A stretch of 64,000 bases of DNA. Source: an uncultured Lachnospiraceae bacterium (lineage in GTDB: Bacteria > Bacillota > Clostridia > Lachnospirales > Lachnospiraceae). The position numbers and the translations under genes were made by a program. The first letter of the stretch is position 1. Every line of letters begins with the position of its first letter. The notes under the pieces were generated by a model that worked only from the letters and a program-made list of their open reading frames with translations, was not told where the DNA came from and did no database searches. Below, piece by piece: positions 1 through 64,000 of the stretch. Where the stretch lies: positions 1-64,000 of the forward strand of contig CAMWJF010000001.1 of the NCBI GenBank assembly GCA_947174505.1, in the 5' to 3' direction.

Positions 1-2
1 TG

Positions 3-104
3 GCTTATTGTGACGATTTTGGTCATGGCTCCAATCATGCAATTTTTCCTATTGGCAGAGGGGCGGTTTTAGACACAAAAAATAGAACACTATTATTTCA
101 ATAG
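3..104 (+). CDS. C-terminal end of an S66-type LD-carboxypeptidase (partial)
   Basis: The frame is open from the window edge to a TAG at 102-104 and gives about 33 residues. They contain a DFGHG motif followed by a PIG-x4-LD motif. This matches the C-terminus of the S66 family (LD-carboxypeptidase/MccF), where the His of the GH pair belongs to the Ser-Glu-His triad. Only the tail is visible, so neither function nor completeness can be judged. A degenerate minus-strand frame (49-240) overlaps it convergently, so a recombination junction probably lies near 105-115. Family assignment rests on a short stretch and is moderate. Confidence 0.45.
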   Translation, partial: AYCDDFGHGSNHAIFPIGRGAVLDTKNRTLLFQ

Positions 105-240
105 AGCATAATTCGTATGCGAAAGAATATTTGCTTAATTTTCCCTTAGTTATAAGAGATATAGTATTAGCACCATGTAATAATAGACCTTCCTTTGCTA
201 ATTGAATTTTTGTAGCTTTTGGGAGAAATTAAGAAAGCAT
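49..240 (-). pseudogene. Broken minus-strand gene, perhaps AbiV/HEPN-like
   Basis: On the minus strand an AGGAGGA ribosome binding site lies 10 nt before an ATG at 240-238. Codon 4 is TAA, after which the same frame stays open to 49. The frame after the stop reads like a helical segment with AKEGLLLHGA and SFAYEL, loosely resembling the start of AbiV-type abortive-infection HEPN proteins. The last residues probably come from fused foreign sequence, because they overlap the S66 tail. I see a nonsense-mutated and truncated remnant; the AbiV link is a guess. Confidence 0.3.
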
Positions 241-308
241 TTCAATCGGTTCCTCCTGCTTGATTTATATTGTGTTATAATTTGTTACAAGTTTTTCTTT
301 CCCTTATT

Positions 309-375
309 TTTGCCCTTATGAGGGTTCGTAACATGATGGAAAAGGATATAACACGAGGGAAAGCATAAGGGCAAA
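309..375. repeat. 12-bp perfect inverted repeat with 43-nt loop
   Basis: TTTGCCCTTATG at 309-320 is repeated as its exact reverse complement at 364-375. No gene is visible between 241 and 626, and this palindrome is the only strong structure there. It is not followed by a T-tract, so it is not an obvious terminator. It could be a recombinase or regulator site near the broken genes at the window edge; this is inference only. Confidence 0.5.
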
Positions 376-626
376 CTCACTTGCTATAAATTTAGCATTT
401 TCAAGGGTTTGCGGACTTTTTGAAGATAAGATATAACAGTTAATAAATGCTATAAAAAGTGTCTTATCAGAATTTCCTGTTTAGAGAATTGAAAATATAT
501 ACAAATCATCGTCTAATTGTCAAATAGTGTACCATAAATGACTGCTGAGTTGTGTGACATATGGTAAGATTGGGGATCGGGAACAACCGTGTCGCATACG
601 ATTAGGCTCGTGGGAGCTTTTATGCG

Positions 627-667
627 GGTAGCGGTTGTCTTAACAGACAATCAGCTACCTTTTTTTG
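627..667 (+). terminator. Rho-independent terminator upstream of the blaI-like gene
   Basis: GGTAGC (627-632) pairs with GCTACC (654-659), with an inner stem closing on a TTAACA-type loop, followed by seven or more T residues. It ends transcription arriving from the left and insulates the BlaI/BlaR1 promoter. The roughly 90 bases before it contain no convincing ORF and may be the tail of a short structured transcript. Confidence 0.75.
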
Positions 668-687
668 GATTTATGGGAAATTAAGGC

Positions 688-716
688 TTGACAAAACAGT
701 CTACTGTGCGTAGACT
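688..716 (+). promoter_or_regulatory. SigA promoter of the blaI-blaR1-like operon
   Basis: TTGACA at 688-693, a 17-bp spacer and TAGACT at 711-716. The -10 hexamer lies inside the first palindromic operator, the arrangement expected for autorepression by the encoded BlaI-like repressor. Confidence 0.8.
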
Positions 717-743
717 AAGCATAAGGTCTACTGATAGTAAACC
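698..743. promoter_or_regulatory. Twin BlaI-type operators
   Basis: Operator 1 (698-716) is a perfect 19-bp palindrome, AGTCTAC-N5-GTAGACT, overlapping the -10 box. Operator 2 (725-743) is GGTCTAC-N5-GTAAACC, with one mismatch. Centres are 27 bp apart. Both use a GTCTAC half-site and a 5-nt spacer, consistent with dimeric winged-helix BlaI/MecI repressors, although the usual TACA/TGTA core is not exact. Confidence 0.75.
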
Positions 744-809
744 AAAGAATGGAAATGAATTTCACAAAGATATAAGCAGTCGATAATGCGAATGCGGAAG
801 GGAGCGGAG

Positions 810-1172
810 ATGGCAGAGTACAAACTAGGAGAGGTGGAGATGCGCTTCGCAAATCTGATCTGGGACAATGAACCGGTCTCATCCGGAGAACTGGTGAAAT
901 TATGTGAGAAGGAACTAAACTGGAAGAAATCTACGACATTCACGATTCTTCGCAGACTATGCGACAGGGAGCTGTTTCAGAATGAGAAGGGGACGGTGAC
1001 TTCCCTTGTGGGCAGGGAAGAATTTCATGCCATGCAGAGTAAGCAGTTTGTGGACGAGTCGTTCAGCGGTTCCCTGCCGAAATTTCTGGCGGCTTTTACA
1101 TCGAAGAGTAAGCTTTCCGAGGAGGAGATCAGGGAACTGCAGGAAATTATCGAGAGAAGCAGGGAGAGATAG
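810..1172 (+). CDS. BlaI/MecI/CopY-family transcriptional repressor
   Basis: A 120-residue winged-helix repressor, predicted to bind the two palindromes just upstream and to be cleaved after BlaR1 signalling. Family hallmarks are the N-terminal LGEVEMRFANLIW helix, the STTFTILRRLCDRE recognition region and a C-terminal dimerisation helix rich in Glu and Arg. The start at 810 is preferred over an in-frame ATG at 786, because GAAGGGAG lies correctly placed before 810. The partner BlaR1-like gene begins 35 bp downstream, so the two form an operon. The inducing signal need not be a beta-lactam; no beta-lactamase gene is in the window. Confidence 0.9.
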   Translation: MAEYKLGEVEMRFANLIWDNEPVSSGELVKLCEKELNWKKSTTFTILRRLCDRELFQNEKGTVTSLVGREEFHAMQSKQFVDESFSGSLPKFLAAFTSKSKLSEEEIRELQEIIERSRER

Positions 1173-1207
1173 GATGTGCGGTTTGGAACCGGGATAAGGA
1201 GGACGGG

Positions 1208-2992
1208 ATGCATACATGGGCAGAGGCGCTTCTCGGCGGTGTGGGGCGGCTTTTTGAAATAGGACTGAACAGGAGTTTTTATGACTTTACGGTTTTAGGC
1301 GGGGGAAGCCTGATGTTTTTGAAGGTGCTGTATCGCAGCATGGTGGCAGGGGGGACTGTTCTGGCGATTTTACCGCTGCGGATGCTGCTGAAGCGTGCGC
1401 CGAAGGTATGCAGCTACCTTCTATGGGCGCTTGTGCTTTACCGTCTTTTGTGCCCCTTTACTTTTGTGTCCTCGCTCTCTCTTCTGGGAATGTTTGAGAC
1501 GGAGGACGCTGCGCAGATACAGATGGTGGAGACGGAATTTTCAGAGGTGCAGATGGAAAGCGGAGCGGGAGAGACACCGGATATACAGACAGAAGGGCAG
1601 ACTCCCGGCATATCGCGGGAAGAGGGGCGGAACCGCCGGTCCAGACTCCGGATGGCGGCTCATGTCTGGGCGGCAGGGATTGCGGCAATGCTCCTGTATG
1701 GGGCTGTCAGTATGACCCTTTTGTCCCGCAGGCTGAAAGGGGCGGTAAGGCTGCGGGGCAACATCTATCTGTCAGACTATGTGCCCACGCCCTTTGTGAT
1801 CGGCCTGATACGTCCCCGGATTTTTCTGCCCTCTTCCTTACAGGAAACGGAGATGGATTACATTATCCTGCATGAGCGGACGCATATTCGAAGAGGAGAT
1901 CACATCATTAGGATGATTTCCTTTTTCACGCTGGCGGTGTACTGGTTTCATCCGCTGGTATGGGCGGCCTATTATCTGTCAGGGAAGGATATGGAAATGT
2001 CCTGTGACGAGGCGGTCATGAGGAAGATGGGGCAGGATATCCGGGCGGATTATTCGACTTCCCTGCTGAATCTGGCAGCGGGCAGAATTTTTCCGGGCGG
2101 TACGCCGCTGGCTTTTGGGGAGGGCGATACGAAGACGCGCATCAAAAATGTAATGCGCTGGCGCAGGCCGAAACCTGTCGTGACAGGAATTGCACTGGCG
2201 GCGGTTGTGGTGGCCGCGGTGGTTCTTGGCACTGATCCGAAAGCAGCGGAAGCGGGGAATGGAGGGCTTCGGCAGAGTATGGGGGCAGAAAATGCTGAAT
2301 TGCGGCAGGCGGCAGAAACATGGGCAAAGGCTTATTGTGACAGGGATGGAGCAACGATTGTAAATCTCAGTACACCGCAGGTGCAGGAGACACTGATTGA
2401 AGAGGAACTTTTGAGCGGGGAGGCGGGGGATTATGGCTTTGGATGGTCAAGTCCCTGGCCGTGGAACAGCGACACGGATTACCGGATTGTATCATGCACG
2501 GAGAATCAGACAGTCATTCAGTATTATGCATGGACATCTGATCCACATGTAACGGTATGGCAGGAGCTTCTGGTCTGGGAGCAGGAGAACGGAGAATACC
2601 GGGTAAAAGAGAACAGCGCGAGCTGGATATACGACAGCATTTCCGGCAGCAGCGGTTTTGCGGAAGCCTATGGAGCAGGTATTAACGGCACGCCCATTGA
2701 CTATCTGACAAACGGCGCGGGGGAGGCATTGAATGAAAATGCATTACAGAATAGGGAGTACTATCAGGATCTGTTTGCGCCGGAGACGGCGGCTCGCTTT
2801 CTTTTAAATCTCTCGGCAGATGAGAGCGCGGTGACAGTGTCCGCAGGCAGCAGGCAGGATGACGGCAGCGTGGAGGTGACGGTTTCCTTTCCGGCGGACG
2901 GCGGGAGCGCTGTGATGAAGATGGTACAGCCTTATGGGGAAGATGGAATCTGGATCGCACAGGATGCAGGGTATTTATTTTTCCAATTCTAA
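1208..2992 (+). CDS. BlaR1/MecR1-type M56 membrane metallopeptidase
   Basis: A 594-residue sensor protease. The N-terminal half has several hydrophobic helices and the zinc motif H222-E-R-T-H226, followed by an EMSCDEAV segment typical of M56 peptidases. A further transmembrane helix near residues 320-345 leads to an external C-terminal domain of about 240 residues. That domain lacks the SxxK/KTG motifs of the penicillin-binding sensor domain of classical BlaR1, so the ligand is probably different. The start has AAGGAGG 5 nt upstream. A terminator follows at 3065. It is expected to cleave or inactivate the upstream BlaI-like repressor. Confidence 0.85.
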   Translation: MHTWAEALLGGVGRLFEIGLNRSFYDFTVLGGGSLMFLKVLYRSMVAGGTVLAILPLRMLLKRAPKVCSYLLWALVLYRLLCPFTFVSSLSLLGMFETEDAAQIQMVETEFSEVQMESGAGETPDIQTEGQTPGISREEGRNRRSRLRMAAHVWAAGIAAMLLYGAVSMTLLSRRLKGAVRLRGNIYLSDYVPTPFVIGLIRPRIFLPSSLQETEMDYIILHERTHIRRGDHIIRMISFFTLAVYWFHPLVWAAYYLSGKDMEMSCDEAVMRKMGQDIRADYSTSLLNLAAGRIFPGGTPLAFGEGDTKTRIKNVMRWRRPKPVVTGIALAAVVVAAVVLGTDPKAAEAGNGGLRQSMGAENAELRQAAETWAKAYCDRDGATIVNLSTPQVQETLIEEELLSGEAGDYGFGWSSPWPWNSDTDYRIVSCTENQTVIQYYAWTSDPHVTVWQELLVWEQENGEYRVKENSASWIYDSISGSSGFAEAYGAGINGTPIDYLTNGAGEALNENALQNREYYQDLFAPETAARFLLNLSADESAVTVSAGSRQDDGSVEVTVSFPADGGSAVMKMVQPYGEDGIWIAQDAGYLFFQF

Positions 2993-3064
2993 CCGGTTTG
3001 CAGAGGCGGACGGAATCTTCTGCGGGATAAGAGGTAAGAACACGATTATTAAATCAGGATGGAA

Positions 3065-3107
3065 AAGGCCTGTCTTTCGGGACGGGTCTTTCAGTTTGTT
3101 CTTTTTT
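3065..3107 (+). terminator. Terminator after the blaR1-like gene
   Basis: A 10-bp stem (3065-3074 with 3081-3090, including two G-T pairs) closes on a 6-nt loop and is followed by a T-rich run to 3107. It separates the sensor operon from the galactanase gene. Confidence 0.7.
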
Positions 3108-3155
3108 CATAAAAAACGGTTGGGAAAATTGGCAAATACCACGGGACAATGTTGC

Positions 3156-3184
3156 TTGCTAAAAATGCGTCCTTTTTATATAAT
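3156..3184 (+). promoter_or_regulatory. Promoter of the giant GH53 protein gene
   Basis: TTGCTA at 3156-3161, a 17-bp spacer and a perfect TATAAT at 3179-3184. It lies 97 bp before the chosen start codon, leaving a leader that holds the LacI-type palindromes. Confidence 0.75.
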
Positions 3185-3198
3185 AAAAGCAGGTATTA

Positions 3199-11398
<8,200 letters not shown>

Positions 11399-11414
11399 AA
11401 GATAGTATTTAAAG

Positions 11415-11443
11415 AGGAGCGTCCGAACGGGCGCTCCTTTTCT
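11415..11443 (+). terminator. Terminator after the GH53 gene
   Basis: AGGAGCGTCC (11415-11424) pairs with GGGCGCTCCT (11429-11438) around a GAAC loop, then TTTTC. It lies between convergent genes and serves the GH53 gene; the opposite strand lacks a good T-tract. Confidence 0.85.
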
Positions 11444-11468
11444 TCTGCTGACAGCCGGTATGCAATAT

Positions 11469-12620
11469 TTATTTTATTTCTCTGTCGTCCACGAGGAAGG
11501 AATCCCCATCCTCCACGATGCACACCATCGTCTTGCCGGTATTCAGCTCGATTTCGTTCCCGGCGTCGTCATAGTACCTTGTAGCCCCGTAATCGGAGGT
11601 CTTTTCCCAGTTTACATGGATTCCTTTGCCGTTAGTGAAAAACCAGCCGTCCCTTGTGGTGTCATGGCACTGGAACGCCAGATAGCCTTTGTCGTCGCGC
11701 ACTTCGTAGTAGGTGTTCTGTACCAGAATATTTTTGAAGGTAAGCTGCTTTCCTGTGGCCATGTCCGTATGCGGGCCGTCCGAGGAGCCGGAAAGATGCT
11801 GGAATCTCTCGTAAAGCCCAGTATCGCTGTTGTAGACGAAGTAGCAGTTGGTAACGGGATAGGTGGGAGACATGTCCACCCGGTTTGCCGTGATGGCATC
11901 GCTGTACTGCGACAGGTCGTTCGGTTCGTTTACGGGAGCGAAGCGGTAATGCTGCTCGTCTGCGTAGCCGTCACGCATCTGGGCAGTGTAGCCCAGCTTA
12001 TCCACATCGGCGAGGACGCCGTCCGCATCTATGAAAGCGTTATCCGTAGAATTTTTTGCGTTTTTGTCCCGGAAGAAATTGCTGCTCGTTTTGCCGTCGA
12101 TATCGTCTGTGCGGCGGATTACCTCGTCTATGTAGAAGGGGCCGCCGAAATGGACGTAGAGGGCATCCCACTCAAAGGCCCAATACACATAATAGTCGCG
12201 GCAGCTTCTGATGTTGCCAAGTTTATCGGCATTTTTCCAGTCCTGGATAATCCACATCAGCCTGGTAATACTTCCTTCCACATTGCATTCATACACAACA
12301 TCTGCGTTAGAAATGCCGTATTGGGAAGCGGTTTTTGTGTTGGGAGTCATAATCGCAAGGGGCCTTGTGTTATTGACCTCCTCATCCACCCACTCGTTGG
12401 TGATGCGGCTGCGCACCATACCCTCCCCGGGAGGCGTATCTTTGTCAGTTTCCTCAGTTTCGGTTTCCTCCGGCGCTTCTTCCTCTTCCGGGGTATCGTC
12501 GATGATCTGCTCCACGACAGGCGCTTCAACCTTCGGTTTTTCGTCCTCTTCCTTACCGCAGCCGGATAGAAGCAGGGCAGAAGAAAGAGCGACGAGAAGT
12601 AAAACTTGTAATCTCTTCAT
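11469..12620 (-). CDS. YerB-like DUF3048 lipoprotein
   Basis: A 383-residue lipoprotein on the minus strand. The start at 12620 gives a clean lipoprotein signal (MKRLQVLLLVALSSALLLSGC) with the lipidated Cys after LSG, then an acidic Glu/Thr/Pro-rich linker to about residue 75. The body has the DUF3048 signatures NTRPLAIM, YECNVEGSITRLMW and DKLGNIRSCRDYY. YerB-family proteins sit on the outer face of the membrane; their biochemical role is not established. An in-frame ATG 51 bp upstream is disfavoured because it would translate the ribosome binding site. It stands alone, convergent with the GH53 gene. Confidence 0.88.
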   Translation of the reverse strand: MKRLQVLLLVALSSALLLSGCGKEEDEKPKVEAPVVEQIIDDTPEEEEAPEETETEETDKDTPPGEGMVRSRITNEWVDEEVNNTRPLAIMTPNTKTASQYGISNADVVYECNVEGSITRLMWIIQDWKNADKLGNIRSCRDYYVYWAFEWDALYVHFGGPFYIDEVIRRTDDIDGKTSSNFFRDKNAKNSTDNAFIDADGVLADVDKLGYTAQMRDGYADEQHYRFAPVNEPNDLSQYSDAITANRVDMSPTYPVTNCYFVYNSDTGLYERFQHLSGSSDGPHTDMATGKQLTFKNILVQNTYYEVRDDKGYLAFQCHDTTRDGWFFTNGKGIHVNWEKTSDYGATRYYDDAGNEIELNTGKTMVCIVEDGDSFLVDDREIK

Positions 12621-12658
12621 GCTTGGTGTAAATCCTCCTTCGTGTAATTGCAGTGATC

Positions 12659-12751
12659 GATTTCGTTTCACTGCATCTTGCTGGCGGGGATCGTATTGCT
12701 TTACTCCGCAGTGCGTGCTTGATTTCGCTCCGCTTCATCTCGCTCGCGGGC
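12659..12751. repeat. Imperfect 31-bp direct repeat in a gene-free stretch
   Basis: The 12621-13007 spacer has no supported gene. It holds two direct copies of a 31-bp sequence starting GATTTCG (12659-12689 and 12721-12751), matching at 24 of 31 positions. The rest of the spacer is AT-rich towards the rmlD promoter. The role is unknown; it may be decayed repeat DNA. Confidence 0.45.
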
Positions 12752-12945
12752 TTCGCCCTATACAGCCATCGACATAATTGTCCCGGTGAGCAAGCTCCCC
12801 GCGCCAATTATCCCTCTGTCTGCGCACTGTTCATTGCCAACGCGTACATTTTATCATAACAGGCAGGGGGGAGTCACTAGAAAAAATCTTAAAAAAACTG
12901 AAATACTTTTTTTGGAAAAATCATGTGTATGTCTCTCCATGAATG

Positions 12946-12954
12946 TGTTAAAAT
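12946..12954 (+). promoter_or_regulatory. Extended -10 promoter of rmlD
   Basis: TGT followed by TAAAAT forms an extended -10 element 54 bp before the rmlD start. No good -35 is present at the usual distance. It is the first plausible promoter of the polysaccharide locus. Confidence 0.45.
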
Positions 12955-13007
12955 AGAACATAAATGCGGCGGATCAGCCGTGGGTCTGACAGGAAAACGG
13001 GGAAAGG

Positions 13008-13865
13008 ATGAAACAGATTATGAAGAAAATAATCGTAACAGGCTGTAACGGACAGCTTGGACGGGCTGTCAATCTGGAATATGCGGACAGTACGGAATAC
13101 GAGCTGGTTAACACGGACGTGGGAGAGCTGGATATCACGAAGATAGATGAGGTGATGGGGTTTGCCAGAGAGGTCAGGCCTTATGCCATCATCAACTGTG
13201 CGGCTTACACAGCGGTGGAGGCCTGCGAGAAGGAGGAGGATCTGGCATTCCGCATAAATGCTGTCGGTGCGCGCAATTTAAGTATAGCGGCCAACGAGAC
13301 GGGCGCGAAGCTGATGCATATTTCCACGGATTATGTGTTTGACGGAAATGGGACAAGCCCCTATAAGGAAACGGATCCCACGGGGCCGCAGGGCGCTTAT
13401 GGCAGGACGAAGCTGGCGGGTGAGGAATTTGTAAAAGAGTTCAGCGACAGGCATTTTATTTTGCGCACGGCATGGCTCTACGGGGATGGCAAGAACTTCG
13501 TTAAGACGATGCTCAGACTCAGCGAGACAAACGATAAAGTGAGAGTAGTGCGGGATCAGGTAGGCTCCCCTACCAGTGCGGTGGAACTTGCAAAGGCGGT
13601 TGCGTATCTGCTCCCCACGGAGAACTACGGGCTGTTCCATGCTACCTGCGAGGGGGACTGCAGCTGGGCGCAGTTTACGGAGGAAATCTTCCGTCTGGCG
13701 GGCAAAAAGACCGTGGTGGAGGCGATTACCTCAGAGGAGTATGGTGCGGCGGTCAAACGTCCGGCTTACTCAATTCTGGAAAACTATATGTTGAAAATGA
13801 CTACGGATTTTGCGTTCGCGGATTGGCATGATGCCATCGCGGCGTATCTTGGAAAAGAAAAATAG
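13008..13865 (+). CDS. rmlD: dTDP-4-dehydrorhamnose reductase
   Basis: A 285-residue extended SDR enzyme that reduces dTDP-4-keto-L-rhamnose to dTDP-L-rhamnose with NAD(P)H. Visible marks: GCNGQLGR nucleotide-binding loop (from about residue 12), [12 protein letters not shown], the STDYVFDG segment and catalytic YGRTK. Length fits RmlD. rmlA, rmlB and rmlC are not in the window, so the first three steps must be encoded elsewhere. GGGGAAAGG precedes the ATG at 13008; an ATG at 13020 is an alternative start. gmd follows 17 bp after the stop. Confidence 0.93.
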
Positions 13866-13882
13866 GCGGAATGGAGGAAAAT

Positions 13883-14953
13883 ATGCAGAAAATAGCACTT
13901 ATTACAGGAATCACGGGACAGGACGGCTCTTATCTGGCGGAGTTTTTACTGGAGAAAGGATATGAGGTGCACGGTCTGATCCGCAGGCACAGCATTGCAA
14001 ATACGGGAAGGATCGACCATCTGATTGCGTCAGACTACCACAAGGTAAAATTTTTCATGCACTATGCGGACACCACGGATTCCAGCAATCTTATGCGTCT
14101 GATTGCGGAGATCCGTCCTACGGAAGTATATAATCTGGCGGCACAGTCCCATGTGGGAGTTTCTTTTGAAGTGCCCGAGTACACGGCGGAGGCTACGGGC
14201 GTAAGCACGTTAAAGCTTCTGGAGGCGATCCGTGTAAACGGAGGAACGTGCAGATACTATCAGGCTTCCACATCGGAGCTTTTCGGCGGCATTCCGGAGA
14301 CGGCGCCCCAGAGCGAGAAAACACCTTTTTACCCGAAGAGCCCTTACGGTGCGGCTAAGCTTTATTCTTACTGGATTACGGTGAATTACAGGGAATCCTA
14401 CAATATGTTTGCATGCAACGGCATTTTATTTAATCACGAGTCGCCCAGACGCGGTGAGAATTTTGTGACAAGAAAGATCACGCTGGCTATCGCAAATATG
14501 ATTGCCGGAAAACAGGAGAAGCTGTCCCTTGGAAATATGGACGCGAAGAGAGACTGGGGCTTTGCGGGCGATTATATAGAAGGCATGTGGCTGATGCTGC
14601 AGCAGGACAAGCCTGACGATTATGTGCTTGCTACCAATGAGACGCACACAGTCAGGGAATTTGTGGAGGCAGCTTTTGAGAAGCTTGGCATTCAGATCCG
14701 TTGGGAAGGAACCGGCGTAAATGAAAAAGGTTATGATGTAAAGAGCGGCCGGCTTCTGGTGGATGTAAATCCCGAGTTTTACCGCCCGGCGGAAGTGGAG
14801 TTTTTGTGGGGGAACTGCGCGAAGGCAGAGAAGGAGCTTGGCTGGAAACGGAAGGTGGACTTTAATGGGCTGGTATCCATGATGATGGATGCAGATCTGA
14901 GGGAAATTGCAGGAATGAGCTGCGAGGAATATAAGAAAAAGGAAAATGCGTAA
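13883..14953 (+). CDS. gmd: GDP-mannose 4,6-dehydratase
   Basis: A 356-residue SDR that converts GDP-D-mannose to GDP-4-keto-6-deoxymannose, the first step to GDP-L-fucose or GDP-rhamnose. Signatures: [12 protein letters not shown] dinucleotide loop, [22 protein letters not shown] with the catalytic Ser/Glu region, and [10 protein letters not shown] with the Tyr-Lys pair. The ATG at 13883 has GGAGG 5 nt upstream and is preferred over 13871. The partner fcl is 2.1 kb downstream, separated by one membrane protein gene and carrying its own promoter. Confidence 0.95.
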
Positions 14954-14995
14954 CCGCAGGGTTTGCGCGCAACTGCGAAAGCGATAAGTGAAGAT

Positions 14996-16948
14996 ATGCT
15001 GTCTGTAATTTTGATCTGGCTTTACATTGGTATAACTACATTTATAATCGGATATGGTGTGCTGCGTGTACTCACGCGGCACCTTCCTTATTATGCACAC
15101 GCATGCACAGGGAATATTGCTGCTGATGCAGTGTGCAGGCGGCGCGCGGACAGGGAAAGAAAAATTCCCTGCCCGATGATTCAGAATGCGGATGCGTATT
15201 TTATGTGCGGGTTTGTCTGTGTGACGGTTTATGCGCAGATTTTCAGTTTATTTGCAGGCGTGGGGTTGGTGGCCAATGGGATACTGTGCGCTGTTTGTGC
15301 TGTTATCGCATGGGTTGACAGAAAGGCGCTTTCGGAGACGGTTCGGCGGCTGGCGCTTGCCGGTGGGGAAACCGCTCGTACAGGAAAGGCGAGAGAAAGC
15401 AGCCTGTTTTTAGTCCTGTTCCTCTTTTTTGCCTATGGCGCTTCCCGGGGAATGATTCATTATGACACGGGGCTTTATCATGCGCAGAGTATCCGCTGGA
15501 TCGAGGAGTATGGCGTGGTGAAGGGGCTTGGCAATCTGCATTGCAGACTGGCCTACAACAGTTCTTCCTTTGCCCTGTCCGCCCTTTACAGCATGGCTTT
15601 TCTGGGCGGGCAGTCCTACCACTGCGCCGCGGGCTGGCTCGCGTTTTTGCTGGCCCTGGTCTGTCTGCCGATCGGGAAAGCCCTGCGGACGGGGCGGCTG
15701 CGGACGAGCGGTTTTGCCAGAGTGATGTGCGTATATTATCTGGTGAATATTTTTGATGAAATGATTTCTCCGGCCTCGGATTATTTCATGGTGCTTGTGG
15801 CATTCTATATCGTGATAAAGTGGCTGGACCTTGTGGAGAGCGGGGAGGAGACGGTTCTGCCCTATGCGCTTTTGTGTGTGCTTGGCGTGTTTCTGATGAC
15901 GGTAAAGCTGTCGGCGGCGCTGATTCTTCTGCTCACGGTTTATCCTGCCTGCCGACTTCTGCGGGAGAAACGGTGGAAAGAGACGGGCGTTTATCTGGGG
16001 CTGGGGCTTTTGACGGCAGTTCCCTTTTTTGCCCGTAACGTGGTGATATCGGGGTGGCTGGTTTATCCGTTCACCCAGCTCGACCTGTTCCATGTGGTCT
16101 GGAAAATCCCGAAAGGACTGGCGGATTATGACGCAAGGGAAATACAGGTTTGGGGCAGGGGCTACACGGATGTGACACAGTTCGACATGCCGGTGCGGGA
16201 ATGGCTGCCCGGGTGGTTTCGGACGCTGGCGGGGAGCGATAAGCTTCTTGTGACGGTGGCAGCGGCGGCTGTGGTCCTGTTCTTTTTGGAGGCGGTTTAT
16301 CTGGCGTGGAGATGGGTGAGGGAACGCCGGGCGGCGGCAGTGGGACGCGCAGTGCCTTTGCGCGTACATGGGACGGCAGTCCCGGATGATTCCGCATCGC
16401 AGGATCGTGTGAGATTCCCTGCTCTTCTCACAGTGCAGGCAACGGTGTCGGCCTCTTTTGTGTTCTGGCTCTGCACTTCGCCGCTTGTCCGCTACGGCTG
16501 TGTCTGGGTGTATCTGACGTCGGCCGTGGTGTTTGGCGGGATTTACGATACGGCGATGCATTCCGGGGCGGCCGGGGAGCGGATGACAGCGGACTCCCGG
16601 ATGCGGGATGAGCGTGTTTCCGGGATCAAAAGCAGGAGGGTGGCCGGGGCTTTGCGGTGGCGGCCCGCAGCCGGGTGGATTGTTTCGGCGGCGGTCATTT
16701 TGCTGCTTGCATATAAGGGCTTCGCCCTTGCACGGGAAACCGCCGGTTCCTATGTGAATGATTACTGGATTGTCCAGAAAGACTATGAAAATTATGAAAC
16801 CTATGCTTACAGGATAGAGGGCGCCCCCTTTTACTGTCCCGTGGAGGGGGACAGAGTGGGATATGCGGCATTTCCCTCTTCTCCGTCCGAGGCGCATATC
16901 TCGTTTTTGGGGGAGGGAATTGCAGAAGGGTTCCGTGCGGCGGAGTAA
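14996..16948 (+). CDS. Polytopic membrane protein, GT-C-like
   Basis: A 650-residue protein with about 11-13 hydrophobic segments. After the third or fourth helix comes a loop with RGMIHYDTGLYHAQSIRWI and LAYNSSSF, which resembles the acidic loop of GT-C enzymes that use polyprenyl-phosphate sugars. A long Arg-rich, low-complexity stretch lies near residues 445-475 and another near 545. It sits between gmd and fcl, so a role in assembling the same polysaccharide is likely. The start at 14996 (ATG before a helix) is chosen over the TTG at 14963; neither has a strong ribosome binding site. The exact reaction is unknown. Confidence 0.7.
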   Translation: MLSVILIWLYIGITTFIIGYGVLRVLTRHLPYYAHACTGNIAADAVCRRRADRERKIPCPMIQNADAYFMCGFVCVTVYAQIFSLFAGVGLVANGILCAVCAVIAWVDRKALSETVRRLALAGGETARTGKARESSLFLVLFLFFAYGASRGMIHYDTGLYHAQSIRWIEEYGVVKGLGNLHCRLAYNSSSFALSALYSMAFLGGQSYHCAAGWLAFLLALVCLPIGKALRTGRLRTSGFARVMCVYYLVNIFDEMISPASDYFMVLVAFYIVIKWLDLVESGEETVLPYALLCVLGVFLMTVKLSAALILLLTVYPACRLLREKRWKETGVYLGLGLLTAVPFFARNVVISGWLVYPFTQLDLFHVVWKIPKGLADYDAREIQVWGRGYTDVTQFDMPVREWLPGWFRTLAGSDKLLVTVAAAAVVLFFLEAVYLAWRWVRERRAAAVGRAVPLRVHGTAVPDDSASQDRVRFPALLTVQATVSASFVFWLCTSPLVRYGCVWVYLTSAVVFGGIYDTAMHSGAAGERMTADSRMRDERVSGIKSRRVAGALRWRPAAGWIVSAAVILLLAYKGFALARETAGSYVNDYWIVQKDYENYETYAYRIEGAPFYCPVEGDRVGYAAFPSSPSEAHISFLGEGIAEGFRAAE

Positions 16949-16951
16949 CCG

Positions 16952-16980
16952 TTGCAATCTATAGTTTTTTCTTCTATAAT
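16952..16980 (+). promoter_or_regulatory. Promoter of fcl
   Basis: TTGCAA at 16952-16957, a 17-bp spacer and a perfect TATAAT at 16975-16980, directly after the stop of the membrane protein gene. It gives fcl its own transcript start. Confidence 0.75.
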
Positions 16981-17051
16981 ACAATGGAAACGGCGGAAGC
17001 AGGGATTTGACGAAATAGAGTATGAACAGGGAAACGGAGACGGATATTATT

Positions 17052-17993
17052 ATGAATAAGACAGACAAAATTTATGTGGCGGGACACAGGGGACTGGTAG
17101 GAAGCGCGATTGTGCGGTCTTTACAGCAAAAGGGATATGAGAACATCATTGGCAGGACGCACAGGGAACTTGACTTAATGAGTCAACAAGCGGTGCGGGA
17201 GTTTTTTGAGACAGAGCGTCCTGACGTGGTGGTTCTGGCGGCGGCCAAGGTGGGCGGCATCAATGCGAACAACACCGCGCCTGCGGAGTTTGCTTACGAG
17301 AATATGCAGATCCAGTGTAACGTCATTCATTGCTGTCATGAATATCACGTAAAGAAGCTTCTGTTTTTGGGGAGCACCTGTATTTACCCCAGAATGGCGC
17401 CCCAGCCGATTCCGGAGGACGCGCTGCTGACAGGTCCATTAGAGGAGACGAACGAGGCATATGCCATCGCAAAAATTGCGGGGCTTGAAATGTGTAAGTT
17501 TTATAAGCGGCAGCACGGGGACGATTTCATCAGTTGTATGCCAACAAACCTTTATGGACCCCATGATAATTATGATTTGGAAGGCTCCCATGTTATGCCT
17601 GCCATGATCCGCAAGTTCCATGAGGCGAAGGTGAACGGCGATCCTACGGTTATGCTGTGGGGAACAGGCACGCCGCTTCGCGAGTTTTTATACGTGGACG
17701 ATATGGCGGATGCCTGCGTATTCCTGCTGGAGAATTACAGCGGGGAGCAGCATGTCAATATCGGTACCGGCAAGGAAGTCACGATCAAAGAGCTGGCGGA
17801 GACGGTGAAACAGGCGGTAGGATATACGGGACAAATCGTATGGGATCAGACGATGCCTGACGGTACACCCAGAAAGCTTACGGACGTGACGAAGCTGCAC
17901 GGTCTCGGCTGGCAGCATAAGGTGGAACTTGAAGAGGGTGTAAGGCTGGCTTACGAATGGTTTAAGCAAAATGTACGGGAGGCAAGGCTGTAG
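17052..17993 (+). CDS. fcl: GDP-L-fucose synthase
   Basis: A 313-residue bifunctional epimerase/reductase turning GDP-4-keto-6-deoxymannose into GDP-L-fucose. Marks: [10 protein letters not shown] binding loop, GSTCIYPR with the catalytic Cys, and YAIAK with the Tyr-Lys pair. Together with gmd it completes GDP-L-fucose synthesis. The start at 17052 puts the first strand at the N-terminus as in the family; the in-frame ATG at 17022 would add ten residues. About 150 bp of promoter DNA follows before the Spo0A-domain gene. Confidence 0.95.
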
Positions 17994-18053
17994 GACAAGC
18001 TCTGAAAAAGTGCCTTTTCGTGTAAAAATATTCCTTTGCGCGATAAATTACCG

Positions 18054-18082
18054 TTTACAGCGCGATGCATATTTGTTATGAT
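18054..18082 (+). promoter_or_regulatory. SigA promoter of the Spo0A-domain gene
   Basis: TTTACA at 18054-18059, a 17-bp spacer and TATGAT at 18077-18082. The first 0A box touches the 3' end of the -10 element, so a bound Spo0A-type protein would cover the start site. Confidence 0.7.
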
Positions 18083-18115
18083 TGTCGAAAGAAGCAGTAA
18101 ACTTAATTTGTCGAT
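18082..18115 (+). promoter_or_regulatory. Two Spo0A boxes
   Basis: TTGTCGAA at 18082-18089 matches the 0A-box core TGTCGAA exactly. TTTGTCGAT at 18107-18115 is a second copy with one difference. Both are on the + strand, 25 bp apart start to start, and both lie downstream of the -10 box. This placement suggests repression by Spo0A~P or by the encoded lone output domain. Confidence 0.65.
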
Positions 18116-18143
18116 TTTATTTTTGCAAAGGAGTAAGAGGGGA

Positions 18144-18524
18144 ATGACACAACAGAATATGATTAGTCCGAGGGAGCTTGAGCAGACCATCTCCGATTTT
18201 ATGCTGGAGCTCGGTATACCTGCACATCTGCGGGGTTACCAGTTTTTGCGAAGCGCGGTGGGAATGTGCGTGGAGGATATGGAGCTGGTTGGAAGTGTGA
18301 CAAAGCTGCTTTATCCTGATCTGGCAAAGATGTACCAGACTACGGACACGAAAATTGAACGTGCAATCCGCAATGCAATTGAGGTATCGTGGGACAGGGG
18401 AAACAGCGATCTCTTTGAAGAGCTGTTCGGCTACAGTAACTCGCTGGAGTATACCAGACCGACGAACAGCGAATATATCGCCGTTGTAGCGGATTACATA
18501 CGTTTGAAAAACAATTTGATATGA
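18144..18524 (+). CDS. Stand-alone Spo0A C-terminal DNA-binding domain protein
   Basis: A 126-residue protein made only of the Spo0A output domain. The HLRGYQFLRSAVGMC, LVGSVTKLLYPDLAK, KIERAIRNAIEVSW and RPTNSEYIAVVAD segments match the conserved helices of Spo0A, including the recognition helix region. The receiver domain with its phosphorylated Asp is absent, and the start (GAGGGG 5' of ATG 18144) leaves no room for it. It has its own promoter carrying 0A boxes and its own terminator, so it is a single-gene unit inside the polysaccharide locus. It is likely a DNA-binding competitor or regulator at 0A sites; this is inferred. Confidence 0.9.
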   Translation: MTQQNMISPRELEQTISDFMLELGIPAHLRGYQFLRSAVGMCVEDMELVGSVTKLLYPDLAKMYQTTDTKIERAIRNAIEVSWDRGNSDLFEELFGYSNSLEYTRPTNSEYIAVVADYIRLKNNLI

Positions 18525-18532
18525 ATTGTGAG

Positions 18533-18559
18533 GGAAGAGACGCGTCTCTTCCTTTTTTT
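18533..18559 (+). terminator. Terminator of the Spo0A-domain gene
   Basis: A perfect 20-bp palindrome, GGAAGAGACG paired with CGTCTCTTCC (18533-18552), is followed by seven T residues. It starts 8 bp after the stop codon. Confidence 0.9.
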
Positions 18560-18606
18560 ATGTAAATATGATACACTTATATCGGTATAAACGAAAGGAG
18601 AGAGCT

Positions 18607-19557
18607 ATGAAGCTACTCAGTGTCATCGTACCCTGTTACAACGAAGAGGAGAATGTCAGGGATTTTTATGATGAGTTATGCAGGAATGCAGACTTTTTCC
18701 GTGAGAAGCAGTTGGAGCTTGAAATACTATATGTAGACGACGGTTCCCGGGACCAGACGGTTTCCGAGGTCAGGAAACTCCATGAGGAGGACGGGCGGGT
18801 GCGCCTTATTTCATTTTCCCGTAATTTTGGGAAGGAGGCGGCTATTTATGCAGGCCTGCAGAAATGCAGGGGTGATCTTGCCGTGCTGATGGATGCGGAT
18901 TTGCAGGATCCGCCGTCGCTTCTTCCGGAAATGTATTCTTATATTGAGCAGGGATATGACTCGGTGGCGACCAGGCGTGTGACCAGAAAAGGGGAACCGG
19001 TTATCCGCTCCTTTTTTGCAAGAATGTTTTATAAACTGATGAATAAGATTTCCCGGACGGAGATTGTGGACGGCGCCAGGGATTACCGCCTGATGACAAG
19101 GCAGGTGGTGGACGCGATTTTGTCCATGATGGAGTATAACCGCTTTACCAAGGGGATTTTCGGCTGGGTTGGTTATGAAACCAAATGGCTGGAATATGAA
19201 AATGTGGAGCGCAAAAAGGGCGAGACGAAATGGTCTTTTTGGAAGCTTTTCCTGTATTCCATTGAGGGGATCATCGCTTTTTCCACGGTGCCCCTGACCA
19301 TAGCGTCTGTGGCAGGCGTATTCTTCTGCCTGGTTGCTTTTGTCATAATCATAGTGACGATTGTGAGAAAACTTATATTCGGCGATCCGACTTCCGGCTG
19401 GCCGTCCCTGGTCTGCATCATTATGATGGTCAGCGGCGTGCAGCTGTTTTGTCTGGGAATTGTCGGGCAATACTTATCCAAGACCTATATGGAAGTGAAG
19501 AGGAGGCCGATCTATCTGGTCAGGGAAGAGATCGGGGGACAGGAAGTTGAAGGATAA
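18607..19557 (+). CDS. GtrB/DPM1-like family 2 glycosyltransferase with two TM helices
   Basis: A 316-residue GT2. The cytoplasmic domain has VPCYNEEENV, VDDGSRDQT, NFGKEAA and the MDADLQDPP motif carrying the metal-binding Asp residues. The C-terminus has two transmembrane helices (about residues 225-255 and 265-290), as in GtrB, which loads a sugar onto undecaprenyl phosphate. It may provide the lipid-linked donor for the GT-C-like membrane proteins of this locus. AAAGGAG precedes the ATG at 18607. It overlaps the next gene by 11 bp, indicating coupled translation. Confidence 0.88.
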   Translation: MKLLSVIVPCYNEEENVRDFYDELCRNADFFREKQLELEILYVDDGSRDQTVSEVRKLHEEDGRVRLISFSRNFGKEAAIYAGLQKCRGDLAVLMDADLQDPPSLLPEMYSYIEQGYDSVATRRVTRKGEPVIRSFFARMFYKLMNKISRTEIVDGARDYRLMTRQVVDAILSMMEYNRFTKGIFGWVGYETKWLEYENVERKKGETKWSFWKLFLYSIEGIIAFSTVPLTIASVAGVFFCLVAFVIIIVTIVRKLIFGDPTSGWPSLVCIIMMVSGVQLFCLGIVGQYLSKTYMEVKRRPIYLVREEIGGQEVEG

Positions 19558-20380
19558 AGAAAACGGGCTGGTCAGCATTATCGTGCCGGTGTACCGGGCG
19601 GCGGCCTACATTGCGGACACCATAGGAATGGTGTTCTCACAGACATACGGCGGCTGGGAGCTCCTGCTGGTGGATGACTGTTCCGGGGACGGCAGCGTGG
19701 AGGCGATAGAAAAAACGCTCTCCGCATATGAGCATCACCCGGCGGAGGCTGTCTTTGAAAATATAGGCCGTATGGAGGAATATCTGTGCGGGGAACAGAA
19801 AAAAGTTTTTCTCATATGTAAAAATAAAAACGAGGGCGCTGCCGCGGCGCGCAATACAGGAATGGATTTGGCGCGCGGACAGTATATTGCCTTTCTCGAC
19901 GCGGACGATATCTGGGTGTCGGACAAGCTGGAAAAGCAGCTTTCCTTTATGAGAGAAAAGCGGGCGGGTTTTGTGTTTTCCGCCTATGAATTCGGCGACG
20001 AGTCGGCCAGACCTACAGGTAAGGTCGTGCATGTACCGGAAACGCTGGACTATAAAAAGGCGCTGTCGCGGACGGTTATTTTCACCACGACCGTTGTGCT
20101 GGACCGGAAGATGATCCCAGATGCGCTGATGCGGATGCCGGAGGTGGAGAGCGAGGACACGGCGGCATGGTGGCAGATTCTGCGGGCGGGATATACAGCG
20201 TTTGGACTCGATGAGGTGCTTGCAGTCTACCGAAGACCGCAGGGGTCTCTTTCTTCTAATAAATTTAAGGCGGTGAAGCGGATCTGGAATCTGTATCGCA
20301 GACAGGAGAAGCTTTCTGTGCTGCCCAGCGTGTTCTATTTTGTGTTCTGGGCTTACAGGGCGACGGTGAGGCGGATATAA
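19547..20380 (+). CDS. Family 2 glycosyltransferase
   Basis: A 277-residue GT-A enzyme with VSIIVPVYRAA, LLVDDCSGDGS, an AAAARNTGMD stretch and the FLDADDIW metal-binding motif. It probably adds one sugar to the lipid-linked repeat unit on the cytoplasmic face. The start is a TTG at 19547 inside the end of the previous gene, with GGGGGACAGGAAG just upstream; no better ATG exists. The acceptor and sugar cannot be told from sequence. Confidence 0.85.
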   Translation: MKDKENGLVSIIVPVYRAAAYIADTIGMVFSQTYGGWELLLVDDCSGDGSVEAIEKTLSAYEHHPAEAVFENIGRMEEYLCGEQKKVFLICKNKNEGAAAARNTGMDLARGQYIAFLDADDIWVSDKLEKQLSFMREKRAGFVFSAYEFGDESARPTGKVVHVPETLDYKKALSRTVIFTTTVVLDRKMIPDALMRMPEVESEDTAAWWQILRAGYTAFGLDEVLAVYRRPQGSLSSNKFKAVKRIWNLYRRQEKLSVLPSVFYFVFWAYRATVRRI

Positions 20381-20393
20381 CAGATCGAGAATT

Positions 20394-21767
20394 ATGAAAA
20401 AAATGGAAACTATAAAAAGACTGATTATTTTGCAGCTTTCATTTATCGGGCTGATCTTCCAGACTGCAGTCTATGCGTTTTTCTGGCTGGAGGCGTACTA
20501 CCCGTTTCTGAGAACGTACAGGAATTTCCGGTTTTATTTCAAGGGGCATGTGCTGATCCTGTTGATTTATTTCGTGCTGCTGTTTTTCTTTGCGAATACA
20601 TACGGCGCGTTAAAGATCGGTTACCTGAAACCCGTGGATGTGTTCATTTCGGAGCTGTTTTCCCTGCTCATTGTCAATGTGATTTCCTACTTTCAGATTT
20701 CCCTGATGGCAAACTGGGTGGTGGACGTGAGGCCGATTGTCTGGACGATGCTGATCCAGACGGCACTTTCGGGAGTGTGGGTATTTTTCTGCAATATCTG
20801 CTATTATAAAGCCTTTCCGCCGAAGGAAATACTGATTGTGCACGGGGAAAGGCCGATTGATGATATCGTAAGGAAATTTGAGACAAGAAAAGATAAGTAC
20901 AAGATTAAAAAGGCCATAAATATTTCTGCAGGCATGGAAAAGATTAAGGCGGAAATCGGGCATGGCTACGGCGCGGTGGTGCTCTGGGATATTTCCGCGG
21001 CGGACAGGAACGCCCTGTTAAAGTACTGCTACAGCCTGTCGGTGCGGGTGTACACGATGCCAAAGATAACCGATGTGCTTATCCGGGGCGCGGATCAGCT
21101 TCATCTGTTTGATACGCCTATCTATCTGACGCGGGAGTATTCCCTCAAGGTGGAGCAGCGGGCGGCGAAGCGGCTGATTGATCTTGTCTGTTCGGTGCTG
21201 CTTCTGGTGATTGCTTCCCCCTTTATGCTGATTACGGCGGCGGCGATCAGGCTTTATGACGGCGGGCCGGTTTTTTATAAGCAGATCCGCTGTACCCGTG
21301 ACAGAAAGGAATTCTATATCTTAAAATTCAGGAGTATGAGGGTGGATGCGGAAAAGGACGGCGTGGCAAGACTGGCGTCCAAAAATGATTCCCGCATCAC
21401 GCCGGTGGGGCGGTTTATCCGTGCGACAAGGATTGATGAGCTGCCGCAGCTTTTTAATATTTTAAAGGGAGAGATGTCCTTCATCGGTCCCAGACCGGAG
21501 AGGCCGGAAATCATCGACCAGTATATGGAGGAGATGCCGGAGTTTGCTTTCCGCATGAAAGTGAAGGCGGGGCTTGCAGGCTATGCGCAGGTTTACGGGA
21601 AATACAATACGACACCTTACGATAAACTGAAACTCGACCTGACTTATATCGAGCAGTACTCCGTGTGGCTGGATTTGAAGCTGATGCTGCTGACGCTGAA
21701 AATTCTGATTAAGCCGGAGAGTACGGAGGGAGTCGACAATAACCAGACGACGGCGATGAAACAGTAA
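20394..21767 (+). CDS. Polyprenyl-phosphate sugar-1-phosphate transferase (WbaP/CpsE-like)
   Basis: A 457-residue initiating transferase that moves a sugar-1-phosphate from a nucleotide sugar to undecaprenyl phosphate. The N-terminal half has about four or five transmembrane helices and a Rossmann-like linker. The catalytic part begins near residue 265 (KRLIDLVCS) and carries FYKQIRCTRDRKEFYILKF, the RIDELPQLFNILKGEMS block and the GPRPERPE motif. This step starts repeat-unit assembly. A 140-bp hairpin sequence separates it from the Wzz-like gene. Confidence 0.92.
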   Translation: MKKMETIKRLIILQLSFIGLIFQTAVYAFFWLEAYYPFLRTYRNFRFYFKGHVLILLIYFVLLFFFANTYGALKIGYLKPVDVFISELFSLLIVNVISYFQISLMANWVVDVRPIVWTMLIQTALSGVWVFFCNICYYKAFPPKEILIVHGERPIDDIVRKFETRKDKYKIKKAINISAGMEKIKAEIGHGYGAVVLWDISAADRNALLKYCYSLSVRVYTMPKITDVLIRGADQLHLFDTPIYLTREYSLKVEQRAAKRLIDLVCSVLLLVIASPFMLITAAAIRLYDGGPVFYKQIRCTRDRKEFYILKFRSMRVDAEKDGVARLASKNDSRITPVGRFIRATRIDELPQLFNILKGEMSFIGPRPERPEIIDQYMEEMPEFAFRMKVKAGLAGYAQVYGKYNTTPYDKLKLDLTYIEQYSVWLDLKLMLLTLKILIKPESTEGVDNNQTTAMKQ

Positions 21768-21783
21768 AAAGCGCGATGCGGTG

Positions 21784-21923
21784 CCGCGCAGGCGGCAGGC
21801 GGTTTCTACGTCGCCGCGCTTGCGCTCCGTTCCAAGCGTAGCGGCGCTAAACTCGTGAAAAACCTCGTTAAGCGCCGACGCTTTCCAAGGGGCTCCTTAA
21901 GAAACCGTCTGCCGCCTGCGCGG
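21784..21923. repeat. 140-bp intergenic palindromic element
   Basis: A 24-nt arm at 21784-21807 pairs with 21900-21923 with a single mismatch. Between them lie further GC-rich complementary stretches (CGCCGC/GCGGCG, AAGCG/CGCTT) that can form inner stems. It is not followed by a T-tract. It resembles a REP or small palindromic repeat placed between two coding regions. Confidence 0.7.
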
Positions 21924-21982
21924 CGAGCAGATTGTACTCACAGGGTAATCGCCGGGAATGTATGAGTGAAGGGATTTACATT

Positions 21983-22981
21983 ATGAAGGATAGAAACTAC
22001 GCCGACGAGGGTATGGACATAAAAAAATATATGCTGTGCCTGTTCGGCCGCCTGCCGTTTGTTCTGGGTGCGGTGATCGGAGGTGCGGTTTTGGGTGCGC
22101 TGGTCTATATGGCTGTGCGCACGGTGCCGGAATCGGAGAGGGAGTATCAGGCTTTTGCCAAGGTATATCTGGACTTTGCGGCGGACGAGACGGGGGAGGT
22201 CTATCAGGCATATAACGGCTATACATGGAACGACCTGATGGCGGCCGACCCGATTATGGAGCTGACGCTTCAAAATCTTCCGGCGGATTACACGCGCGAG
22301 GAAGCGGAAGCCGCGATAAAGGCGGAGATTCTCTCGGACATTCGTCTTCTGACGGTCACGGTTACGACCCACAGGGCGGAGCGCACGGACGCGATTCTCG
22401 GTGCGGCGGTGCAGGCGCTTGAGACTTATGGCGGGCAGGCGAAAGAGTTTATTGAAATCCACGCGATCCGGGAAACGGAGACGAGGCTTGTGGTGGCTGA
22501 CAGCCGGATGGCGCAGGCTGTGTTTCTGGGGGCGTTTCTTGGACTGTGTATCAGTCTTTTTGGCTTTTCACTCTACTACGTGATGGACGACCGGATTCTG
22601 CTGGCGGGAGATGCTGAAAAAATGACGGAATTGTCATTTGTCGGCTATGCCTCCGGCGGGGAAGGGCTGAAGCAGGATTACGAGAGGAATCTCGCTTATT
22701 TGCGGGAAAAGCTGGGAGATATCCGAATCTGCGAACTGGACGGCTACAAGTCCTTTTCCGGGGAGGAGCTTGGGGAAATGCGCAAGGCGGACGGCGTGGT
22801 TTTGTCCCTGCCCTTTGGCGCGGTGCACGGCTCCTTTGCTGCCTATGTGACCCGGCAGTTAAAGGCGCAGGACTGTGCGCTGTGCGGCGTGGCGATACGG
22901 AACTGTGATATGCGCTTTTTGCAAAGATACTACGGAAAATCCTTTGTTACACGCGGGAGTGTCGGGGAAAACCAGGTGTAG
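21983..22981 (+). CDS. Wzz/CapA-type polysaccharide co-polymerase with degenerate kinase-like tail
   Basis: A 332-residue protein with two membrane helices flanking an extracytoplasmic domain (about residues 20-45 and 160-185), the layout of Wzz/Wzc chain-length regulators. The cytoplasmic C-terminus (about 200-325) resembles a BY-kinase fold with a DGVVLSLPFG strand, but has no Walker A GKT and no Tyr cluster. It is probably a chain-length determinant with a vestigial kinase domain. ATG 21983 follows GAAGGGA; ATG 21962 or 21932 are alternatives. It sits next to the initiating transferase and before the polymerase. Confidence 0.7.
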   Translation: MKDRNYADEGMDIKKYMLCLFGRLPFVLGAVIGGAVLGALVYMAVRTVPESEREYQAFAKVYLDFAADETGEVYQAYNGYTWNDLMAADPIMELTLQNLPADYTREEAEAAIKAEILSDIRLLTVTVTTHRAERTDAILGAAVQALETYGGQAKEFIEIHAIRETETRLVVADSRMAQAVFLGAFLGLCISLFGFSLYYVMDDRILLAGDAEKMTELSFVGYASGGEGLKQDYERNLAYLREKLGDIRICELDGYKSFSGEELGEMRKADGVVLSLPFGAVHGSFAAYVTRQLKAQDCALCGVAIRNCDMRFLQRYYGKSFVTRGSVGENQV

Positions 22982-23014
22982 GCGTGTCTGCCGGAGAAAG
23001 AAAATAGGTGTGTG

Positions 23015-23797
23015 ATGAAACTTGAGGTTCTGGTTTCCGCGGTTGATAAAAATGCCGTGGAGCTTATCTCACAAATGCATATAGCCACGGATGCCGTGCT
23101 TGTAAACCAGTGTGGCCGCTATGCCTATAAAACGATAGAGGCGAAAGGGGGAAGCGTGAAGTGTTTCTCCATGCCGGAACGGGGTGTGGGTTTAAGCCGC
23201 AATACCGCGCTTTTACATGCATCCGGGGACGTGGTGCTTTTTTCCGACGAGGATATTATACTGACTTCAGATTACGCGAAGAAGATTCGCGCAGCTTACG
23301 AGTCTCTTCCCGACGCGGATCTGATTCTTTTTAATGTGGAGGTTGCGCCGTCCCGCAGAACCTACTGGAACCGGGAGATCCGCAGGATTACCTACTGCAA
23401 TTACGGCAGATATCCGGCTTACAGCATTTCGGGTAAACTAAATGCCCTGCGCAGGGCGAATGCGCACTATTCCCTGCTTTTTGGCGGCGGCGCAAAGTAC
23501 AGCAACGGGGAGGACAGCCTGTTTTTGCGGGACTGCCTGAAAGCGGGGCTTCGGATTTACGCGCATACCGCATGTATCGGCAGGGAGCAGGAGCGGGAGT
23601 CCACATGGTTTTCCGGCTACCATGAAAAGTTCTTCCGCGACAGGGGCGTACTCTATCATTATCTCTACGGGAAGCTGGCGCTGCCCCTTTCCCTGCGGTT
23701 TTTGTGGGTACACAGGAAAACCATGTGCCGGAAAATTTCGGTCGGTAAAGCGTTTCGCATGATGCGGGCAGGCGTGCGGGAGGCGCGCGGCAGATGA
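23015..23797 (+). CDS. GT-A glycosyltransferase (family 2-like)
   Basis: A 260-residue protein resembling capsule GT2 enzymes. It has an N-terminal VLVSAVDK strand, RGVGLSRNTALLHASGD and the VLFSDEDI motif in the place of DxD, plus a GGAKYSNGEDS segment matching the acceptor-side ED pair. The start may be GTG 23012 or ATG 23015. Its end overlaps the EpsG-like gene by 4 bp. Sugar specificity unknown. Confidence 0.75.
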   Translation: MKLEVLVSAVDKNAVELISQMHIATDAVLVNQCGRYAYKTIEAKGGSVKCFSMPERGVGLSRNTALLHASGDVVLFSDEDIILTSDYAKKIRAAYESLPDADLILFNVEVAPSRRTYWNREIRRITYCNYGRYPAYSISGKLNALRRANAHYSLLFGGGAKYSNGEDSLFLRDCLKAGLRIYAHTACIGREQERESTWFSGYHEKFFRDRGVLYHYLYGKLALPLSLRFLWVHRKTMCRKISVGKAFRMMRAGVREARGR

Positions 23798-24960
23798 TTT
23801 TATATATCACGGTTGCGGTTGTCACGGCGCTTCTTGCAAGTCTGGTGGACAACCACCCAACAAGACAATCCCATACGCTTACCAGGCAGCAGCTCTGTAA
23901 CCGCGTCTGTCTGACGGCGGTCTTTCTGATTTTGTTTTTTCTCTCCGCATGCAGGCTCAATGTGGGCAATGACTATGCAAAGTATGTGGAGTTTATGCAT
24001 CTGGTCAACTGTGACGCCTATGTGCCTACGGAGATCGGATTTAATCTTCTGGTCAAACTGATTTACGGTTTGTCGGGTTACGAAAATTTTTTGCTGGTAT
24101 TTGCGTTTTACTCCTTTGTGACGGTGTTGTTTTTTCTGCTTGCCATGTACAGGCAGAGCGATGAGTTTGGACTGACCTTTTTCCTTTTTATGACGCTGGG
24201 CTATTATTTCCAGACGTTCAGCACGGTGCGCTATTATCTGGCACTGGCTCTTGCGCTCTACTCCATGAAGTTTGTGCTGCGAAAGCAGTGGGGAAGGTTT
24301 GTGCTTCTGATTCTTTTGGGCGCGGCTTTCCACAAGTCGCTTCTGGTGGTCATTCCGCTCTACTTTCTGGCATCTCTGCCGTGGAAAAAATGGCAGCTTG
24401 CCATATCGGCTGTTTTCTGCACCACCTTTTTGTTTATGCAGGATTTTTATTTGAAGCTCGTGGTTTTTCTGTATCCGACTTATGAGGACACGGAATATCT
24501 GGAAGGCGGCACAAGCTATATCAGTATTCTGCGGTGCGCGGCAGTTCTTTTCTTTGCAGGGATCGTGTACTTGATGCGGGAGAGGGAGAAAAAGGCAGGC
24601 ATAAACGGCGGGGAAACTGTCACAAATATAGAGGAAGAGAAAGAGTGGTACCGACGGTTCTGGTTTTATACGTACTTAAATTTAGGGGCGTTCGTACTCT
24701 ATGTGTTCTGCTCTTTCCTGCCCATTATTTCGAGGATCGGATATTACCTGATGGTGAGCCAGATCGTGTTTTTGCCGATGCTTTTAAAGGCTGTGCCGGA
24801 TAAAAAGTGGCGGCGGTTTTTCCGGGCGGGCATTCTGGTGGCGGCGGTGCTGTACTTTGCCATGTATTTGAAAAAGGGAGCGAACGACGGCGTGCTGATT
24901 CTGCCTTACAAAACATTTTTCTTTCACGAGATGGTGGACATTCTTTCGGATGTGACGTAA
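23794..24960 (+). CDS. EpsG-family polysaccharide polymerase
   Basis: A 388-residue membrane protein with about ten helices. It matches the EpsG/Wzy-like family: RLNVGNDYAKYVEF in the first outer loop, then EIGFNLL, and the STVRYYLALALALYS helix. Such proteins are thought to link lipid-bound repeat units outside the membrane. It overlaps the previous gene by ATGA. The position between Wzz and further transferases supports the role. Confidence 0.83.
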   Translation: MILYITVAVVTALLASLVDNHPTRQSHTLTRQQLCNRVCLTAVFLILFFLSACRLNVGNDYAKYVEFMHLVNCDAYVPTEIGFNLLVKLIYGLSGYENFLLVFAFYSFVTVLFFLLAMYRQSDEFGLTFFLFMTLGYYFQTFSTVRYYLALALALYSMKFVLRKQWGRFVLLILLGAAFHKSLLVVIPLYFLASLPWKKWQLAISAVFCTTFLFMQDFYLKLVVFLYPTYEDTEYLEGGTSYISILRCAAVLFFAGIVYLMREREKKAGINGGETVTNIEEEKEWYRRFWFYTYLNLGAFVLYVFCSFLPIISRIGYYLMVSQIVFLPMLLKAVPDKKWRRFFRAGILVAAVLYFAMYLKKGANDGVLILPYKTFFFHEMVDILSDVT

Positions 24961-25074
24961 GCAAAAAGGAAGCATCGAAGATGTGTTTTTGCGGATGCGC
25001 ATGGCGGAGAGAGTCATGCGGATCTATGTCGGGGCAGACGGGAGGAAGCCTGCTTACGGAGGGAATAAAAGGTT

Positions 25075-25968
25075 ATGACGTTTAGCATTATCGTTGTCTG
25101 CTATAACGCAGGAGAAAAATTAGAGAAAACGATAGCGAGTATTCGCGGTCAGACGGAAACGGACTATGAGATCATCGTGCAGGACGGTCTCTCCACGGAC
25201 GGTTCGGTGGAACGGCTGTCTGCCGCAGCAGATTTAAAACTTTTCCGGGAACGGGACGAGGGCATTTACGATGCCATGAACCGTGCGGTTTCCCACGCGG
25301 CGGGGAGGTATCTGTTTTTCTTAAACTGTGGCGATTACTTCGCGGACAGGGAAGTGCTGGCAGAGGTAAAGCGTGCGATTGAAAAAAAAGGCAAAATGGT
25401 GGCTTTCGGGAAAGATGTTAGGAAGTTGAATCGCGAAAAAGAGGCGGCTGGTATCCGCGGAGATGAAAAAAGGCGCCTCCGGCCAATGATTTTTTATGGC
25501 AATATAAAGGAGCGCGCCACGGGCGCGCATGTGATGTCAAATCCCGTGATAGATGATTTTGCCTGCTACCGCAATGTGCCCTGTCATCAGGCCTGTTTCT
25601 ATGACAGGCGGCTTCTTGCGAAACGGGGCTTTCGGACGTGTTACAGGGTCCGCGCGGATTATGAGCATTTTCTCTGGTGTTATTACAGGGCGCGCGCAGC
25701 TATGGTTTATCTGCCGTTTACCGTGGCTCTGTACGAGGGAGAGGGTTTTTCGGAAAACAGAGAGAACAGGAAACGCTCCGTTGTGGAACATGCGTATATT
25801 GTGAAAAAGTACATGAGCCACAGGCAGGTTCTAAAGTACAGGCTGGTTATGCTTTTGACGCTTGCGCCGATTCGGACGTACCTTGCGTCCCATAAGGCGA
25901 CGGCGGACGTTTACCAGAAAATAAAGGCGGGATTGTACAGAGAAACACAGGGCGGAAAGCAGCAGTAA
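25075..25968 (+). CDS. WcaE-like family 2 glycosyltransferase
   Basis: A 297-residue GT2 with FSIIVVCYNAGEKLEKTI, VQDGLSTDGS, the RDEGIYDAMNRAV segment and FLNCGDYF. The GIYDAMN-plus-NxGD combination is typical of the WcaE-like GT2 subgroup of exopolysaccharide loci. GGAGGG lies 11 nt before the ATG. Donor unknown. Confidence 0.83.
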   Translation: MTFSIIVVCYNAGEKLEKTIASIRGQTETDYEIIVQDGLSTDGSVERLSAAADLKLFRERDEGIYDAMNRAVSHAAGRYLFFLNCGDYFADREVLAEVKRAIEKKGKMVAFGKDVRKLNREKEAAGIRGDEKRRLRPMIFYGNIKERATGAHVMSNPVIDDFACYRNVPCHQACFYDRRLLAKRGFRTCYRVRADYEHFLWCYYRARAAMVYLPFTVALYEGEGFSENRENRKRSVVEHAYIVKKYMSHRQVLKYRLVMLLTLAPIRTYLASHKATADVYQKIKAGLYRETQGGKQQ

Positions 25969-26026
25969 TTTGCGCAGTCCGTTACGATAAAACCGATATG
26001 AGAATTTAGCATGGGGGTGGGTACAA

Positions 26027-27313
26027 ATGAAAGTTTTATGGGTGTGCAATATTATGCTGCCGGCAATTGCCAAAAGATTAAATCTTCCCTGCAGCAACAG
26101 GGAAGGGTGGCTGTCCGGGCTCCTTGACAGGGTAGTCATGGAACATGAGAGGAACCGCATCGAGCTGGGCATTGCGTTCCCGGTGGACGAGTCGCTGGGA
26201 GATTTTGACCGCATGATGCCTCTGGGAGAAAATATTTCCTGCCACTGCTACGGGTTTGTGGAGAACCTGACTGCGCCGGAGCGTTATGATACGGCGCTTG
26301 AGAAGCATTTTCAACTGATTATCAATGATTTTGAGCCGGATATTCTGCATGTGTTCGGTACGGAATTTCCGCATGCGCTGGCATCGATTAAGGTTTTTGA
26401 CAGACCGGAACGTACATTGATCGGTATTCAGGGTCTTGTTTCCGCCATTGCGAAGGTATATATGGCGGATCTGCCTGTGAAGGTGCAAAGGAAGAGTACC
26501 TTCCGCGACAGAATCAGGAAGGACAGTATCAGGCAGCAGCAGAAAAAGTTTGAGAAGCGCGGTGAGTATGAGATTGAAGCTATTAAACGAGTAGGGCATA
26601 TAGCGGGCCGCACGGATTTTGACCGGGCGGAGACAGCGAAGATCAATCCGGATGCGACTTATCATTTTCTGAACGAGACGCTGCGCGGCGTGTTTTACCG
26701 CGACAGATGGAGTAAATATAATTGCCAGACCCACCGGATTTTTTTAAGTCAGGGTGATTATCCGCTGAAGGGATTCCACTATCTGTTAAAGGCAATGCCT
26801 AAGATCCTGGAACAGTTTCCTGACACGGAGGTTTATGTGGCGGGAGCGGATATTCTGAAGGCGGAGACGTGGAAGGACGCGCTGAAGCTGCCTGCATATG
26901 GCAAATATTTGAAAAAGCTGATCCGGGATAACCATCTGGAGGATAAGATCAATATGCTTGGACGGATTGACGCGGAGGAAATGAAAAAACAGTATCTGAG
27001 CTGTCAGGTTTTTGTCTGTCCTTCGGTTCTTGAAAATTCTCCCAATTCCGTGGGGGAGGCGATGCTTTTGGGCGTGCCGTGTGTGGCTGCCAATGTAGGC
27101 GGCATACATAATCTTCTGACGGACGGCGGGGACGGCTTTCTCTATCCGCCCGGAGACGTGGATGCGCTGGCGGACAGTATTATTGAGGTGTTTACCAAGG
27201 AGGACATTGTGGACAGACTCTCCGACAATGCCAGAAAACATGCCCGCGTCAACCATGACGCGGATCAGAATTATTACCGCCTGATGCATATTTACCGGGA
27301 GATGCTAGAGTGA
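26027..27313 (+). CDS. Family 4 glycosyltransferase
   Basis: A 428-residue GT-B enzyme. The donor-binding half carries SQGDYPLKGFHYLLKA, then LGRIDAEEM and the VCPSVLENSPNSVGEAMLLG motif with the EX7E pair, followed by GGIHNLL. It retains the nucleotide-sugar configuration. The gene stands before a 90-bp hairpin spacer and another GT4 gene. Sugar unknown. Confidence 0.88.
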   Translation: MKVLWVCNIMLPAIAKRLNLPCSNREGWLSGLLDRVVMEHERNRIELGIAFPVDESLGDFDRMMPLGENISCHCYGFVENLTAPERYDTALEKHFQLIINDFEPDILHVFGTEFPHALASIKVFDRPERTLIGIQGLVSAIAKVYMADLPVKVQRKSTFRDRIRKDSIRQQQKKFEKRGEYEIEAIKRVGHIAGRTDFDRAETAKINPDATYHFLNETLRGVFYRDRWSKYNCQTHRIFLSQGDYPLKGFHYLLKAMPKILEQFPDTEVYVAGADILKAETWKDALKLPAYGKYLKKLIRDNHLEDKINMLGRIDAEEMKKQYLSCQVFVCPSVLENSPNSVGEAMLLGVPCVAANVGGIHNLLTDGGDGFLYPPGDVDALADSIIEVFTKEDIVDRLSDNARKHARVNHDADQNYYRLMHIYREMLE

Positions 27314-27329
27314 AAAGAGCTTCTAAAGA

Positions 27330-27420
27330 CGTCCCGCCATTGGACGGGACGCCAAGAAACTCTAGGAGTTGCAAAGCAACTCCGTTTCACTCGGGAGAAT
27401 GCCAAAATGCGGCATTCTCC
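27330..27420. repeat. Three consecutive intergenic hairpins
   Basis: Hairpins: CGTCCCG/CGGGACG (27330-27351), GGAGTTGC/GCAACTCC (27365-27383) and GGAGAATGCC/GGCATTCTCC (27394-27420). The third has the same arms as the hairpin at 34280-34307. None has a T-tract; the last ends just before the ribosome binding site of the next gene. They could be processing or stability elements, or part of a dispersed repeat. Confidence 0.7.
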
Positions 27421-27439
27421 GTAGGAGGAATAATATAAT

Positions 27440-28618
27440 ATGACATTTACGTTTGTATCAAACTACATCAATCACCATCAGCTCCCCTTCTGTGAGGCGC
27501 TTTACAGGCGGCTGGGGAAGGGGTTTGTATTTATCCAGACCATGCCCATGGAGGCGGAGCGCGTGGAAATGGGATGGAGCGTTGATGTGAACGAAATCCC
27601 CTATGTTATGTGTCTGTACAGGGATGAATACGAGTGCCTGAAACGGATTATGGAAAGCGATGTGGTGCTTTTTGGCTGGACAGGCAGGGAAGATATCGTG
27701 ACGCCGAGACTCCGGTCGGGAAAGACCACCCTCCGCGTGAGTGAGCGGCTGTACCGGGAGGGACAGTGGAAGGCGGTCTCACCGAGAGGCCTCGTGGCAA
27801 AATACCGGGAGCATATCAGGTACCGGGGGCAGAATATCTGTATGCTCTGCGCGGGGGCCTACGCGGCTTCGGATTTTCATCTGATCGGCGCATATCCCGG
27901 CAAAATGTTTCAGTGGGGCTATTTTACGCAACTGCGGATTTATGATGATGAGACGTTTGCGGCAATGAAGCCGGAGGAAGGGCCGTTAAATATTGTGTGG
28001 GCAGGGCGGTTTATCCCCCTAAAGCACCCGGAGTACACGGTGCGGCTTGGCAAAACGCTGCGAAAGCGGGGCTGTGCTTACCGTATGCACATGCTGGGCG
28101 GCGGTGAGCTGGAATCTGCGATCAAGGAAGAGGTGGAACGCGAAGGCCTTTCGGACGATTTTGTGTTTTACGGCTATACGAAGCCGGATCAGGTGCGGGA
28201 TGTGATGGAGAAATGCCACATCCATCTTTTCACCAGCAATCATCTGGAAGGTTGGGGTGCGGTGGTCAATGAGGGCATGAACAGCGGCTGTGTGGAGGTA
28301 GTGGATGCCCGTGTGGGGGCGGCGCCCTATCTGATCCGCCATGGAGAGAATGGTCTGCTTTATCCAGGCGGCCGCTATGAAAAAATGGAGGCGCTGGTGC
28401 TGGATCTCTTTGAGAACTGGGAAGAGAGGCGGGAGATGGGAAGAGCCGCCTACGAGACGATCCGGGATGTGTGGAACGCGGAGCATGCGGCCTCCGCTCT
28501 CCTGCGGTTTGTGGATGGCATGCGGCAGGGAAGGCTGTGCCCGGAGGAGGAGGGGCCGTTGAGTGAGGCGCCCGTGATCAGGCCGGGAAAGTATCCGCCT
28601 TTGTCCGGGCGGCAATAG
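27440..28618 (+). CDS. Family 4 glycosyltransferase
   Basis: A 392-residue GT-B protein with FVSNYINHHQLPFCEAL at the N-terminus, a central IVWAGRFIPLKHPEYTVRL donor-domain strand, MLGGGELE, and the FTSNHLEGWGAVVNEGM motif that carries the EX7E-like pair. A Pro-rich tail of about 25 residues follows. GTAGGAGG lies 13 nt before the ATG. Acceptor and sugar unknown. Confidence 0.86.
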   Translation: MTFTFVSNYINHHQLPFCEALYRRLGKGFVFIQTMPMEAERVEMGWSVDVNEIPYVMCLYRDEYECLKRIMESDVVLFGWTGREDIVTPRLRSGKTTLRVSERLYREGQWKAVSPRGLVAKYREHIRYRGQNICMLCAGAYAASDFHLIGAYPGKMFQWGYFTQLRIYDDETFAAMKPEEGPLNIVWAGRFIPLKHPEYTVRLGKTLRKRGCAYRMHMLGGGELESAIKEEVEREGLSDDFVFYGYTKPDQVRDVMEKCHIHLFTSNHLEGWGAVVNEGMNSGCVEVVDARVGAAPYLIRHGENGLLYPGGRYEKMEALVLDLFENWEERREMGRAAYETIRDVWNAEHAASALLRFVDGMRQGRLCPEEEGPLSEAPVIRPGKYPPLSGRQ

Positions 28619-28673
28619 GACATGGCTGAACGGTAACATGTGGAGAAAGCCGGAGTAGAGGTAGTGGTGACCA

Positions 28674-29699
28674 ATGGAAACGAATAGGAAGAGAAAAATC
28701 AGCGTCATTGTGCCGGTGTACAATTCCATAGACTGTCTGGAAAGATGCGTGAGATCTCTCTGTGCCCAGACATACGATAGGCTGGAAATCCTTCTGATTG
28801 ACGACGGTTCCACGGACGGAACGGGGAAACTCTGCGAGCGGCTGGCGGCGGAGGATGCGCGCATTGCCGTCCACCATAAGGAAAATGGCGGCGCTTCTTC
28901 TGCCAGAAATGTGGGGCTTTCGATGGCGTCCGGGGATTATATCGGATTCGTGGACAGCGACGATTATGTAGATTCCTATGTGTATGAGGAGCTGGCCCTC
29001 GCGCTGGAGAGAGGGAAGTACGCCGTGGCGCAGATATCGCGCGACGAGGTGGACGAGGAGGGACGGCGGCTGCCGGACGTCTGTATACCGCCGGAAAGGG
29101 AGCGGTTCTGCGACTCGGAAACTTTTATAAAAGAACTTCTTCTGCACCGGGGGGACAGTTCCTTTTGCACGAAGCTGTTTCCGCGGGAAATTTTTGCGAA
29201 ACATCGGTTCCCAGAGGGCGAGCTGAACGAGGATTTCCGGCTGCTTTTGGAAATTTTGCAGGAGATTCCGGGAATCGGTATTTTGCCGAAACAGGGCTAC
29301 CATGTGGTGTGCAGACAGGAGAGCACTACCAGAAAGCGGACGAAGGACAGTTTCTCCCGGGTGTTTCTGGATATTGTGGAAAACGCGGACAAGGTACAGG
29401 AACTTGTGGACCGGAAATATCCCGCTTTACATGAGTATGCGGTGCGCTTTAATCTCTACCAGAGACTGGATTATATGCTGCATGTGCCGCTTCCCCAGAT
29501 GAAGGGGGATAACGCATTTTATGGGAATGTGAAAAAATATCTGCGGCGGCATGTAAGCGATACCATAAAGAATCCTTATCTGACCGGAAAAAATAAAGGA
29601 TATCTCCTACTGCTCACGGCGGCGCCCAGAACGGTCAGGGGCGTGCATGGGTGGAAGATGAGGTTTAAGGAGAAACAGGAACAGCGGCAGGCGATTTGA
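28674..29699 (+). CDS. Family 2 glycosyltransferase
   Basis: A 341-residue GT2 with ISVIVPVYNS, LLIDDGSTDGT, NGGASSARNVGL and the FVDSDDY metal motif. The helical C-terminal third (about 220-340) ends in basic residues, which may contact the membrane. It resembles capsule GT2 enzymes such as CpsI/EpsJ types. It precedes a GT-C-like gene by about 50 bp. Confidence 0.87.
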   Translation: METNRKRKISVIVPVYNSIDCLERCVRSLCAQTYDRLEILLIDDGSTDGTGKLCERLAAEDARIAVHHKENGGASSARNVGLSMASGDYIGFVDSDDYVDSYVYEELALALERGKYAVAQISRDEVDEEGRRLPDVCIPPERERFCDSETFIKELLLHRGDSSFCTKLFPREIFAKHRFPEGELNEDFRLLLEILQEIPGIGILPKQGYHVVCRQESTTRKRTKDSFSRVFLDIVENADKVQELVDRKYPALHEYAVRFNLYQRLDYMLHVPLPQMKGDNAFYGNVKKYLRRHVSDTIKNPYLTGKNKGYLLLLTAAPRTVRGVHGWKMRFKEKQEQRQAI

Positions 29700-29748
29700 A
29701 CCGAAAAGGGGATGGATACGGTGGACGGTGTGAAAACAGGAAACAGGT

Positions 29749-31578
29749 ATGGGCGAGCGGAAGGATAACAGGAGGAAAACCAAATATTTTGCGTGTTTCA
29801 TGATACTCTGGATTCTGCAGATGGCGGCGGCATTCTGGTTCTGCACCCGGAAACAGGGATTCCATGAGGACGAGTTTTACACCTACTATTCCACTGCGCG
29901 GACAAACGGGTTTTATGTGGAGGACGGGAAGTGGATGGAACGGGACGCGTACCGCAATGAATTTGTGGTGCTTCCCGAGGAACGGTTTCAGTACAGACTG
30001 GTAAAACAGGTGCAGTCATGGGATGTGCACCCGCCCATGTACTATTGGGTGTTTCACACGGTGGCTTCCTTCGTGCCGGGCGTGTTCTCAAAGTGGATCG
30101 GACTGTCAGTGAATCTCCTTTTTCACGGCGTGAATCTTATATTGCTGACATACCTGTCATATTTGGCTGCGGGAAGGAACTGGGGGCTGCCGCTTCTCGT
30201 GACGTTTGTCTATGGATTCAGCCCCGCAGCCATGAGCGGCGTGGTTTTTATCAGGATGTATGAAATGCTGACGACCTTTGTGCTGCTTTGTGCGGTTTTG
30301 CATGTGCGGGCCGTGATGAGGCTGCAGGGCAGTTCGGGACGGGGGAAAGGCGCCGGGCGCGAAAAGGATGCGGAGCTGACGGATGCGCGGCAGGAAAACC
30401 GGCTTCCGGCAGGGACCCTGCTCGCCATGGCGGCGGTGACTTACGTGGGTTTTCTGACACAGTATTATTATTTCATCTTCCTGTTTTTTATGGCGGTGGC
30501 ATTCGGTCTGTGGCTTTTTTGGCGGGACAGGAAAATCGCGAACTGTCTGCGGTACGGTCTGTTTCAGGGACTTGCTTTTGTTTTGGCATATCTGACCTAT
30601 CCGGCGTTTCCGGGCCAGATGTTCCGGGGACAGCGGGGGGCGCAGGCGACGGAGAACTTTTTTGATTTGTCTAACACCTTTGAGAGACTACGTTTTTTCT
30701 GGGATCTGATGAACCGGTATGTGTTTGGCGGCCTGTTTGGGCTGATGCTTCTGTTTCTTGCAGCCGCGGCTGTGGCGGCGCGCGTGGCCGATGCAGAAAA
30801 AAGGCGGAAGGAGGATACGGGGAAGGCGAAAAATACGCAGGACGGACAGCCTGAGAAGCCGTCAGCTTCTTCCGGCGCGGTGTTCTATATGCTGCTATTT
30901 ACGGCGGCGGGCTATTTTCTGGCAGTATCCAAGACGGCGCTGCTTTTGGGAGATACTTCCAACCGCTACCAGCTCCCCATTTATGGAATTGTAGTGCTGC
31001 TTCTGGTTCTGGGAGCGGCGAAAACGCTGCGGCAGATAGCGGGAACGCGTTATGCGGGGAAGGAGAGCCGACAGGAACGTGGATTTTTGCCTGCTCGGGA
31101 TGATAAATATAAAAAAAGGATAATCGGGGTGGCGGCAGCTTTCGGTCTGGCGGTCGTCGCCCTTGGGTATGTGCGGGCGGATGTGGTATTTCTCTATCCT
31201 GAAGCAAAAGAGGAGACAGCCCTTGCCAGAGTACAGGCGGCGGCGCAAATTCCTGTGGTCTATGTATATAACCCCGGGGAGGAGTGGTGCATCTGGGCTG
31301 TGGCGGACGAGCTTATGGAATATGACAGGGTGTATTTTGTAAGCGACACGGGCGGGGAACCGGTCACGGAGCCGTCCATTGTGGGCGCGGACGCGGTGGT
31401 GGCCTATCTTCCCCGGTATGACGACGTGAAGGATGAAGCGGCGCAGAATATGCGGATTCCTTCAGGGAATGGAAAGCTGTCGGAGGTTCATCTGCAGCAT
31501 TCGCATAAGTACTGCAATGAATGGTATTATGGCGGCGACGGGGCGGCCCGGAGCGGCGCGGGGGATTTGACAGAATGA
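29749..31578 (+). CDS. GT39/ArnT-like GT-C membrane glycosyltransferase
   Basis: A 609-residue protein with about 11-12 transmembrane helices. The first outer loop holds FHEDEFYTYYST, with the acidic pair that GT-C enzymes use for catalysis, then WDVHPPMYYW, a pattern shared with PMT/ArnT proteins. It probably adds a sugar from a polyprenyl-phosphate donor to the growing glycan outside the cell. An Arg/Gly-rich cytoplasmic loop lies near 190-225. Its TGA overlaps the start of the next gene as ATGA. Confidence 0.8.
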   Translation: MGERKDNRRKTKYFACFMILWILQMAAAFWFCTRKQGFHEDEFYTYYSTARTNGFYVEDGKWMERDAYRNEFVVLPEERFQYRLVKQVQSWDVHPPMYYWVFHTVASFVPGVFSKWIGLSVNLLFHGVNLILLTYLSYLAAGRNWGLPLLVTFVYGFSPAAMSGVVFIRMYEMLTTFVLLCAVLHVRAVMRLQGSSGRGKGAGREKDAELTDARQENRLPAGTLLAMAAVTYVGFLTQYYYFIFLFFMAVAFGLWLFWRDRKIANCLRYGLFQGLAFVLAYLTYPAFPGQMFRGQRGAQATENFFDLSNTFERLRFFWDLMNRYVFGGLFGLMLLFLAAAAVAARVADAEKRRKEDTGKAKNTQDGQPEKPSASSGAVFYMLLFTAAGYFLAVSKTALLLGDTSNRYQLPIYGIVVLLLVLGAAKTLRQIAGTRYAGKESRQERGFLPARDDKYKKRIIGVAAAFGLAVVALGYVRADVVFLYPEAKEETALARVQAAAQIPVVYVYNPGEEWCIWAVADELMEYDRVYFVSDTGGEPVTEPSIVGADAVVAYLPRYDDVKDEAAQNMRIPSGNGKLSEVHLQHSHKYCNEWYYGGDGAARSGAGDLTE

Positions 31579-33101
31579 AGAAAACTTGGGTAGCTACCAT
31601 AAGAACGAGAAATATCAGAACGTTTTTGACGTGGGTGGCGGTTATCGTTTTTATCTTAAGCCTGTTTCCCATACTGGCGCTGTCGGGTGTTGACAGGGCA
31701 TCGGGGGATGACTGGTCTTTCGGCCTCCTGACCCATCTGGCATGGGTGGATACCCATTCGCTATGGCAGGTTTTACGGGCGGCGTTTGCAAGTGTGAAAA
31801 AGTATTATTTTTCATGGCAGGGAACCTGGTTTTCGGTTTTTCTGTTCTCCTTACAGCCGGAAGTTTTTTCCCATGACGCGTATTGGATTGTACCTATTCT
31901 CATGACGGGGCTGCTGACCGCCGGCGTATCGGATTTTCTATATTGCCTGCTGGTGCGGTTTTTGCAAATGTCCAAGCGGGATTTTCTGCTGCTCGATGCC
32001 ATCCTGCTGCTTGTACTGATTCAGTTCGTGCCTTATCAGAGCTCGGCGTTTTTCTGGTATAATGGCGCGGCGCACTACACGGTGCCTTTTGCGCTTGCTA
32101 TGTTTGCCTGCGCCTGTTTCCTTCGATTTGTGGAGCGCTTTCGGAAACGGGATCTGCTTTTGGCGGCTCTTTGGATGTTTCTTTTGGGCGGGACGAATTA
32201 TCTGGCGGCGATTCTGGGGCTTTGTCTGTTTGTGCTGTTTGTCGTCCTGTTTTATCACAGGGACCGCAGGGTACTCTTCATGTTGGCTCCCATGGCGCTG
32301 GAGGTGGTGGGACTTTTGGTCAGCGCGCTGGCGCCGGGCAATGCGGTGCGGGGCGGAGAAGGATATCGTGTCACGGTGGCAGCCCTGCTGCGGGCAGTTT
32401 GGGAGGCGCTTGGCCGGGGAGCGGCGGGAGCATGGGAGTCTTTTGCACAGTATCCGGTGGCCATGGCTGCGATGCTTGTGGCTGCGGTGCTGCTATGGGA
32501 TATTCTGGGGGAGACGGTTTCCCGGGGGACATTCCATTTTCCATGTCCTGTCCTTGTGATCCTTTATCTCTGGGGAACCTACTGTGCCATGTACTGGCCG
32601 GTGGTGTTTGTGGGTGGCTCCGTCTCGGACAGATCGGTCTCCGTAGGCGTGCCTAACACGATCTTCTGGGTGTTTATCCTGGCTCTGTTCGGAAGCATAT
32701 TTTATGGGTTGGGCTGGCTGGCTCAGAGAAAGGGAAAACGGGGCGAAAATCCATGCTTTTCCGTGTATGTGGCGGGCTTTGCAGTGGCTTTGGCGATCCT
32801 TGTCATCTGCCGCATGAATCTGAAAAACAGTACAGATTATGTGTGCTATTACTATATTCGTACGGGAGGGGCGGCTGTCTATAAGGAACAGATGGACGAG
32901 CTTACCGGGATTTTGACAGATGAGAGTGTGAAGGATGCGGTGGTGCCTTTTATTGTGGGGGAGCAGGGGCCGCTTGTGCATTTGCCCATAACGCTTGATC
33001 CGGAGGAATGGACGAATCAGAAAATGGCGCTGTTTTTCAGGAAAGAGTCGCTGGTGGCCATACCCCGGGACGAGTGGGAGGCACGGCGTGAAATACGTTG
33101 A
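31575..33101 (+). CDS. DUF6056-like polytopic membrane protein, GT-C-like
   Basis: A 508-residue membrane protein with about ten to twelve helices. The outer loop after helix 1 has GVDRASGDDWSFG, whose DD pair recalls the GT-C active-site loop. Later segments include FFWYNGAAHYTVPF and APGNAVRGGEG, typical of DUF6056 proteins found in Gram-positive glycan loci. The ATG overlaps the preceding stop, so the two are translationally coupled. Likely a second polyprenyl-sugar-dependent transferase; unproven. Confidence 0.7.
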   Translation: MKKTWVATIRTRNIRTFLTWVAVIVFILSLFPILALSGVDRASGDDWSFGLLTHLAWVDTHSLWQVLRAAFASVKKYYFSWQGTWFSVFLFSLQPEVFSHDAYWIVPILMTGLLTAGVSDFLYCLLVRFLQMSKRDFLLLDAILLLVLIQFVPYQSSAFFWYNGAAHYTVPFALAMFACACFLRFVERFRKRDLLLAALWMFLLGGTNYLAAILGLCLFVLFVVLFYHRDRRVLFMLAPMALEVVGLLVSALAPGNAVRGGEGYRVTVAALLRAVWEALGRGAAGAWESFAQYPVAMAAMLVAAVLLWDILGETVSRGTFHFPCPVLVILYLWGTYCAMYWPVVFVGGSVSDRSVSVGVPNTIFWVFILALFGSIFYGLGWLAQRKGKRGENPCFSVYVAGFAVALAILVICRMNLKNSTDYVCYYYIRTGGAAVYKEQMDELTGILTDESVKDAVVPFIVGEQGPLVHLPITLDPEEWTNQKMALFFRKESLVAIPRDEWEARREIR

Positions 33102-33126
33102 CACACCTGTGGAAACTGCCTATAAT
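33098..33126 (+). promoter_or_regulatory. Perfect consensus promoter before mtnA
   Basis: TTGACA at 33098-33103, a 17-bp spacer and TATAAT at 33121-33126. The -35 box overlaps the stop codon of the preceding gene. This is the only perfect sigma-A consensus I found in the window. Confidence 0.9.
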
Positions 33127-33156
33127 AAATGTGTCGTGATAACATAAGGAGCAAAT

Positions 33157-34218
33157 ATGGATGCATTAAAATTGGACACAGTCCGTCTTTCCGAGGACAG
33201 GAGCTGTCTGGAAATACTGGATCAGACGCTGCTGCCGGGCACGGTCAAGGTGCTGCGGATGGACAAAATTGAAGATATTTTTGAAGCAATCCGTTATTTA
33301 CGGGTCAGAGGGGCGCCGGCTATCGGTGTGTGCGCCGCTTATGGGATAGCGCTTAGTGCATCCCGCATTGAGACGCAGGACTATGAATGCTTTCTTGCTG
33401 CTTTCAGGAAACAGAAGGAATATCTGGCTTCATCCCGCCCCACGGCGGTTAACCTGTTCTGGGCGCTGGACCGGATGGAGCGTACCCTGCTGGCGCATGC
33501 CGAACAGCCGGTGGAGAAAATCAAGGACATTCTGTTTTCCGAGGCACAGGCCATCCGGGATGAGGATGTGGCGATCAGCCGCAGCATCGGGGAGATCGGT
33601 TTCGGGCTGCTTAAGCCGGGGGACGGGATTCTCACCCACTGTAACGCGGGGACGCTGGCTACCGCGAAATACGGTACGGCCACAGCGCCCATGTATGTGG
33701 CGTTAGAGCATGGAATGACGGATTTCCGGGTATACTGTGACGAGACAAGACCTCTGCTGCAGGGAGCCAGACTGACAGCCTTCGAGCTGCACGGTGCGGG
33801 TATCGATACGACTCTGATCTGTGACAATATGGCTTCCACCGTGATGAAAAGCGGCCTTGTGAATCTGGTTTTTGTGGGCTGTGACCGGGTGGCGGCAAAC
33901 GGCGACACCGCAAATAAAATCGGTACCTCGGGTGTTGCGGTGCTGGCGAAGCATTACGGGATTCCCTTTTATGTATGCGCACCCAGCTCTACCATAGATA
34001 TGTCGCTATCGGCGGGGGAGCAGATTCCCATTGAAGAGAGGGAGGCGTCAGAAGTCACCGAGATGTGGTATAAGGAGCGGATGGCGCCGGAAGGCGTGAA
34101 GGTATATAATCCCGCTTTTGACGTGACGGATCATTCTCTGATTACGGGTATTATTACCGAAAAGGGGCTTTGCAGGGCGCCTTATGAAAAGGCGTTCCGG
34201 GAGCTTGGCATAACGTGA
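33157..34218 (+). CDS. mtnA: S-methyl-5-thioribose-1-phosphate isomerase
   Basis: A 353-residue enzyme of the eIF2B-related MtnA family that isomerises methylthioribose-1-phosphate to the ribulose form. Signatures: VRGAPAIGVCAAYG, THCNAGTLATAKYGTA with the catalytic Cys, and GCDRVAANGDTANKIGT with the catalytic Asp. No other methionine-salvage gene is nearby, so it may work in a short salvage shunt or as a housekeeping gene trapped in this locus. It has a perfect promoter and AAGGAG before the ATG. Confidence 0.93.
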   Translation: MDALKLDTVRLSEDRSCLEILDQTLLPGTVKVLRMDKIEDIFEAIRYLRVRGAPAIGVCAAYGIALSASRIETQDYECFLAAFRKQKEYLASSRPTAVNLFWALDRMERTLLAHAEQPVEKIKDILFSEAQAIRDEDVAISRSIGEIGFGLLKPGDGILTHCNAGTLATAKYGTATAPMYVALEHGMTDFRVYCDETRPLLQGARLTAFELHGAGIDTTLICDNMASTVMKSGLVNLVFVGCDRVAANGDTANKIGTSGVAVLAKHYGIPFYVCAPSSTIDMSLSAGEQIPIEEREASEVTEMWYKERMAPEGVKVYNPAFDVTDHSLITGIITEKGLCRAPYEKAFRELGIT

Positions 34219-34262
34219 GATGCACTTTTAATTACCAGAGGCAGAGGCTGCTTCGTGGAGAA

Positions 34263-34311
34263 GTGCGGAGTCTCACGTTGGAGAATGCCTAAAAGGCGGC
34301 ATTCTCCGCAC
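34263..34311. repeat. Intergenic hairpin with GAATGCC arms
   Basis: GGAGAATGCC (34280-34289) pairs with GGCATTCTCC (34298-34307) around an 8-nt loop, and an outer GTGCGG/CCGCAC pair (34263-34268 and 34306-34311) competes with it. The 10-bp arms are identical to those at 27394-27420. It lies just before the pseB ribosome binding site and has no T-tract. Confidence 0.7.
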
Positions 34312-34328
34312 CAAAAGGAAGGAGATTT

Positions 34329-35324
34329 ATGTTAAAAGATAAAACCATACTGATTACCGGGGGGACCGGTTCTTTCGGGAAATGCTTTACCAGATACGTG
34401 TTGTCAAACTATGAACCGAAAAAAATTATCATCTACTCCAGGGATGAGTTCAAACAGTGGATGATGGCCAATGAGTTTAGGGAGTACGAGGAAAAACTGC
34501 GGTTTTTTATCGGCGATGTGCGAGATATAGAGCGTTTAAAGCGTGCCTGCGAGGGCGTGGATTACATCATTCACGCGGCGGCCTTAAAGCAGGTGCCTGC
34601 CTGCGAATATAATCCCAACGAAGCCATTAAGACCAATATCCACGGCGCCATGAACGTGATTGACGCCGCGCTGGATACAGGGGTGCGCAAGGTGGTGGCG
34701 CTGTCCACGGATAAGGCGGTGAACCCGGTCAATCTTTACGGCGGGACGAAGCTTGTCTCGGACAAGCTCTTTGTGGCGGCAAATGCTTATGTGGGCACGA
34801 AGGATATCAGCTTTTCCATCGTGAGATACGGAAACGTGGCGGGCAGCCGGGGTTCTGTCATTCCCTTCTTCCATAAGCTGATTCAGGAGGGGGCGAAAGA
34901 GCTTCCCATTACGGATCTGCGCATGACCCGGTTCTGGATCAGCCTGACGCAGGGTGTGGAGCTGGTGATTAAGGCGCTGGCGGAGGCAAACGGCGGGGAG
35001 ACTTTTATCAGCAAGATTCCTTCCTTTAAGATCACGGATCTGGCGGAGGCGATGCTGCCTGGGTGTAAAATCAGCGAAACCGGCATCAGACCGGGGGAGA
35101 AGCTGCACGAGATCATGGTGACGACTGAGGACTCGGCGACCACCTATGAGTATGACAGGCATTTTATCGTGTATCCGCAGATGACCTGGAACAACAGACA
35201 GCAGCCGGATCTTTCGGGAAAGAAAGTGGCGGAGGGTTTCCACTACAGCTCCGACAACAATACCGAGTGGCTTGGCGTGGATGATATCCGTACGCTTTTA
35301 AAAGATGTGGAACTGGAGAAATAG
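34329..35324 (+). CDS. pseB: UDP-GlcNAc 4,6-dehydratase (inverting), PseB-like
   Basis: A 331-residue SDR that forms the UDP-4-keto-6-deoxy-L-AltNAc type intermediate from UDP-GlcNAc, the first step to pseudaminic acid and related sugars. Signatures: TGGTGSFGKCF, FIGDVRDIERL, HAAALKQVPACEYNPNEA, LSTDKAVNPVNLYGGTK and FRYGN-type VRYGNVAGSRGSV. The short soluble length separates it from membrane-bound FlaA1/CapD proteins such as PglF. pseC follows after a hairpin. Confidence 0.93.
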   Translation: MLKDKTILITGGTGSFGKCFTRYVLSNYEPKKIIIYSRDEFKQWMMANEFREYEEKLRFFIGDVRDIERLKRACEGVDYIIHAAALKQVPACEYNPNEAIKTNIHGAMNVIDAALDTGVRKVVALSTDKAVNPVNLYGGTKLVSDKLFVAANAYVGTKDISFSIVRYGNVAGSRGSVIPFFHKLIQEGAKELPITDLRMTRFWISLTQGVELVIKALAEANGGETFISKIPSFKITDLAEAMLPGCKISETGIRPGEKLHEIMVTTEDSATTYEYDRHFIVYPQMTWNNRQQPDLSGKKVAEGFHYSSDNNTEWLGVDDIRTLLKDVELEK

Positions 35325-35335
35325 GGGATAATGTG

Positions 35336-35364
35336 AAAGAATGCCTGAAAAACGGGCATTCTTT
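35336..35364 (+). terminator. Hairpin, possible weak terminator after pseB
   Basis: AAAGAATGCC (35336-35345) pairs perfectly with GGCATTCTTT (35355-35364) over a 9-nt loop. The T run is short, so it may attenuate rather than end transcription. Its core GAATGCC/GGCATTC is shared with two other spacers. Confidence 0.6.
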
Positions 35365-35429
35365 GCTTATCATATAGAAAATTGCGACAGTGCAAACCAT
35401 GACGCTTGATTTCTTATGGAGGAAAATAA

Positions 35430-36623
35430 ATGGAAAAACCGGCGATAGAGGGCGGGAAACCCGTCAGGGAGACTCCCATTTATTATGGTCACCAGTATAT
35501 AGACGAGGCGGATATTCAGGCTGTGGTGGAGGTCATGAAAAGCGATTGCCTGACCTGCGGGCCGAAGATCGGGGAGCTGGAGCGAAAGCTCTGCGGGCTG
35601 ATGGGGGCGAAGTATGCGGTTGTCTGCGCCAACGGGACGGCGGCCCTGCACATCGCTGCGCTGGCAGCAGGTGTGAAAGAAGGGGACGAGGTAATCACCA
35701 CGCCCATCACCTTTGCGGCCTCTGCGAACTGCGCGCTCTACTGCGGGGCGAGGCCTGTTTTTGCGGATATTGATCCCGAAACCTACAATATCGACCCGGA
35801 GAAGGTGGAGGCGGCCATCACATCTGCCACGAAAGCAGTGGTTGCTGTTGACTACACGGGTCAATCCGTGGCGCTTGACCCGCTCCGCACAATCTGTAAA
35901 AGACATGGGCTGGTTCTGATTGAGGACGGCGCCCATGTGATCGGCACGAAATATAAGGGACAGCCCAACGGTTCCCTGTCCGATATGACTACATTCAGCT
36001 TTCACCCTGTCAAGACCGTGACGGGCGGCGAGGGCGGCGCGGTGCTGACAAACGACGAAACACTTTATAAAAAGCTGCTTTTATACCGCGCCCACGGCAT
36101 AACAAGGGATGAAAGCCTGATGGAGCATGAGCTGGACGGACCATGGTACTATGAGCAGATCGATCTCGGTTATAATTACCGCATAACGGATATGCAGGCG
36201 GCGCTGATTATCAGCCAGTTAGATAAGCTGCCCCTGTTCAGCCGCCGCAGAAAAGAGATTGTGAAGCGTTACGACGAGGCGTTTTCCGGGCTGCCGGAGC
36301 TTTTTGTCCAGCGGGAAATTCCGGAGTCGGACACCACAAGGCACCTGTATATCCTGCGTCTTGTGCCGGAGAAGCTGCGCATTGACAGAAAGCAGTTTTT
36401 TGAAGCATTGGCGGCGGAAAATGTATGCTGTAACGTACATTACATACCGACCTATTATTTCCCCTATTATGAAAAGCTTGGATATAAACGGGGGCTTTGT
36501 CCCAATGCGGAAAAGCTCTATGAGGAAATCATTTCTCTGCCCCTCTACTATGCGATGAGCGATGAGGATGTGGAGAGCGTGATTGCGGCAGTAAAAAAAA
36601 TTGTGGATTTTTACCGTGTGTAG
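35430..36623 (+). CDS. pseC: PLP aminotransferase of the DegT family, PseC-like
   Basis: A 397-residue enzyme that aminates C4 of the PseB product to give UDP-4-amino-4,6-dideoxy-L-AltNAc. Marks: YYGHQYIDEADI N-terminus, EDGAHVIGTKYKG, and SFHPVK-TVTGGEGG with the PLP lysine at K195. The order pseB-pseC matches known pseudaminic acid loci. GGAGG lies 9 nt before the ATG. Confidence 0.92.
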   Translation: MEKPAIEGGKPVRETPIYYGHQYIDEADIQAVVEVMKSDCLTCGPKIGELERKLCGLMGAKYAVVCANGTAALHIAALAAGVKEGDEVITTPITFAASANCALYCGARPVFADIDPETYNIDPEKVEAAITSATKAVVAVDYTGQSVALDPLRTICKRHGLVLIEDGAHVIGTKYKGQPNGSLSDMTTFSFHPVKTVTGGEGGAVLTNDETLYKKLLLYRAHGITRDESLMEHELDGPWYYEQIDLGYNYRITDMQAALIISQLDKLPLFSRRRKEIVKRYDEAFSGLPELFVQREIPESDTTRHLYILRLVPEKLRIDRKQFFEALAAENVCCNVHYIPTYYFPYYEKLGYKRGLCPNAEKLYEEIISLPLYYAMSDEDVESVIAAVKKIVDFYRV

Positions 36624-36668
36624 ACCATACGGGGACCATAACGGAAGAACGAAGGAACACAAAGTAAA

Positions 36669-38966
36669 ATGACAGAAGAAATATCACTGAAGGCAAAAAT
36701 TATATATGCAACGCTGGCGGTGCTGTTCATCGTGCTTTTATGGCTGGGGGACGAGGGAAAGCAGCCTATCGCTTATGACGGTATCGAGCTGCAGCATTCC
36801 ATGGGTCTGATTAATACGGAGAATGCGCTGGTAATCAAAAAGGCTGTGGGATTAATTGACTCGGAGGATATGCAGACGCTGGGAGACATTCTGGCGGGAT
36901 ACAGTTCGGTGGCGAGTACGCCCAATTATGTCATGAACAGGGGAACGTATACGGTCTCCATGAGTTATAGCGTGGACCAGAAGGACAGTGTGCTGGAGCT
37001 GTGGGAGCAGGGGAACAAGATTGCGGCCTGGCCGATTGAACCTGAGAAAAAGGAGCTGACGGCGGATTTTGCGCTTTCCAGAGACGCGAAGGAATTACAG
37101 TTTCGTATCAATTACAGCGGGAACGGCACGCTCACAATCAGGAAATTTTCCATTACGCCCCACACCCTTTTCTACACGGACACCTATTTTCTTATTGCGG
37201 TTTTCCTGTTTTTACATCTTGTGGCGTGGCTGTATCTGAGAAGCGGCAGAAGGATTTCCGGGGAACGGCTTGTGGACGCCTGTGTGATTCTGGGTGCGGC
37301 GCTTCTTGCCACCACCCCCATCATGCAGACTTACCTCTACAATGCGGATGATCTCTGCTATCATCTGGCAAGACTGGAGGGGCTTAAGGATGGCATACTG
37401 GACGGACAGGTGATCCCTGTCAATATTCTGCCTGACGGGCTGCAGAATAACGGTTATATGAACGCCATGTATCCTTATCTGTTTTTGTACATAGGCGCGG
37501 TTCTTCGGATATGCAGAGTATCTCTGGCTTTTTCGTACAAGGTATTACTTTTCCTGTCCAATTTAGGCGCGGCGGTCTGCGCCTATGCGGCGGTGAAATC
37601 CATGGTGAAATCCAGGCGGAGCGTGCTGCTGTCGGTGGTGCTCTACACGCTGATGCCTTACCGCTTTACAAACATGCTCTCCAGAGGGGATCTGGGAGAG
37701 ATACTGGCGCTGGTTTTCTGGCCGATGGTGATTGCGGGACTGTATCATATCATTATGGGAGACCGGAAAAAATGGTATTTTCTTGTGATCGGCTTTTCGG
37801 GCGCGCTGCAGAGCCACATTCTGAGCGTGGCCTATGTGGCGGCGGTCTGTGCGGTCACCGTGCTCCTGTACTGTGTGCGCATTGTGAAGGAGAAGCGGCA
37901 TGTGGAGCTCATAAAGGCGGCGGTGCTTACCGTTTTGCTGAATGCGTGGTATGTGGCGCCGTTTTTATACTATTACTACAATGAGGCTTTGGACAAGGAG
38001 GTTTTGCGGTGGAGCGGTTACTATGAGCAGTCGATCAATCTCTCCAACATGACGCAGTCCATAAGCCTGTACAATAAGCAGTATTTTTCGCTGGGACTTG
38101 CCCTTCTGGGCTGTCTGGGGATCGGTGTCATTTACCTTCTGTGTGAAAAGCGCGGGCGGGTAAGCGGCGCTGACGGCTATATGCTCTACCTTTTCGTGCT
38201 TGGCGGCATATTTGTTTTTCTGACGACGGGGTATTTTCCGAGCAGGGCGCTTATGGCAAATGACTTTTTCAGGAATATTGCTACGATGCTGCAGTTTCCC
38301 TGGCGGTTTCTGGGTCCGGCGTCGGCGTGCTTTCTCTTTGTGGGGGCGTCCTGTCTTGACAGATCAGAGTTTTTGAAGCCTTACCGGAATGTGATTGCCG
38401 CGATGCTGGTCGGCCTGAACCTTCTGGTTATCATTACAGTGCCCACGGACAACAACCATGTGCCCTATAAAGACGCGCAGTCGGTAGCATCCAAGGGACA
38501 CGAGACGAAGCTGGGCACCAGTGTCGGCCTGTTTTATCCCCACGAATGGCGGCTGATGGACGCAACGGATGATAAACTGACCACCAGCGTGGTTGTGTCG
38601 GATATCGGTGATGTGTCTGTGCGTGACTATAAAAAGGAGGGGACGAAGGCGGCTGTGTCCTACACGGCAGTTTCCTCTAGGGCATATATTGAACTGCCCC
38701 TGCAGAGCTATCTGGGATACCGGGCGCAGGATGAGCTGGGGCAGCCTGTAAAGATAGAGCGGGGCGACGGCGGAAGGATGCGTTTTTTTGTAAACGGGGA
38801 CGGCGTGGAACATCGGATTTATGTGCGTTACGGGCCTGTGTGGGGGTTTGTGGCTGCGGATGTGGTGTCGGCGCTGACGATATTGTACTGCTGCGTGAAA
38901 AGAAGCATTCTCCGTGCGGGTGGATTATGCTGTGGGAGGAGGCTGACGGAATCGGATGAAACTTAG
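36669..38966 (+). CDS. Large polytopic membrane protein, GT-C-like
   Basis: A 765-residue protein. After one N-terminal helix there is an extracytoplasmic beta-rich domain (about 40-165), then about 11-12 helices and a C-terminal outer domain with a last helix near residue 735. The loop YNADDLCYHLARLEGLKDG has the acidic pair and His seen in YfhO-like and related GT-C proteins. It may transfer a polyprenyl-linked sugar to the glycan. It overlaps the next GT2 gene by 11 bp. Confidence 0.68.
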   Translation: MTEEISLKAKIIYATLAVLFIVLLWLGDEGKQPIAYDGIELQHSMGLINTENALVIKKAVGLIDSEDMQTLGDILAGYSSVASTPNYVMNRGTYTVSMSYSVDQKDSVLELWEQGNKIAAWPIEPEKKELTADFALSRDAKELQFRINYSGNGTLTIRKFSITPHTLFYTDTYFLIAVFLFLHLVAWLYLRSGRRISGERLVDACVILGAALLATTPIMQTYLYNADDLCYHLARLEGLKDGILDGQVIPVNILPDGLQNNGYMNAMYPYLFLYIGAVLRICRVSLAFSYKVLLFLSNLGAAVCAYAAVKSMVKSRRSVLLSVVLYTLMPYRFTNMLSRGDLGEILALVFWPMVIAGLYHIIMGDRKKWYFLVIGFSGALQSHILSVAYVAAVCAVTVLLYCVRIVKEKRHVELIKAAVLTVLLNAWYVAPFLYYYYNEALDKEVLRWSGYYEQSINLSNMTQSISLYNKQYFSLGLALLGCLGIGVIYLLCEKRGRVSGADGYMLYLFVLGGIFVFLTTGYFPSRALMANDFFRNIATMLQFPWRFLGPASACFLFVGASCLDRSEFLKPYRNVIAAMLVGLNLLVIITVPTDNNHVPYKDAQSVASKGHETKLGTSVGLFYPHEWRLMDATDDKLTTSVVVSDIGDVSVRDYKKEGTKAAVSYTAVSSRAYIELPLQSYLGYRAQDELGQPVKIERGDGGRMRFFVNGDGVEHRIYVRYGPVWGFVAADVVSALTILYCCVKRSILRAGGLCCGRRLTESDET

Positions 38967-39990
38967 CATTATCGTGCCTGTCTTCAATATGGCGGCGGAG
39001 AAAAAACTGGAATACTGTCTGGATTCGCTTGTGGCGCAGACCGTGGCGGACTATGAGATCATTGCGGTGGACGACTGCTCCACCGATGAATCGTGGGAGA
39101 TACTGAAGGATTATGAGAAACGTTTTCCCGAGAAATTCCGTGCGCTTCATCTGGAAGAGAATAAGCATCAGGGCGGCGCGAAGAATGCGGGTTTAAAAAG
39201 GGCGCAGGGAGAATGGATCGGGTTTATCGACAGCGACGACTGGATTACGCCCGACATGTATGAGCGTCTGATCGGGCGGGCGGAAAGTACGGGGGCCGAT
39301 CTTGTGGGGTGCGACTACTGCCTGACTTCGGAGCATTCCATGAAAGTGGGACAGGTGGTGCACAATAATAAAGCCAGCCAGACGGGCGTTCTGGATGACG
39401 GGAAGAGACGGAGCCTGATTCTGGATGGCGGCAGTCTGGTGGTGAAGATTTTCCGCCGCTCCATGATTCTGGATCATGCGCTATGGTTTCCCGAGCATAT
39501 CTTTTATGAGGACAATGCGCTGGGAAATTCCTACCTCGTGCTGGCGCATCACTTCGAGTATATCGAAGAGCCGCTGTATTATTATTATCAGCATGAATCG
39601 TCCACCGTGCATACCATTTCGGAGAAACGCTGTGAGGACCGCTGCGAGGCTGGCCGGCTGATGCTAAAAGAGGCCGAGAGACATGATTTTCTGGACAAAT
39701 ACCGGCTGGAGCTGGAGTACAGCTTTACCCTTCTCTTTTATGTGAATACCCTGTTTACTTATATGGCGGGTGTAAAACGGACAAAGTACCAGTTTGTAAA
39801 GAAGCTGGGGGAGGAGATGCGGTGCCGTTTCCCGAAATTTCAGGAAAACCCTTACTACCTTGAACGGACTCATGGGGAAGAGAAAAAGCTGATCCGTATG
39901 CAGATGCGCTCCACGCTGTGGTTTATGGCATACTATAAGCTGCTGTGGGCGTATCGGAATTTTAGGAAGAAACATGGGAGAACCCCATGA
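38956..39990 (+). CDS. Family 2 glycosyltransferase
   Basis: A 344-residue GT2 with LSIIVPVFNMA, AVDDCSTDESWEIL, HQGGAKNAGLKRAQGEWI and FIDSDDWI. A central EHIFYEDNALGNSY segment matches the acceptor-side ED motif, and the basic C-terminus is helical. It begins inside the end of the membrane protein gene. Sugar unknown. Confidence 0.87.
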   Translation: MKLSIIVPVFNMAAEKKLEYCLDSLVAQTVADYEIIAVDDCSTDESWEILKDYEKRFPEKFRALHLEENKHQGGAKNAGLKRAQGEWIGFIDSDDWITPDMYERLIGRAESTGADLVGCDYCLTSEHSMKVGQVVHNNKASQTGVLDDGKRRSLILDGGSLVVKIFRRSMILDHALWFPEHIFYEDNALGNSYLVLAHHFEYIEEPLYYYYQHESSTVHTISEKRCEDRCEAGRLMLKEAERHDFLDKYRLELEYSFTLLFYVNTLFTYMAGVKRTKYQFVKKLGEEMRCRFPKFQENPYYLERTHGEEKKLIRMQMRSTLWFMAYYKLLWAYRNFRKKHGRTP

Positions 39991-40056
39991 CGTGAAGGAA
40001 AACAGGGTAACGGTTTAGGACTTAATGGTTAACAGATATCGGGCGGAGGAATGCTT

Positions 40057-42219
40057 ATGGAAATCGGAAGTATATTTGAAATTGATCCCGCCGCAGTGAG
40101 AAAAGGCGGGAAAACGGATGCGTTTCATCTTGTACAGGTGGATAAGTACGGGAAAAAGCAAAGCTGTTTTACGGCTTCCGGCAGGGAGGCCATTGAGCTT
40201 GCACTGATCAGTCTGGAGCGGGAAAAGCCGAATATAGAAAAGCGTTGTCTGATGCCGGCGTATATGTGTGACTGTGTTTTTCTTCCCTTTCGACACCGTG
40301 GCTGGGAACTGGTTTTCTACTCTGTGGACAGGGATCTGGAGACGGCCGGGGAGGAAATTTTCCGTCTGGCCCTGGAGTGTGATGCCGGTCTTATTTTCGT
40401 CCATCCGTATTATGGGGCGGATATCTGCGCGGGACTTCGCAGACAGCTTGCCGCCCTCAGAAGAAGCGGCATTCTGGTGATGGAGGATGTGACACAGTCC
40501 TATTATCTGGAAGAGACGGGGAAGGACGCCGACTTCGTGGTGGGGAGCCTGCGGAAATGGTATGCGGTTCCCGACGGTGGGTTTGTGGCATCTGATATTC
40601 CGCTGGCGGAGGACATGCTGGAGTCAGGAGAGACATATGCCAGAGAACGGCTGGGCCCTCTTGTCCAGAAATGGGAGTATCTGCGGGAAAAAGAGAGAAG
40701 AACAGGAGGTGCGCTGACGGCCGGATGGCTGCCGAGGAAGACAGAGTATCTGAGAAGGAACCGCGCTCTGGAGAACGAGCTTGACTGCTATCAGGGCGTG
40801 CGGCGTATTTCGGGCATATCCGCCGAGATTCTATCTAAGGTAAATGAGGAGGAGGCACGCCGACAAAGGGCTGAAAATTACCATACGCTGTATGACCGCA
40901 TATGCGGCATGAAAAGACTTTGGCCGGTGCTGCTGCGGGAGGAGGCGCAGGCACCCCTCTATCTGCCGGTTTATGTGAAGGAGCGGGACAGCTTACAGAG
41001 ATTTCTGGCGGGACACGGTGTTTACGCGCCCGTGCTCTGGCCAGTGGGAGAAGAGAACAAAGATTTTCTGGAAGGGGACGAGGCATATATTTTCGGACAT
41101 ATGCTGGCGCTGCCCATTGACCAGCGTTACGGCGCCGCGGAGATGGAGCGGATCGCGGAAGTGCTTGCCTTATATGAAAAGCAGCCCGTAATCGGTATCC
41201 GCGCAGACGCAAACGGGACGGTGGCTACAGGTCATGTCATGCGCTGCATTACGATCGCGGAACAGATCAGAAAGCTGGGCGGCCAGGTATTGTTTATCAC
41301 GGCTGACGGACAGGCGCAGGATCTGATTTCCCGGGCGGGGATGGATCATGTCTGCCTGCATACGCGGTGGGACCGTATGGAGGAGGAGCTGCCGGTACTG
41401 CGTGAGGTTTTGAAACTGGCGGGGATAAAGACGCTTCTGGTGGATTCTTATCAGGCGGCGCCCGCTTATTTTGAGGCGCTCCGTGAACTTGTGAAGCTGG
41501 TCTGCATCGACGACTGCTTTGAACATGTTTTTCCTGTGGACGCGCTGATTAATTATAACGCTTACCATACCCGCTTTCCTTATGAGGAGACTTATGGCGG
41601 TAAGACAAAACTGCTTTTGGGAACGGACTATGTGCCCCTGCGGGAGGAGTTCGGAGTGACCAGAATCAGGGACGCACAGGGTGAGGACAAAGGTTTTTCC
41701 GTGCTGCTGTCAAGCGGCGGCGGGGATGCGCAGAATGCCATTCTCGGCGTTCTGCAGCGGGCGGTACAGACGCAGGAGCTGAAGGCGGTTGTCTTTCATG
41801 CGGTGGTGGGTGTATGTCATCCGCAGGGAGATGCCATTGAAGCCTTTGCAAAGACCCATGAAAATGTGAAGGTGTACCGCCCCTGCCGGGATATGGCCGG
41901 GCTGATGGCGGACTGTGACGCGGCGGTTTCCGCAGCGGGCACGATGCTGTTTGAATTAAGCGCAATGGGGGTACCTACGGTATTTTTCCAGTCGGCGGAT
42001 AACCAGCGTTATGACAGGGAATTTTTTGAGACGGAGGAACGGATGCTCTTTGCCGGGGATATCAGGCAGGATCGGGACGGATGCATAGAAGAGGTCTGCG
42101 AGGGTCTGAAAAGACTGGTGTCGGATGCCGCGCTCCGGGAGCGCATGAAGGGGCGTCTGGCACGGGTGACGGACGGCCGCGGGGCGGAACGGATAGCAGG
42201 GGAAATTATAAAACTATAA
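40057..42219 (+). CDS. Fusion of DegT-like PLP enzyme and PseG-like UDP-sugar hydrolase
   Basis: A 720-residue two-domain protein. Residues 1 to about 365 fold like a DegT/DnrJ aminotransferase: ASGREAIELAL, PAYMCD, MEDVTQSYY and VGSLRKW with the probable PLP lysine (K167 from this start). From about 375 a complete PseG domain follows: IRADANGTVATGHVMRC, SSGGGDAQN and SAAGTMLFELSAMGVP. PseG removes UDP from 2,4-diacetamido-2,4,6-trideoxy-L-altrose before condensation to pseudaminic acid. GGAGG lies 7 nt before ATG 40057 (ATG 40051 is too close). No pseH, pseI or pseF is in the window. Confidence 0.88.
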   Translation: MEIGSIFEIDPAAVRKGGKTDAFHLVQVDKYGKKQSCFTASGREAIELALISLEREKPNIEKRCLMPAYMCDCVFLPFRHRGWELVFYSVDRDLETAGEEIFRLALECDAGLIFVHPYYGADICAGLRRQLAALRRSGILVMEDVTQSYYLEETGKDADFVVGSLRKWYAVPDGGFVASDIPLAEDMLESGETYARERLGPLVQKWEYLREKERRTGGALTAGWLPRKTEYLRRNRALENELDCYQGVRRISGISAEILSKVNEEEARRQRAENYHTLYDRICGMKRLWPVLLREEAQAPLYLPVYVKERDSLQRFLAGHGVYAPVLWPVGEENKDFLEGDEAYIFGHMLALPIDQRYGAAEMERIAEVLALYEKQPVIGIRADANGTVATGHVMRCITIAEQIRKLGGQVLFITADGQAQDLISRAGMDHVCLHTRWDRMEEELPVLREVLKLAGIKTLLVDSYQAAPAYFEALRELVKLVCIDDCFEHVFPVDALINYNAYHTRFPYEETYGGKTKLLLGTDYVPLREEFGVTRIRDAQGEDKGFSVLLSSGGGDAQNAILGVLQRAVQTQELKAVVFHAVVGVCHPQGDAIEAFAKTHENVKVYRPCRDMAGLMADCDAAVSAAGTMLFELSAMGVPTVFFQSADNQRYDREFFETEERMLFAGDIRQDRDGCIEEVCEGLKRLVSDAALRERMKGRLARVTDGRGAERIAGEIIKL

Positions 42220-42237
42220 AGAAGAATATGATAGATT

Positions 42238-42281
42238 AAGGGCTGTGGGAAGCGGAGTTTTCCGTTCTCACAGCCCTTTTC
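42238..42281 (+). terminator. Strong terminator closing the middle polysaccharide block
   Basis: AGGGCTGTG (42239-42247) pairs with the complementary arm ending at 42277, with an inner CGG/CCG extension, followed by TTTT. It marks the left border of the accessory island. Confidence 0.85.
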
Positions 42282-42312
42282 GATTGTAATGAGGTGATAA
42301 ATTAAATATAAA

Positions 42313-42368
42313 ACAGTGCAGACGATTTCGTAGAACTGTATATTCTGCGAAAAACATATTTGCACTGT
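42313..42368. repeat. Nested palindrome, copy 1 of the TTTCGCAGAA element
   Basis: TTTCGTAGAA-N7-TTCTGCGAAA (42326-42352, one mismatch) sits inside an outer ACAGTGCA/TGCACTGT pair (42313-42320 and 42361-42368). Its 27-nt core is the reverse complement of copy 2 with one difference. Confidence 0.75.
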
Positions 42369-42687
42369 TCGTAATATCTTTATCGGCATTTATTATATAT
42401 TGTATAAGCCTTTTTGTCAATTTTCTAAAACATCATGAGTGAATGGAGCGTTTATCCTGATTTGTCCCATTTTCTCGGCTTTTCCAACAAAAAAATCTTT
42501 GCTCATCTGTAAATCCCATATGTTTCCTTATGCTTTTTGTGGTCGGATAAATGGTCAGATCAACAGCAGCATATACCGACTGAATGATGACAGTTCGGGC
42601 GACTGACCCTCAGGGATACCCATTCTAATTGTGGTCAGACCGCCGGCCAGATGAAAATGCCCTGTATTTTCAGGGGATTCAGAGCGT

Positions 42688-42714
42688 TTTCGCAGAATAT
42701 ACAGTTCTGCGAAA
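42688..42714. repeat. Palindrome, copy 2 of the TTTCGCAGAA element
   Basis: TTTCGCAGAA-N7-TTCTGCGAAA is perfect. Including the loop it is inverted relative to copy 1, 335 bp to the left. It lies 87 bp before the chosen start of the TnpB-like gene. It could be an operator for that gene or an end structure of the element. Confidence 0.75.
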
Positions 42715-42800
42715 CGGCAGACAGTCTGGCCGTATGCCGCAGCATTCATGGGAAGGCGGCGGTGGAAAGGATTACAGGCTGTTGGATATGGTGGGAGGAT

Positions 42801-44165
42801 ATGCAGAGGGAAAGCCGCTTGACGAAGATAGCATGGCAGTACACGGAGCTGCTTCCACAGGAGGCCATGGATTTTCTAAGAGGAATCGCTGAGGACTACG
42901 CGAAGGTGAAGGGCAGTGTCTATGAGCGGTATTCCGGGATTGCAAGTCTCGGGCAACTGGCCTCCCTGTATGACATTATGACGCAGATGCGCCATTGCGG
43001 CTTACGGGAGCAGCTTGGGCTGCCTTCCGTGTATTATGAGCTTGCGGTACGGGACGCTGTTACGGATATCAAGGGTATGTGGGGGATGTTGAAGAATAAA
43101 ATACGCACCCTCATTTCAGCCAATGAGAATCTGAGTGATGATGACAGACTGTATCTGAGGACGGTTTTACGTCTTGATTCGGTGTATGCCGCTATTCTGA
43201 ATCGGACGGAATATCCGATGCCGGAGAAGGCGGCGGGACTTGAAATTGATACAGAGCGCTTAAACAATCTTCTGAGGAGACTTACCAGAAGGCATCTGGT
43301 TAAGCCTGTGCCGTCGGGTAAGGCGGACAGCTTCTGTGTGTCGCCGGGAGGCTATTCCTATAGGGACGGGGCGCTATGCCTTGTTTCGAGAGTGCCCAGA
43401 AAGAGGATCAGACTTCCGCTCAAGGACGGCAGGACATGCGACAGACAGCTCCGGATCTGTATCAGAGAAAACGATGTCGCGATTGCGCTTCCGGTCAATA
43501 TGAAGATGCGGCGGCACGAGGATTTTCAGAGCACCATTTTTGTGCATCTCGGATACCGCGATATGTGTACGCTGTCTTCCGGGACAGTCTACGGGGAAGG
43601 GCTGGGTGAGCTGGCGTCCGCCAGAAGCGAACGGCTGATGGAGAAAAACCGGGAGCGTGGCAGAATGCGGAACAGTTACCGAAAAAGCATGGCCGAAGGA
43701 GATGGGAAAAAGGCGGCGGACATAGAGGCGAATAACCTGGGAGGCATCAAGTATGACCGCCGGAAGAAAAAGGAGCAGGCGCAGATTGAGTCCTATATCA
43801 ATGCCGGAATCAATCGGATGCTGGAGACGGAAAAGCCGGGCACAATCGTTACGACAAGGCCCGTTACCATTAACAAAAAGAAATCAGGATATAAACAGGC
43901 AAACAGGAGGATTTCGGAAAGCCCGCAGGGATATGTCCGCAGGAGACTTTTGCTGAAATGCCAGATAAACGGCATTACCCTTGTGGAGATCTCCTCCAAA
44001 GGAACGGGAAATATCTGCTCTGCATGTGGGGCAGAGGGAAAGCGCCTGAAGGCAGGATTCGTTTGTGAGAGCTGCGGTTTTCAGAGCTCTACCGCTCTGA
44101 ACGGGGCGAGAAGAATAGAACAGTTATACAGAGAATCGCAGGCGGAGAAAAAAGAACAGGGGTAA
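42801..44165 (+). CDS. TnpB-family protein with all three RuvC catalytic residues replaced
   Basis: A 454-residue TnpB/IS605 OrfB homologue. Numbered from the longer frame (ATG 42651), the RuvC-I strand reads IFVHLGYRDM with His299 where Asp is required. The RuvC-II strand is TIVTTRP, with Thr402 in place of Glu. The RuvC-III end is TALNGARRI, with Ala482 in place of Asp. The zinc ribbon is intact (C456, C459, C472, C475), and basic helices for RNA and DNA binding remain. It should be unable to cut DNA but may still bind guide RNA and DNA, like described TnpB-derived repressors (TldR). No TnpA is present. GGGAGGAT precedes ATG 42801. Confidence 0.8.
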   Translation: MQRESRLTKIAWQYTELLPQEAMDFLRGIAEDYAKVKGSVYERYSGIASLGQLASLYDIMTQMRHCGLREQLGLPSVYYELAVRDAVTDIKGMWGMLKNKIRTLISANENLSDDDRLYLRTVLRLDSVYAAILNRTEYPMPEKAAGLEIDTERLNNLLRRLTRRHLVKPVPSGKADSFCVSPGGYSYRDGALCLVSRVPRKRIRLPLKDGRTCDRQLRICIRENDVAIALPVNMKMRRHEDFQSTIFVHLGYRDMCTLSSGTVYGEGLGELASARSERLMEKNRERGRMRNSYRKSMAEGDGKKAADIEANNLGGIKYDRRKKKEQAQIESYINAGINRMLETEKPGTIVTTRPVTINKKKSGYKQANRRISESPQGYVRRRLLLKCQINGITLVEISSKGTGNICSACGAEGKRLKAGFVCESCGFQSSTALNGARRIEQLYRESQAEKKEQG

Positions 44166-44538
44166 GATTCGGCATAAGTGGAGGCGTTACCTGCTGTGAG
44201 AGTGAGAACATGATGTAAAACAGGCTGATTCATGTAGTTCTGGGAATGAACCCATATCGAAAAGTTTACGGACGTTTGGATGGAAGGTTTTACCGTATTG
44301 TGCCGCAAGGCGGACGGATCGCAGAGATACATGTTGCACATAAATGCTGTGTGAAAACGCAGCGGGCCGGGAAGGCTGCCGGAAGGCAGCGCCCAAACGG
44401 CATTACCCAAGCCGCCCACGGCGGTTTTCCGATATGCCAGGACCGTGGCCTACACGGAGCGAAGCGACCTTATATGAATATAAGGCGCAGGCGGAAACGC
44501 CCGGCTAATTCTTATGATGATTTAACGAAGAAAGTACC
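44166..44538 (+). ncRNA. Candidate structured RNA downstream of the TnpB-like gene
   Basis: About 370 bases with no convincing ORF fold into a series of hairpins: GCC-GCAA-GGC (44302-44311), GCTGCC-GGAA-GGCAGC (44375-44390), CCGCC-CAC-GGCGG (44412-44424), CCGTG-N5-CACGG (44443-44457), CCTTATAT-GA-ATATAAGG (44468-44485) and GGCG-GAAA-CGCC (44490-44501). Three loops are of GNRA type. Position right after a tnpB-like gene fits an omega/guide RNA scaffold; the 3' end near 44538 and the guide role are inferred. Confidence 0.55.
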
Positions 44539-44539
44539 T

Positions 44540-44565
44540 TGACAATTTCATACTTTATATCAGAT
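44540..44565 (+). repeat. 26-bp sequence repeated inverted at 46275-46300
   Basis: Begins TGACAATTTCATAC and follows directly after the structured region. Its reverse complement occurs at 46275-46300 with 25 of 26 matches, on the other side of the ATPase gene. It may be a guide segment, a terminator half left by insertion, or an inverted repeat of an inserted gene. Confidence 0.8.
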
Positions 44566-44568
44566 ACC

Positions 44569-44597
44569 TTTACATTTCGTGGAAAAAAGATTAGGAT
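44569..44597 (+). promoter_or_regulatory. Probable promoter of the ATPase gene
   Basis: TTTACA at 44569-44574, a 17-bp spacer and TAGGAT at 44592-44597, 32 bp before the start codon. The -10 matches four of six positions. Confidence 0.5.
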
Positions 44598-44628
44598 ATC
44601 GTTATAGGAAACGCGGGAGGTAGAGGGT

Positions 44629-46221
44629 ATGACGAGATATTTTAATACGGAAGGTTTGTGCAGACCGAAAGAACATTATATGGTACGGCTGGATGACAGG
44701 ATGGCACAGATTAAGAGAAAATTGGTTGACAGGAAAAAATATTTTGTCATTAATAAGGGCAGGCAGTATGGTAAGACTACTACACTGCGGGCCTTAGCTG
44801 ATTATCTGTCGGAAGATTATTTTGTGTTTTCACTGGACTTTCAGGAAATGCCGGATGAAAAATTTGAGAGCGGCGAGACATTTTCCAAGGCTTTCGCGTG
44901 TATGCTATGCGACGCCCTCGAGCATCAGGAGGGGGAGGGGCAGCAGAAACTGCATGGAATGTTGGCAGAATTTATCGCGCAGAATCGGGAAATGGGGATG
45001 GACGGGCTGTTTGCGTTCATAAGCCATATGTGCAGGGAAAGTTCACGACCGGCTGTGCTGATTATCGATGAAGTGGACAGTGCAAGTAACAATCAGGTGT
45101 TTGTCAAATTTCTTGCGCAGATGCGTGCCTGTTATTTGAAGCGGGATATGAATCCGACATTCCATTCGGTGATCCTTGCCGGGCTATATGATATTAAAAA
45201 CCTGAAATTGAAAATCCGTCCCGAATTGGAGCACCAGTATAACAGCCCGTGGAATATCGCGGCAAGGTTTGACGTGGAGATGAGCTTTTCAGCGGCACAG
45301 ATTGCAAAGATGATCGGTGAATATGAAGAGGATTATCATACAGGAATGGATATTCAGGGGATTGCGGAGGAAATTTATGCGTATACATCCGGCTATCCCG
45401 TGCTTGTATCGACACTCTGTAAGTACATGGATGAAGACCTGCCGGGCGGGGATGGGTTTGATAATTTGAGTGATTCCTGGACAAAGGCAGGTGTTGCACA
45501 GGCTGTCAAAAACCTGCTGGATGAGAGCACGCCGCTTTTTGAGAGCATGGTGCGGCAGCTGGATACTTACAAGGAGCTTGAAGCCCTGATTGAAGGCATT
45601 CTGTATCAGGGCAGACGCATTCCTTTTAACCGGGATGAAAAGGCAATCAATATCGGCGTCATGTTCGGCTTTTTGAAGAACAGGGGTGGACAGGTTGCTG
45701 TGGCAAACCGAATTTTTGAAATGCGGCTTTTGAATCTGTTCGTGACAAGGGAGGCGATCCGCAGTGAGATATATGCCAGGGGCGAAGGAGACAGAAACCA
45801 GTTTGTCCGGGATGGCCGACTTGACATGGATGCGGTGATGCAGAAATTCGTCGAATATTTTTCTGATATCTGGAGTAAAAACGATGAGGCTTTTGTGGAA
45901 AAATACGGCCGTAAGTTTTTCCTGTTGTTTTTAAAGCCGATTATCAACGGCACGGGGAATTATTACATGGAAGCCGAGACACGGGATTTGCGGCGCACGG
46001 ACGTAATCGTAGATTATCTTGGCGAGCAGTTCATTGTCGAATTAAAAATCTGGCATGGCAGCGAATATAACGAGCGCGGCGAAAACCAGCTTGTGGATTA
46101 TCTGGATTATTATCATAAAGATAAAGGCTATATGCTCAGCTTTAATTTTAACCAGAAGAAGGAAGTCGGCGTGAAGACGATTACAGTCGGGGACAAGACA
46201 GTGGTGGAGGCGGTGGTGTAA
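44629..46221 (+). CDS. AAA ATPase-like protein with C-terminal PD-(D/E)XK nuclease domain
   Basis: A 530-residue protein of the family common in Bacteroidetes and Clostridia accessory DNA. The ATPase part has the variant Walker A NKGRQYGKTTTL (about residues 39-50) and Walker B VLIIDEVDSA (about 143-152). The C-terminus has RRTDVIVDYLGEQFIVELKIWHG, that is D...ExK of a PD-(D/E)XK nuclease. Cellular function of the family is unknown; defence or mobile-element roles have been suggested. A GGGAGG site precedes the ATG. It forms a single-gene unit with its own promoter and terminator, unrelated to glycan synthesis. Confidence 0.85.
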   Translation: MTRYFNTEGLCRPKEHYMVRLDDRMAQIKRKLVDRKKYFVINKGRQYGKTTTLRALADYLSEDYFVFSLDFQEMPDEKFESGETFSKAFACMLCDALEHQEGEGQQKLHGMLAEFIAQNREMGMDGLFAFISHMCRESSRPAVLIIDEVDSASNNQVFVKFLAQMRACYLKRDMNPTFHSVILAGLYDIKNLKLKIRPELEHQYNSPWNIAARFDVEMSFSAAQIAKMIGEYEEDYHTGMDIQGIAEEIYAYTSGYPVLVSTLCKYMDEDLPGGDGFDNLSDSWTKAGVAQAVKNLLDESTPLFESMVRQLDTYKELEALIEGILYQGRRIPFNRDEKAINIGVMFGFLKNRGGQVAVANRIFEMRLLNLFVTREAIRSEIYARGEGDRNQFVRDGRLDMDAVMQKFVEYFSDIWSKNDEAFVEKYGRKFFLLFLKPIINGTGNYYMEAETRDLRRTDVIVDYLGEQFIVELKIWHGSEYNERGENQLVDYLDYYHKDKGYMLSFNFNQKKEVGVKTITVGDKTVVEAVV

Positions 46222-46273
46222 ACCATTTCCAGTATTTTCGCTCAGCGGTGAAAATTTAATAAAGACACAGAGA

Positions 46274-46340
46274 AATCTGATATAAAGTATGGAATTGTCA
46301 CAATTGGGACAAGGCATATTTTATGTCAGATTTTTTTATT
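46274..46340 (+). terminator. Terminator containing the second 26-bp repeat copy
   Basis: An 18-nt arm at 46274-46291 pairs, with two wobble or mismatched positions, with 46315-46332, followed by TTTTTTATT. An inner TTGTC/GACAA stem fills the loop. The left arm and loop edge form the inverted copy of the 26-bp sequence at 44540-44565. Confidence 0.75.
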
Positions 46341-46387
46341 GAGCCTGCACGGCAAATTGAAACTAGGAGGAAAGGAAGACGGGAGCG

Positions 46388-48655
46388 GTGGAACGATACA
46401 GAAAAAGAGATATGCTGCTGACAGTGGACACACTGCTTCGCGCCAATGACGCTATCGTAAGAACTGTTGTCTCCAATCCACAGGGAGCCGCAGAGGCCCT
46501 GGTGCAGTGTCAGGAGTCGGCAATTGCCCTTGGTACTTACATCGATACCCTCGATGAAAAGTATGCCGGTCTTGTGCACACTTTGGAAGATTACTGCGAA
46601 AACATCTATCGGATGAGTGAAAGCCTGCCCGAGGAAAATATATGCCGGAAAATATCCAAAAAGATTCAGAAGCAGTTGAACGGCCTGTACAACAGTATCA
46701 AATACGATATGCCGGAGGACAAAAAGGAAGTTTTGTTTCTTCCCTATAAAGCCTCCATGTGGGATTCCCTGGAGAGCGTGTGGAAGGCGGCGGACGCCGA
46801 TCCTGACTGCGACGCCTATGTGATCCCGATCCCTTATTTTGATAAAAATCCGGACGGTAGCTTTAAAGAAGAACATTACGAGGGCGATCAGTATCCGAAG
46901 AATGTACCGATTACCCGCTATGATGAGTACGATCTGGAAGTGCGTAGGCCGGATGTGATTTATATTCACAATCCCTACGATGAATGCAATCATGTGACAA
47001 GTGTGCATCCTTATTTCTATTCCAAAAATCTGAGAAATTTTACGGATAAATTAGTGTATATTCCGTACTTTGTTCTTGGAGAAATTGATCCGGATGATCA
47101 GGCGGCGATTGACGGTATGAAGCATTTCTGTTTTACACCGGGGACAATCTATGCCCATCAGGTGATCGTGCAGTCGGAGAACATGCGGCAGATCTATATT
47201 AACGAATATATAAAGGCGGCAAAGGAGATGGGACTGTCGGGGGAGCATGTGGACAGGAAGTTTCTGGAAAAGAAATTTCTGGGGACAGGCTCGCCGAAGA
47301 TTGACAAGGTGCTAAATACGAAGAAAGAGGATCTGGAGATTCCTGATGAGTGGCTTAGGGTGATTGAGAAGCCGGATGGGAGCTGGAAGAAGATTGTTTT
47401 TTATAATACCAGTGTGAGTGCGTTGTTGCAACACGGCGGGCAGATGATTGTAAAAATCAAAGATTCACTGAAAACATTTAAAGAAAATAAAGAGGAAGTG
47501 GCTTTGCTATGGCGTCCTCATCCTTTGATTAAATCGACTATAGAATCAATGAGACCGGAATTACAGGTGGAATACAGTCAAGTTGTAGAACGATACTGCC
47601 GTGAGGGCTGGGGTATTTATGATGATTCGGCAGAATTGGACAGAGCTGTTGTTTTAAGTGATAAATATTATGGCGATATAAGCAGTGTTGCTCAGCTTTA
47701 TGTAAAATGCAATAAGCCAGTATTAATTCAAGGCGCAGGTTTTCTGGGTAATCATGAAAAGAAAATAAATACGCATATTGAGGCAGGAGTCGTGGCTGAC
47801 AATATGATTTACTACACGATTCCGAGATACAATAAGTTTTATTGTACTGACTTGAACACTGGAAAAACACAGTGCATTGATAATACATCGGGAAGAAGAG
47901 CGGCGGAGACGGATTATTTTAATCATGCAGCCAGTCTGGGAGATTATATTTTTTTCTTTTCAGATGAAAATTACAAATGTGCGCTATTAAATCCGCAAAC
48001 AAATGAAATAAAAAGAAGCAGTTTGAAATTAAAAAGAGATGATAGCTTGAAGTATTTGGGAAGATATGAGCAAAGTATTTATTTTATGAATCCTGATATG
48101 ACGAAAGTATGCGCAATAACAGATGGTAAAGTAAAGGAATTTCAAATAGAGGAAGGTACCATTTTCTCAACTGAGGGGGTATTTTGGCATTTCGAAAAGG
48201 AAAACCGTAGATTCTGGAAAATTAATGTTTTGCAAAAAACCAGAGAAAATTTCCAAAGTTTGATTGACGAAATTTCATTAAATAGAGATCAAAATATTGC
48301 ATTTACGATAGAAAAAGACAACAAACTTTATATTGTTGCAGATATGACAGATAAAATATTCGTGTATGATTTGGCTGATAAATCGGTGCAAAGGGTTAGT
48401 TTGCCGAAAAGCGCAACATGTTTTTTGGGTGGTAGAGGAGCATTGAGGTATATTGAAGGAACAAACGGTAAACTATATCTCTCTTCTATGTTTTCTTCGG
48501 AAATATTTGTATGGGAGAATGAAAAATTGACAGAGATTGGGAAAACAAGAGTTGGTGTAGATGACGACAGCTTTTATGAGCTGCACGATGATTTGTACAA
48601 ACAAAATCCTATTTTAGAACTGTTTATAGATTTAGCGCTTTATATCAATTTATAG
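46388..48655 (+). CDS. CDP-glycerol glycerophosphotransferase-like protein with propeller-like tail
   Basis: A 755-residue protein in three parts. Residues 1 to about 110 are helical. About 110-460 resembles the GT-B fold of CDP-glycerol glycerophosphotransferases: VLFLPYKASMWDSLESVW, a VYIPYFVLGE strand, LLWRPHPL and a YGDISSVAQLYVKCNKPVL end like the family's donor site. About 470-755 has repeated short beta blades (DYIFFFSDENYK, YLGRYEQSIYFM, KLYIVADMTDKIFVYD), suggesting a propeller. The start is GTG 46388 after AGGAGG and GGGAG; ATG 46412 is possible. Codon use switches to AT-rich near 47400, within the gene. Confidence 0.72.
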   Translation: MERYRKRDMLLTVDTLLRANDAIVRTVVSNPQGAAEALVQCQESAIALGTYIDTLDEKYAGLVHTLEDYCENIYRMSESLPEENICRKISKKIQKQLNGLYNSIKYDMPEDKKEVLFLPYKASMWDSLESVWKAADADPDCDAYVIPIPYFDKNPDGSFKEEHYEGDQYPKNVPITRYDEYDLEVRRPDVIYIHNPYDECNHVTSVHPYFYSKNLRNFTDKLVYIPYFVLGEIDPDDQAAIDGMKHFCFTPGTIYAHQVIVQSENMRQIYINEYIKAAKEMGLSGEHVDRKFLEKKFLGTGSPKIDKVLNTKKEDLEIPDEWLRVIEKPDGSWKKIVFYNTSVSALLQHGGQMIVKIKDSLKTFKENKEEVALLWRPHPLIKSTIESMRPELQVEYSQVVERYCREGWGIYDDSAELDRAVVLSDKYYGDISSVAQLYVKCNKPVLIQGAGFLGNHEKKINTHIEAGVVADNMIYYTIPRYNKFYCTDLNTGKTQCIDNTSGRRAAETDYFNHAASLGDYIFFFSDENYKCALLNPQTNEIKRSSLKLKRDDSLKYLGRYEQSIYFMNPDMTKVCAITDGKVKEFQIEEGTIFSTEGVFWHFEKENRRFWKINVLQKTRENFQSLIDEISLNRDQNIAFTIEKDNKLYIVADMTDKIFVYDLADKSVQRVSLPKSATCFLGGRGALRYIEGTNGKLYLSSMFSSEIFVWENEKLTEIGKTRVGVDDDSFYELHDDLYKQNPILELFIDLALYINL

Positions 48656-48703
48656 GTTCTTGGTGTATGTATTTTATTTCGATAGAAACAGGGGATAAAT
48701 GAA

Positions 48704-49186
48704 ATGAAAAAAATTGGCGGCGGACTATTAGTAGGAAGCGTTATTGTGATAAGTTTTACGGGAATATGGAAAATCATTGTGAAGGCAGGGACAACAATAG
48801 CGGAGAAAAATAAGCTGGTGGATAAATATAAGTTGTATTTTTGCCTGAATAATAAGTGGATATCGCTAAAAGAATCTAATAAGCGATTGAGCCGATATTT
48901 TGTTGAAAATCAAATAAAAAGTATAGCGGTGTATGGTTTGGGAGATGTCGGACTAAATTTGTGTGACGAGATCATGAAAGACGGGATAGAAGTCAAATAT
49001 GCATTTGACGGCAATTTGATCAGATATGAGTCTCTTATTCCGATAAAAAGGCTGGAGGATGAGGTGGAGGAAGTAGACGCAGTTGTCGTAACGATCCCGG
49101 ATGAATTTGAGGCAATAAAAAATAACATAGGGGTAAAGTTTTCCTGCCCCATTATTTCTATAGACGACATTGTATACAGCGTTTAG
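48704..49186 (+). CDS. Small Rossmann-fold protein with N-terminal membrane helix
   Basis: A 160-residue protein. A hydrophobic helix (residues 5-28) is followed by a basic linker and a Rossmann-like core: IKSIAVYGLGDVGLNLCDEI with a GxGxxG loop, then YAFDGN and VDAVVVTIPDE. The core resembles the N-terminal nucleotide-binding half of NeuD/PglD proteins and the modules at 61.7 kb and at the very end of the window. It lacks an acyltransferase part. No function can be assigned. Strongly AT-rich, like its neighbours. Confidence 0.6.
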   Translation: MKKIGGGLLVGSVIVISFTGIWKIIVKAGTTIAEKNKLVDKYKLYFCLNNKWISLKESNKRLSRYFVENQIKSIAVYGLGDVGLNLCDEIMKDGIEVKYAFDGNLIRYESLIPIKRLEDEVEEVDAVVVTIPDEFEAIKNNIGVKFSCPIISIDDIVYSV

Positions 49187-49196
49187 GGAGCATGAT

Positions 49197-50159
49197 ATGA
49201 AAGACAGAGAATTACTGATTGCTGTTCCGACGGCAAATCATCCTAAGCTGATTATGTTTTATCTGGCAAAAACGCTGGATGCTGCGTTGAAACATAATAT
49301 AGATATTTGTGTTTATGATGCCAGTAGCAATGATGAAACCGAGAAAATTGTGCAGAAGAGAATTTCGCAGGGATACCATAATCTGAAATATAAAAAGTAT
49401 CCGGAAAATACGTTGCTGGAGAATAGATGTGAAGATATATATGTTAATTCTGGATACGGTTATGTGTGGCTGTGTGGTGATGGCTGTGTATTGAACATTG
49501 ATAAAAATATAGATATTGTCCGAAATGAAATTGGCAAAAAAAAGGATTTAATATGTTTTGGGTGTTTTGGCAATGCGTCAGTATATGCGGATGGATATAA
49601 AGAATATACGAACTCCGTTGAATTTTGTAAAGAATGCTTTACACCCTCCACATATTTTGGTGGTGTTATATTAAAAGGCAGCTTGGTCAGCAAAGATTTA
49701 TTTGATTACTGCAGAAAACGATATTGGGAGCATGCCGTACCTGCCGTTTATTATGAATTGTTTAAAGACGGTAATATATCTGCAACATATATCCATCAGA
49801 ATTTTTGTGAATCGAGTGTATATAAAAAACATAGTGTAGCTCAAAAGCAGAGAAGGGATATATATGCTTTTGCACAGCTTTTTACTGAAACGATTCGGAA
49901 ATTACCCGATATATATAATCCTGTAAAAAAGGATCTGGAAAAAGCGCTGGGACATACGACAGGAATGTATAGCTGGTGTAATTTGTGGCTGATGAGAGCT
50001 GAAGGAAACTTAAATCTAAAAATATATATTCAAAATAGAAAATTTTTAAAAATTGCTTCAGATACAAAGCAGTGGCTATATATCCTAATAATATTGTGTC
50101 CAGCAAAGGTGGCCAGACGGATTGCGCTATATCTGGGGAATTTTATATATGATATTTGA
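49197..50159 (+). CDS. GT-A-like glycosyltransferase, tandem paralogue 1
   Basis: A 320-residue protein starting LLIAVPTANHPKLIMFYL, with DICVYDASSNDETEKIV and a YVWLCGDGCVLN segment that holds the metal-binding acidic residues of a GT-A fold. A PAVYYELFKDGNI motif in the middle is shared with the next gene. ATG 49197 has AGGGAG 6 nt upstream and is preferred over ATG 49170. It is likely a sugar transferase of the AT-rich cassette. It aligns along its length with the next protein, showing a tandem duplication. Confidence 0.72.
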   Translation: MKDRELLIAVPTANHPKLIMFYLAKTLDAALKHNIDICVYDASSNDETEKIVQKRISQGYHNLKYKKYPENTLLENRCEDIYVNSGYGYVWLCGDGCVLNIDKNIDIVRNEIGKKKDLICFGCFGNASVYADGYKEYTNSVEFCKECFTPSTYFGGVILKGSLVSKDLFDYCRKRYWEHAVPAVYYELFKDGNISATYIHQNFCESSVYKKHSVAQKQRRDIYAFAQLFTETIRKLPDIYNPVKKDLEKALGHTTGMYSWCNLWLMRAEGNLNLKIYIQNRKFLKIASDTKQWLYILIILCPAKVARRIALYLGNFIYDI

Positions 50160-50180
50160 AAACAGCAGGGATTGAAGACT

Positions 50181-51119
50181 ATGGATAAACAAGAATTATT
50201 GATTGCGATTCCCACGAAGAACCATCCTAAATATATTATGTACTATTTATCTAAGATTTTAGATGATGCGCTACGCTTAAATATTGACATTCTTATTTTA
50301 GATGCAAGCGATGATGATGCAACGGAGAAAACTGTAGAAGGCAGAACAAGAGGGGGATACAGAAACCTCTACTATAAGAGATATCCCCGGACAGCGACAT
50401 TGGAGGAAAGACTGATAGATGTATATGTAGGCACCGGGTATAAATATGTATGGCTGTGCGGAGACGGTGTTGTCGTAAATTTAAGAAAGGACATCAGTAT
50501 CGTAGAAAACGAAATACAAAAAGGAAGGCAAATTATTGTATTTGGTCAGTATAAAATAAATGACAAAGAGTATGTCGAATATACAAGCTCCATCGATTTT
50601 TGCCTTGATTGTTTTTCACAAAACACATATTTTGGTTCGGTCATTCTGGAGGCCGATTTAGTTACGAAGGAGTTGTTTGTGTACTGTCAGAAAAAGTACC
50701 TAGAACATGCAGTGCCTGCTTTATATTATGAATTGTTTAGAGATGGGAATATCCGAGCTGTTTATATTTATCAGTCACTCTTTTTTGATGCAAATCCATA
50801 TAAGAAGAATTCCATAGCCATGAAGGAGGGAAGAACAATATATGCGTTTGCTCATTTGTTTTATGAAACAATTCAGAAATTGCCTGACTGCTATAACATA
50901 ATCAAAAAGGAGCTTTACAGATGGCAGAAGGCAATGTATGATTGGGGACATTTGTGGGCAATGCGTGCAAACGGAAATTTGAATTTAAGAATTTATTGGA
51001 GGGAGAGAAAATATTTGCGGCTGTCTTCTGACAAAAAAGGAATCGTATATTTGCTGATAGTGTTATGTCCACATAAGTTGGCGAAAGCTATAGCACTTAT
51101 AGAGGATAGAATATGGTAG
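50181..51119 (+). CDS. GT-A-like glycosyltransferase, tandem paralogue 2
   Basis: A 312-residue paralogue of the preceding protein. It shares LLIAIPTKNHPKYIMYYLSK, DILILDASDDDATEK, YVWLCGDGVVVN and PALYYELFRDGNI, with a similar C-terminus (WAMRANGNLNLRIY). The ATG at 50181 is chosen; a TTG at 50172 is also in frame. Its end overlaps the rfbH-like gene by 7 bp. The two paralogues probably add related or identical sugars at successive positions; inferred. Confidence 0.72.
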   Translation: MDKQELLIAIPTKNHPKYIMYYLSKILDDALRLNIDILILDASDDDATEKTVEGRTRGGYRNLYYKRYPRTATLEERLIDVYVGTGYKYVWLCGDGVVVNLRKDISIVENEIQKGRQIIVFGQYKINDKEYVEYTSSIDFCLDCFSQNTYFGSVILEADLVTKELFVYCQKKYLEHAVPALYYELFRDGNIRAVYIYQSLFFDANPYKKNSIAMKEGRTIYAFAHLFYETIQKLPDCYNIIKKELYRWQKAMYDWGHLWAMRANGNLNLRIYWRERKYLRLSSDKKGIVYLLIVLCPHKLAKAIALIEDRIW

Positions 51120-52498
51120 CGGGTAAGGAAGTAGCAACAATGAAAGGAAAGCATGTTGTGGAAAAGAATGAACTGTATAACGAAATTATAGAAAAGGTCA
51201 GGGAGTATTACCGAATATGTCATATTGATAATAAGGAGTTTGAACCCGGAGACAGGATTGCATATTCGGGACGTGTATACGATGAAGAGGAAATGGTTAA
51301 TCTTGTTGACGCAGCCTTGGAATTCTGGCTTACACAGGGAAGATACTCGGCGGAATTTGAAACAGGGTTGGCAAAATTTGTTGGTACAAAATACTGTACA
51401 CTTGTAAATTCGGGTTCATCTGCAAACCTAGCGGCATTTATGGCGCTCACGTCAGATGATTTGGGTGAGCGAAAAATCAGCAGAGAAGATGAGGTAATAA
51501 CTGTTGCGGCAGGATTTCCGACAACGATATCTCCGATTGTTCAATATGGCGCTGTTCCCGTATTTATCGATGTGACAATTCCAGATGGCAATATAGATGC
51601 AGGAAGGCTTGAGGAGGCTGTTTCTTCTAAGACGAAGGCAGTTTTTCTGGCACATACACTGGGGAATCCGTTTGATATACAGAGGGTGAAAGATTTTTGT
51701 GATAAATACCATCTGTGGCTTATTGAAGATAATTGTGATGCTCTTGGATCGCGGTATTTTTATAATGGGGAGTGGCGCAGGACAGGTACGGTAGGAGATA
51801 TTTCTACACATAGTTTTTACCCGCCCCATCACATTACGCTGGGTGAGGGAGGAGCTGTTTGCACAAGCAATCCTTTATTGTATAAGCTGATTAATTCTTA
51901 CAGGGATTGGGGGAGGGACTGTTGGTGCAGATCCGGCGTGGATGATACATGCAAACATAGATATACACAGCAGTTTGGTGAACTGCCTTACGGATATGAC
52001 CACAAATATGTATATTCACACTTCGGCTATAATCTGCAGGCAACAGATCTGCAGGCGGCCGTCGGGTGTGCGCAGCTAAATAAGCTGGAGAGATTCGTAA
52101 TTGAAAGAAAGGAAAACTGGGCTTATTTAAGAAATGGTCTGGATGAAGTAAAAGACGGTATTATTTTGCCGGAGAAACGTGCCGATGCGGAGCCGAGCTG
52201 GTTTGGGTTCCTTATGACGGTAAAAGAAGATGCGGATTTTACCAGACTGGAACTGGCACAGTTCCTAGAAGACAAAAATATTCAAACGAGATATCTGTTT
52301 GCTGGTAATTTTTTAAAGCAACCCTGTTTTGACAGGATGAGGGAGCAGAATAGGGGGTACAGGGTTCTCGGAACGCTTCAAAATACGGATATTATTATGA
52401 ACAATTCCCTTTGGATCGGGGTATATCCGGGAATGAACAAAGCAAAGCTGGATTATATGATTCGGATGATTAAGGATTTTGTAAAAAGCAGGGCGTGA
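51113..52498 (+). CDS. rfbH: CDP-4-keto-6-deoxyglucose 3-dehydrase (RfbH/DdhC, E1)
   Basis: A 461-residue DegT-fold enzyme that removes the C3 hydroxyl of CDP-4-keto-6-deoxyglucose. The usual PLP lysine is replaced by His: in SFYPPHHITLGEGG, His239 stands where aminotransferases have Lys, the hallmark of E1. The RDCWCRSGVDDTCKHR stretch holds the Cys residues expected for its [2Fe-2S] cluster. The E3-type flavoprotein reductase partner (DdhD/AscD) is not in this window. Start 51113 has GAGGA at good spacing; 51140 is an alternative. rfbG and rfbF lie 5-8 kb downstream. Confidence 0.93.
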   Translation: MVAGKEVATMKGKHVVEKNELYNEIIEKVREYYRICHIDNKEFEPGDRIAYSGRVYDEEEMVNLVDAALEFWLTQGRYSAEFETGLAKFVGTKYCTLVNSGSSANLAAFMALTSDDLGERKISREDEVITVAAGFPTTISPIVQYGAVPVFIDVTIPDGNIDAGRLEEAVSSKTKAVFLAHTLGNPFDIQRVKDFCDKYHLWLIEDNCDALGSRYFYNGEWRRTGTVGDISTHSFYPPHHITLGEGGAVCTSNPLLYKLINSYRDWGRDCWCRSGVDDTCKHRYTQQFGELPYGYDHKYVYSHFGYNLQATDLQAAVGCAQLNKLERFVIERKENWAYLRNGLDEVKDGIILPEKRADAEPSWFGFLMTVKEDADFTRLELAQFLEDKNIQTRYLFAGNFLKQPCFDRMREQNRGYRVLGTLQNTDIIMNNSLWIGVYPGMNKAKLDYMIRMIKDFVKSRA

Positions 52499-52507
52499 GT
52501 GGTAAGA

Positions 52508-53566
52508 ATGCAGAAAATAATCAGAGAAGATATAGAGCGGATATGTGAAGAAGAACTTCCCTGGCACACATTGGGGAACAAACGGATTCTCGTAACCGGC
52601 TCCAGCGGCTTTTTAGGGACATATATCGTATTGTCCCTGATGGAATGTAATAGAAGATATAACACTGATATTACGGTACATGCGCTTTGCCGGAGCAAGG
52701 AAAAAGCATATGCGAAATTTAAAGAGTGCTGGGATAATAGTCATTTGCAGTTTATATTTCAGGATGTTTGTGAAGACATAGATGACAAGTATAAAAGTGA
52801 TTTGATTATTCATGCGGCAAGCCCGGCTAACCCATATATTATTCAAAAGCAGCCATATGATGTAGTGAAAGCAAATGTTTTTGGCTATAGCCGTTTGTTG
52901 GAAAAAGCACGGGAGTGGGGCACGAAGGAACTGATCCTTTTTAGCTCTAGTGCGGTGTACGGTTATTCCGCACCGCAGAGTGGTGTAGATGAGGATTACA
53001 GGGAACCGATAGATTTCACTCAGGTTAAGGATGTGTACTGTCTTTCAAAACAGATGTGTGAAATGATGACGGTATGTTTCGAGAAAACCGGTGACGTGGA
53101 AGTCAAAGTGCTGAGACCATTCGTAGTATATGGTCCGGGAGATGATTTGACAAATAAAAAGGCGATGACAGACTTTCTAAATGATTGTCTGGCGGGGAGA
53201 AATATTGTACTCAAATCAAAAGGCGATGCAATAAGATCGTATATTTACATAGGGGATGCAATTAGGGCCTTTTACTATATTCTGCTGAAGGGATATAGGG
53301 GGGCTTACAATATTTCGAGCGAAAAAAATGTATATAGCATCAGAGAAGTGGTTCGGTTCTTCTGTGAATGCAGCGGGGATATTGAGATTGAATACTTAAT
53401 TGGAAACGAAGACTATTTAAATAATAGAACACAGGTTATGATTGGTAAAAATAATAAAATCAGGGAACTCGGATGGTCGGAAAAGATCAATTTGAAAGAG
53501 GGAATTGCACGCACAATTAATTGGGGTAAAGGGATTAGTGGAAAAAAAGAGGGGTTGTATGAATAA
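52508..53566 (+). CDS. NAD-dependent epimerase/dehydratase-family sugar enzyme
   Basis: A 352-residue extended SDR. Marks: RILVTGSSGFLGTYIV, LIIHAASPANPY, FSSSAVYGY and YCLSKQ with the Tyr-x3-Lys pair (YCLSK). The N-terminal 25 residues form an extra helix. In this context it is a good candidate for the final 4-ketoreductase or side-chain ketoreductase of the CDP-dideoxysugar route (the AbeRfbJ/AscF/YerF position), or an epimerase. GTG 52499 is an alternative start. The downstream aldolase gene overlaps by 8 bp. Confidence 0.82.
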   Translation: MQKIIREDIERICEEELPWHTLGNKRILVTGSSGFLGTYIVLSLMECNRRYNTDITVHALCRSKEKAYAKFKECWDNSHLQFIFQDVCEDIDDKYKSDLIIHAASPANPYIIQKQPYDVVKANVFGYSRLLEKAREWGTKELILFSSSAVYGYSAPQSGVDEDYREPIDFTQVKDVYCLSKQMCEMMTVCFEKTGDVEVKVLRPFVVYGPGDDLTNKKAMTDFLNDCLAGRNIVLKSKGDAIRSYIYIGDAIRAFYYILLKGYRGAYNISSEKNVYSIREVVRFFCECSGDIEIEYLIGNEDYLNNRTQVMIGKNNKIRELGWSEKINLKEGIARTINWGKGISGKKEGLYE

Positions 53567-54590
53567 AGAAATCTTTTTGTTAGACTGCACATTGCGCGAT
53601 GGCGGATTTGCCTTGGAAGGCGAAGCGAAACAGCAGTTTACTTATTCGGAAGAAGCGAGAACCAGTATAGCGCAAAATCTGACCGACGGTTTTGTGGATA
53701 TGATAGAGCTGGGTACGATTGAAATAGGAGAAATGAATAAGAGAGGATTTTCTGTTTTCCCGGATATGGATGAAATATCGGCATTGATACCCTTAAATGC
53801 CCGTAGCAATCAGATATATGCAGTGTTTTTTAGGGGACCGGATATTCCGCTTGATTTATTGCCAGATTGGGATGAGACGCGGTGTCGTCTTATCAGACTT
53901 GGCGTTCGGTATTCCGAAATGGAAAAGTCGCTGGAGTATTGCAGAAAATTATGTGAAAAAGGTTATTTTGTTTCAATCCAGCCGATAGTGACCATGCGAT
54001 ATACGGATGAAGAGCTGGACCGGGTTATTAAAGCGGCAAATGAGATGAATGCGTATGCAGTTTATTTCGTAGACTCATATGGTGCAATGTACCGTGAAGA
54101 TGTGGTAAGGATATTTAAAAAATACGACGAAGGATTACATCCTGATATAAAAATCGGCTTTCATGCGCACAACAACATGGGTCTGGCATCTTCAAATGTA
54201 ATGCATATGCTTTCAGAAAATAGCAGCAGGGATGTTATTATAGATGCCTGCTGTATGGGTATGGGGCAGGGAGCTGGTAATCTGCAGACAGAAGTGATTG
54301 CCGCGTATCTGAATAAAAAATACAACAAAAATTATGGTTTTGCTGAAATCTTGAGAGTATGCGACAGTGTTGGAAAATTTTGGAAGGATAACTTATGGGG
54401 ATACTCTGTGGCAGCAATGATTCCGGCGGTTTATGGTGTGGCATATAAATATGGACTGGTGCTTAGGAACGAATATAACTGTTCCTATGAAGATATTGCC
54501 AGGATATTGCAGCGTATTTCGGATGAAATGAAGCACCGTTATACGAAGAATAATTTAGAAATATTGATGAAGGAATTAGATGTCAAATGA
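53559..54590 (+). CDS. HMGL/DRE-TIM family aldolase
   Basis: A 343-residue TIM-barrel enzyme of the HMG-CoA lyase/isopropylmalate synthase/4-hydroxy-2-oxovalerate aldolase superfamily. Metal-site motifs are LDCTLRDGGF near the start and GFHAHNNMGLASSN; the MGMGQGAGNLQTE loop follows. The family makes or breaks C-C bonds next to a 2-oxo or acyl group. It overlaps both neighbours (8 bp and 4 bp) and precedes a TPP enzyme, so it probably supplies or processes the carbon unit used for sugar branching. It is not part of the known yersiniose set. Confidence 0.82.
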   Translation: MNKEIFLLDCTLRDGGFALEGEAKQQFTYSEEARTSIAQNLTDGFVDMIELGTIEIGEMNKRGFSVFPDMDEISALIPLNARSNQIYAVFFRGPDIPLDLLPDWDETRCRLIRLGVRYSEMEKSLEYCRKLCEKGYFVSIQPIVTMRYTDEELDRVIKAANEMNAYAVYFVDSYGAMYREDVVRIFKKYDEGLHPDIKIGFHAHNNMGLASSNVMHMLSENSSRDVIIDACCMGMGQGAGNLQTEVIAAYLNKKYNKNYGFAEILRVCDSVGKFWKDNLWGYSVAAMIPAVYGVAYKYGLVLRNEYNCSYEDIARILQRISDEMKHRYTKNNLEILMKELDVK

Positions 54591-56272
54591 AGGTATCGCA
54601 GTATTTGGTGAAAAAACTGGTTGAATATAAGGTTACGGATGTTTTTGGAATCCCCGGCGGAGTTATACTGGATTTCATTTATGAACTGGACAAGGACGAA
54701 AATATAGACGTTCATCTCAGTTATCACGAGCAGGCTGCGGCTTATGCAGCCTGCGGATATGCGCAAAGATCGGGAAGACTTGGAGTAGCGTACGCTACCA
54801 AAGGTCCCGGAGTGACTAATATGATGACTGCGATAGCGGAAGCGTATTATGATTCCCTGCCGGTGTTATATATAACGGCTCATTCACAGAAAGCCTTGCG
54901 GCGGGAATTGCGGATCGAGGAAGAGCAGGAAATGGATCACGTGAGACTGGTGCGTGATATAACCAAATACGCAAAAAGAATCGATGCAGTTGGCGAGGTG
55001 GCGGAAGCTGTAAATGCCGGGTGTAGGGCGGCTGTTTCGGGCAGAAAGGGCCCGGTGCTGCTGGATTTTTCTGCAAGAATACTTAAAAGTGAAATAGAGT
55101 TTCCGGGGGAACATGAAGGTAAACCCGATAGTGCAGATCATGAGGCACCGGATGTCTGCATTAACAATATATTGACAAGCTTGCGGGAGTCTGCAAGACC
55201 GGTGTTTTTATTAGGCGACGGAGTAAGACTGTCTAAAACAGAAGAAACAATAGCAAAGTTATCCGAAAAGATGGATATTCCAATGCTATCCAGTAGATTT
55301 TCTCAGGATATTGTCGGCGGGCATGAGAACTATTTTGGATATATAGGGAGTCATGGATTAAGATATAGTAATTTTATTCTGTCAAAAACCGATTGCATCA
55401 TTTCATTCGGAAACAGAATGGCATTTCAGACAGAATCTGAGAGTTTTAAACCTATTGTTGAAGGGGCTAAAATCATTCGCCTTGATATTGATGAACAGGA
55501 GCTACAAAGGGATATTCCGGGTTCATCCGGCTACCGTGTTGATCTTAAGGAACTGATTCCGGAACTAGTGCAGACCGCAGTCCCACGTAAATCATTTGAG
55601 TGGTTGCGCATATGCCATAAATTGAAGGACGAGTTGAAAGATTATGATATGAATCCTGCGATTATGAAACTTTCGTGTCTGATAGATATGTTAAACGAGG
55701 ATGAAACACTGGTTTGTGATATAGGAAATAATGAGTTGCTGGTCTCAAGAGCGTATGCCGTTTCCGGCAATGGAAAAAACCTGATGCACTCTAAGGCATT
55801 TAAGACAGTCGGTTCCGCCATAGGAAAGGCGATCGGAGCGTATTATGCGAGTCGGAAAAGGGTTATGTGTATAGCCGGGGATCAGGGAATGCAGTTTAAT
55901 ATACAGGAGTTACAATACATAAGCAGTAATCAACTGCCTATAGTAATTGTTATCTGTAACAACAATGCTTCTGAAATGTTGAAAGACAGTGAGCGTAAAC
56001 AAGGTTATACATATGAACTGCATACGACATTAAACAGCGGTTACAGCCATCCGAATTTTAAAAAAATCGCGGATGCGTACGGTATAAAGTATATGGCAGC
56101 CAGACCATCCGCTGATGGAACGATTGAGATGCTGGACAATGAACCGCAGATAATTGAAATATTTCTTGACGGACAATGCGGGATACAGCAGCATCTGCCA
56201 AAGGGATATCCGTGTCAAATGTTTCTTCCTCAAATTAGCAAGGATCTTTACAGTTATTTGGATAATTTATAG
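54587..56272 (+). CDS. Acetolactate-synthase-like TPP enzyme 1
   Basis: A 561-residue thiamine-diphosphate enzyme with the three usual domains. The catalytic Glu is E48 in YHEQAAAYA. The cofactor motif is AGDQGMQFNIQE followed about 25 residues later by CNNN. The GPGVTNMMT loop is also present. YerE, a homologue, decarboxylates pyruvate and adds a two-carbon unit to C4 of a CDP-4-keto-3,6-dideoxyhexose. The genes around it (rfbH, rfbG, rfbF) make such an acceptor. Its start overlaps the aldolase stop as ATGA. The true 2-oxo acid donor is not known. Confidence 0.85.
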   Translation: MKVSQYLVKKLVEYKVTDVFGIPGGVILDFIYELDKDENIDVHLSYHEQAAAYAACGYAQRSGRLGVAYATKGPGVTNMMTAIAEAYYDSLPVLYITAHSQKALRRELRIEEEQEMDHVRLVRDITKYAKRIDAVGEVAEAVNAGCRAAVSGRKGPVLLDFSARILKSEIEFPGEHEGKPDSADHEAPDVCINNILTSLRESARPVFLLGDGVRLSKTEETIAKLSEKMDIPMLSSRFSQDIVGGHENYFGYIGSHGLRYSNFILSKTDCIISFGNRMAFQTESESFKPIVEGAKIIRLDIDEQELQRDIPGSSGYRVDLKELIPELVQTAVPRKSFEWLRICHKLKDELKDYDMNPAIMKLSCLIDMLNEDETLVCDIGNNELLVSRAYAVSGNGKNLMHSKAFKTVGSAIGKAIGAYYASRKRVMCIAGDQGMQFNIQELQYISSNQLPIVIVICNNNASEMLKDSERKQGYTYELHTTLNSGYSHPNFKKIADAYGIKYMAARPSADGTIEMLDNEPQIIEIFLDGQCGIQQHLPKGYPCQMFLPQISKDLYSYLDNL

Positions 56273-56288
56273 AAGGGAGAGATAGGGA

Positions 56289-56843
56289 ATGGGTGAATTT
56301 ATATTTAGCGAGTCAGATTTGGAAGATGTTGTACTGATATCTCCAAAGCAGTTTTCGACTGAAAGCGGCAGCTTCGAAAAGAATTACGAAAAGAGCATAT
56401 ATGAGTCAAACGGCATTACTTTTGAGATCACAGAGGAATATAAAATTGTGTCGGACAGAGGAGTATTGCGGGGGATTCATTTTCAAGATCCCAAACCGCA
56501 GTCGCGGCTGGTTACAGTAACGGAAGGCGAAGCGATGGTGGTTGTTGTTGATCTGAGAAAGGATTCCGGTCAGGTAGGGAAATGGAAATCATATCTGGTA
56601 AATAAGCAGAATAAACTCTGCTTACTGATTCCGGAGGGATTCGGTCTGGGAACACTTACGATGGAAGATAGGACAGTAATTGAGGTAAAGTGCAGCGGAA
56701 TGTATTTTGGAGAGAACAGTTCCGGAATCCGATACGATGATGAAGATTTAAATATTAATTGGGGCGCAGAAAAAATTGACGGTATTCATATTTCGGAAAA
56801 AGATAAAAAGCTGATGTCTTTCCGCGAGTATATGGGACAGTAA
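56289..56843 (+). CDS. RmlC-like cupin sugar epimerase
   Basis: A 184-residue single-domain cupin. VLRGIHFQDPKPQSRLVTV has the RG-x-H-FQ block with the catalytic His of RmlC-type 3,5-epimerases, and MVVVVDLRKDS matches the next conserved strand. CSGMYFGENSSGIRYDD lies at the usual Tyr region. Given CDP-sugar genes around it, an AscE-like C5 epimerase of CDP-4-keto-3,6-dideoxyglucose is more likely than dTDP-rhamnose synthesis. AGAAGGGAGAGATAGGG precedes the ATG. Confidence 0.82.
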   Translation: MGEFIFSESDLEDVVLISPKQFSTESGSFEKNYEKSIYESNGITFEITEEYKIVSDRGVLRGIHFQDPKPQSRLVTVTEGEAMVVVVDLRKDSGQVGKWKSYLVNKQNKLCLLIPEGFGLGTLTMEDRTVIEVKCSGMYFGENSSGIRYDDEDLNINWGAEKIDGIHISEKDKKLMSFREYMGQ

Positions 56844-56887
56844 ATGTCTGTACTGCAACCGGCTGCAGAAGAAAGGTAGAAGGAACG

Positions 56888-57946
56888 TTGCGATATAATA
56901 ATTTACATAGCTTCTATAAGGGCAAAAAGGTATTAGTTACAGGACATACAGGATTTGTGGGTTCTTGGTTATGCCTGGTACTTGATTACATGGGAGCGGA
57001 AGTAACTGGCTTTTCGTTAGAGGAAGAAAGCAATTCTCTGTACGAAAAAATAAAGAAGGATTTTAAACTGGTAAATTATTATGGTGACTTGAGAAATATA
57101 GATGAAATACGCAAATGCATGGAAATAAGCCAACCGGATATCGTATTTCACTTGGCGGCTTTCGGATTTATAAAAGAGTGCAGAAATGATCCATATACCG
57201 CTTTTTTTTCCAATGTAATGGGAACCGTGAATTTGTTTGAAGTTATCAGGGAAAATCAAAGCGTTAAAGATATTGTGGTGGCGAGCAGCGATAAGGTATA
57301 TCGAAACGATGACACAGCGACTCAATTATTTAATGAAGAGAACCCGTTAGGCGGAAGTGATCCGTATTCCAGCAGTAAAACCTGTGAAGATCTGATTGTG
57401 CAATCGTATTATGATACTTATTTAAAGATCCGCGGTAAGAGTGTAACAATACTTCGTCCGAGCAATATTGTAGGAGGAGGCGACCATAACGTTTCCAGAT
57501 TAATACCGTCTATTATATGCAGTATAGAGAACAATCAGGAAATAGAAATCAGGAATCCGGAGGCTGTTCGTCCTTGGCAGTACATACTGGATGCGGTTGA
57601 CGCCTATGTGGTGACAGCAGCGAAGGCGTGGAATACCGGCGCCATACAAATTTATAATATCGGACCGACGCCGGAGAATATAAAAAGTGTGGGCGAAATA
57701 GTTGAGATTTTGATAAAGTCGTCCGGGAAAACTGGGAGTGTGCATTTAGCGGTTTCCGATTCGCAGTCATCAATAGAGAAGAGATATTTGGGACTGGATA
57801 TAGAAAAAATAAAAGAAGAGATAGGGTGGGAACCAAATAAAGGTTTGGAGCAAACGATTGGCGATACATATGATTTTTATAAACAGTGGGAACATGGGAA
57901 TTCCTATCAGTTATGCCGGAAGTATATAGAAAAATATTATGAATAA
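56888..57946 (+). CDS. rfbG: CDP-glucose 4,6-dehydratase
   Basis: A 352-residue SDR that converts CDP-glucose to CDP-4-keto-6-deoxyglucose. Marks: KKVLVTGHTGFVGSWL, HLAAFGFIKECRNDP, SSDKVY and YSSSK with the Tyr-Lys pair, and VRPWQYILDAVDAY, typical of RfbG. Length fits. The start is a TTG at 56888 after AGAAGGAA; no ATG fits the N-terminal strand. The TPP enzyme 2 gene follows within 20 bp. Confidence 0.92.
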   Translation: MRYNNLHSFYKGKKVLVTGHTGFVGSWLCLVLDYMGAEVTGFSLEEESNSLYEKIKKDFKLVNYYGDLRNIDEIRKCMEISQPDIVFHLAAFGFIKECRNDPYTAFFSNVMGTVNLFEVIRENQSVKDIVVASSDKVYRNDDTATQLFNEENPLGGSDPYSSSKTCEDLIVQSYYDTYLKIRGKSVTILRPSNIVGGGDHNVSRLIPSIICSIENNQEIEIRNPEAVRPWQYILDAVDAYVVTAAKAWNTGAIQIYNIGPTPENIKSVGEIVEILIKSSGKTGSVHLAVSDSQSSIEKRYLGLDIEKIKEEIGWEPNKGLEQTIGDTYDFYKQWEHGNSYQLCRKYIEKYYE

Positions 57947-57964
57947 TCGTGCGAAAGGAAAATT

Positions 57965-59716
57965 ATGACAACTTCAGAGTACATTTTTAAATTTTTATAT
58001 GAATGCGGATGCAAGAATGTTTATATGGTGTCCGGAAGTTCGGCTATGTGGCTGACAGATGCTTTACAGCGCAATAAAAATCTGAATGCGGTATGTTGTA
58101 ATCATGAACAGGCGGCAGCCATGTCGGCGGACGGATATGGCAGAGTCAACGGGATACCCGGTGCGTGTCTGGTCACAATAGGTCCGGGTGCGACAAATGC
58201 GGTTACAGGAGTGGCGCAGGCATATCTGGACTCGTCCCCTATGTTTATTATTTCAGGACAGGCTAACTCAAGATTGCTGAAGTATGCCTCAGAGACAGGG
58301 ATAAGGCAGCAGGGCTGCCAAAGTATAAATTTAGAGCCGATGGTGAGACCCATTACAAAATATTTTGCTGCCGTAATGGACGCAGATGATATACCGCAAA
58401 TAATGCATGACGCATATTATGCGGCCATGGAGGGAAGACGGGGACCAGTGTGGATTGACGTTCCGATTGATATTCAGAATCAACAGGTATCGGAAACATG
58501 TATTGCACAAGCTTCCAAAAGGCAAATTGTCAGTACGCCGTTTCATACTTCGGATGTGGATAAGGTGGTCGAATTAATTAGAAATGCCCAAAAACCGTTA
58601 ATTTTAGCGGGATATGGAATTAGAAGTTCGAATGCCGTATCGATAATGGGGAAAATTTGTGAGATATGTGATATACCTGTTGTCACATCCAGAGGCGGGC
58701 TGGATATTATTGCGTCGGACTCGCCGTATTATGTGGGGCGTCCGGGAAGCTATGGGGATAGGGCATCTCATTTTGCGATACAGGAAGCGGATCTGCTATT
58801 GATTCTGGGTTCAAGGCTGTCTATTTCTACTATAGGCTATTATCCGGCAAAGTTTGGTAAAAATGCGATAAAAGTTATGGTAGATATAGATGAAAAAGAA
58901 CTGAATAAAGAGGAAGTGCCAGTTGCATACAAAATAAGGGCGGATTTATCGGAATTTCTTGAAGCCTTATATGAAAAACTGAAAAATAGAAAATTATTAC
59001 ACAGTGACTGGTTAAAGCATTGTATGGAATATAAGCAACTGTATCCAACCGTATCTCCAAGCTATAAGTTAGAGGAGCCGTTGAATGAGTATTATGTAAC
59101 AAGCATCATTTCTGAATGTGCTCCTGAATCTGCCAATATTATTGTGGATACCGGAAGTGTATGCAACATAGTTTCACAAAGCTGGAAAATAAAAATGGAT
59201 CAAAGATATCTGATATCGGGAGGGCTTTCCTGCATGGGATTTTGGGCAACGGCAATGGGAGCATTTCAAAAGGACAGAGCATTGATTGCGTTATCTGGAG
59301 ATGGAAGCACCCAGATGAATATACAGGAATTTGCGACAATTAAATACTATCAGATTCCTGTTAAGCTGTTTATATATAACAATAATGGCTATATGCTGAT
59401 CAGACATAATCAACATAACTATATGAATGACAGATTTCTGGGAGTCGGACCAGACAGTGGAGTTCAGACACCGAATTTTTGCAAGGTGGCTGATGCATAC
59501 GGCATAGAAGCGGTCTATATAGACAATTTGGTGGAACTAAGGGATAAGGTTAAATATGTTATGGAATCCGACCAGCCTGTAATATGTGAGATTATATGTC
59601 AGGAATTTGCGCCCATCGTGCCGAGAATAGCGTCAAGAGTTATGCCGGACGGTTCTTTGAAGGCAGCCGAATTTGAAGACTTATTTCCTTTTTTAGATGA
59701 GGAGGGAATTGGATGA
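57965..59716 (+). CDS. Acetolactate-synthase-like TPP enzyme 2
   Basis: A 583-residue thiamine-diphosphate enzyme, a distant paralogue of the one at 54.6 kb. The catalytic Glu is E48 in NHEQAAAMSADGYGR. The cofactor motif is SGDGSTQMNIQE followed by YNNNGY. GPGATNAVTGVAQAYLDSSP matches the acetolactate synthase fold closely. It is also YerE-like in context. The presence of two such enzymes suggests two carboligations, two donors, or a heteromer. Its stop overlaps rfbF as ATGA. Confidence 0.86.
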   Translation: MTTSEYIFKFLYECGCKNVYMVSGSSAMWLTDALQRNKNLNAVCCNHEQAAAMSADGYGRVNGIPGACLVTIGPGATNAVTGVAQAYLDSSPMFIISGQANSRLLKYASETGIRQQGCQSINLEPMVRPITKYFAAVMDADDIPQIMHDAYYAAMEGRRGPVWIDVPIDIQNQQVSETCIAQASKRQIVSTPFHTSDVDKVVELIRNAQKPLILAGYGIRSSNAVSIMGKICEICDIPVVTSRGGLDIIASDSPYYVGRPGSYGDRASHFAIQEADLLLILGSRLSISTIGYYPAKFGKNAIKVMVDIDEKELNKEEVPVAYKIRADLSEFLEALYEKLKNRKLLHSDWLKHCMEYKQLYPTVSPSYKLEEPLNEYYVTSIISECAPESANIIVDTGSVCNIVSQSWKIKMDQRYLISGGLSCMGFWATAMGAFQKDRALIALSGDGSTQMNIQEFATIKYYQIPVKLFIYNNNGYMLIRHNQHNYMNDRFLGVGPDSGVQTPNFCKVADAYGIEAVYIDNLVELRDKVKYVMESDQPVICEIICQEFAPIVPRIASRVMPDGSLKAAEFEDLFPFLDEEGIG

Positions 59717-60489
59717 AGGTTGTAATTTTAGCAGGAGGAAGGGGCTCCAGATTAAGCGAAGAAACACATCTTAAGCCGAAACCAATGGTAGAAATCGGGA
59801 GCAATCCCATACTTTGGCATATTATGAAAATCTATTCGTATTATGGGTTTAATGATTTTGTCATTTGCTGTGGATATAAGGGTGAGATGATAAAGGACTA
59901 TTTTATAAATTACTATATGCGCACATCTGATTTAACGATTGATATGAGCAATAATTCGGTTGAAGTACATAAAAAAGCAGACGAGCCCTGGAAAGTCACA
60001 CTTGTGGACACCGGTGCGGAAACAAATACGGCAGGGCGGGTTATGGGGGTTAGAAAATATTTGGATAGCGGACCGTTTATGTTGACATATGGTGATGGTA
60101 TTTCAAATGTGGATATTAATTCAGTTCTAAAATTTCATAGACAAAATGGTAAAGTTGCTACCATCACTGCGGCAAAACCGGCGGGCAGATGGGGCACTAT
60201 CCAGATTTCTGAGAGTAACGGCACAGTAGAAACCTTTCAGGAAAAAAATAAAACAAAGGAGTCATGGGTTAATTCGGGGTTTGCTATATTTGAACAAAAA
60301 ATATTTGATTATCTGACTGATGAGAGCCAGCAACTTGAAAAGGAACCCTATGATAAACTCGTTGCAGATGGAGAAATAGATGCATATAAGCATCTGGGCT
60401 TTTGGCATGCCATGGATACAGTCAATGATCGCGCCGTTTTAGAAGAGTATTGGAATAGCGGTAAAGCACCGTGGAAATTATGGATGTGA
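59713..60489 (+). CDS. rfbF: Glucose-1-phosphate cytidylyltransferase
   Basis: A 258-residue nucleotidyltransferase making CDP-glucose from CTP and glucose-1-phosphate. AGGRGSRLSEETHLKPKPMV is the CTP-binding signature, and the LTYGDGISNVDI, RWGTIQ and WVNSGF motifs are typical of RfbF. It is the first enzyme of the CDP-dideoxyhexose route encoded in this cassette. The start overlaps the previous stop. Confidence 0.95.
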   Translation: MKVVILAGGRGSRLSEETHLKPKPMVEIGSNPILWHIMKIYSYYGFNDFVICCGYKGEMIKDYFINYYMRTSDLTIDMSNNSVEVHKKADEPWKVTLVDTGAETNTAGRVMGVRKYLDSGPFMLTYGDGISNVDINSVLKFHRQNGKVATITAAKPAGRWGTIQISESNGTVETFQEKNKTKESWVNSGFAIFEQKIFDYLTDESQQLEKEPYDKLVADGEIDAYKHLGFWHAMDTVNDRAVLEEYWNSGKAPWKLWM

Positions 60490-60522
60490 CTTTATAAAAA
60501 AGGAAATGAAAGGAATGAGAAA

Positions 60523-61620
60523 ATGATATTAAGGGCAAAGACAAAAAATCTGTTTTCTGGAAAGGAATTGACGTTAAGGCAAAAGGAGAATTCTAAATTA
60601 AATTTGACAGAACTTGAAGACGGGAAAACGATACTACAGTCTTATCCAAGGAGATTGGTGCTGGAATTAACAAATGCATGCAATTTGAACTGCGTAATGT
60701 GCGGACGAAATGCGGCAAATTTTAAACCGACTGTTTTCGACATGGAAAACTTTTACAGTTTGGAACCACTGATGGATGTAGCGGAAGAGGTAACGCTGAT
60801 GGGGTGGGGGGAACCAACGATTCATCCTCATTTCATAGAAATGCTTGAAATTATAAATAGGCATAGCGCGAGAAAATATTTCTGTTCAAACGGGATGAAC
60901 CTAAAGAAGATTAAGAATGCAATCTTTGATTATAATGTAGATGTTTTTGCGATTAGCCTTGACGGAGCGACAGAGGAAACCAATTCAAGGATTAGGCGTG
61001 GTTCAAATATTAATGAAATTACGAAAGATTTGAAGGATATTGTAAGAATGAAGAAGGAGCGCGGATTGAAATATCCGTGGATTAACTTTGTTTTCTGCGC
61101 TATGAATTCCAATATTCATGAACTGCCGGAACTTATTCGGTTAGCGGCTGAAATAGGTATTGAGGAGGTTAAGGTTGTTTATCTTACCGTTTTTGAGGAA
61201 ACTTTATTGAATGAGACTTTGTGGGGACATGAGGATAAAGTTAAGGTTTTTTTTGAAGAAGCAATAACAGTCGGTGAAGAGTTGGGAATCATATTAAAAT
61301 TGCCTCACTATATAGGTGAAGATGAGGCGGGTGATAAATTACATAAGGACTGCTTTGTAACTTGGAGAGACTTTTTTGTGGGTTCGGACGGTTATGTGAG
61401 ACCGTGCATGTCAACGCCTATTCAGTTCTTTGAATATGATAGAGATAAAGATTTTGTAGAGATGTGGAATGCTTTGGAGTATCAAAAATATAGGGAAAAC
61501 GTAAATGATCAGGCTGCAATGGATTTCCCGTGTAAAAGATGCTATCAATCATCACATTGTAACTGGAATTTGAGACAGTCATTTATTCAGGTAGGGGAGA
61601 TGTTTTCGCCGGATTGGTAA
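60523..61620 (+). CDS. Radical SAM/SPASM-domain protein
   Basis: A 365-residue protein. The radical SAM cluster motif is C53-x3-C57-x2-C60 in NACNLNCVMC, followed by MGWGEPTIHP (glycine-rich SAM site). The C-terminus has a SPASM-like set of Cys residues: one in KDCFVTW, one in YVRPCMSTP, and CKRCYQSSHC. Such proteins modify peptides or sugars by radical chemistry. Being next to rfbF and an acyltransferase, it may dehydrate, epimerise or methylate-prepare a sugar of this glycan, as DesII-type enzymes do, but the substrate is unknown. Confidence 0.83.
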   Translation: MILRAKTKNLFSGKELTLRQKENSKLNLTELEDGKTILQSYPRRLVLELTNACNLNCVMCGRNAANFKPTVFDMENFYSLEPLMDVAEEVTLMGWGEPTIHPHFIEMLEIINRHSARKYFCSNGMNLKKIKNAIFDYNVDVFAISLDGATEETNSRIRRGSNINEITKDLKDIVRMKKERGLKYPWINFVFCAMNSNIHELPELIRLAAEIGIEEVKVVYLTVFEETLLNETLWGHEDKVKVFFEEAITVGEELGIILKLPHYIGEDEAGDKLHKDCFVTWRDFFVGSDGYVRPCMSTPIQFFEYDRDKDFVEMWNALEYQKYRENVNDQAAMDFPCKRCYQSSHCNWNLRQSFIQVGEMFSPDW

Positions 61621-61670
61621 AAGTATATGTGTCGTAATTTTGAAATTATCAGATATTAAAGGGGGTATCC

Positions 61671-62597
61671 GTGTTTGCTTTCGAAAAATTATGCATTGAT
61701 AAACTGGATAGAATGCTGATGTATGTAAACGGCAGGAATATCTATATCTGGGGCGCGGGAAATGGCGGCGCTATACTTGAAAAAGTGCTATGTGACCATC
61801 ATGTTCCAGTGGTCGGATTTATAGATAGGCGGGCCGAAGAAATGGAGGAATATCTTGGTTATCCTGTAAAAATTTCAAGGGAAACGAACCCAAGGCGCGA
61901 TTACATTATCGTTGCGGTTATAGGATATGATAGCGGAATATCGGATGAACTGGAGCTGTTGGGTTATACGGTGAAGGATTGCTTTTACGTGTCAGAAAAT
62001 ACAGCCTGTCATACCGAGGATATTATGTACAGAGGGTGCAGGGTAGGGAGGTATACATATGGATATCGGGAATTACTAGAATATTATCCCATTGCAGAGT
62101 CGATTGGGAGATACTGTTCCATTAACGGAACTGCTAAAATTTGGAATAACCATTCATTAGACTGTGTAACGACGAGCCCATTTCTGGATAATTTAAGCTT
62201 TTATGCATGGGAACAACATGACATACGATGGGGATATATAAAAAAATATGGTAGACACAGAGACAATGCAGCATTTGAGAATAGCGAGTTAAGGGATAAC
62301 AGACCGGTGGTTATTGGAAATGATGTTTGGATCGGGGCAAATGTCTGTATTCTTCCAGGGGTTCGTGTCGGGGATGGGGCCGTGATCGCTGCGGGCGCAG
62401 TAGTAACGAAAGATGTCGCACCGTATGCAATTGTGGGAGGCGTTCCGGCTAAGGTGATTCGATATCGGTTTAGTCCGGAGGAGATACATACACTTCTTAA
62501 AATCAGGTGGTGGGACTGGTCGGTTGAAAAGGTGGAAAGAAATATTGAATTATTATATGATCCAGTCAGATTTATGACTACGTTTTTAAATGTGTAG
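61671..62597 (+). CDS. NeuD-like Rossmann domain fused to CatB-type O-acetyltransferase
   Basis: A 308-residue protein. Residues 15-110 form a nucleotide-binding module ([29 protein letters not shown]). The rest is a left-handed beta-helix acetyltransferase: [25 protein letters not shown] with the catalytic His, [16 protein letters not shown] and [16 protein letters not shown], then the KIRWWDWS tail typical of CatB/Vat enzymes. It probably O- or N-acetylates a sugar of the glycan with acetyl-CoA. The start is GTG 61671, 5 nt after GGGGGT. Confidence 0.85.
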
Positions 62598-62657
62598 TAG
62601 AGCAGGGGGAGAATAATTATGAGTGGAAGCATCCCCAAATAGCGGAGGAGATATCAG

Positions 62658-64000
62658 TTGCAAAAAGGAATTAGGACATTAGCTTTTTATTTGCCACAGT
62701 TTCACAGAGTTACGGAAAATGACGAGTGGTGGGGAGAGGGATTTACAGAATGGACTGCGCTTCGTAAAGCAGAGCCTTTGTATGTAGGACATAAACAGCC
62801 TATAAGACCTCTTAATAATAATTATTACAATTTATTAGAGAAAAGTACGATGGAATGGCAGTCGTCATTGATGAAAAAATATGGGATCGATGGACAATGT
62901 TTTTATCACTATTATTTTAAAGATGGACGAAAAATCTTAGAGAAACCGGCGGAAAATCTTTTGCAGTGGAAAGAAATCGATATGCCGTTTTGCTTCTGCT
63001 GGGCAAATGGAAGATGGGCAAGGACATGGAGCAATCTTCAGGGAAATTCGTGGGCGGATAAATTTGAAAAAAAATCGAAATCAACCGACGGTGGCGTTTT
63101 GATTGAACAAAGCTATGGGAGAGAAGAGGAGTGGAAAGCACACTTTGAATATTTGCTGCCCTTTTTGTTGGATGAACGTTATATAAAAATAAATGGTTCC
63201 CCTGTTTTTTTGTTTTATCACCCGGATACAATCCCTTGCCTGCCACAGATGATAGATTATTGGAACAAATTGGCACAGGAAAACCAGTTGCAGACTTTCT
63301 ATTTTATTGGAATGCACAGCTATAAGAATCTGCACGGATTAGATGCGTTGGTATTGCAGGCTCCGCATATGGTTTGGAAATTTGAACCAGCAATAGACGG
63401 CATACATTTCATTGATTATGACTTGTTATGGGAAAACATTTGCAGGCAATCCTTGATTAATGGCAATAAGACTTATTACTGTGGAGTCCCGAACCTGGAT
63501 GATACGCCAAGACGGGGGAGACATGATGGCGTTTTATTTAAAAATTTTTCCATTGATTCCTTTTATAAGGGAATGTGTGAAATTTATAAAAAGAGTTTAA
63601 AGGTAAATAACGAATTCGTGTTTATTAATTCCTGGAATGAGTGGGGAGAGGGCATGCAGTTGGAACCGGATGAAGAATACGGATACGGGAAATTGGAGGC
63701 TGTCCTCAGAGCACAAAAAGATGTTTTGGGAACAGATGATGGTTTCGTTTGCATGGATAACCGGGAAGCAAGTGAAGAATATGGAGGGAACAACGAAATA
63801 AATAGTTATTTAGCAACAGCACAATGTTTTGACCGATGGATGGAACTGCGCGAAAAAAACATATGCATATCCGATTATTTAAAACGGTATGACATAACAC
63901 AGCTTGCCGTTTATGGATATGGCATGTTGGGAAAGCATTTAATCGGGGAATTAGAGGAACAGAATATCAAAATAGCTTATATTATTGACAGAGATTATAG
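62658..64000 (+). CDS. WbsX-like glycan-locus protein (C-terminus cut by window end)
   Basis: At least 447 residues, running off the window. The N-terminal domain is of the WbsX (GH99-like) type: TLAFYLPQFHRVTENDEWWG, then GFTEW, CFCWANGRWARTW and INSWNEWGEGMQLEPD. These proteins are common in O-antigen and capsule loci and are called glycosyltransferases or hydrolases without firm proof. After about residue 415 a Rossmann module begins (LAVYGYGMLGKHL), like those at 48.9 and 61.7 kb. The start is a TTG 7 nt after GGAGGAG. An in-frame ATG at 62619 is followed by a TAG seven codons later. Confidence 0.8.
   Translation, partial: MQKGIRTLAFYLPQFHRVTENDEWWGEGFTEWTALRKAEPLYVGHKQPIRPLNNNYYNLLEKSTMEWQSSLMKKYGIDGQCFYHYYFKDGRKILEKPAENLLQWKEIDMPFCFCWANGRWARTWSNLQGNSWADKFEKKSKSTDGGVLIEQSYGREEEWKAHFEYLLPFLLDERYIKINGSPVFLFYHPDTIPCLPQMIDYWNKLAQENQLQTFYFIGMHSYKNLHGLDALVLQAPHMVWKFEPAIDGIHFIDYDLLWENICRQSLINGNKTYYCGVPNLDDTPRRGRHDGVLFKNFSIDSFYKGMCEIYKKSLKVNNEFVFINSWNEWGEGMQLEPDEEYGYGKLEAVLRAQKDVLGTDDGFVCMDNREASEEYGGNNEINSYLATAQCFDRWMELREKNICISDYLKRYDITQLAVYGYGMLGKHLIGELEEQNIKIAYIIDRDY

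Follow-up and report, generated by a model that had tools for sequence, protein, structure and literature searches.

The window, the whole stretch of 64,000 nucleotides that was analyzed, carries eight genes in one tight operon at positions 51,113 to 60,489, all on the + strand. They lie in the order rfbH, an extended SDR, an HMGL-type (DRE-TIM) aldolase, a first ThDP enzyme (TPP1), an RmlC-like cupin, rfbG, a second ThDP enzyme (TPP2), and rfbF, and the successive gaps from rfbH to rfbF are 0, −8, −4, 16, 44, 18, and −4 bp. The interleaving and tight packing are as the preliminary description had them, with gaps running from −8 to 44 bp, and the gene families that it named (rfb genes, TPP enzymes, aldolase, cupin, and SDR) were borne out by Pfam and NCBIfam profiles. 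The row extends upstream into two + strand genes for GT2-like glycosyltransferases, GTa (49,170 to 50,159) and GTb (50,172 to 51,119), which are 12 bp apart, the second overlapping rfbH by 7 bp. Downstream on the same strand it continues with a radical SAM/SPASM protein (60,523 to 61,620; Pfam Radical_SAM and SPASM) 33 bp past rfbF and, after a further 50 bp, a hexapeptide acetyltransferase-like protein (61,671 to 62,597; Pfam Hexapep).

All three rfb products exceeded their NCBIfam cut-offs. RfbH, the CDP-4-keto-6-deoxyglucose 3-dehydrase (51,113 to 52,498, with a possible start at 51,140), scored 698.7 bits against a cut-off of 423; RfbG, the CDP-glucose 4,6-dehydratase (56,888 to 57,946), scored 328.3 against 278.45 for CDP_4_6_dhtase; and RfbF, the glucose-1-phosphate cytidylyltransferase (59,713 to 60,489), scored 380.9 against 300.25 for G1P_cyt_trans. 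RfbG has the motif SSDKVY, and RfbH, which has the motifs SFYPPHH and RDCWC...C, matched the structures 3bcx and 3bb8 with E values of ~1e-145. These family assignments argue strongly that RfbF and RfbG would make CDP-4-keto-6-deoxyglucose and that RfbH would remove O3. Pfam searches of the operon genes found no reductase partner of the DdhD/RfbI type for RfbH, and DdhD was not found genome-wide (94.1% complete), where the sole FAD_binding_6 (PF00970) match adjoins PyrD.

The SDR (52,499 to 53,566; Pfam Epimerase) is of the extended kind and has the motifs YCLSK and SSSAVYG, which are presumably not those of a 4,6-dehydratase active site; it is probably a branch-ketone reductase. Its best homologue (L253, 146 bits) lies between rfbG and rfbH of a locus with HMGL and ThDP genes, a position that proves little because only loci pre-chosen for HMGL or rfbH were searched. 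The cupin (56,289 to 56,843) is above the cut-off for Pfam dTDP_sugar_isom and, at 146.6 bits, just below the NCBIfam RmlC cut-off of 155.75, and its epimerase site is degenerate. The His of FAHG is replaced by Leu and the Tyr of YKC by Val, both residues being kept in 9/9 comparators including 1ep0, and one His of the active-site His/Tyr set is retained.

The two glycosyltransferases are 56% identical to each other. GTa gave a weak, below-cut-off match to Pfam Glycos_transf_2, and GTb had no Pfam match. The AlphaFold model of GTb is of low confidence (pLDDT 63.8), and its top Foldseek matches were glycosyltransferases such as GtrB, PcManGT, and TarP, with E values of ~1e-6. Homologues of GTa occurred in 2 of the 207 loci searched (L039 and L108), and in both the GTa/GTb-like domain is fused to an HMGL aldolase.

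The HMGL-type protein (53,559 to 54,590) exceeds the Pfam HMGL-like cut-off, and its model (pLDDT 92.3) matches pyruvate aldolases best. Foldseek ranks 1 to 11 were ten 4-hydroxy-2-oxovalerate-type aldolase chains and 3dxi, a putative aldolase. R13, D14, H202, and H204, to which we ascribe the roles of the arginine and metal ligands of such aldolases, are invariant in 20/20 rows. The protein has in common with the DmpG/BphI-type 4-hydroxy-2-oxovalerate aldolases the fold, the metal ligands, and the Arg. It differs from them in falling below the NCBIfam cut-offs (93.5 versus 286 bits for TIGR03217, and 108.9 versus 229 for NF006049) and in the position of H21, which we take to be the catalytic base of DmpG-type aldolases. 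That position is Phe here and is His in none of the 20 A2 rows; it varies within the protein's clade, and Tyr is usual across the wider family. No acylating dehydrogenase gene was found among the scanned neighbors of the HMGL gene, and a search for the protein among plasmids returned one record only.

Both TPP1 (54,587 to 56,272) and TPP2 (57,965 to 59,716) contain all three Pfam TPP domains and the catalytic Glu motif HEQ. The ThDP motif is GDG in TPP2 and GDQ in TPP1, the latter being found in 4 of 72 aligned rows (TPP1 and its relatives in L057, L058, and L060). The best match by sequence among solved structures was 5ahk, which we take to be PpYerE, for TPP1, and 8rph for TPP2. The 8rph protein, named JanthE in PMC12188165, has CDG at the ThDP motif. 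Trees placed TPP1 and TPP2 in two different clades. In one tree TPP2 and 8rph share a clade of 58 rows (support 100/99) to which the acetolactate synthases of this genome do not belong; there TPP2 is a lone long branch outside both JanthE-type subclades, so that its exact placement is unsure. In a second tree TPP2 falls inside a 27-row clade with 8rph (99/99). TPP1 forms a clade with L057, L058, and L060 (100/100), and it adjoins 5ahk in the second tree (92/59) and not in the first. From its grouping with 8rph, TPP2 is most likely a YerE-like carboligase. An acetolactate synthase role was rejected for both enzymes, which scored 267 (TPP1) and 340 (TPP2) bits against the equivalog cut-off of 538.35 for TIGR00118, while the genome encodes two further proteins that pass it (728 and 621 bits) and stand apart in the trees.

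We compared the operon with loci from other genomes, in which genes were called by script from open frames using bit-score cut-offs of our own choosing, and a gene was counted as found if it lay within the stretch read, at most ~9-10 kb per side, some stretches stopping at contig ends. In the family sample, drawn by taking alternate rows among the first 120 of 141 rfbH rows, an HMGL gene was present in 9/21 rfbH loci with a YerE-like enzyme and in 0/39 without one (60 loci; Fisher's test, 2.0e-5). A class sample that left out the window gave 5/15 versus 0/20 (p = 0.009), and as rows of these samples share descent, both p-values are too small. Because most YerE-like rfbH loci have no aldolase (12/21 and 10/15 in the two rfbH-centered samples), the aldolase is evidently not needed for branching as such. 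Within the JanthE-type clade, HMGL was found in 11/11 rfbH-centered rows of one subclade and in 1/17 of another.

A sample of 80 HMGL-centered loci contained 11 with rfbH, of which 7 had a YerE-like enzyme, 3 had a split transketolase placed between rfbH and HMGL, and 1 had neither. A further 13 loci were picked for having rfbH and HMGL on one contig, at most ~8 kb apart, wider pairs (e.g., G539, G543, G473, and G709) falling outside; a ThDP enzyme was present in 13/13. In a 123-locus table that includes these 13, leaves out the window, and has two duplicate loci dropped, ThDP enzymes occurred in 41 of the 47 HMGL loci with rfb genes. The ThDP label clusters on the HMGL tree (10 changes versus 40.8 when shuffled), near-copies contributing to this, and when rfb genes were tested against ThDP enzymes in phylogenetic pairs, the informative pairs were too few for significance (median p 0.625). 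The preliminary description had proposed a neighborhood search for the same gene set. The combination of rfbFGH, a ThDP enzyme, and HMGL does recur in other genomes, but two YerE-like enzymes in one locus were found in 0/73 comparator loci. Two ThDP systems of mixed kinds do surround one HMGL gene in six loci (L039, L057, L058, L100, L108, and L131), and three rfbFGH-HMGL loci carry split transketolases: L100, from an Alphaproteobacteria MAG, L108, and L131, from a Mailhella MAG.

Our leading interpretation, to which we give somewhat less than an even chance, is that the operon makes a C4-branched CDP-6-deoxysugar through a relay in which the aldolase feeds a ThDP carboligase. Once RfbF, RfbG, and RfbH had formed the keto sugar, the HMGL-type aldolase would join pyruvate and an aldehyde into a 4-hydroxy-2-oxo acid, and a YerE-like enzyme, most likely TPP2, would decarboxylate this acid and attack the C4 ketone with the acyl anion. 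The product would be a tertiary alcohol with a branch of more than two carbons, whose new ketone the SDR would reduce, as proposed for yersiniose. TPP1 might provide the aldehyde substrate of the aldolase or be a co-ligator, which is a guess. GTa and GTb may move the sugar onto a surface glycan, as the gene fusions elsewhere suggest. The way the aldolase tracks YerE-like enzymes within rfbH loci supports such a relay at the level of gene content. According to PMC12247030, the donors of the YerE-like enzymes ErwE and MMAR_2332 are 4-hydroxy-2-oxo acids; since this is also the expected product of the HMGL aldolase, the relay gains support. Counting against it are the Phe at H21, the occurrence of HMGL-TPP1 pairs without RfbH, the shortage of informative pairs in the paired test, the majority of YerE-like rfbH loci that have no aldolase, the lack of a recognizable source for the aldehyde, the failure to find DdhD, and the long branch of TPP2.

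Two claims of the preliminary description thereby hold up as predictions: a branched CDP-deoxysugar pathway, for which the gene families and the co-occurrence of HMGL with YerE-like enzymes in rfbH loci both speak, and a branch that exceeds the two-carbon one of yersiniose, which agrees with that tracking and with the existence of YerE-like enzymes that use 4-hydroxy-2-oxo acids.

The presence of two ThDP systems around the aldolase, as in the six comparator loci, fits either two carboligations or a chain-making step followed by grafting. A more specific scheme, possible but doubtful, is an assembly line in which one ThDP enzyme supplies a starter that HMGL extends with pyruvate. The other ThDP enzyme would then attach this chain to CDP-4-keto-3,6-dideoxyglucose, and the resulting branch would exceed the known ones in length or in branching. 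If so, the six loci would work on the same principle with ThDP enzymes of other kinds (split transketolase or DXS-like). More widely, the HMGL aldolases of surface-glycan loci would then form a family of general chain builders, and their 2-oxo acids would pass either to a CMP-transferase, yielding ulosonic acids, or to a ThDP carboligase, yielding branched sugars.

Because HMGL and TPP1 are also found together where rfbH is absent, it can be argued as well that the operon makes two separate sugars. HMGL and TPP1, perhaps with the cupin, would branch CDP-4-keto-6-deoxyglucose, while RfbH, TPP2, and the SDR would make a yersiniose-like CDP-3,6-dideoxy sugar, RfbF and RfbG being common to both. 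We regard this as unlikely, though with a real chance of being right. Orthologues of the pair (HMGL identity 43-47%) adjoin rfbG in L057, L058, and L060, with rfbF also in L057 and L060; rfbH is absent from the stretches read there, and none of the three genomes (that of L057 matches G650, 97% complete) has an RfbH above the cut-off. The different clades of TPP1 and TPP2 point the same way, as do rfbFGH loci in which a TPP1-type (L156 and L200) or a TPP2-type enzyme (many loci) is the sole labeled ThDP enzyme. However, the genes in the window form one overlapping row, a TPP1-type enzyme forms a single set with HMGL, rfbF, rfbG, and rfbH in L039, and rfbH is present, on a separate contig, in the genome that holds a fourth orthologue of HMGL (L059).

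It is improbable that the HMGL protein is instead a Claisen-type synthase acting on an acyl-CoA and a 2-oxo acid, or that its product serves another end, such as a separate ulosonic acid. The DRE-TIM family does include isopropylmalate and homocitrate synthases, which come next in the Foldseek list, but pyruvate aldolases, or a putative aldolase, fill the first 11 ranks and supply the best NCBIfam models. Such another use is suggested by CTP_transf_3, found near HMGL in 29 of the 76 loci without nearby rfb genes and pointing to CMP-ulosonates there; among the 47 loci with rfb genes, by contrast, it was found in one, against the 41 with ThDP enzymes.

The preliminary description also raised a branch that is doubly modified, perhaps on a hexose of L configuration. 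Spelled out in full, this would make the cupin a 5-epimerase, as for ascarylose, and have the carboligases act in turn. The operon's pair of ThDP enzymes and its cupin are compatible with it, as are the further HMGL loci that have two ThDP systems, but the L configuration is weakened because the cupin lacks the His and Tyr of all nine comparators; we rejected an L-hexose through cupin epimerization as unsupported and consider the whole scheme very unlikely. That this is an ordinary 3,6-dideoxyhexose operon with housekeeping enzymes placed there by chance is barely credible, since general models do label both ThDP enzymes acetolactate synthase-like but the genome has its two others above the cut-off, TPP1 and TPP2 lie far below it and outside those two in the trees, and the gene set recurs.

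A clustered aldolase would give a genomic rule, with a long hydroxylated branch expected where it is present and a short one where it is not. The operon also points to donor-making enzymes, possible other carboligase classes (split transketolase or DXS-like), and candidate glycosyltransferases, and gut bacteria of the Lachnospiraceae would display sugars of this type on their surface. According to PMC12247030, a gene-cluster survey found more than 200 YerE-like enzymes, the sugar structure of most being unknown. Our literature search, whose coverage left out the most relevant recent work, which may already describe the aldolase, returned no published link of HMGL-type aldolases to branched sugars or ulosonic acids.

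Among known systems, yersiniose is made by RfbF-, RfbG-, and RfbH-type steps, ligation by a YerE-like enzyme, and a reductase, and yersiniose A of Yersinia shares these steps with the operon. YerE transfers chains of at most C3 and prefers pyruvate, and section 2.1 of PMC12247030 mentions no aldolase for yersiniose A. Split-gene transketolases of miharamycin and amipurimycin have a proposed role in keto-sugar branching, and the 13 found in a cluster survey are said to be all from Streptomycetes (PMC12247030), whereas here they occur in the rfbFGH-HMGL loci L100, L108, and L131. TPP2 is closest among PDB structures to JanthE and shares its clade, though the ThDP motifs differ. In caryophyllose a 3,6-dideoxyhexose bears a long polyhydroxylated branch at C4 (PMC5706390), and the caryophyllose enzyme MMAR_2332, from Mycobacterium marinum, a different phylum from that of the window genome, resembles ErwE in donor preference (PMC12247030). 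Erwiniose of Pectobacterium atrosepticum is made with CDP-4-keto-3,6-dideoxyglucose as acceptor and, in ErwE, a YerE-like enzyme that prefers 4-hydroxy-2-oxo acids; one carboligase is described for it in PMC12247030, and the operon here adds a second ThDP enzyme and a cupin in a genome of the class Clostridia. Erwiniose and caryophyllose are known longer-branched sugars (PMC5706390 and PMC12247030), so the principle of the "new" pathway first suggested was known already, and the pathway predicted for this operon, with its aldolase-carboligase set, would be a variant of it.

The eight genes at 51113-60489 of the window all lie on the + strand, in the order rfbH, an extended SDR gene (52499-53566), an HMGL-type aldolase gene (53559-54590), the ThDP enzyme gene TPP1 (54587-56272), an RmlC-like cupin gene (56289-56843), rfbG, a second ThDP enzyme gene, TPP2 (57965-59716), and rfbF. 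Gaps between neighboring genes range from -8 to 44 bp, which bears out the preliminary description of rfb genes tightly interleaved with two ThDP enzymes, an aldolase, a cupin and an SDR. The G+C content of the operon genes is 35-43% per gene, versus 46-55% in 2-kb steps across the first 46 kb of the window. Two GT2-like glycosyltransferase genes, GTa (49170-50159, +) and GTb (50172-51119, +), adjoin the operon upstream; directly downstream lie genes for a radical SAM protein and an acetyltransferase-like protein. The radical SAM/SPASM gene (60523-61620) begins 33 bp past rfbF, and the top NCBIfam match of its product, a tungsten cofactor maturase model, scored far under cut-off. Elsewhere in the window, a 504-aa open frame at 42651-44165 with a C-terminal CxxC stretch resembles, by eye, a TnpB-kind transposase.

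RfbH, RfbG and RfbF exceeded NCBIfam equivalog cut-offs, while the aldolase and cupin reached the cut-off of none of the NCBIfam models listed, and TPP1 and TPP2 that of none among the 25 models shown for each protein. RfbH aligned over nearly its full length with the 3-dehydrase structures 3bcx and 3bb8 and retains the SFYPPHH stretch and a CxC...C motif. No DdhD-like reductase to serve RfbH was seen in the window genome, where the sole FAD_binding_6 match adjoins a PyrD-like gene on contig C27 (locus L170). The cupin keeps one conserved His but has lost another His and a Tyr, both retained in 9/9 comparators. The top structure matches of the aldolase model (pLDDT 92.3) were 4-hydroxy-2-oxovalerate-type aldolases; because rmsd values for the top 11 were 9-15 Å over some 310-370 columns, we read this likeness as one of fold and family, not of active-site detail. 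Arg13, Asp14, His202 and His204 are invariant in 20/20 aligned rows, none of which has a His at the position of H21 in DmpG.

The closest match of TPP1 was 5ahk (PpYerE). The two grouped weakly in a smaller tree (support 92/59) and did not group in a tree of 72 rows. The ThDP motif in those 72 rows is GDG in 63, GEG in 4 and CDG in 8rph, while TPP1 and the three TPP1 orthologues have GDQ. The rows with GEG are YerE-like enzymes of four rfbH or HMGL loci (L187, L212, L229 and L044). TPP2 matched 8rph most closely, an enzyme named JanthE in PMC12188165. In the 72-row tree TPP2 fell, as a long lone branch, inside a 58-row clade with 8rph (support 100/99), apart from the genome's own two acetolactate synthases.

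We propose a relay in which the aldolase would convert pyruvate into a 4-hydroxy-2-oxo acid, a ThDP enzyme would add the rest of that acid to the C4 ketone of a CDP-4-keto sugar, and the SDR would reduce the branch ketone. To determine how the aldolase is distributed, rfbH loci were sampled without regard to it. At the class level rfbH occurred in 36/391 genomes and all 36 loci were read, the window included; at the family level it occurred in 134/397 genomes and 60 loci were read (alternate rows among the first 120 of 141). With the window set aside, the aldolase was present in 5/15 class-level loci with a YerE-like ThDP enzyme versus 0/20 without (Fisher p 0.009), and in 9/21 versus 0/39 family-level loci (p 2.0e-5), both p values being too small because rows are related by descent. 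The YerE-like ThDP enzyme was present in all 13 further loci, which had been chosen for rfbH and HMGL on one contig. The tree of the JanthE-type clade agrees with this linkage: the aldolase accompanied 25/25 rows of one subclade and 9/25 of another, and the split was 11/11 versus 1/17 when only rfbH-centred rows were counted. A YerE-like enzyme without the aldolase was seen in 10/15 class-level and 12/21 family-level loci; under the relay proposal, such loci would draw on a preformed donor, for instance pyruvate, as is the case for YerE. Of the gene set for which the preliminary description had proposed a neighborhood search, the combination of rfbH, YerE-like enzyme and aldolase recurs, but the pair of YerE-like enzymes seen in the window was found in 0/73 comparator loci with such an enzyme (open frames >300 aa).

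Among 80 HMGL-centred loci, 11 carried rfbH, with a YerE-like enzyme in 7, a split transketolase in 3 and neither in one (L116). In the three (L100:7876-9691, L108:8177-9984 and L131:8141-9962) the split transketolase takes the place of the YerE-like enzyme between rfbH and the aldolase. Exchange of the ThDP class with the remaining set kept is the pattern expected of an aldolase that supplies a ThDP carboligase. According to a review, 13 split transketolases identified in a cluster survey, all from Streptomycetes, may act on ketones (PMC12247030). An additional, different split transketolase pair lies downstream of the aldolase gene in L100 (11834-13509), L108 (13152-14824), L131 (12140-13809) and L039 (4800-6469); its second half was confirmed by Pfam in L039, L100 and L131, and in L108 is an open frame whose start is the same. 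A DXS-like enzyme, from the 1-deoxyxylulose-5-phosphate synthase family, lies near an aldolase-TPP1 pair and rfbG in L057 (13517-15277) and L058 (5045-6811). In these six comparator loci, then, a single aldolase is accompanied by two ThDP systems: a TPP1-type enzyme and a split transketolase, two split transketolases, or TPP1 and a DXS-like enzyme. The pattern raises the likelihood of a division of labor between starter making and grafting, in which either enzyme could have either role. An HMGL aldolase also adjoins a split transketolase at L241:7296-9959, with no rfb genes nearby.

Of 123 distinct HMGL loci, 47 were near rfb genes, and these had a ThDP enzyme in 41 and a CTP_transf_3 gene in 1; the other 76 had a ThDP enzyme in 13, a CTP_transf_3 gene in 29 and both in 2. 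This distribution suggests a family whose 2-oxo-3-deoxy acids serve either for CMP sugars or as donors for ThDP enzymes. The window genome has a second, longer HMGL-type aldolase of the CMP-sugar partner type, near a CTP_transf_3 gene (contig C1, 175639-176637). The surface locus holding the operon may also make a nonulosonic acid. Downstream of the window (L037:13352-15184; ~73-75 kb on C1), CTP_transf_3-like and NeuB-like synthase genes were recognized by eye in translation. A HAD-type hydrolase lay near the aldolase in 20/47 rfb-associated loci, which would fit an aldol product bearing a phosphate. Because the HMGL tree requires 10 changes of the ThDP label, with 8 or more on starred branches, aldolase-ThDP coupling probably arose several times; a stricter paired test of ThDP against rfb genes, which had too few informative pairs to carry weight, gave a median p of 0.625.

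The aldolase-TPP1 pair has orthologues beside rfbG in L057, L058 and L060 (with rfbF in L057 and L060). No RfbH over cut-off was found in these three genomes; the genome of L059, which has a fourth HMGL orthologue, encodes one on a different contig. In two rfbFGH loci that lack HMGL, L156 and L200, a TPP1-type enzyme is the only ThDP enzyme labelled. Since TPP1-type enzymes occur with and without rfbH, the TPP1 acceptor may be a 3,6-dideoxy or a 6-deoxy sugar, and the window operon may make one sugar or two. L060 has two HMGL genes (10001-11071 and 12821-13855) on either side of a GT8 gene, ahead of TPP1, which could point to aldol addition taking place twice.

Only 2/207 loci searched had homologues of GTa and GTb: L039 (two glycosyltransferase domains) and L108 (one), both rfbFGH loci with ThDP enzymes. 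In both, these domains and the HMGL aldolase form one fusion protein; the window has GTa and GTb as individual genes beside rfbH. The structure model of GTb was of low confidence, and its top structure matches were glycosyltransferases. In the literature covered, which did not extend to key papers, we found no account of the aldolase companion, the carboligase-class swap, the aldolase-glycosyltransferase fusion or the paired ThDP systems; CDP sugars with longer branches are already known, as are the carboligases that make them.
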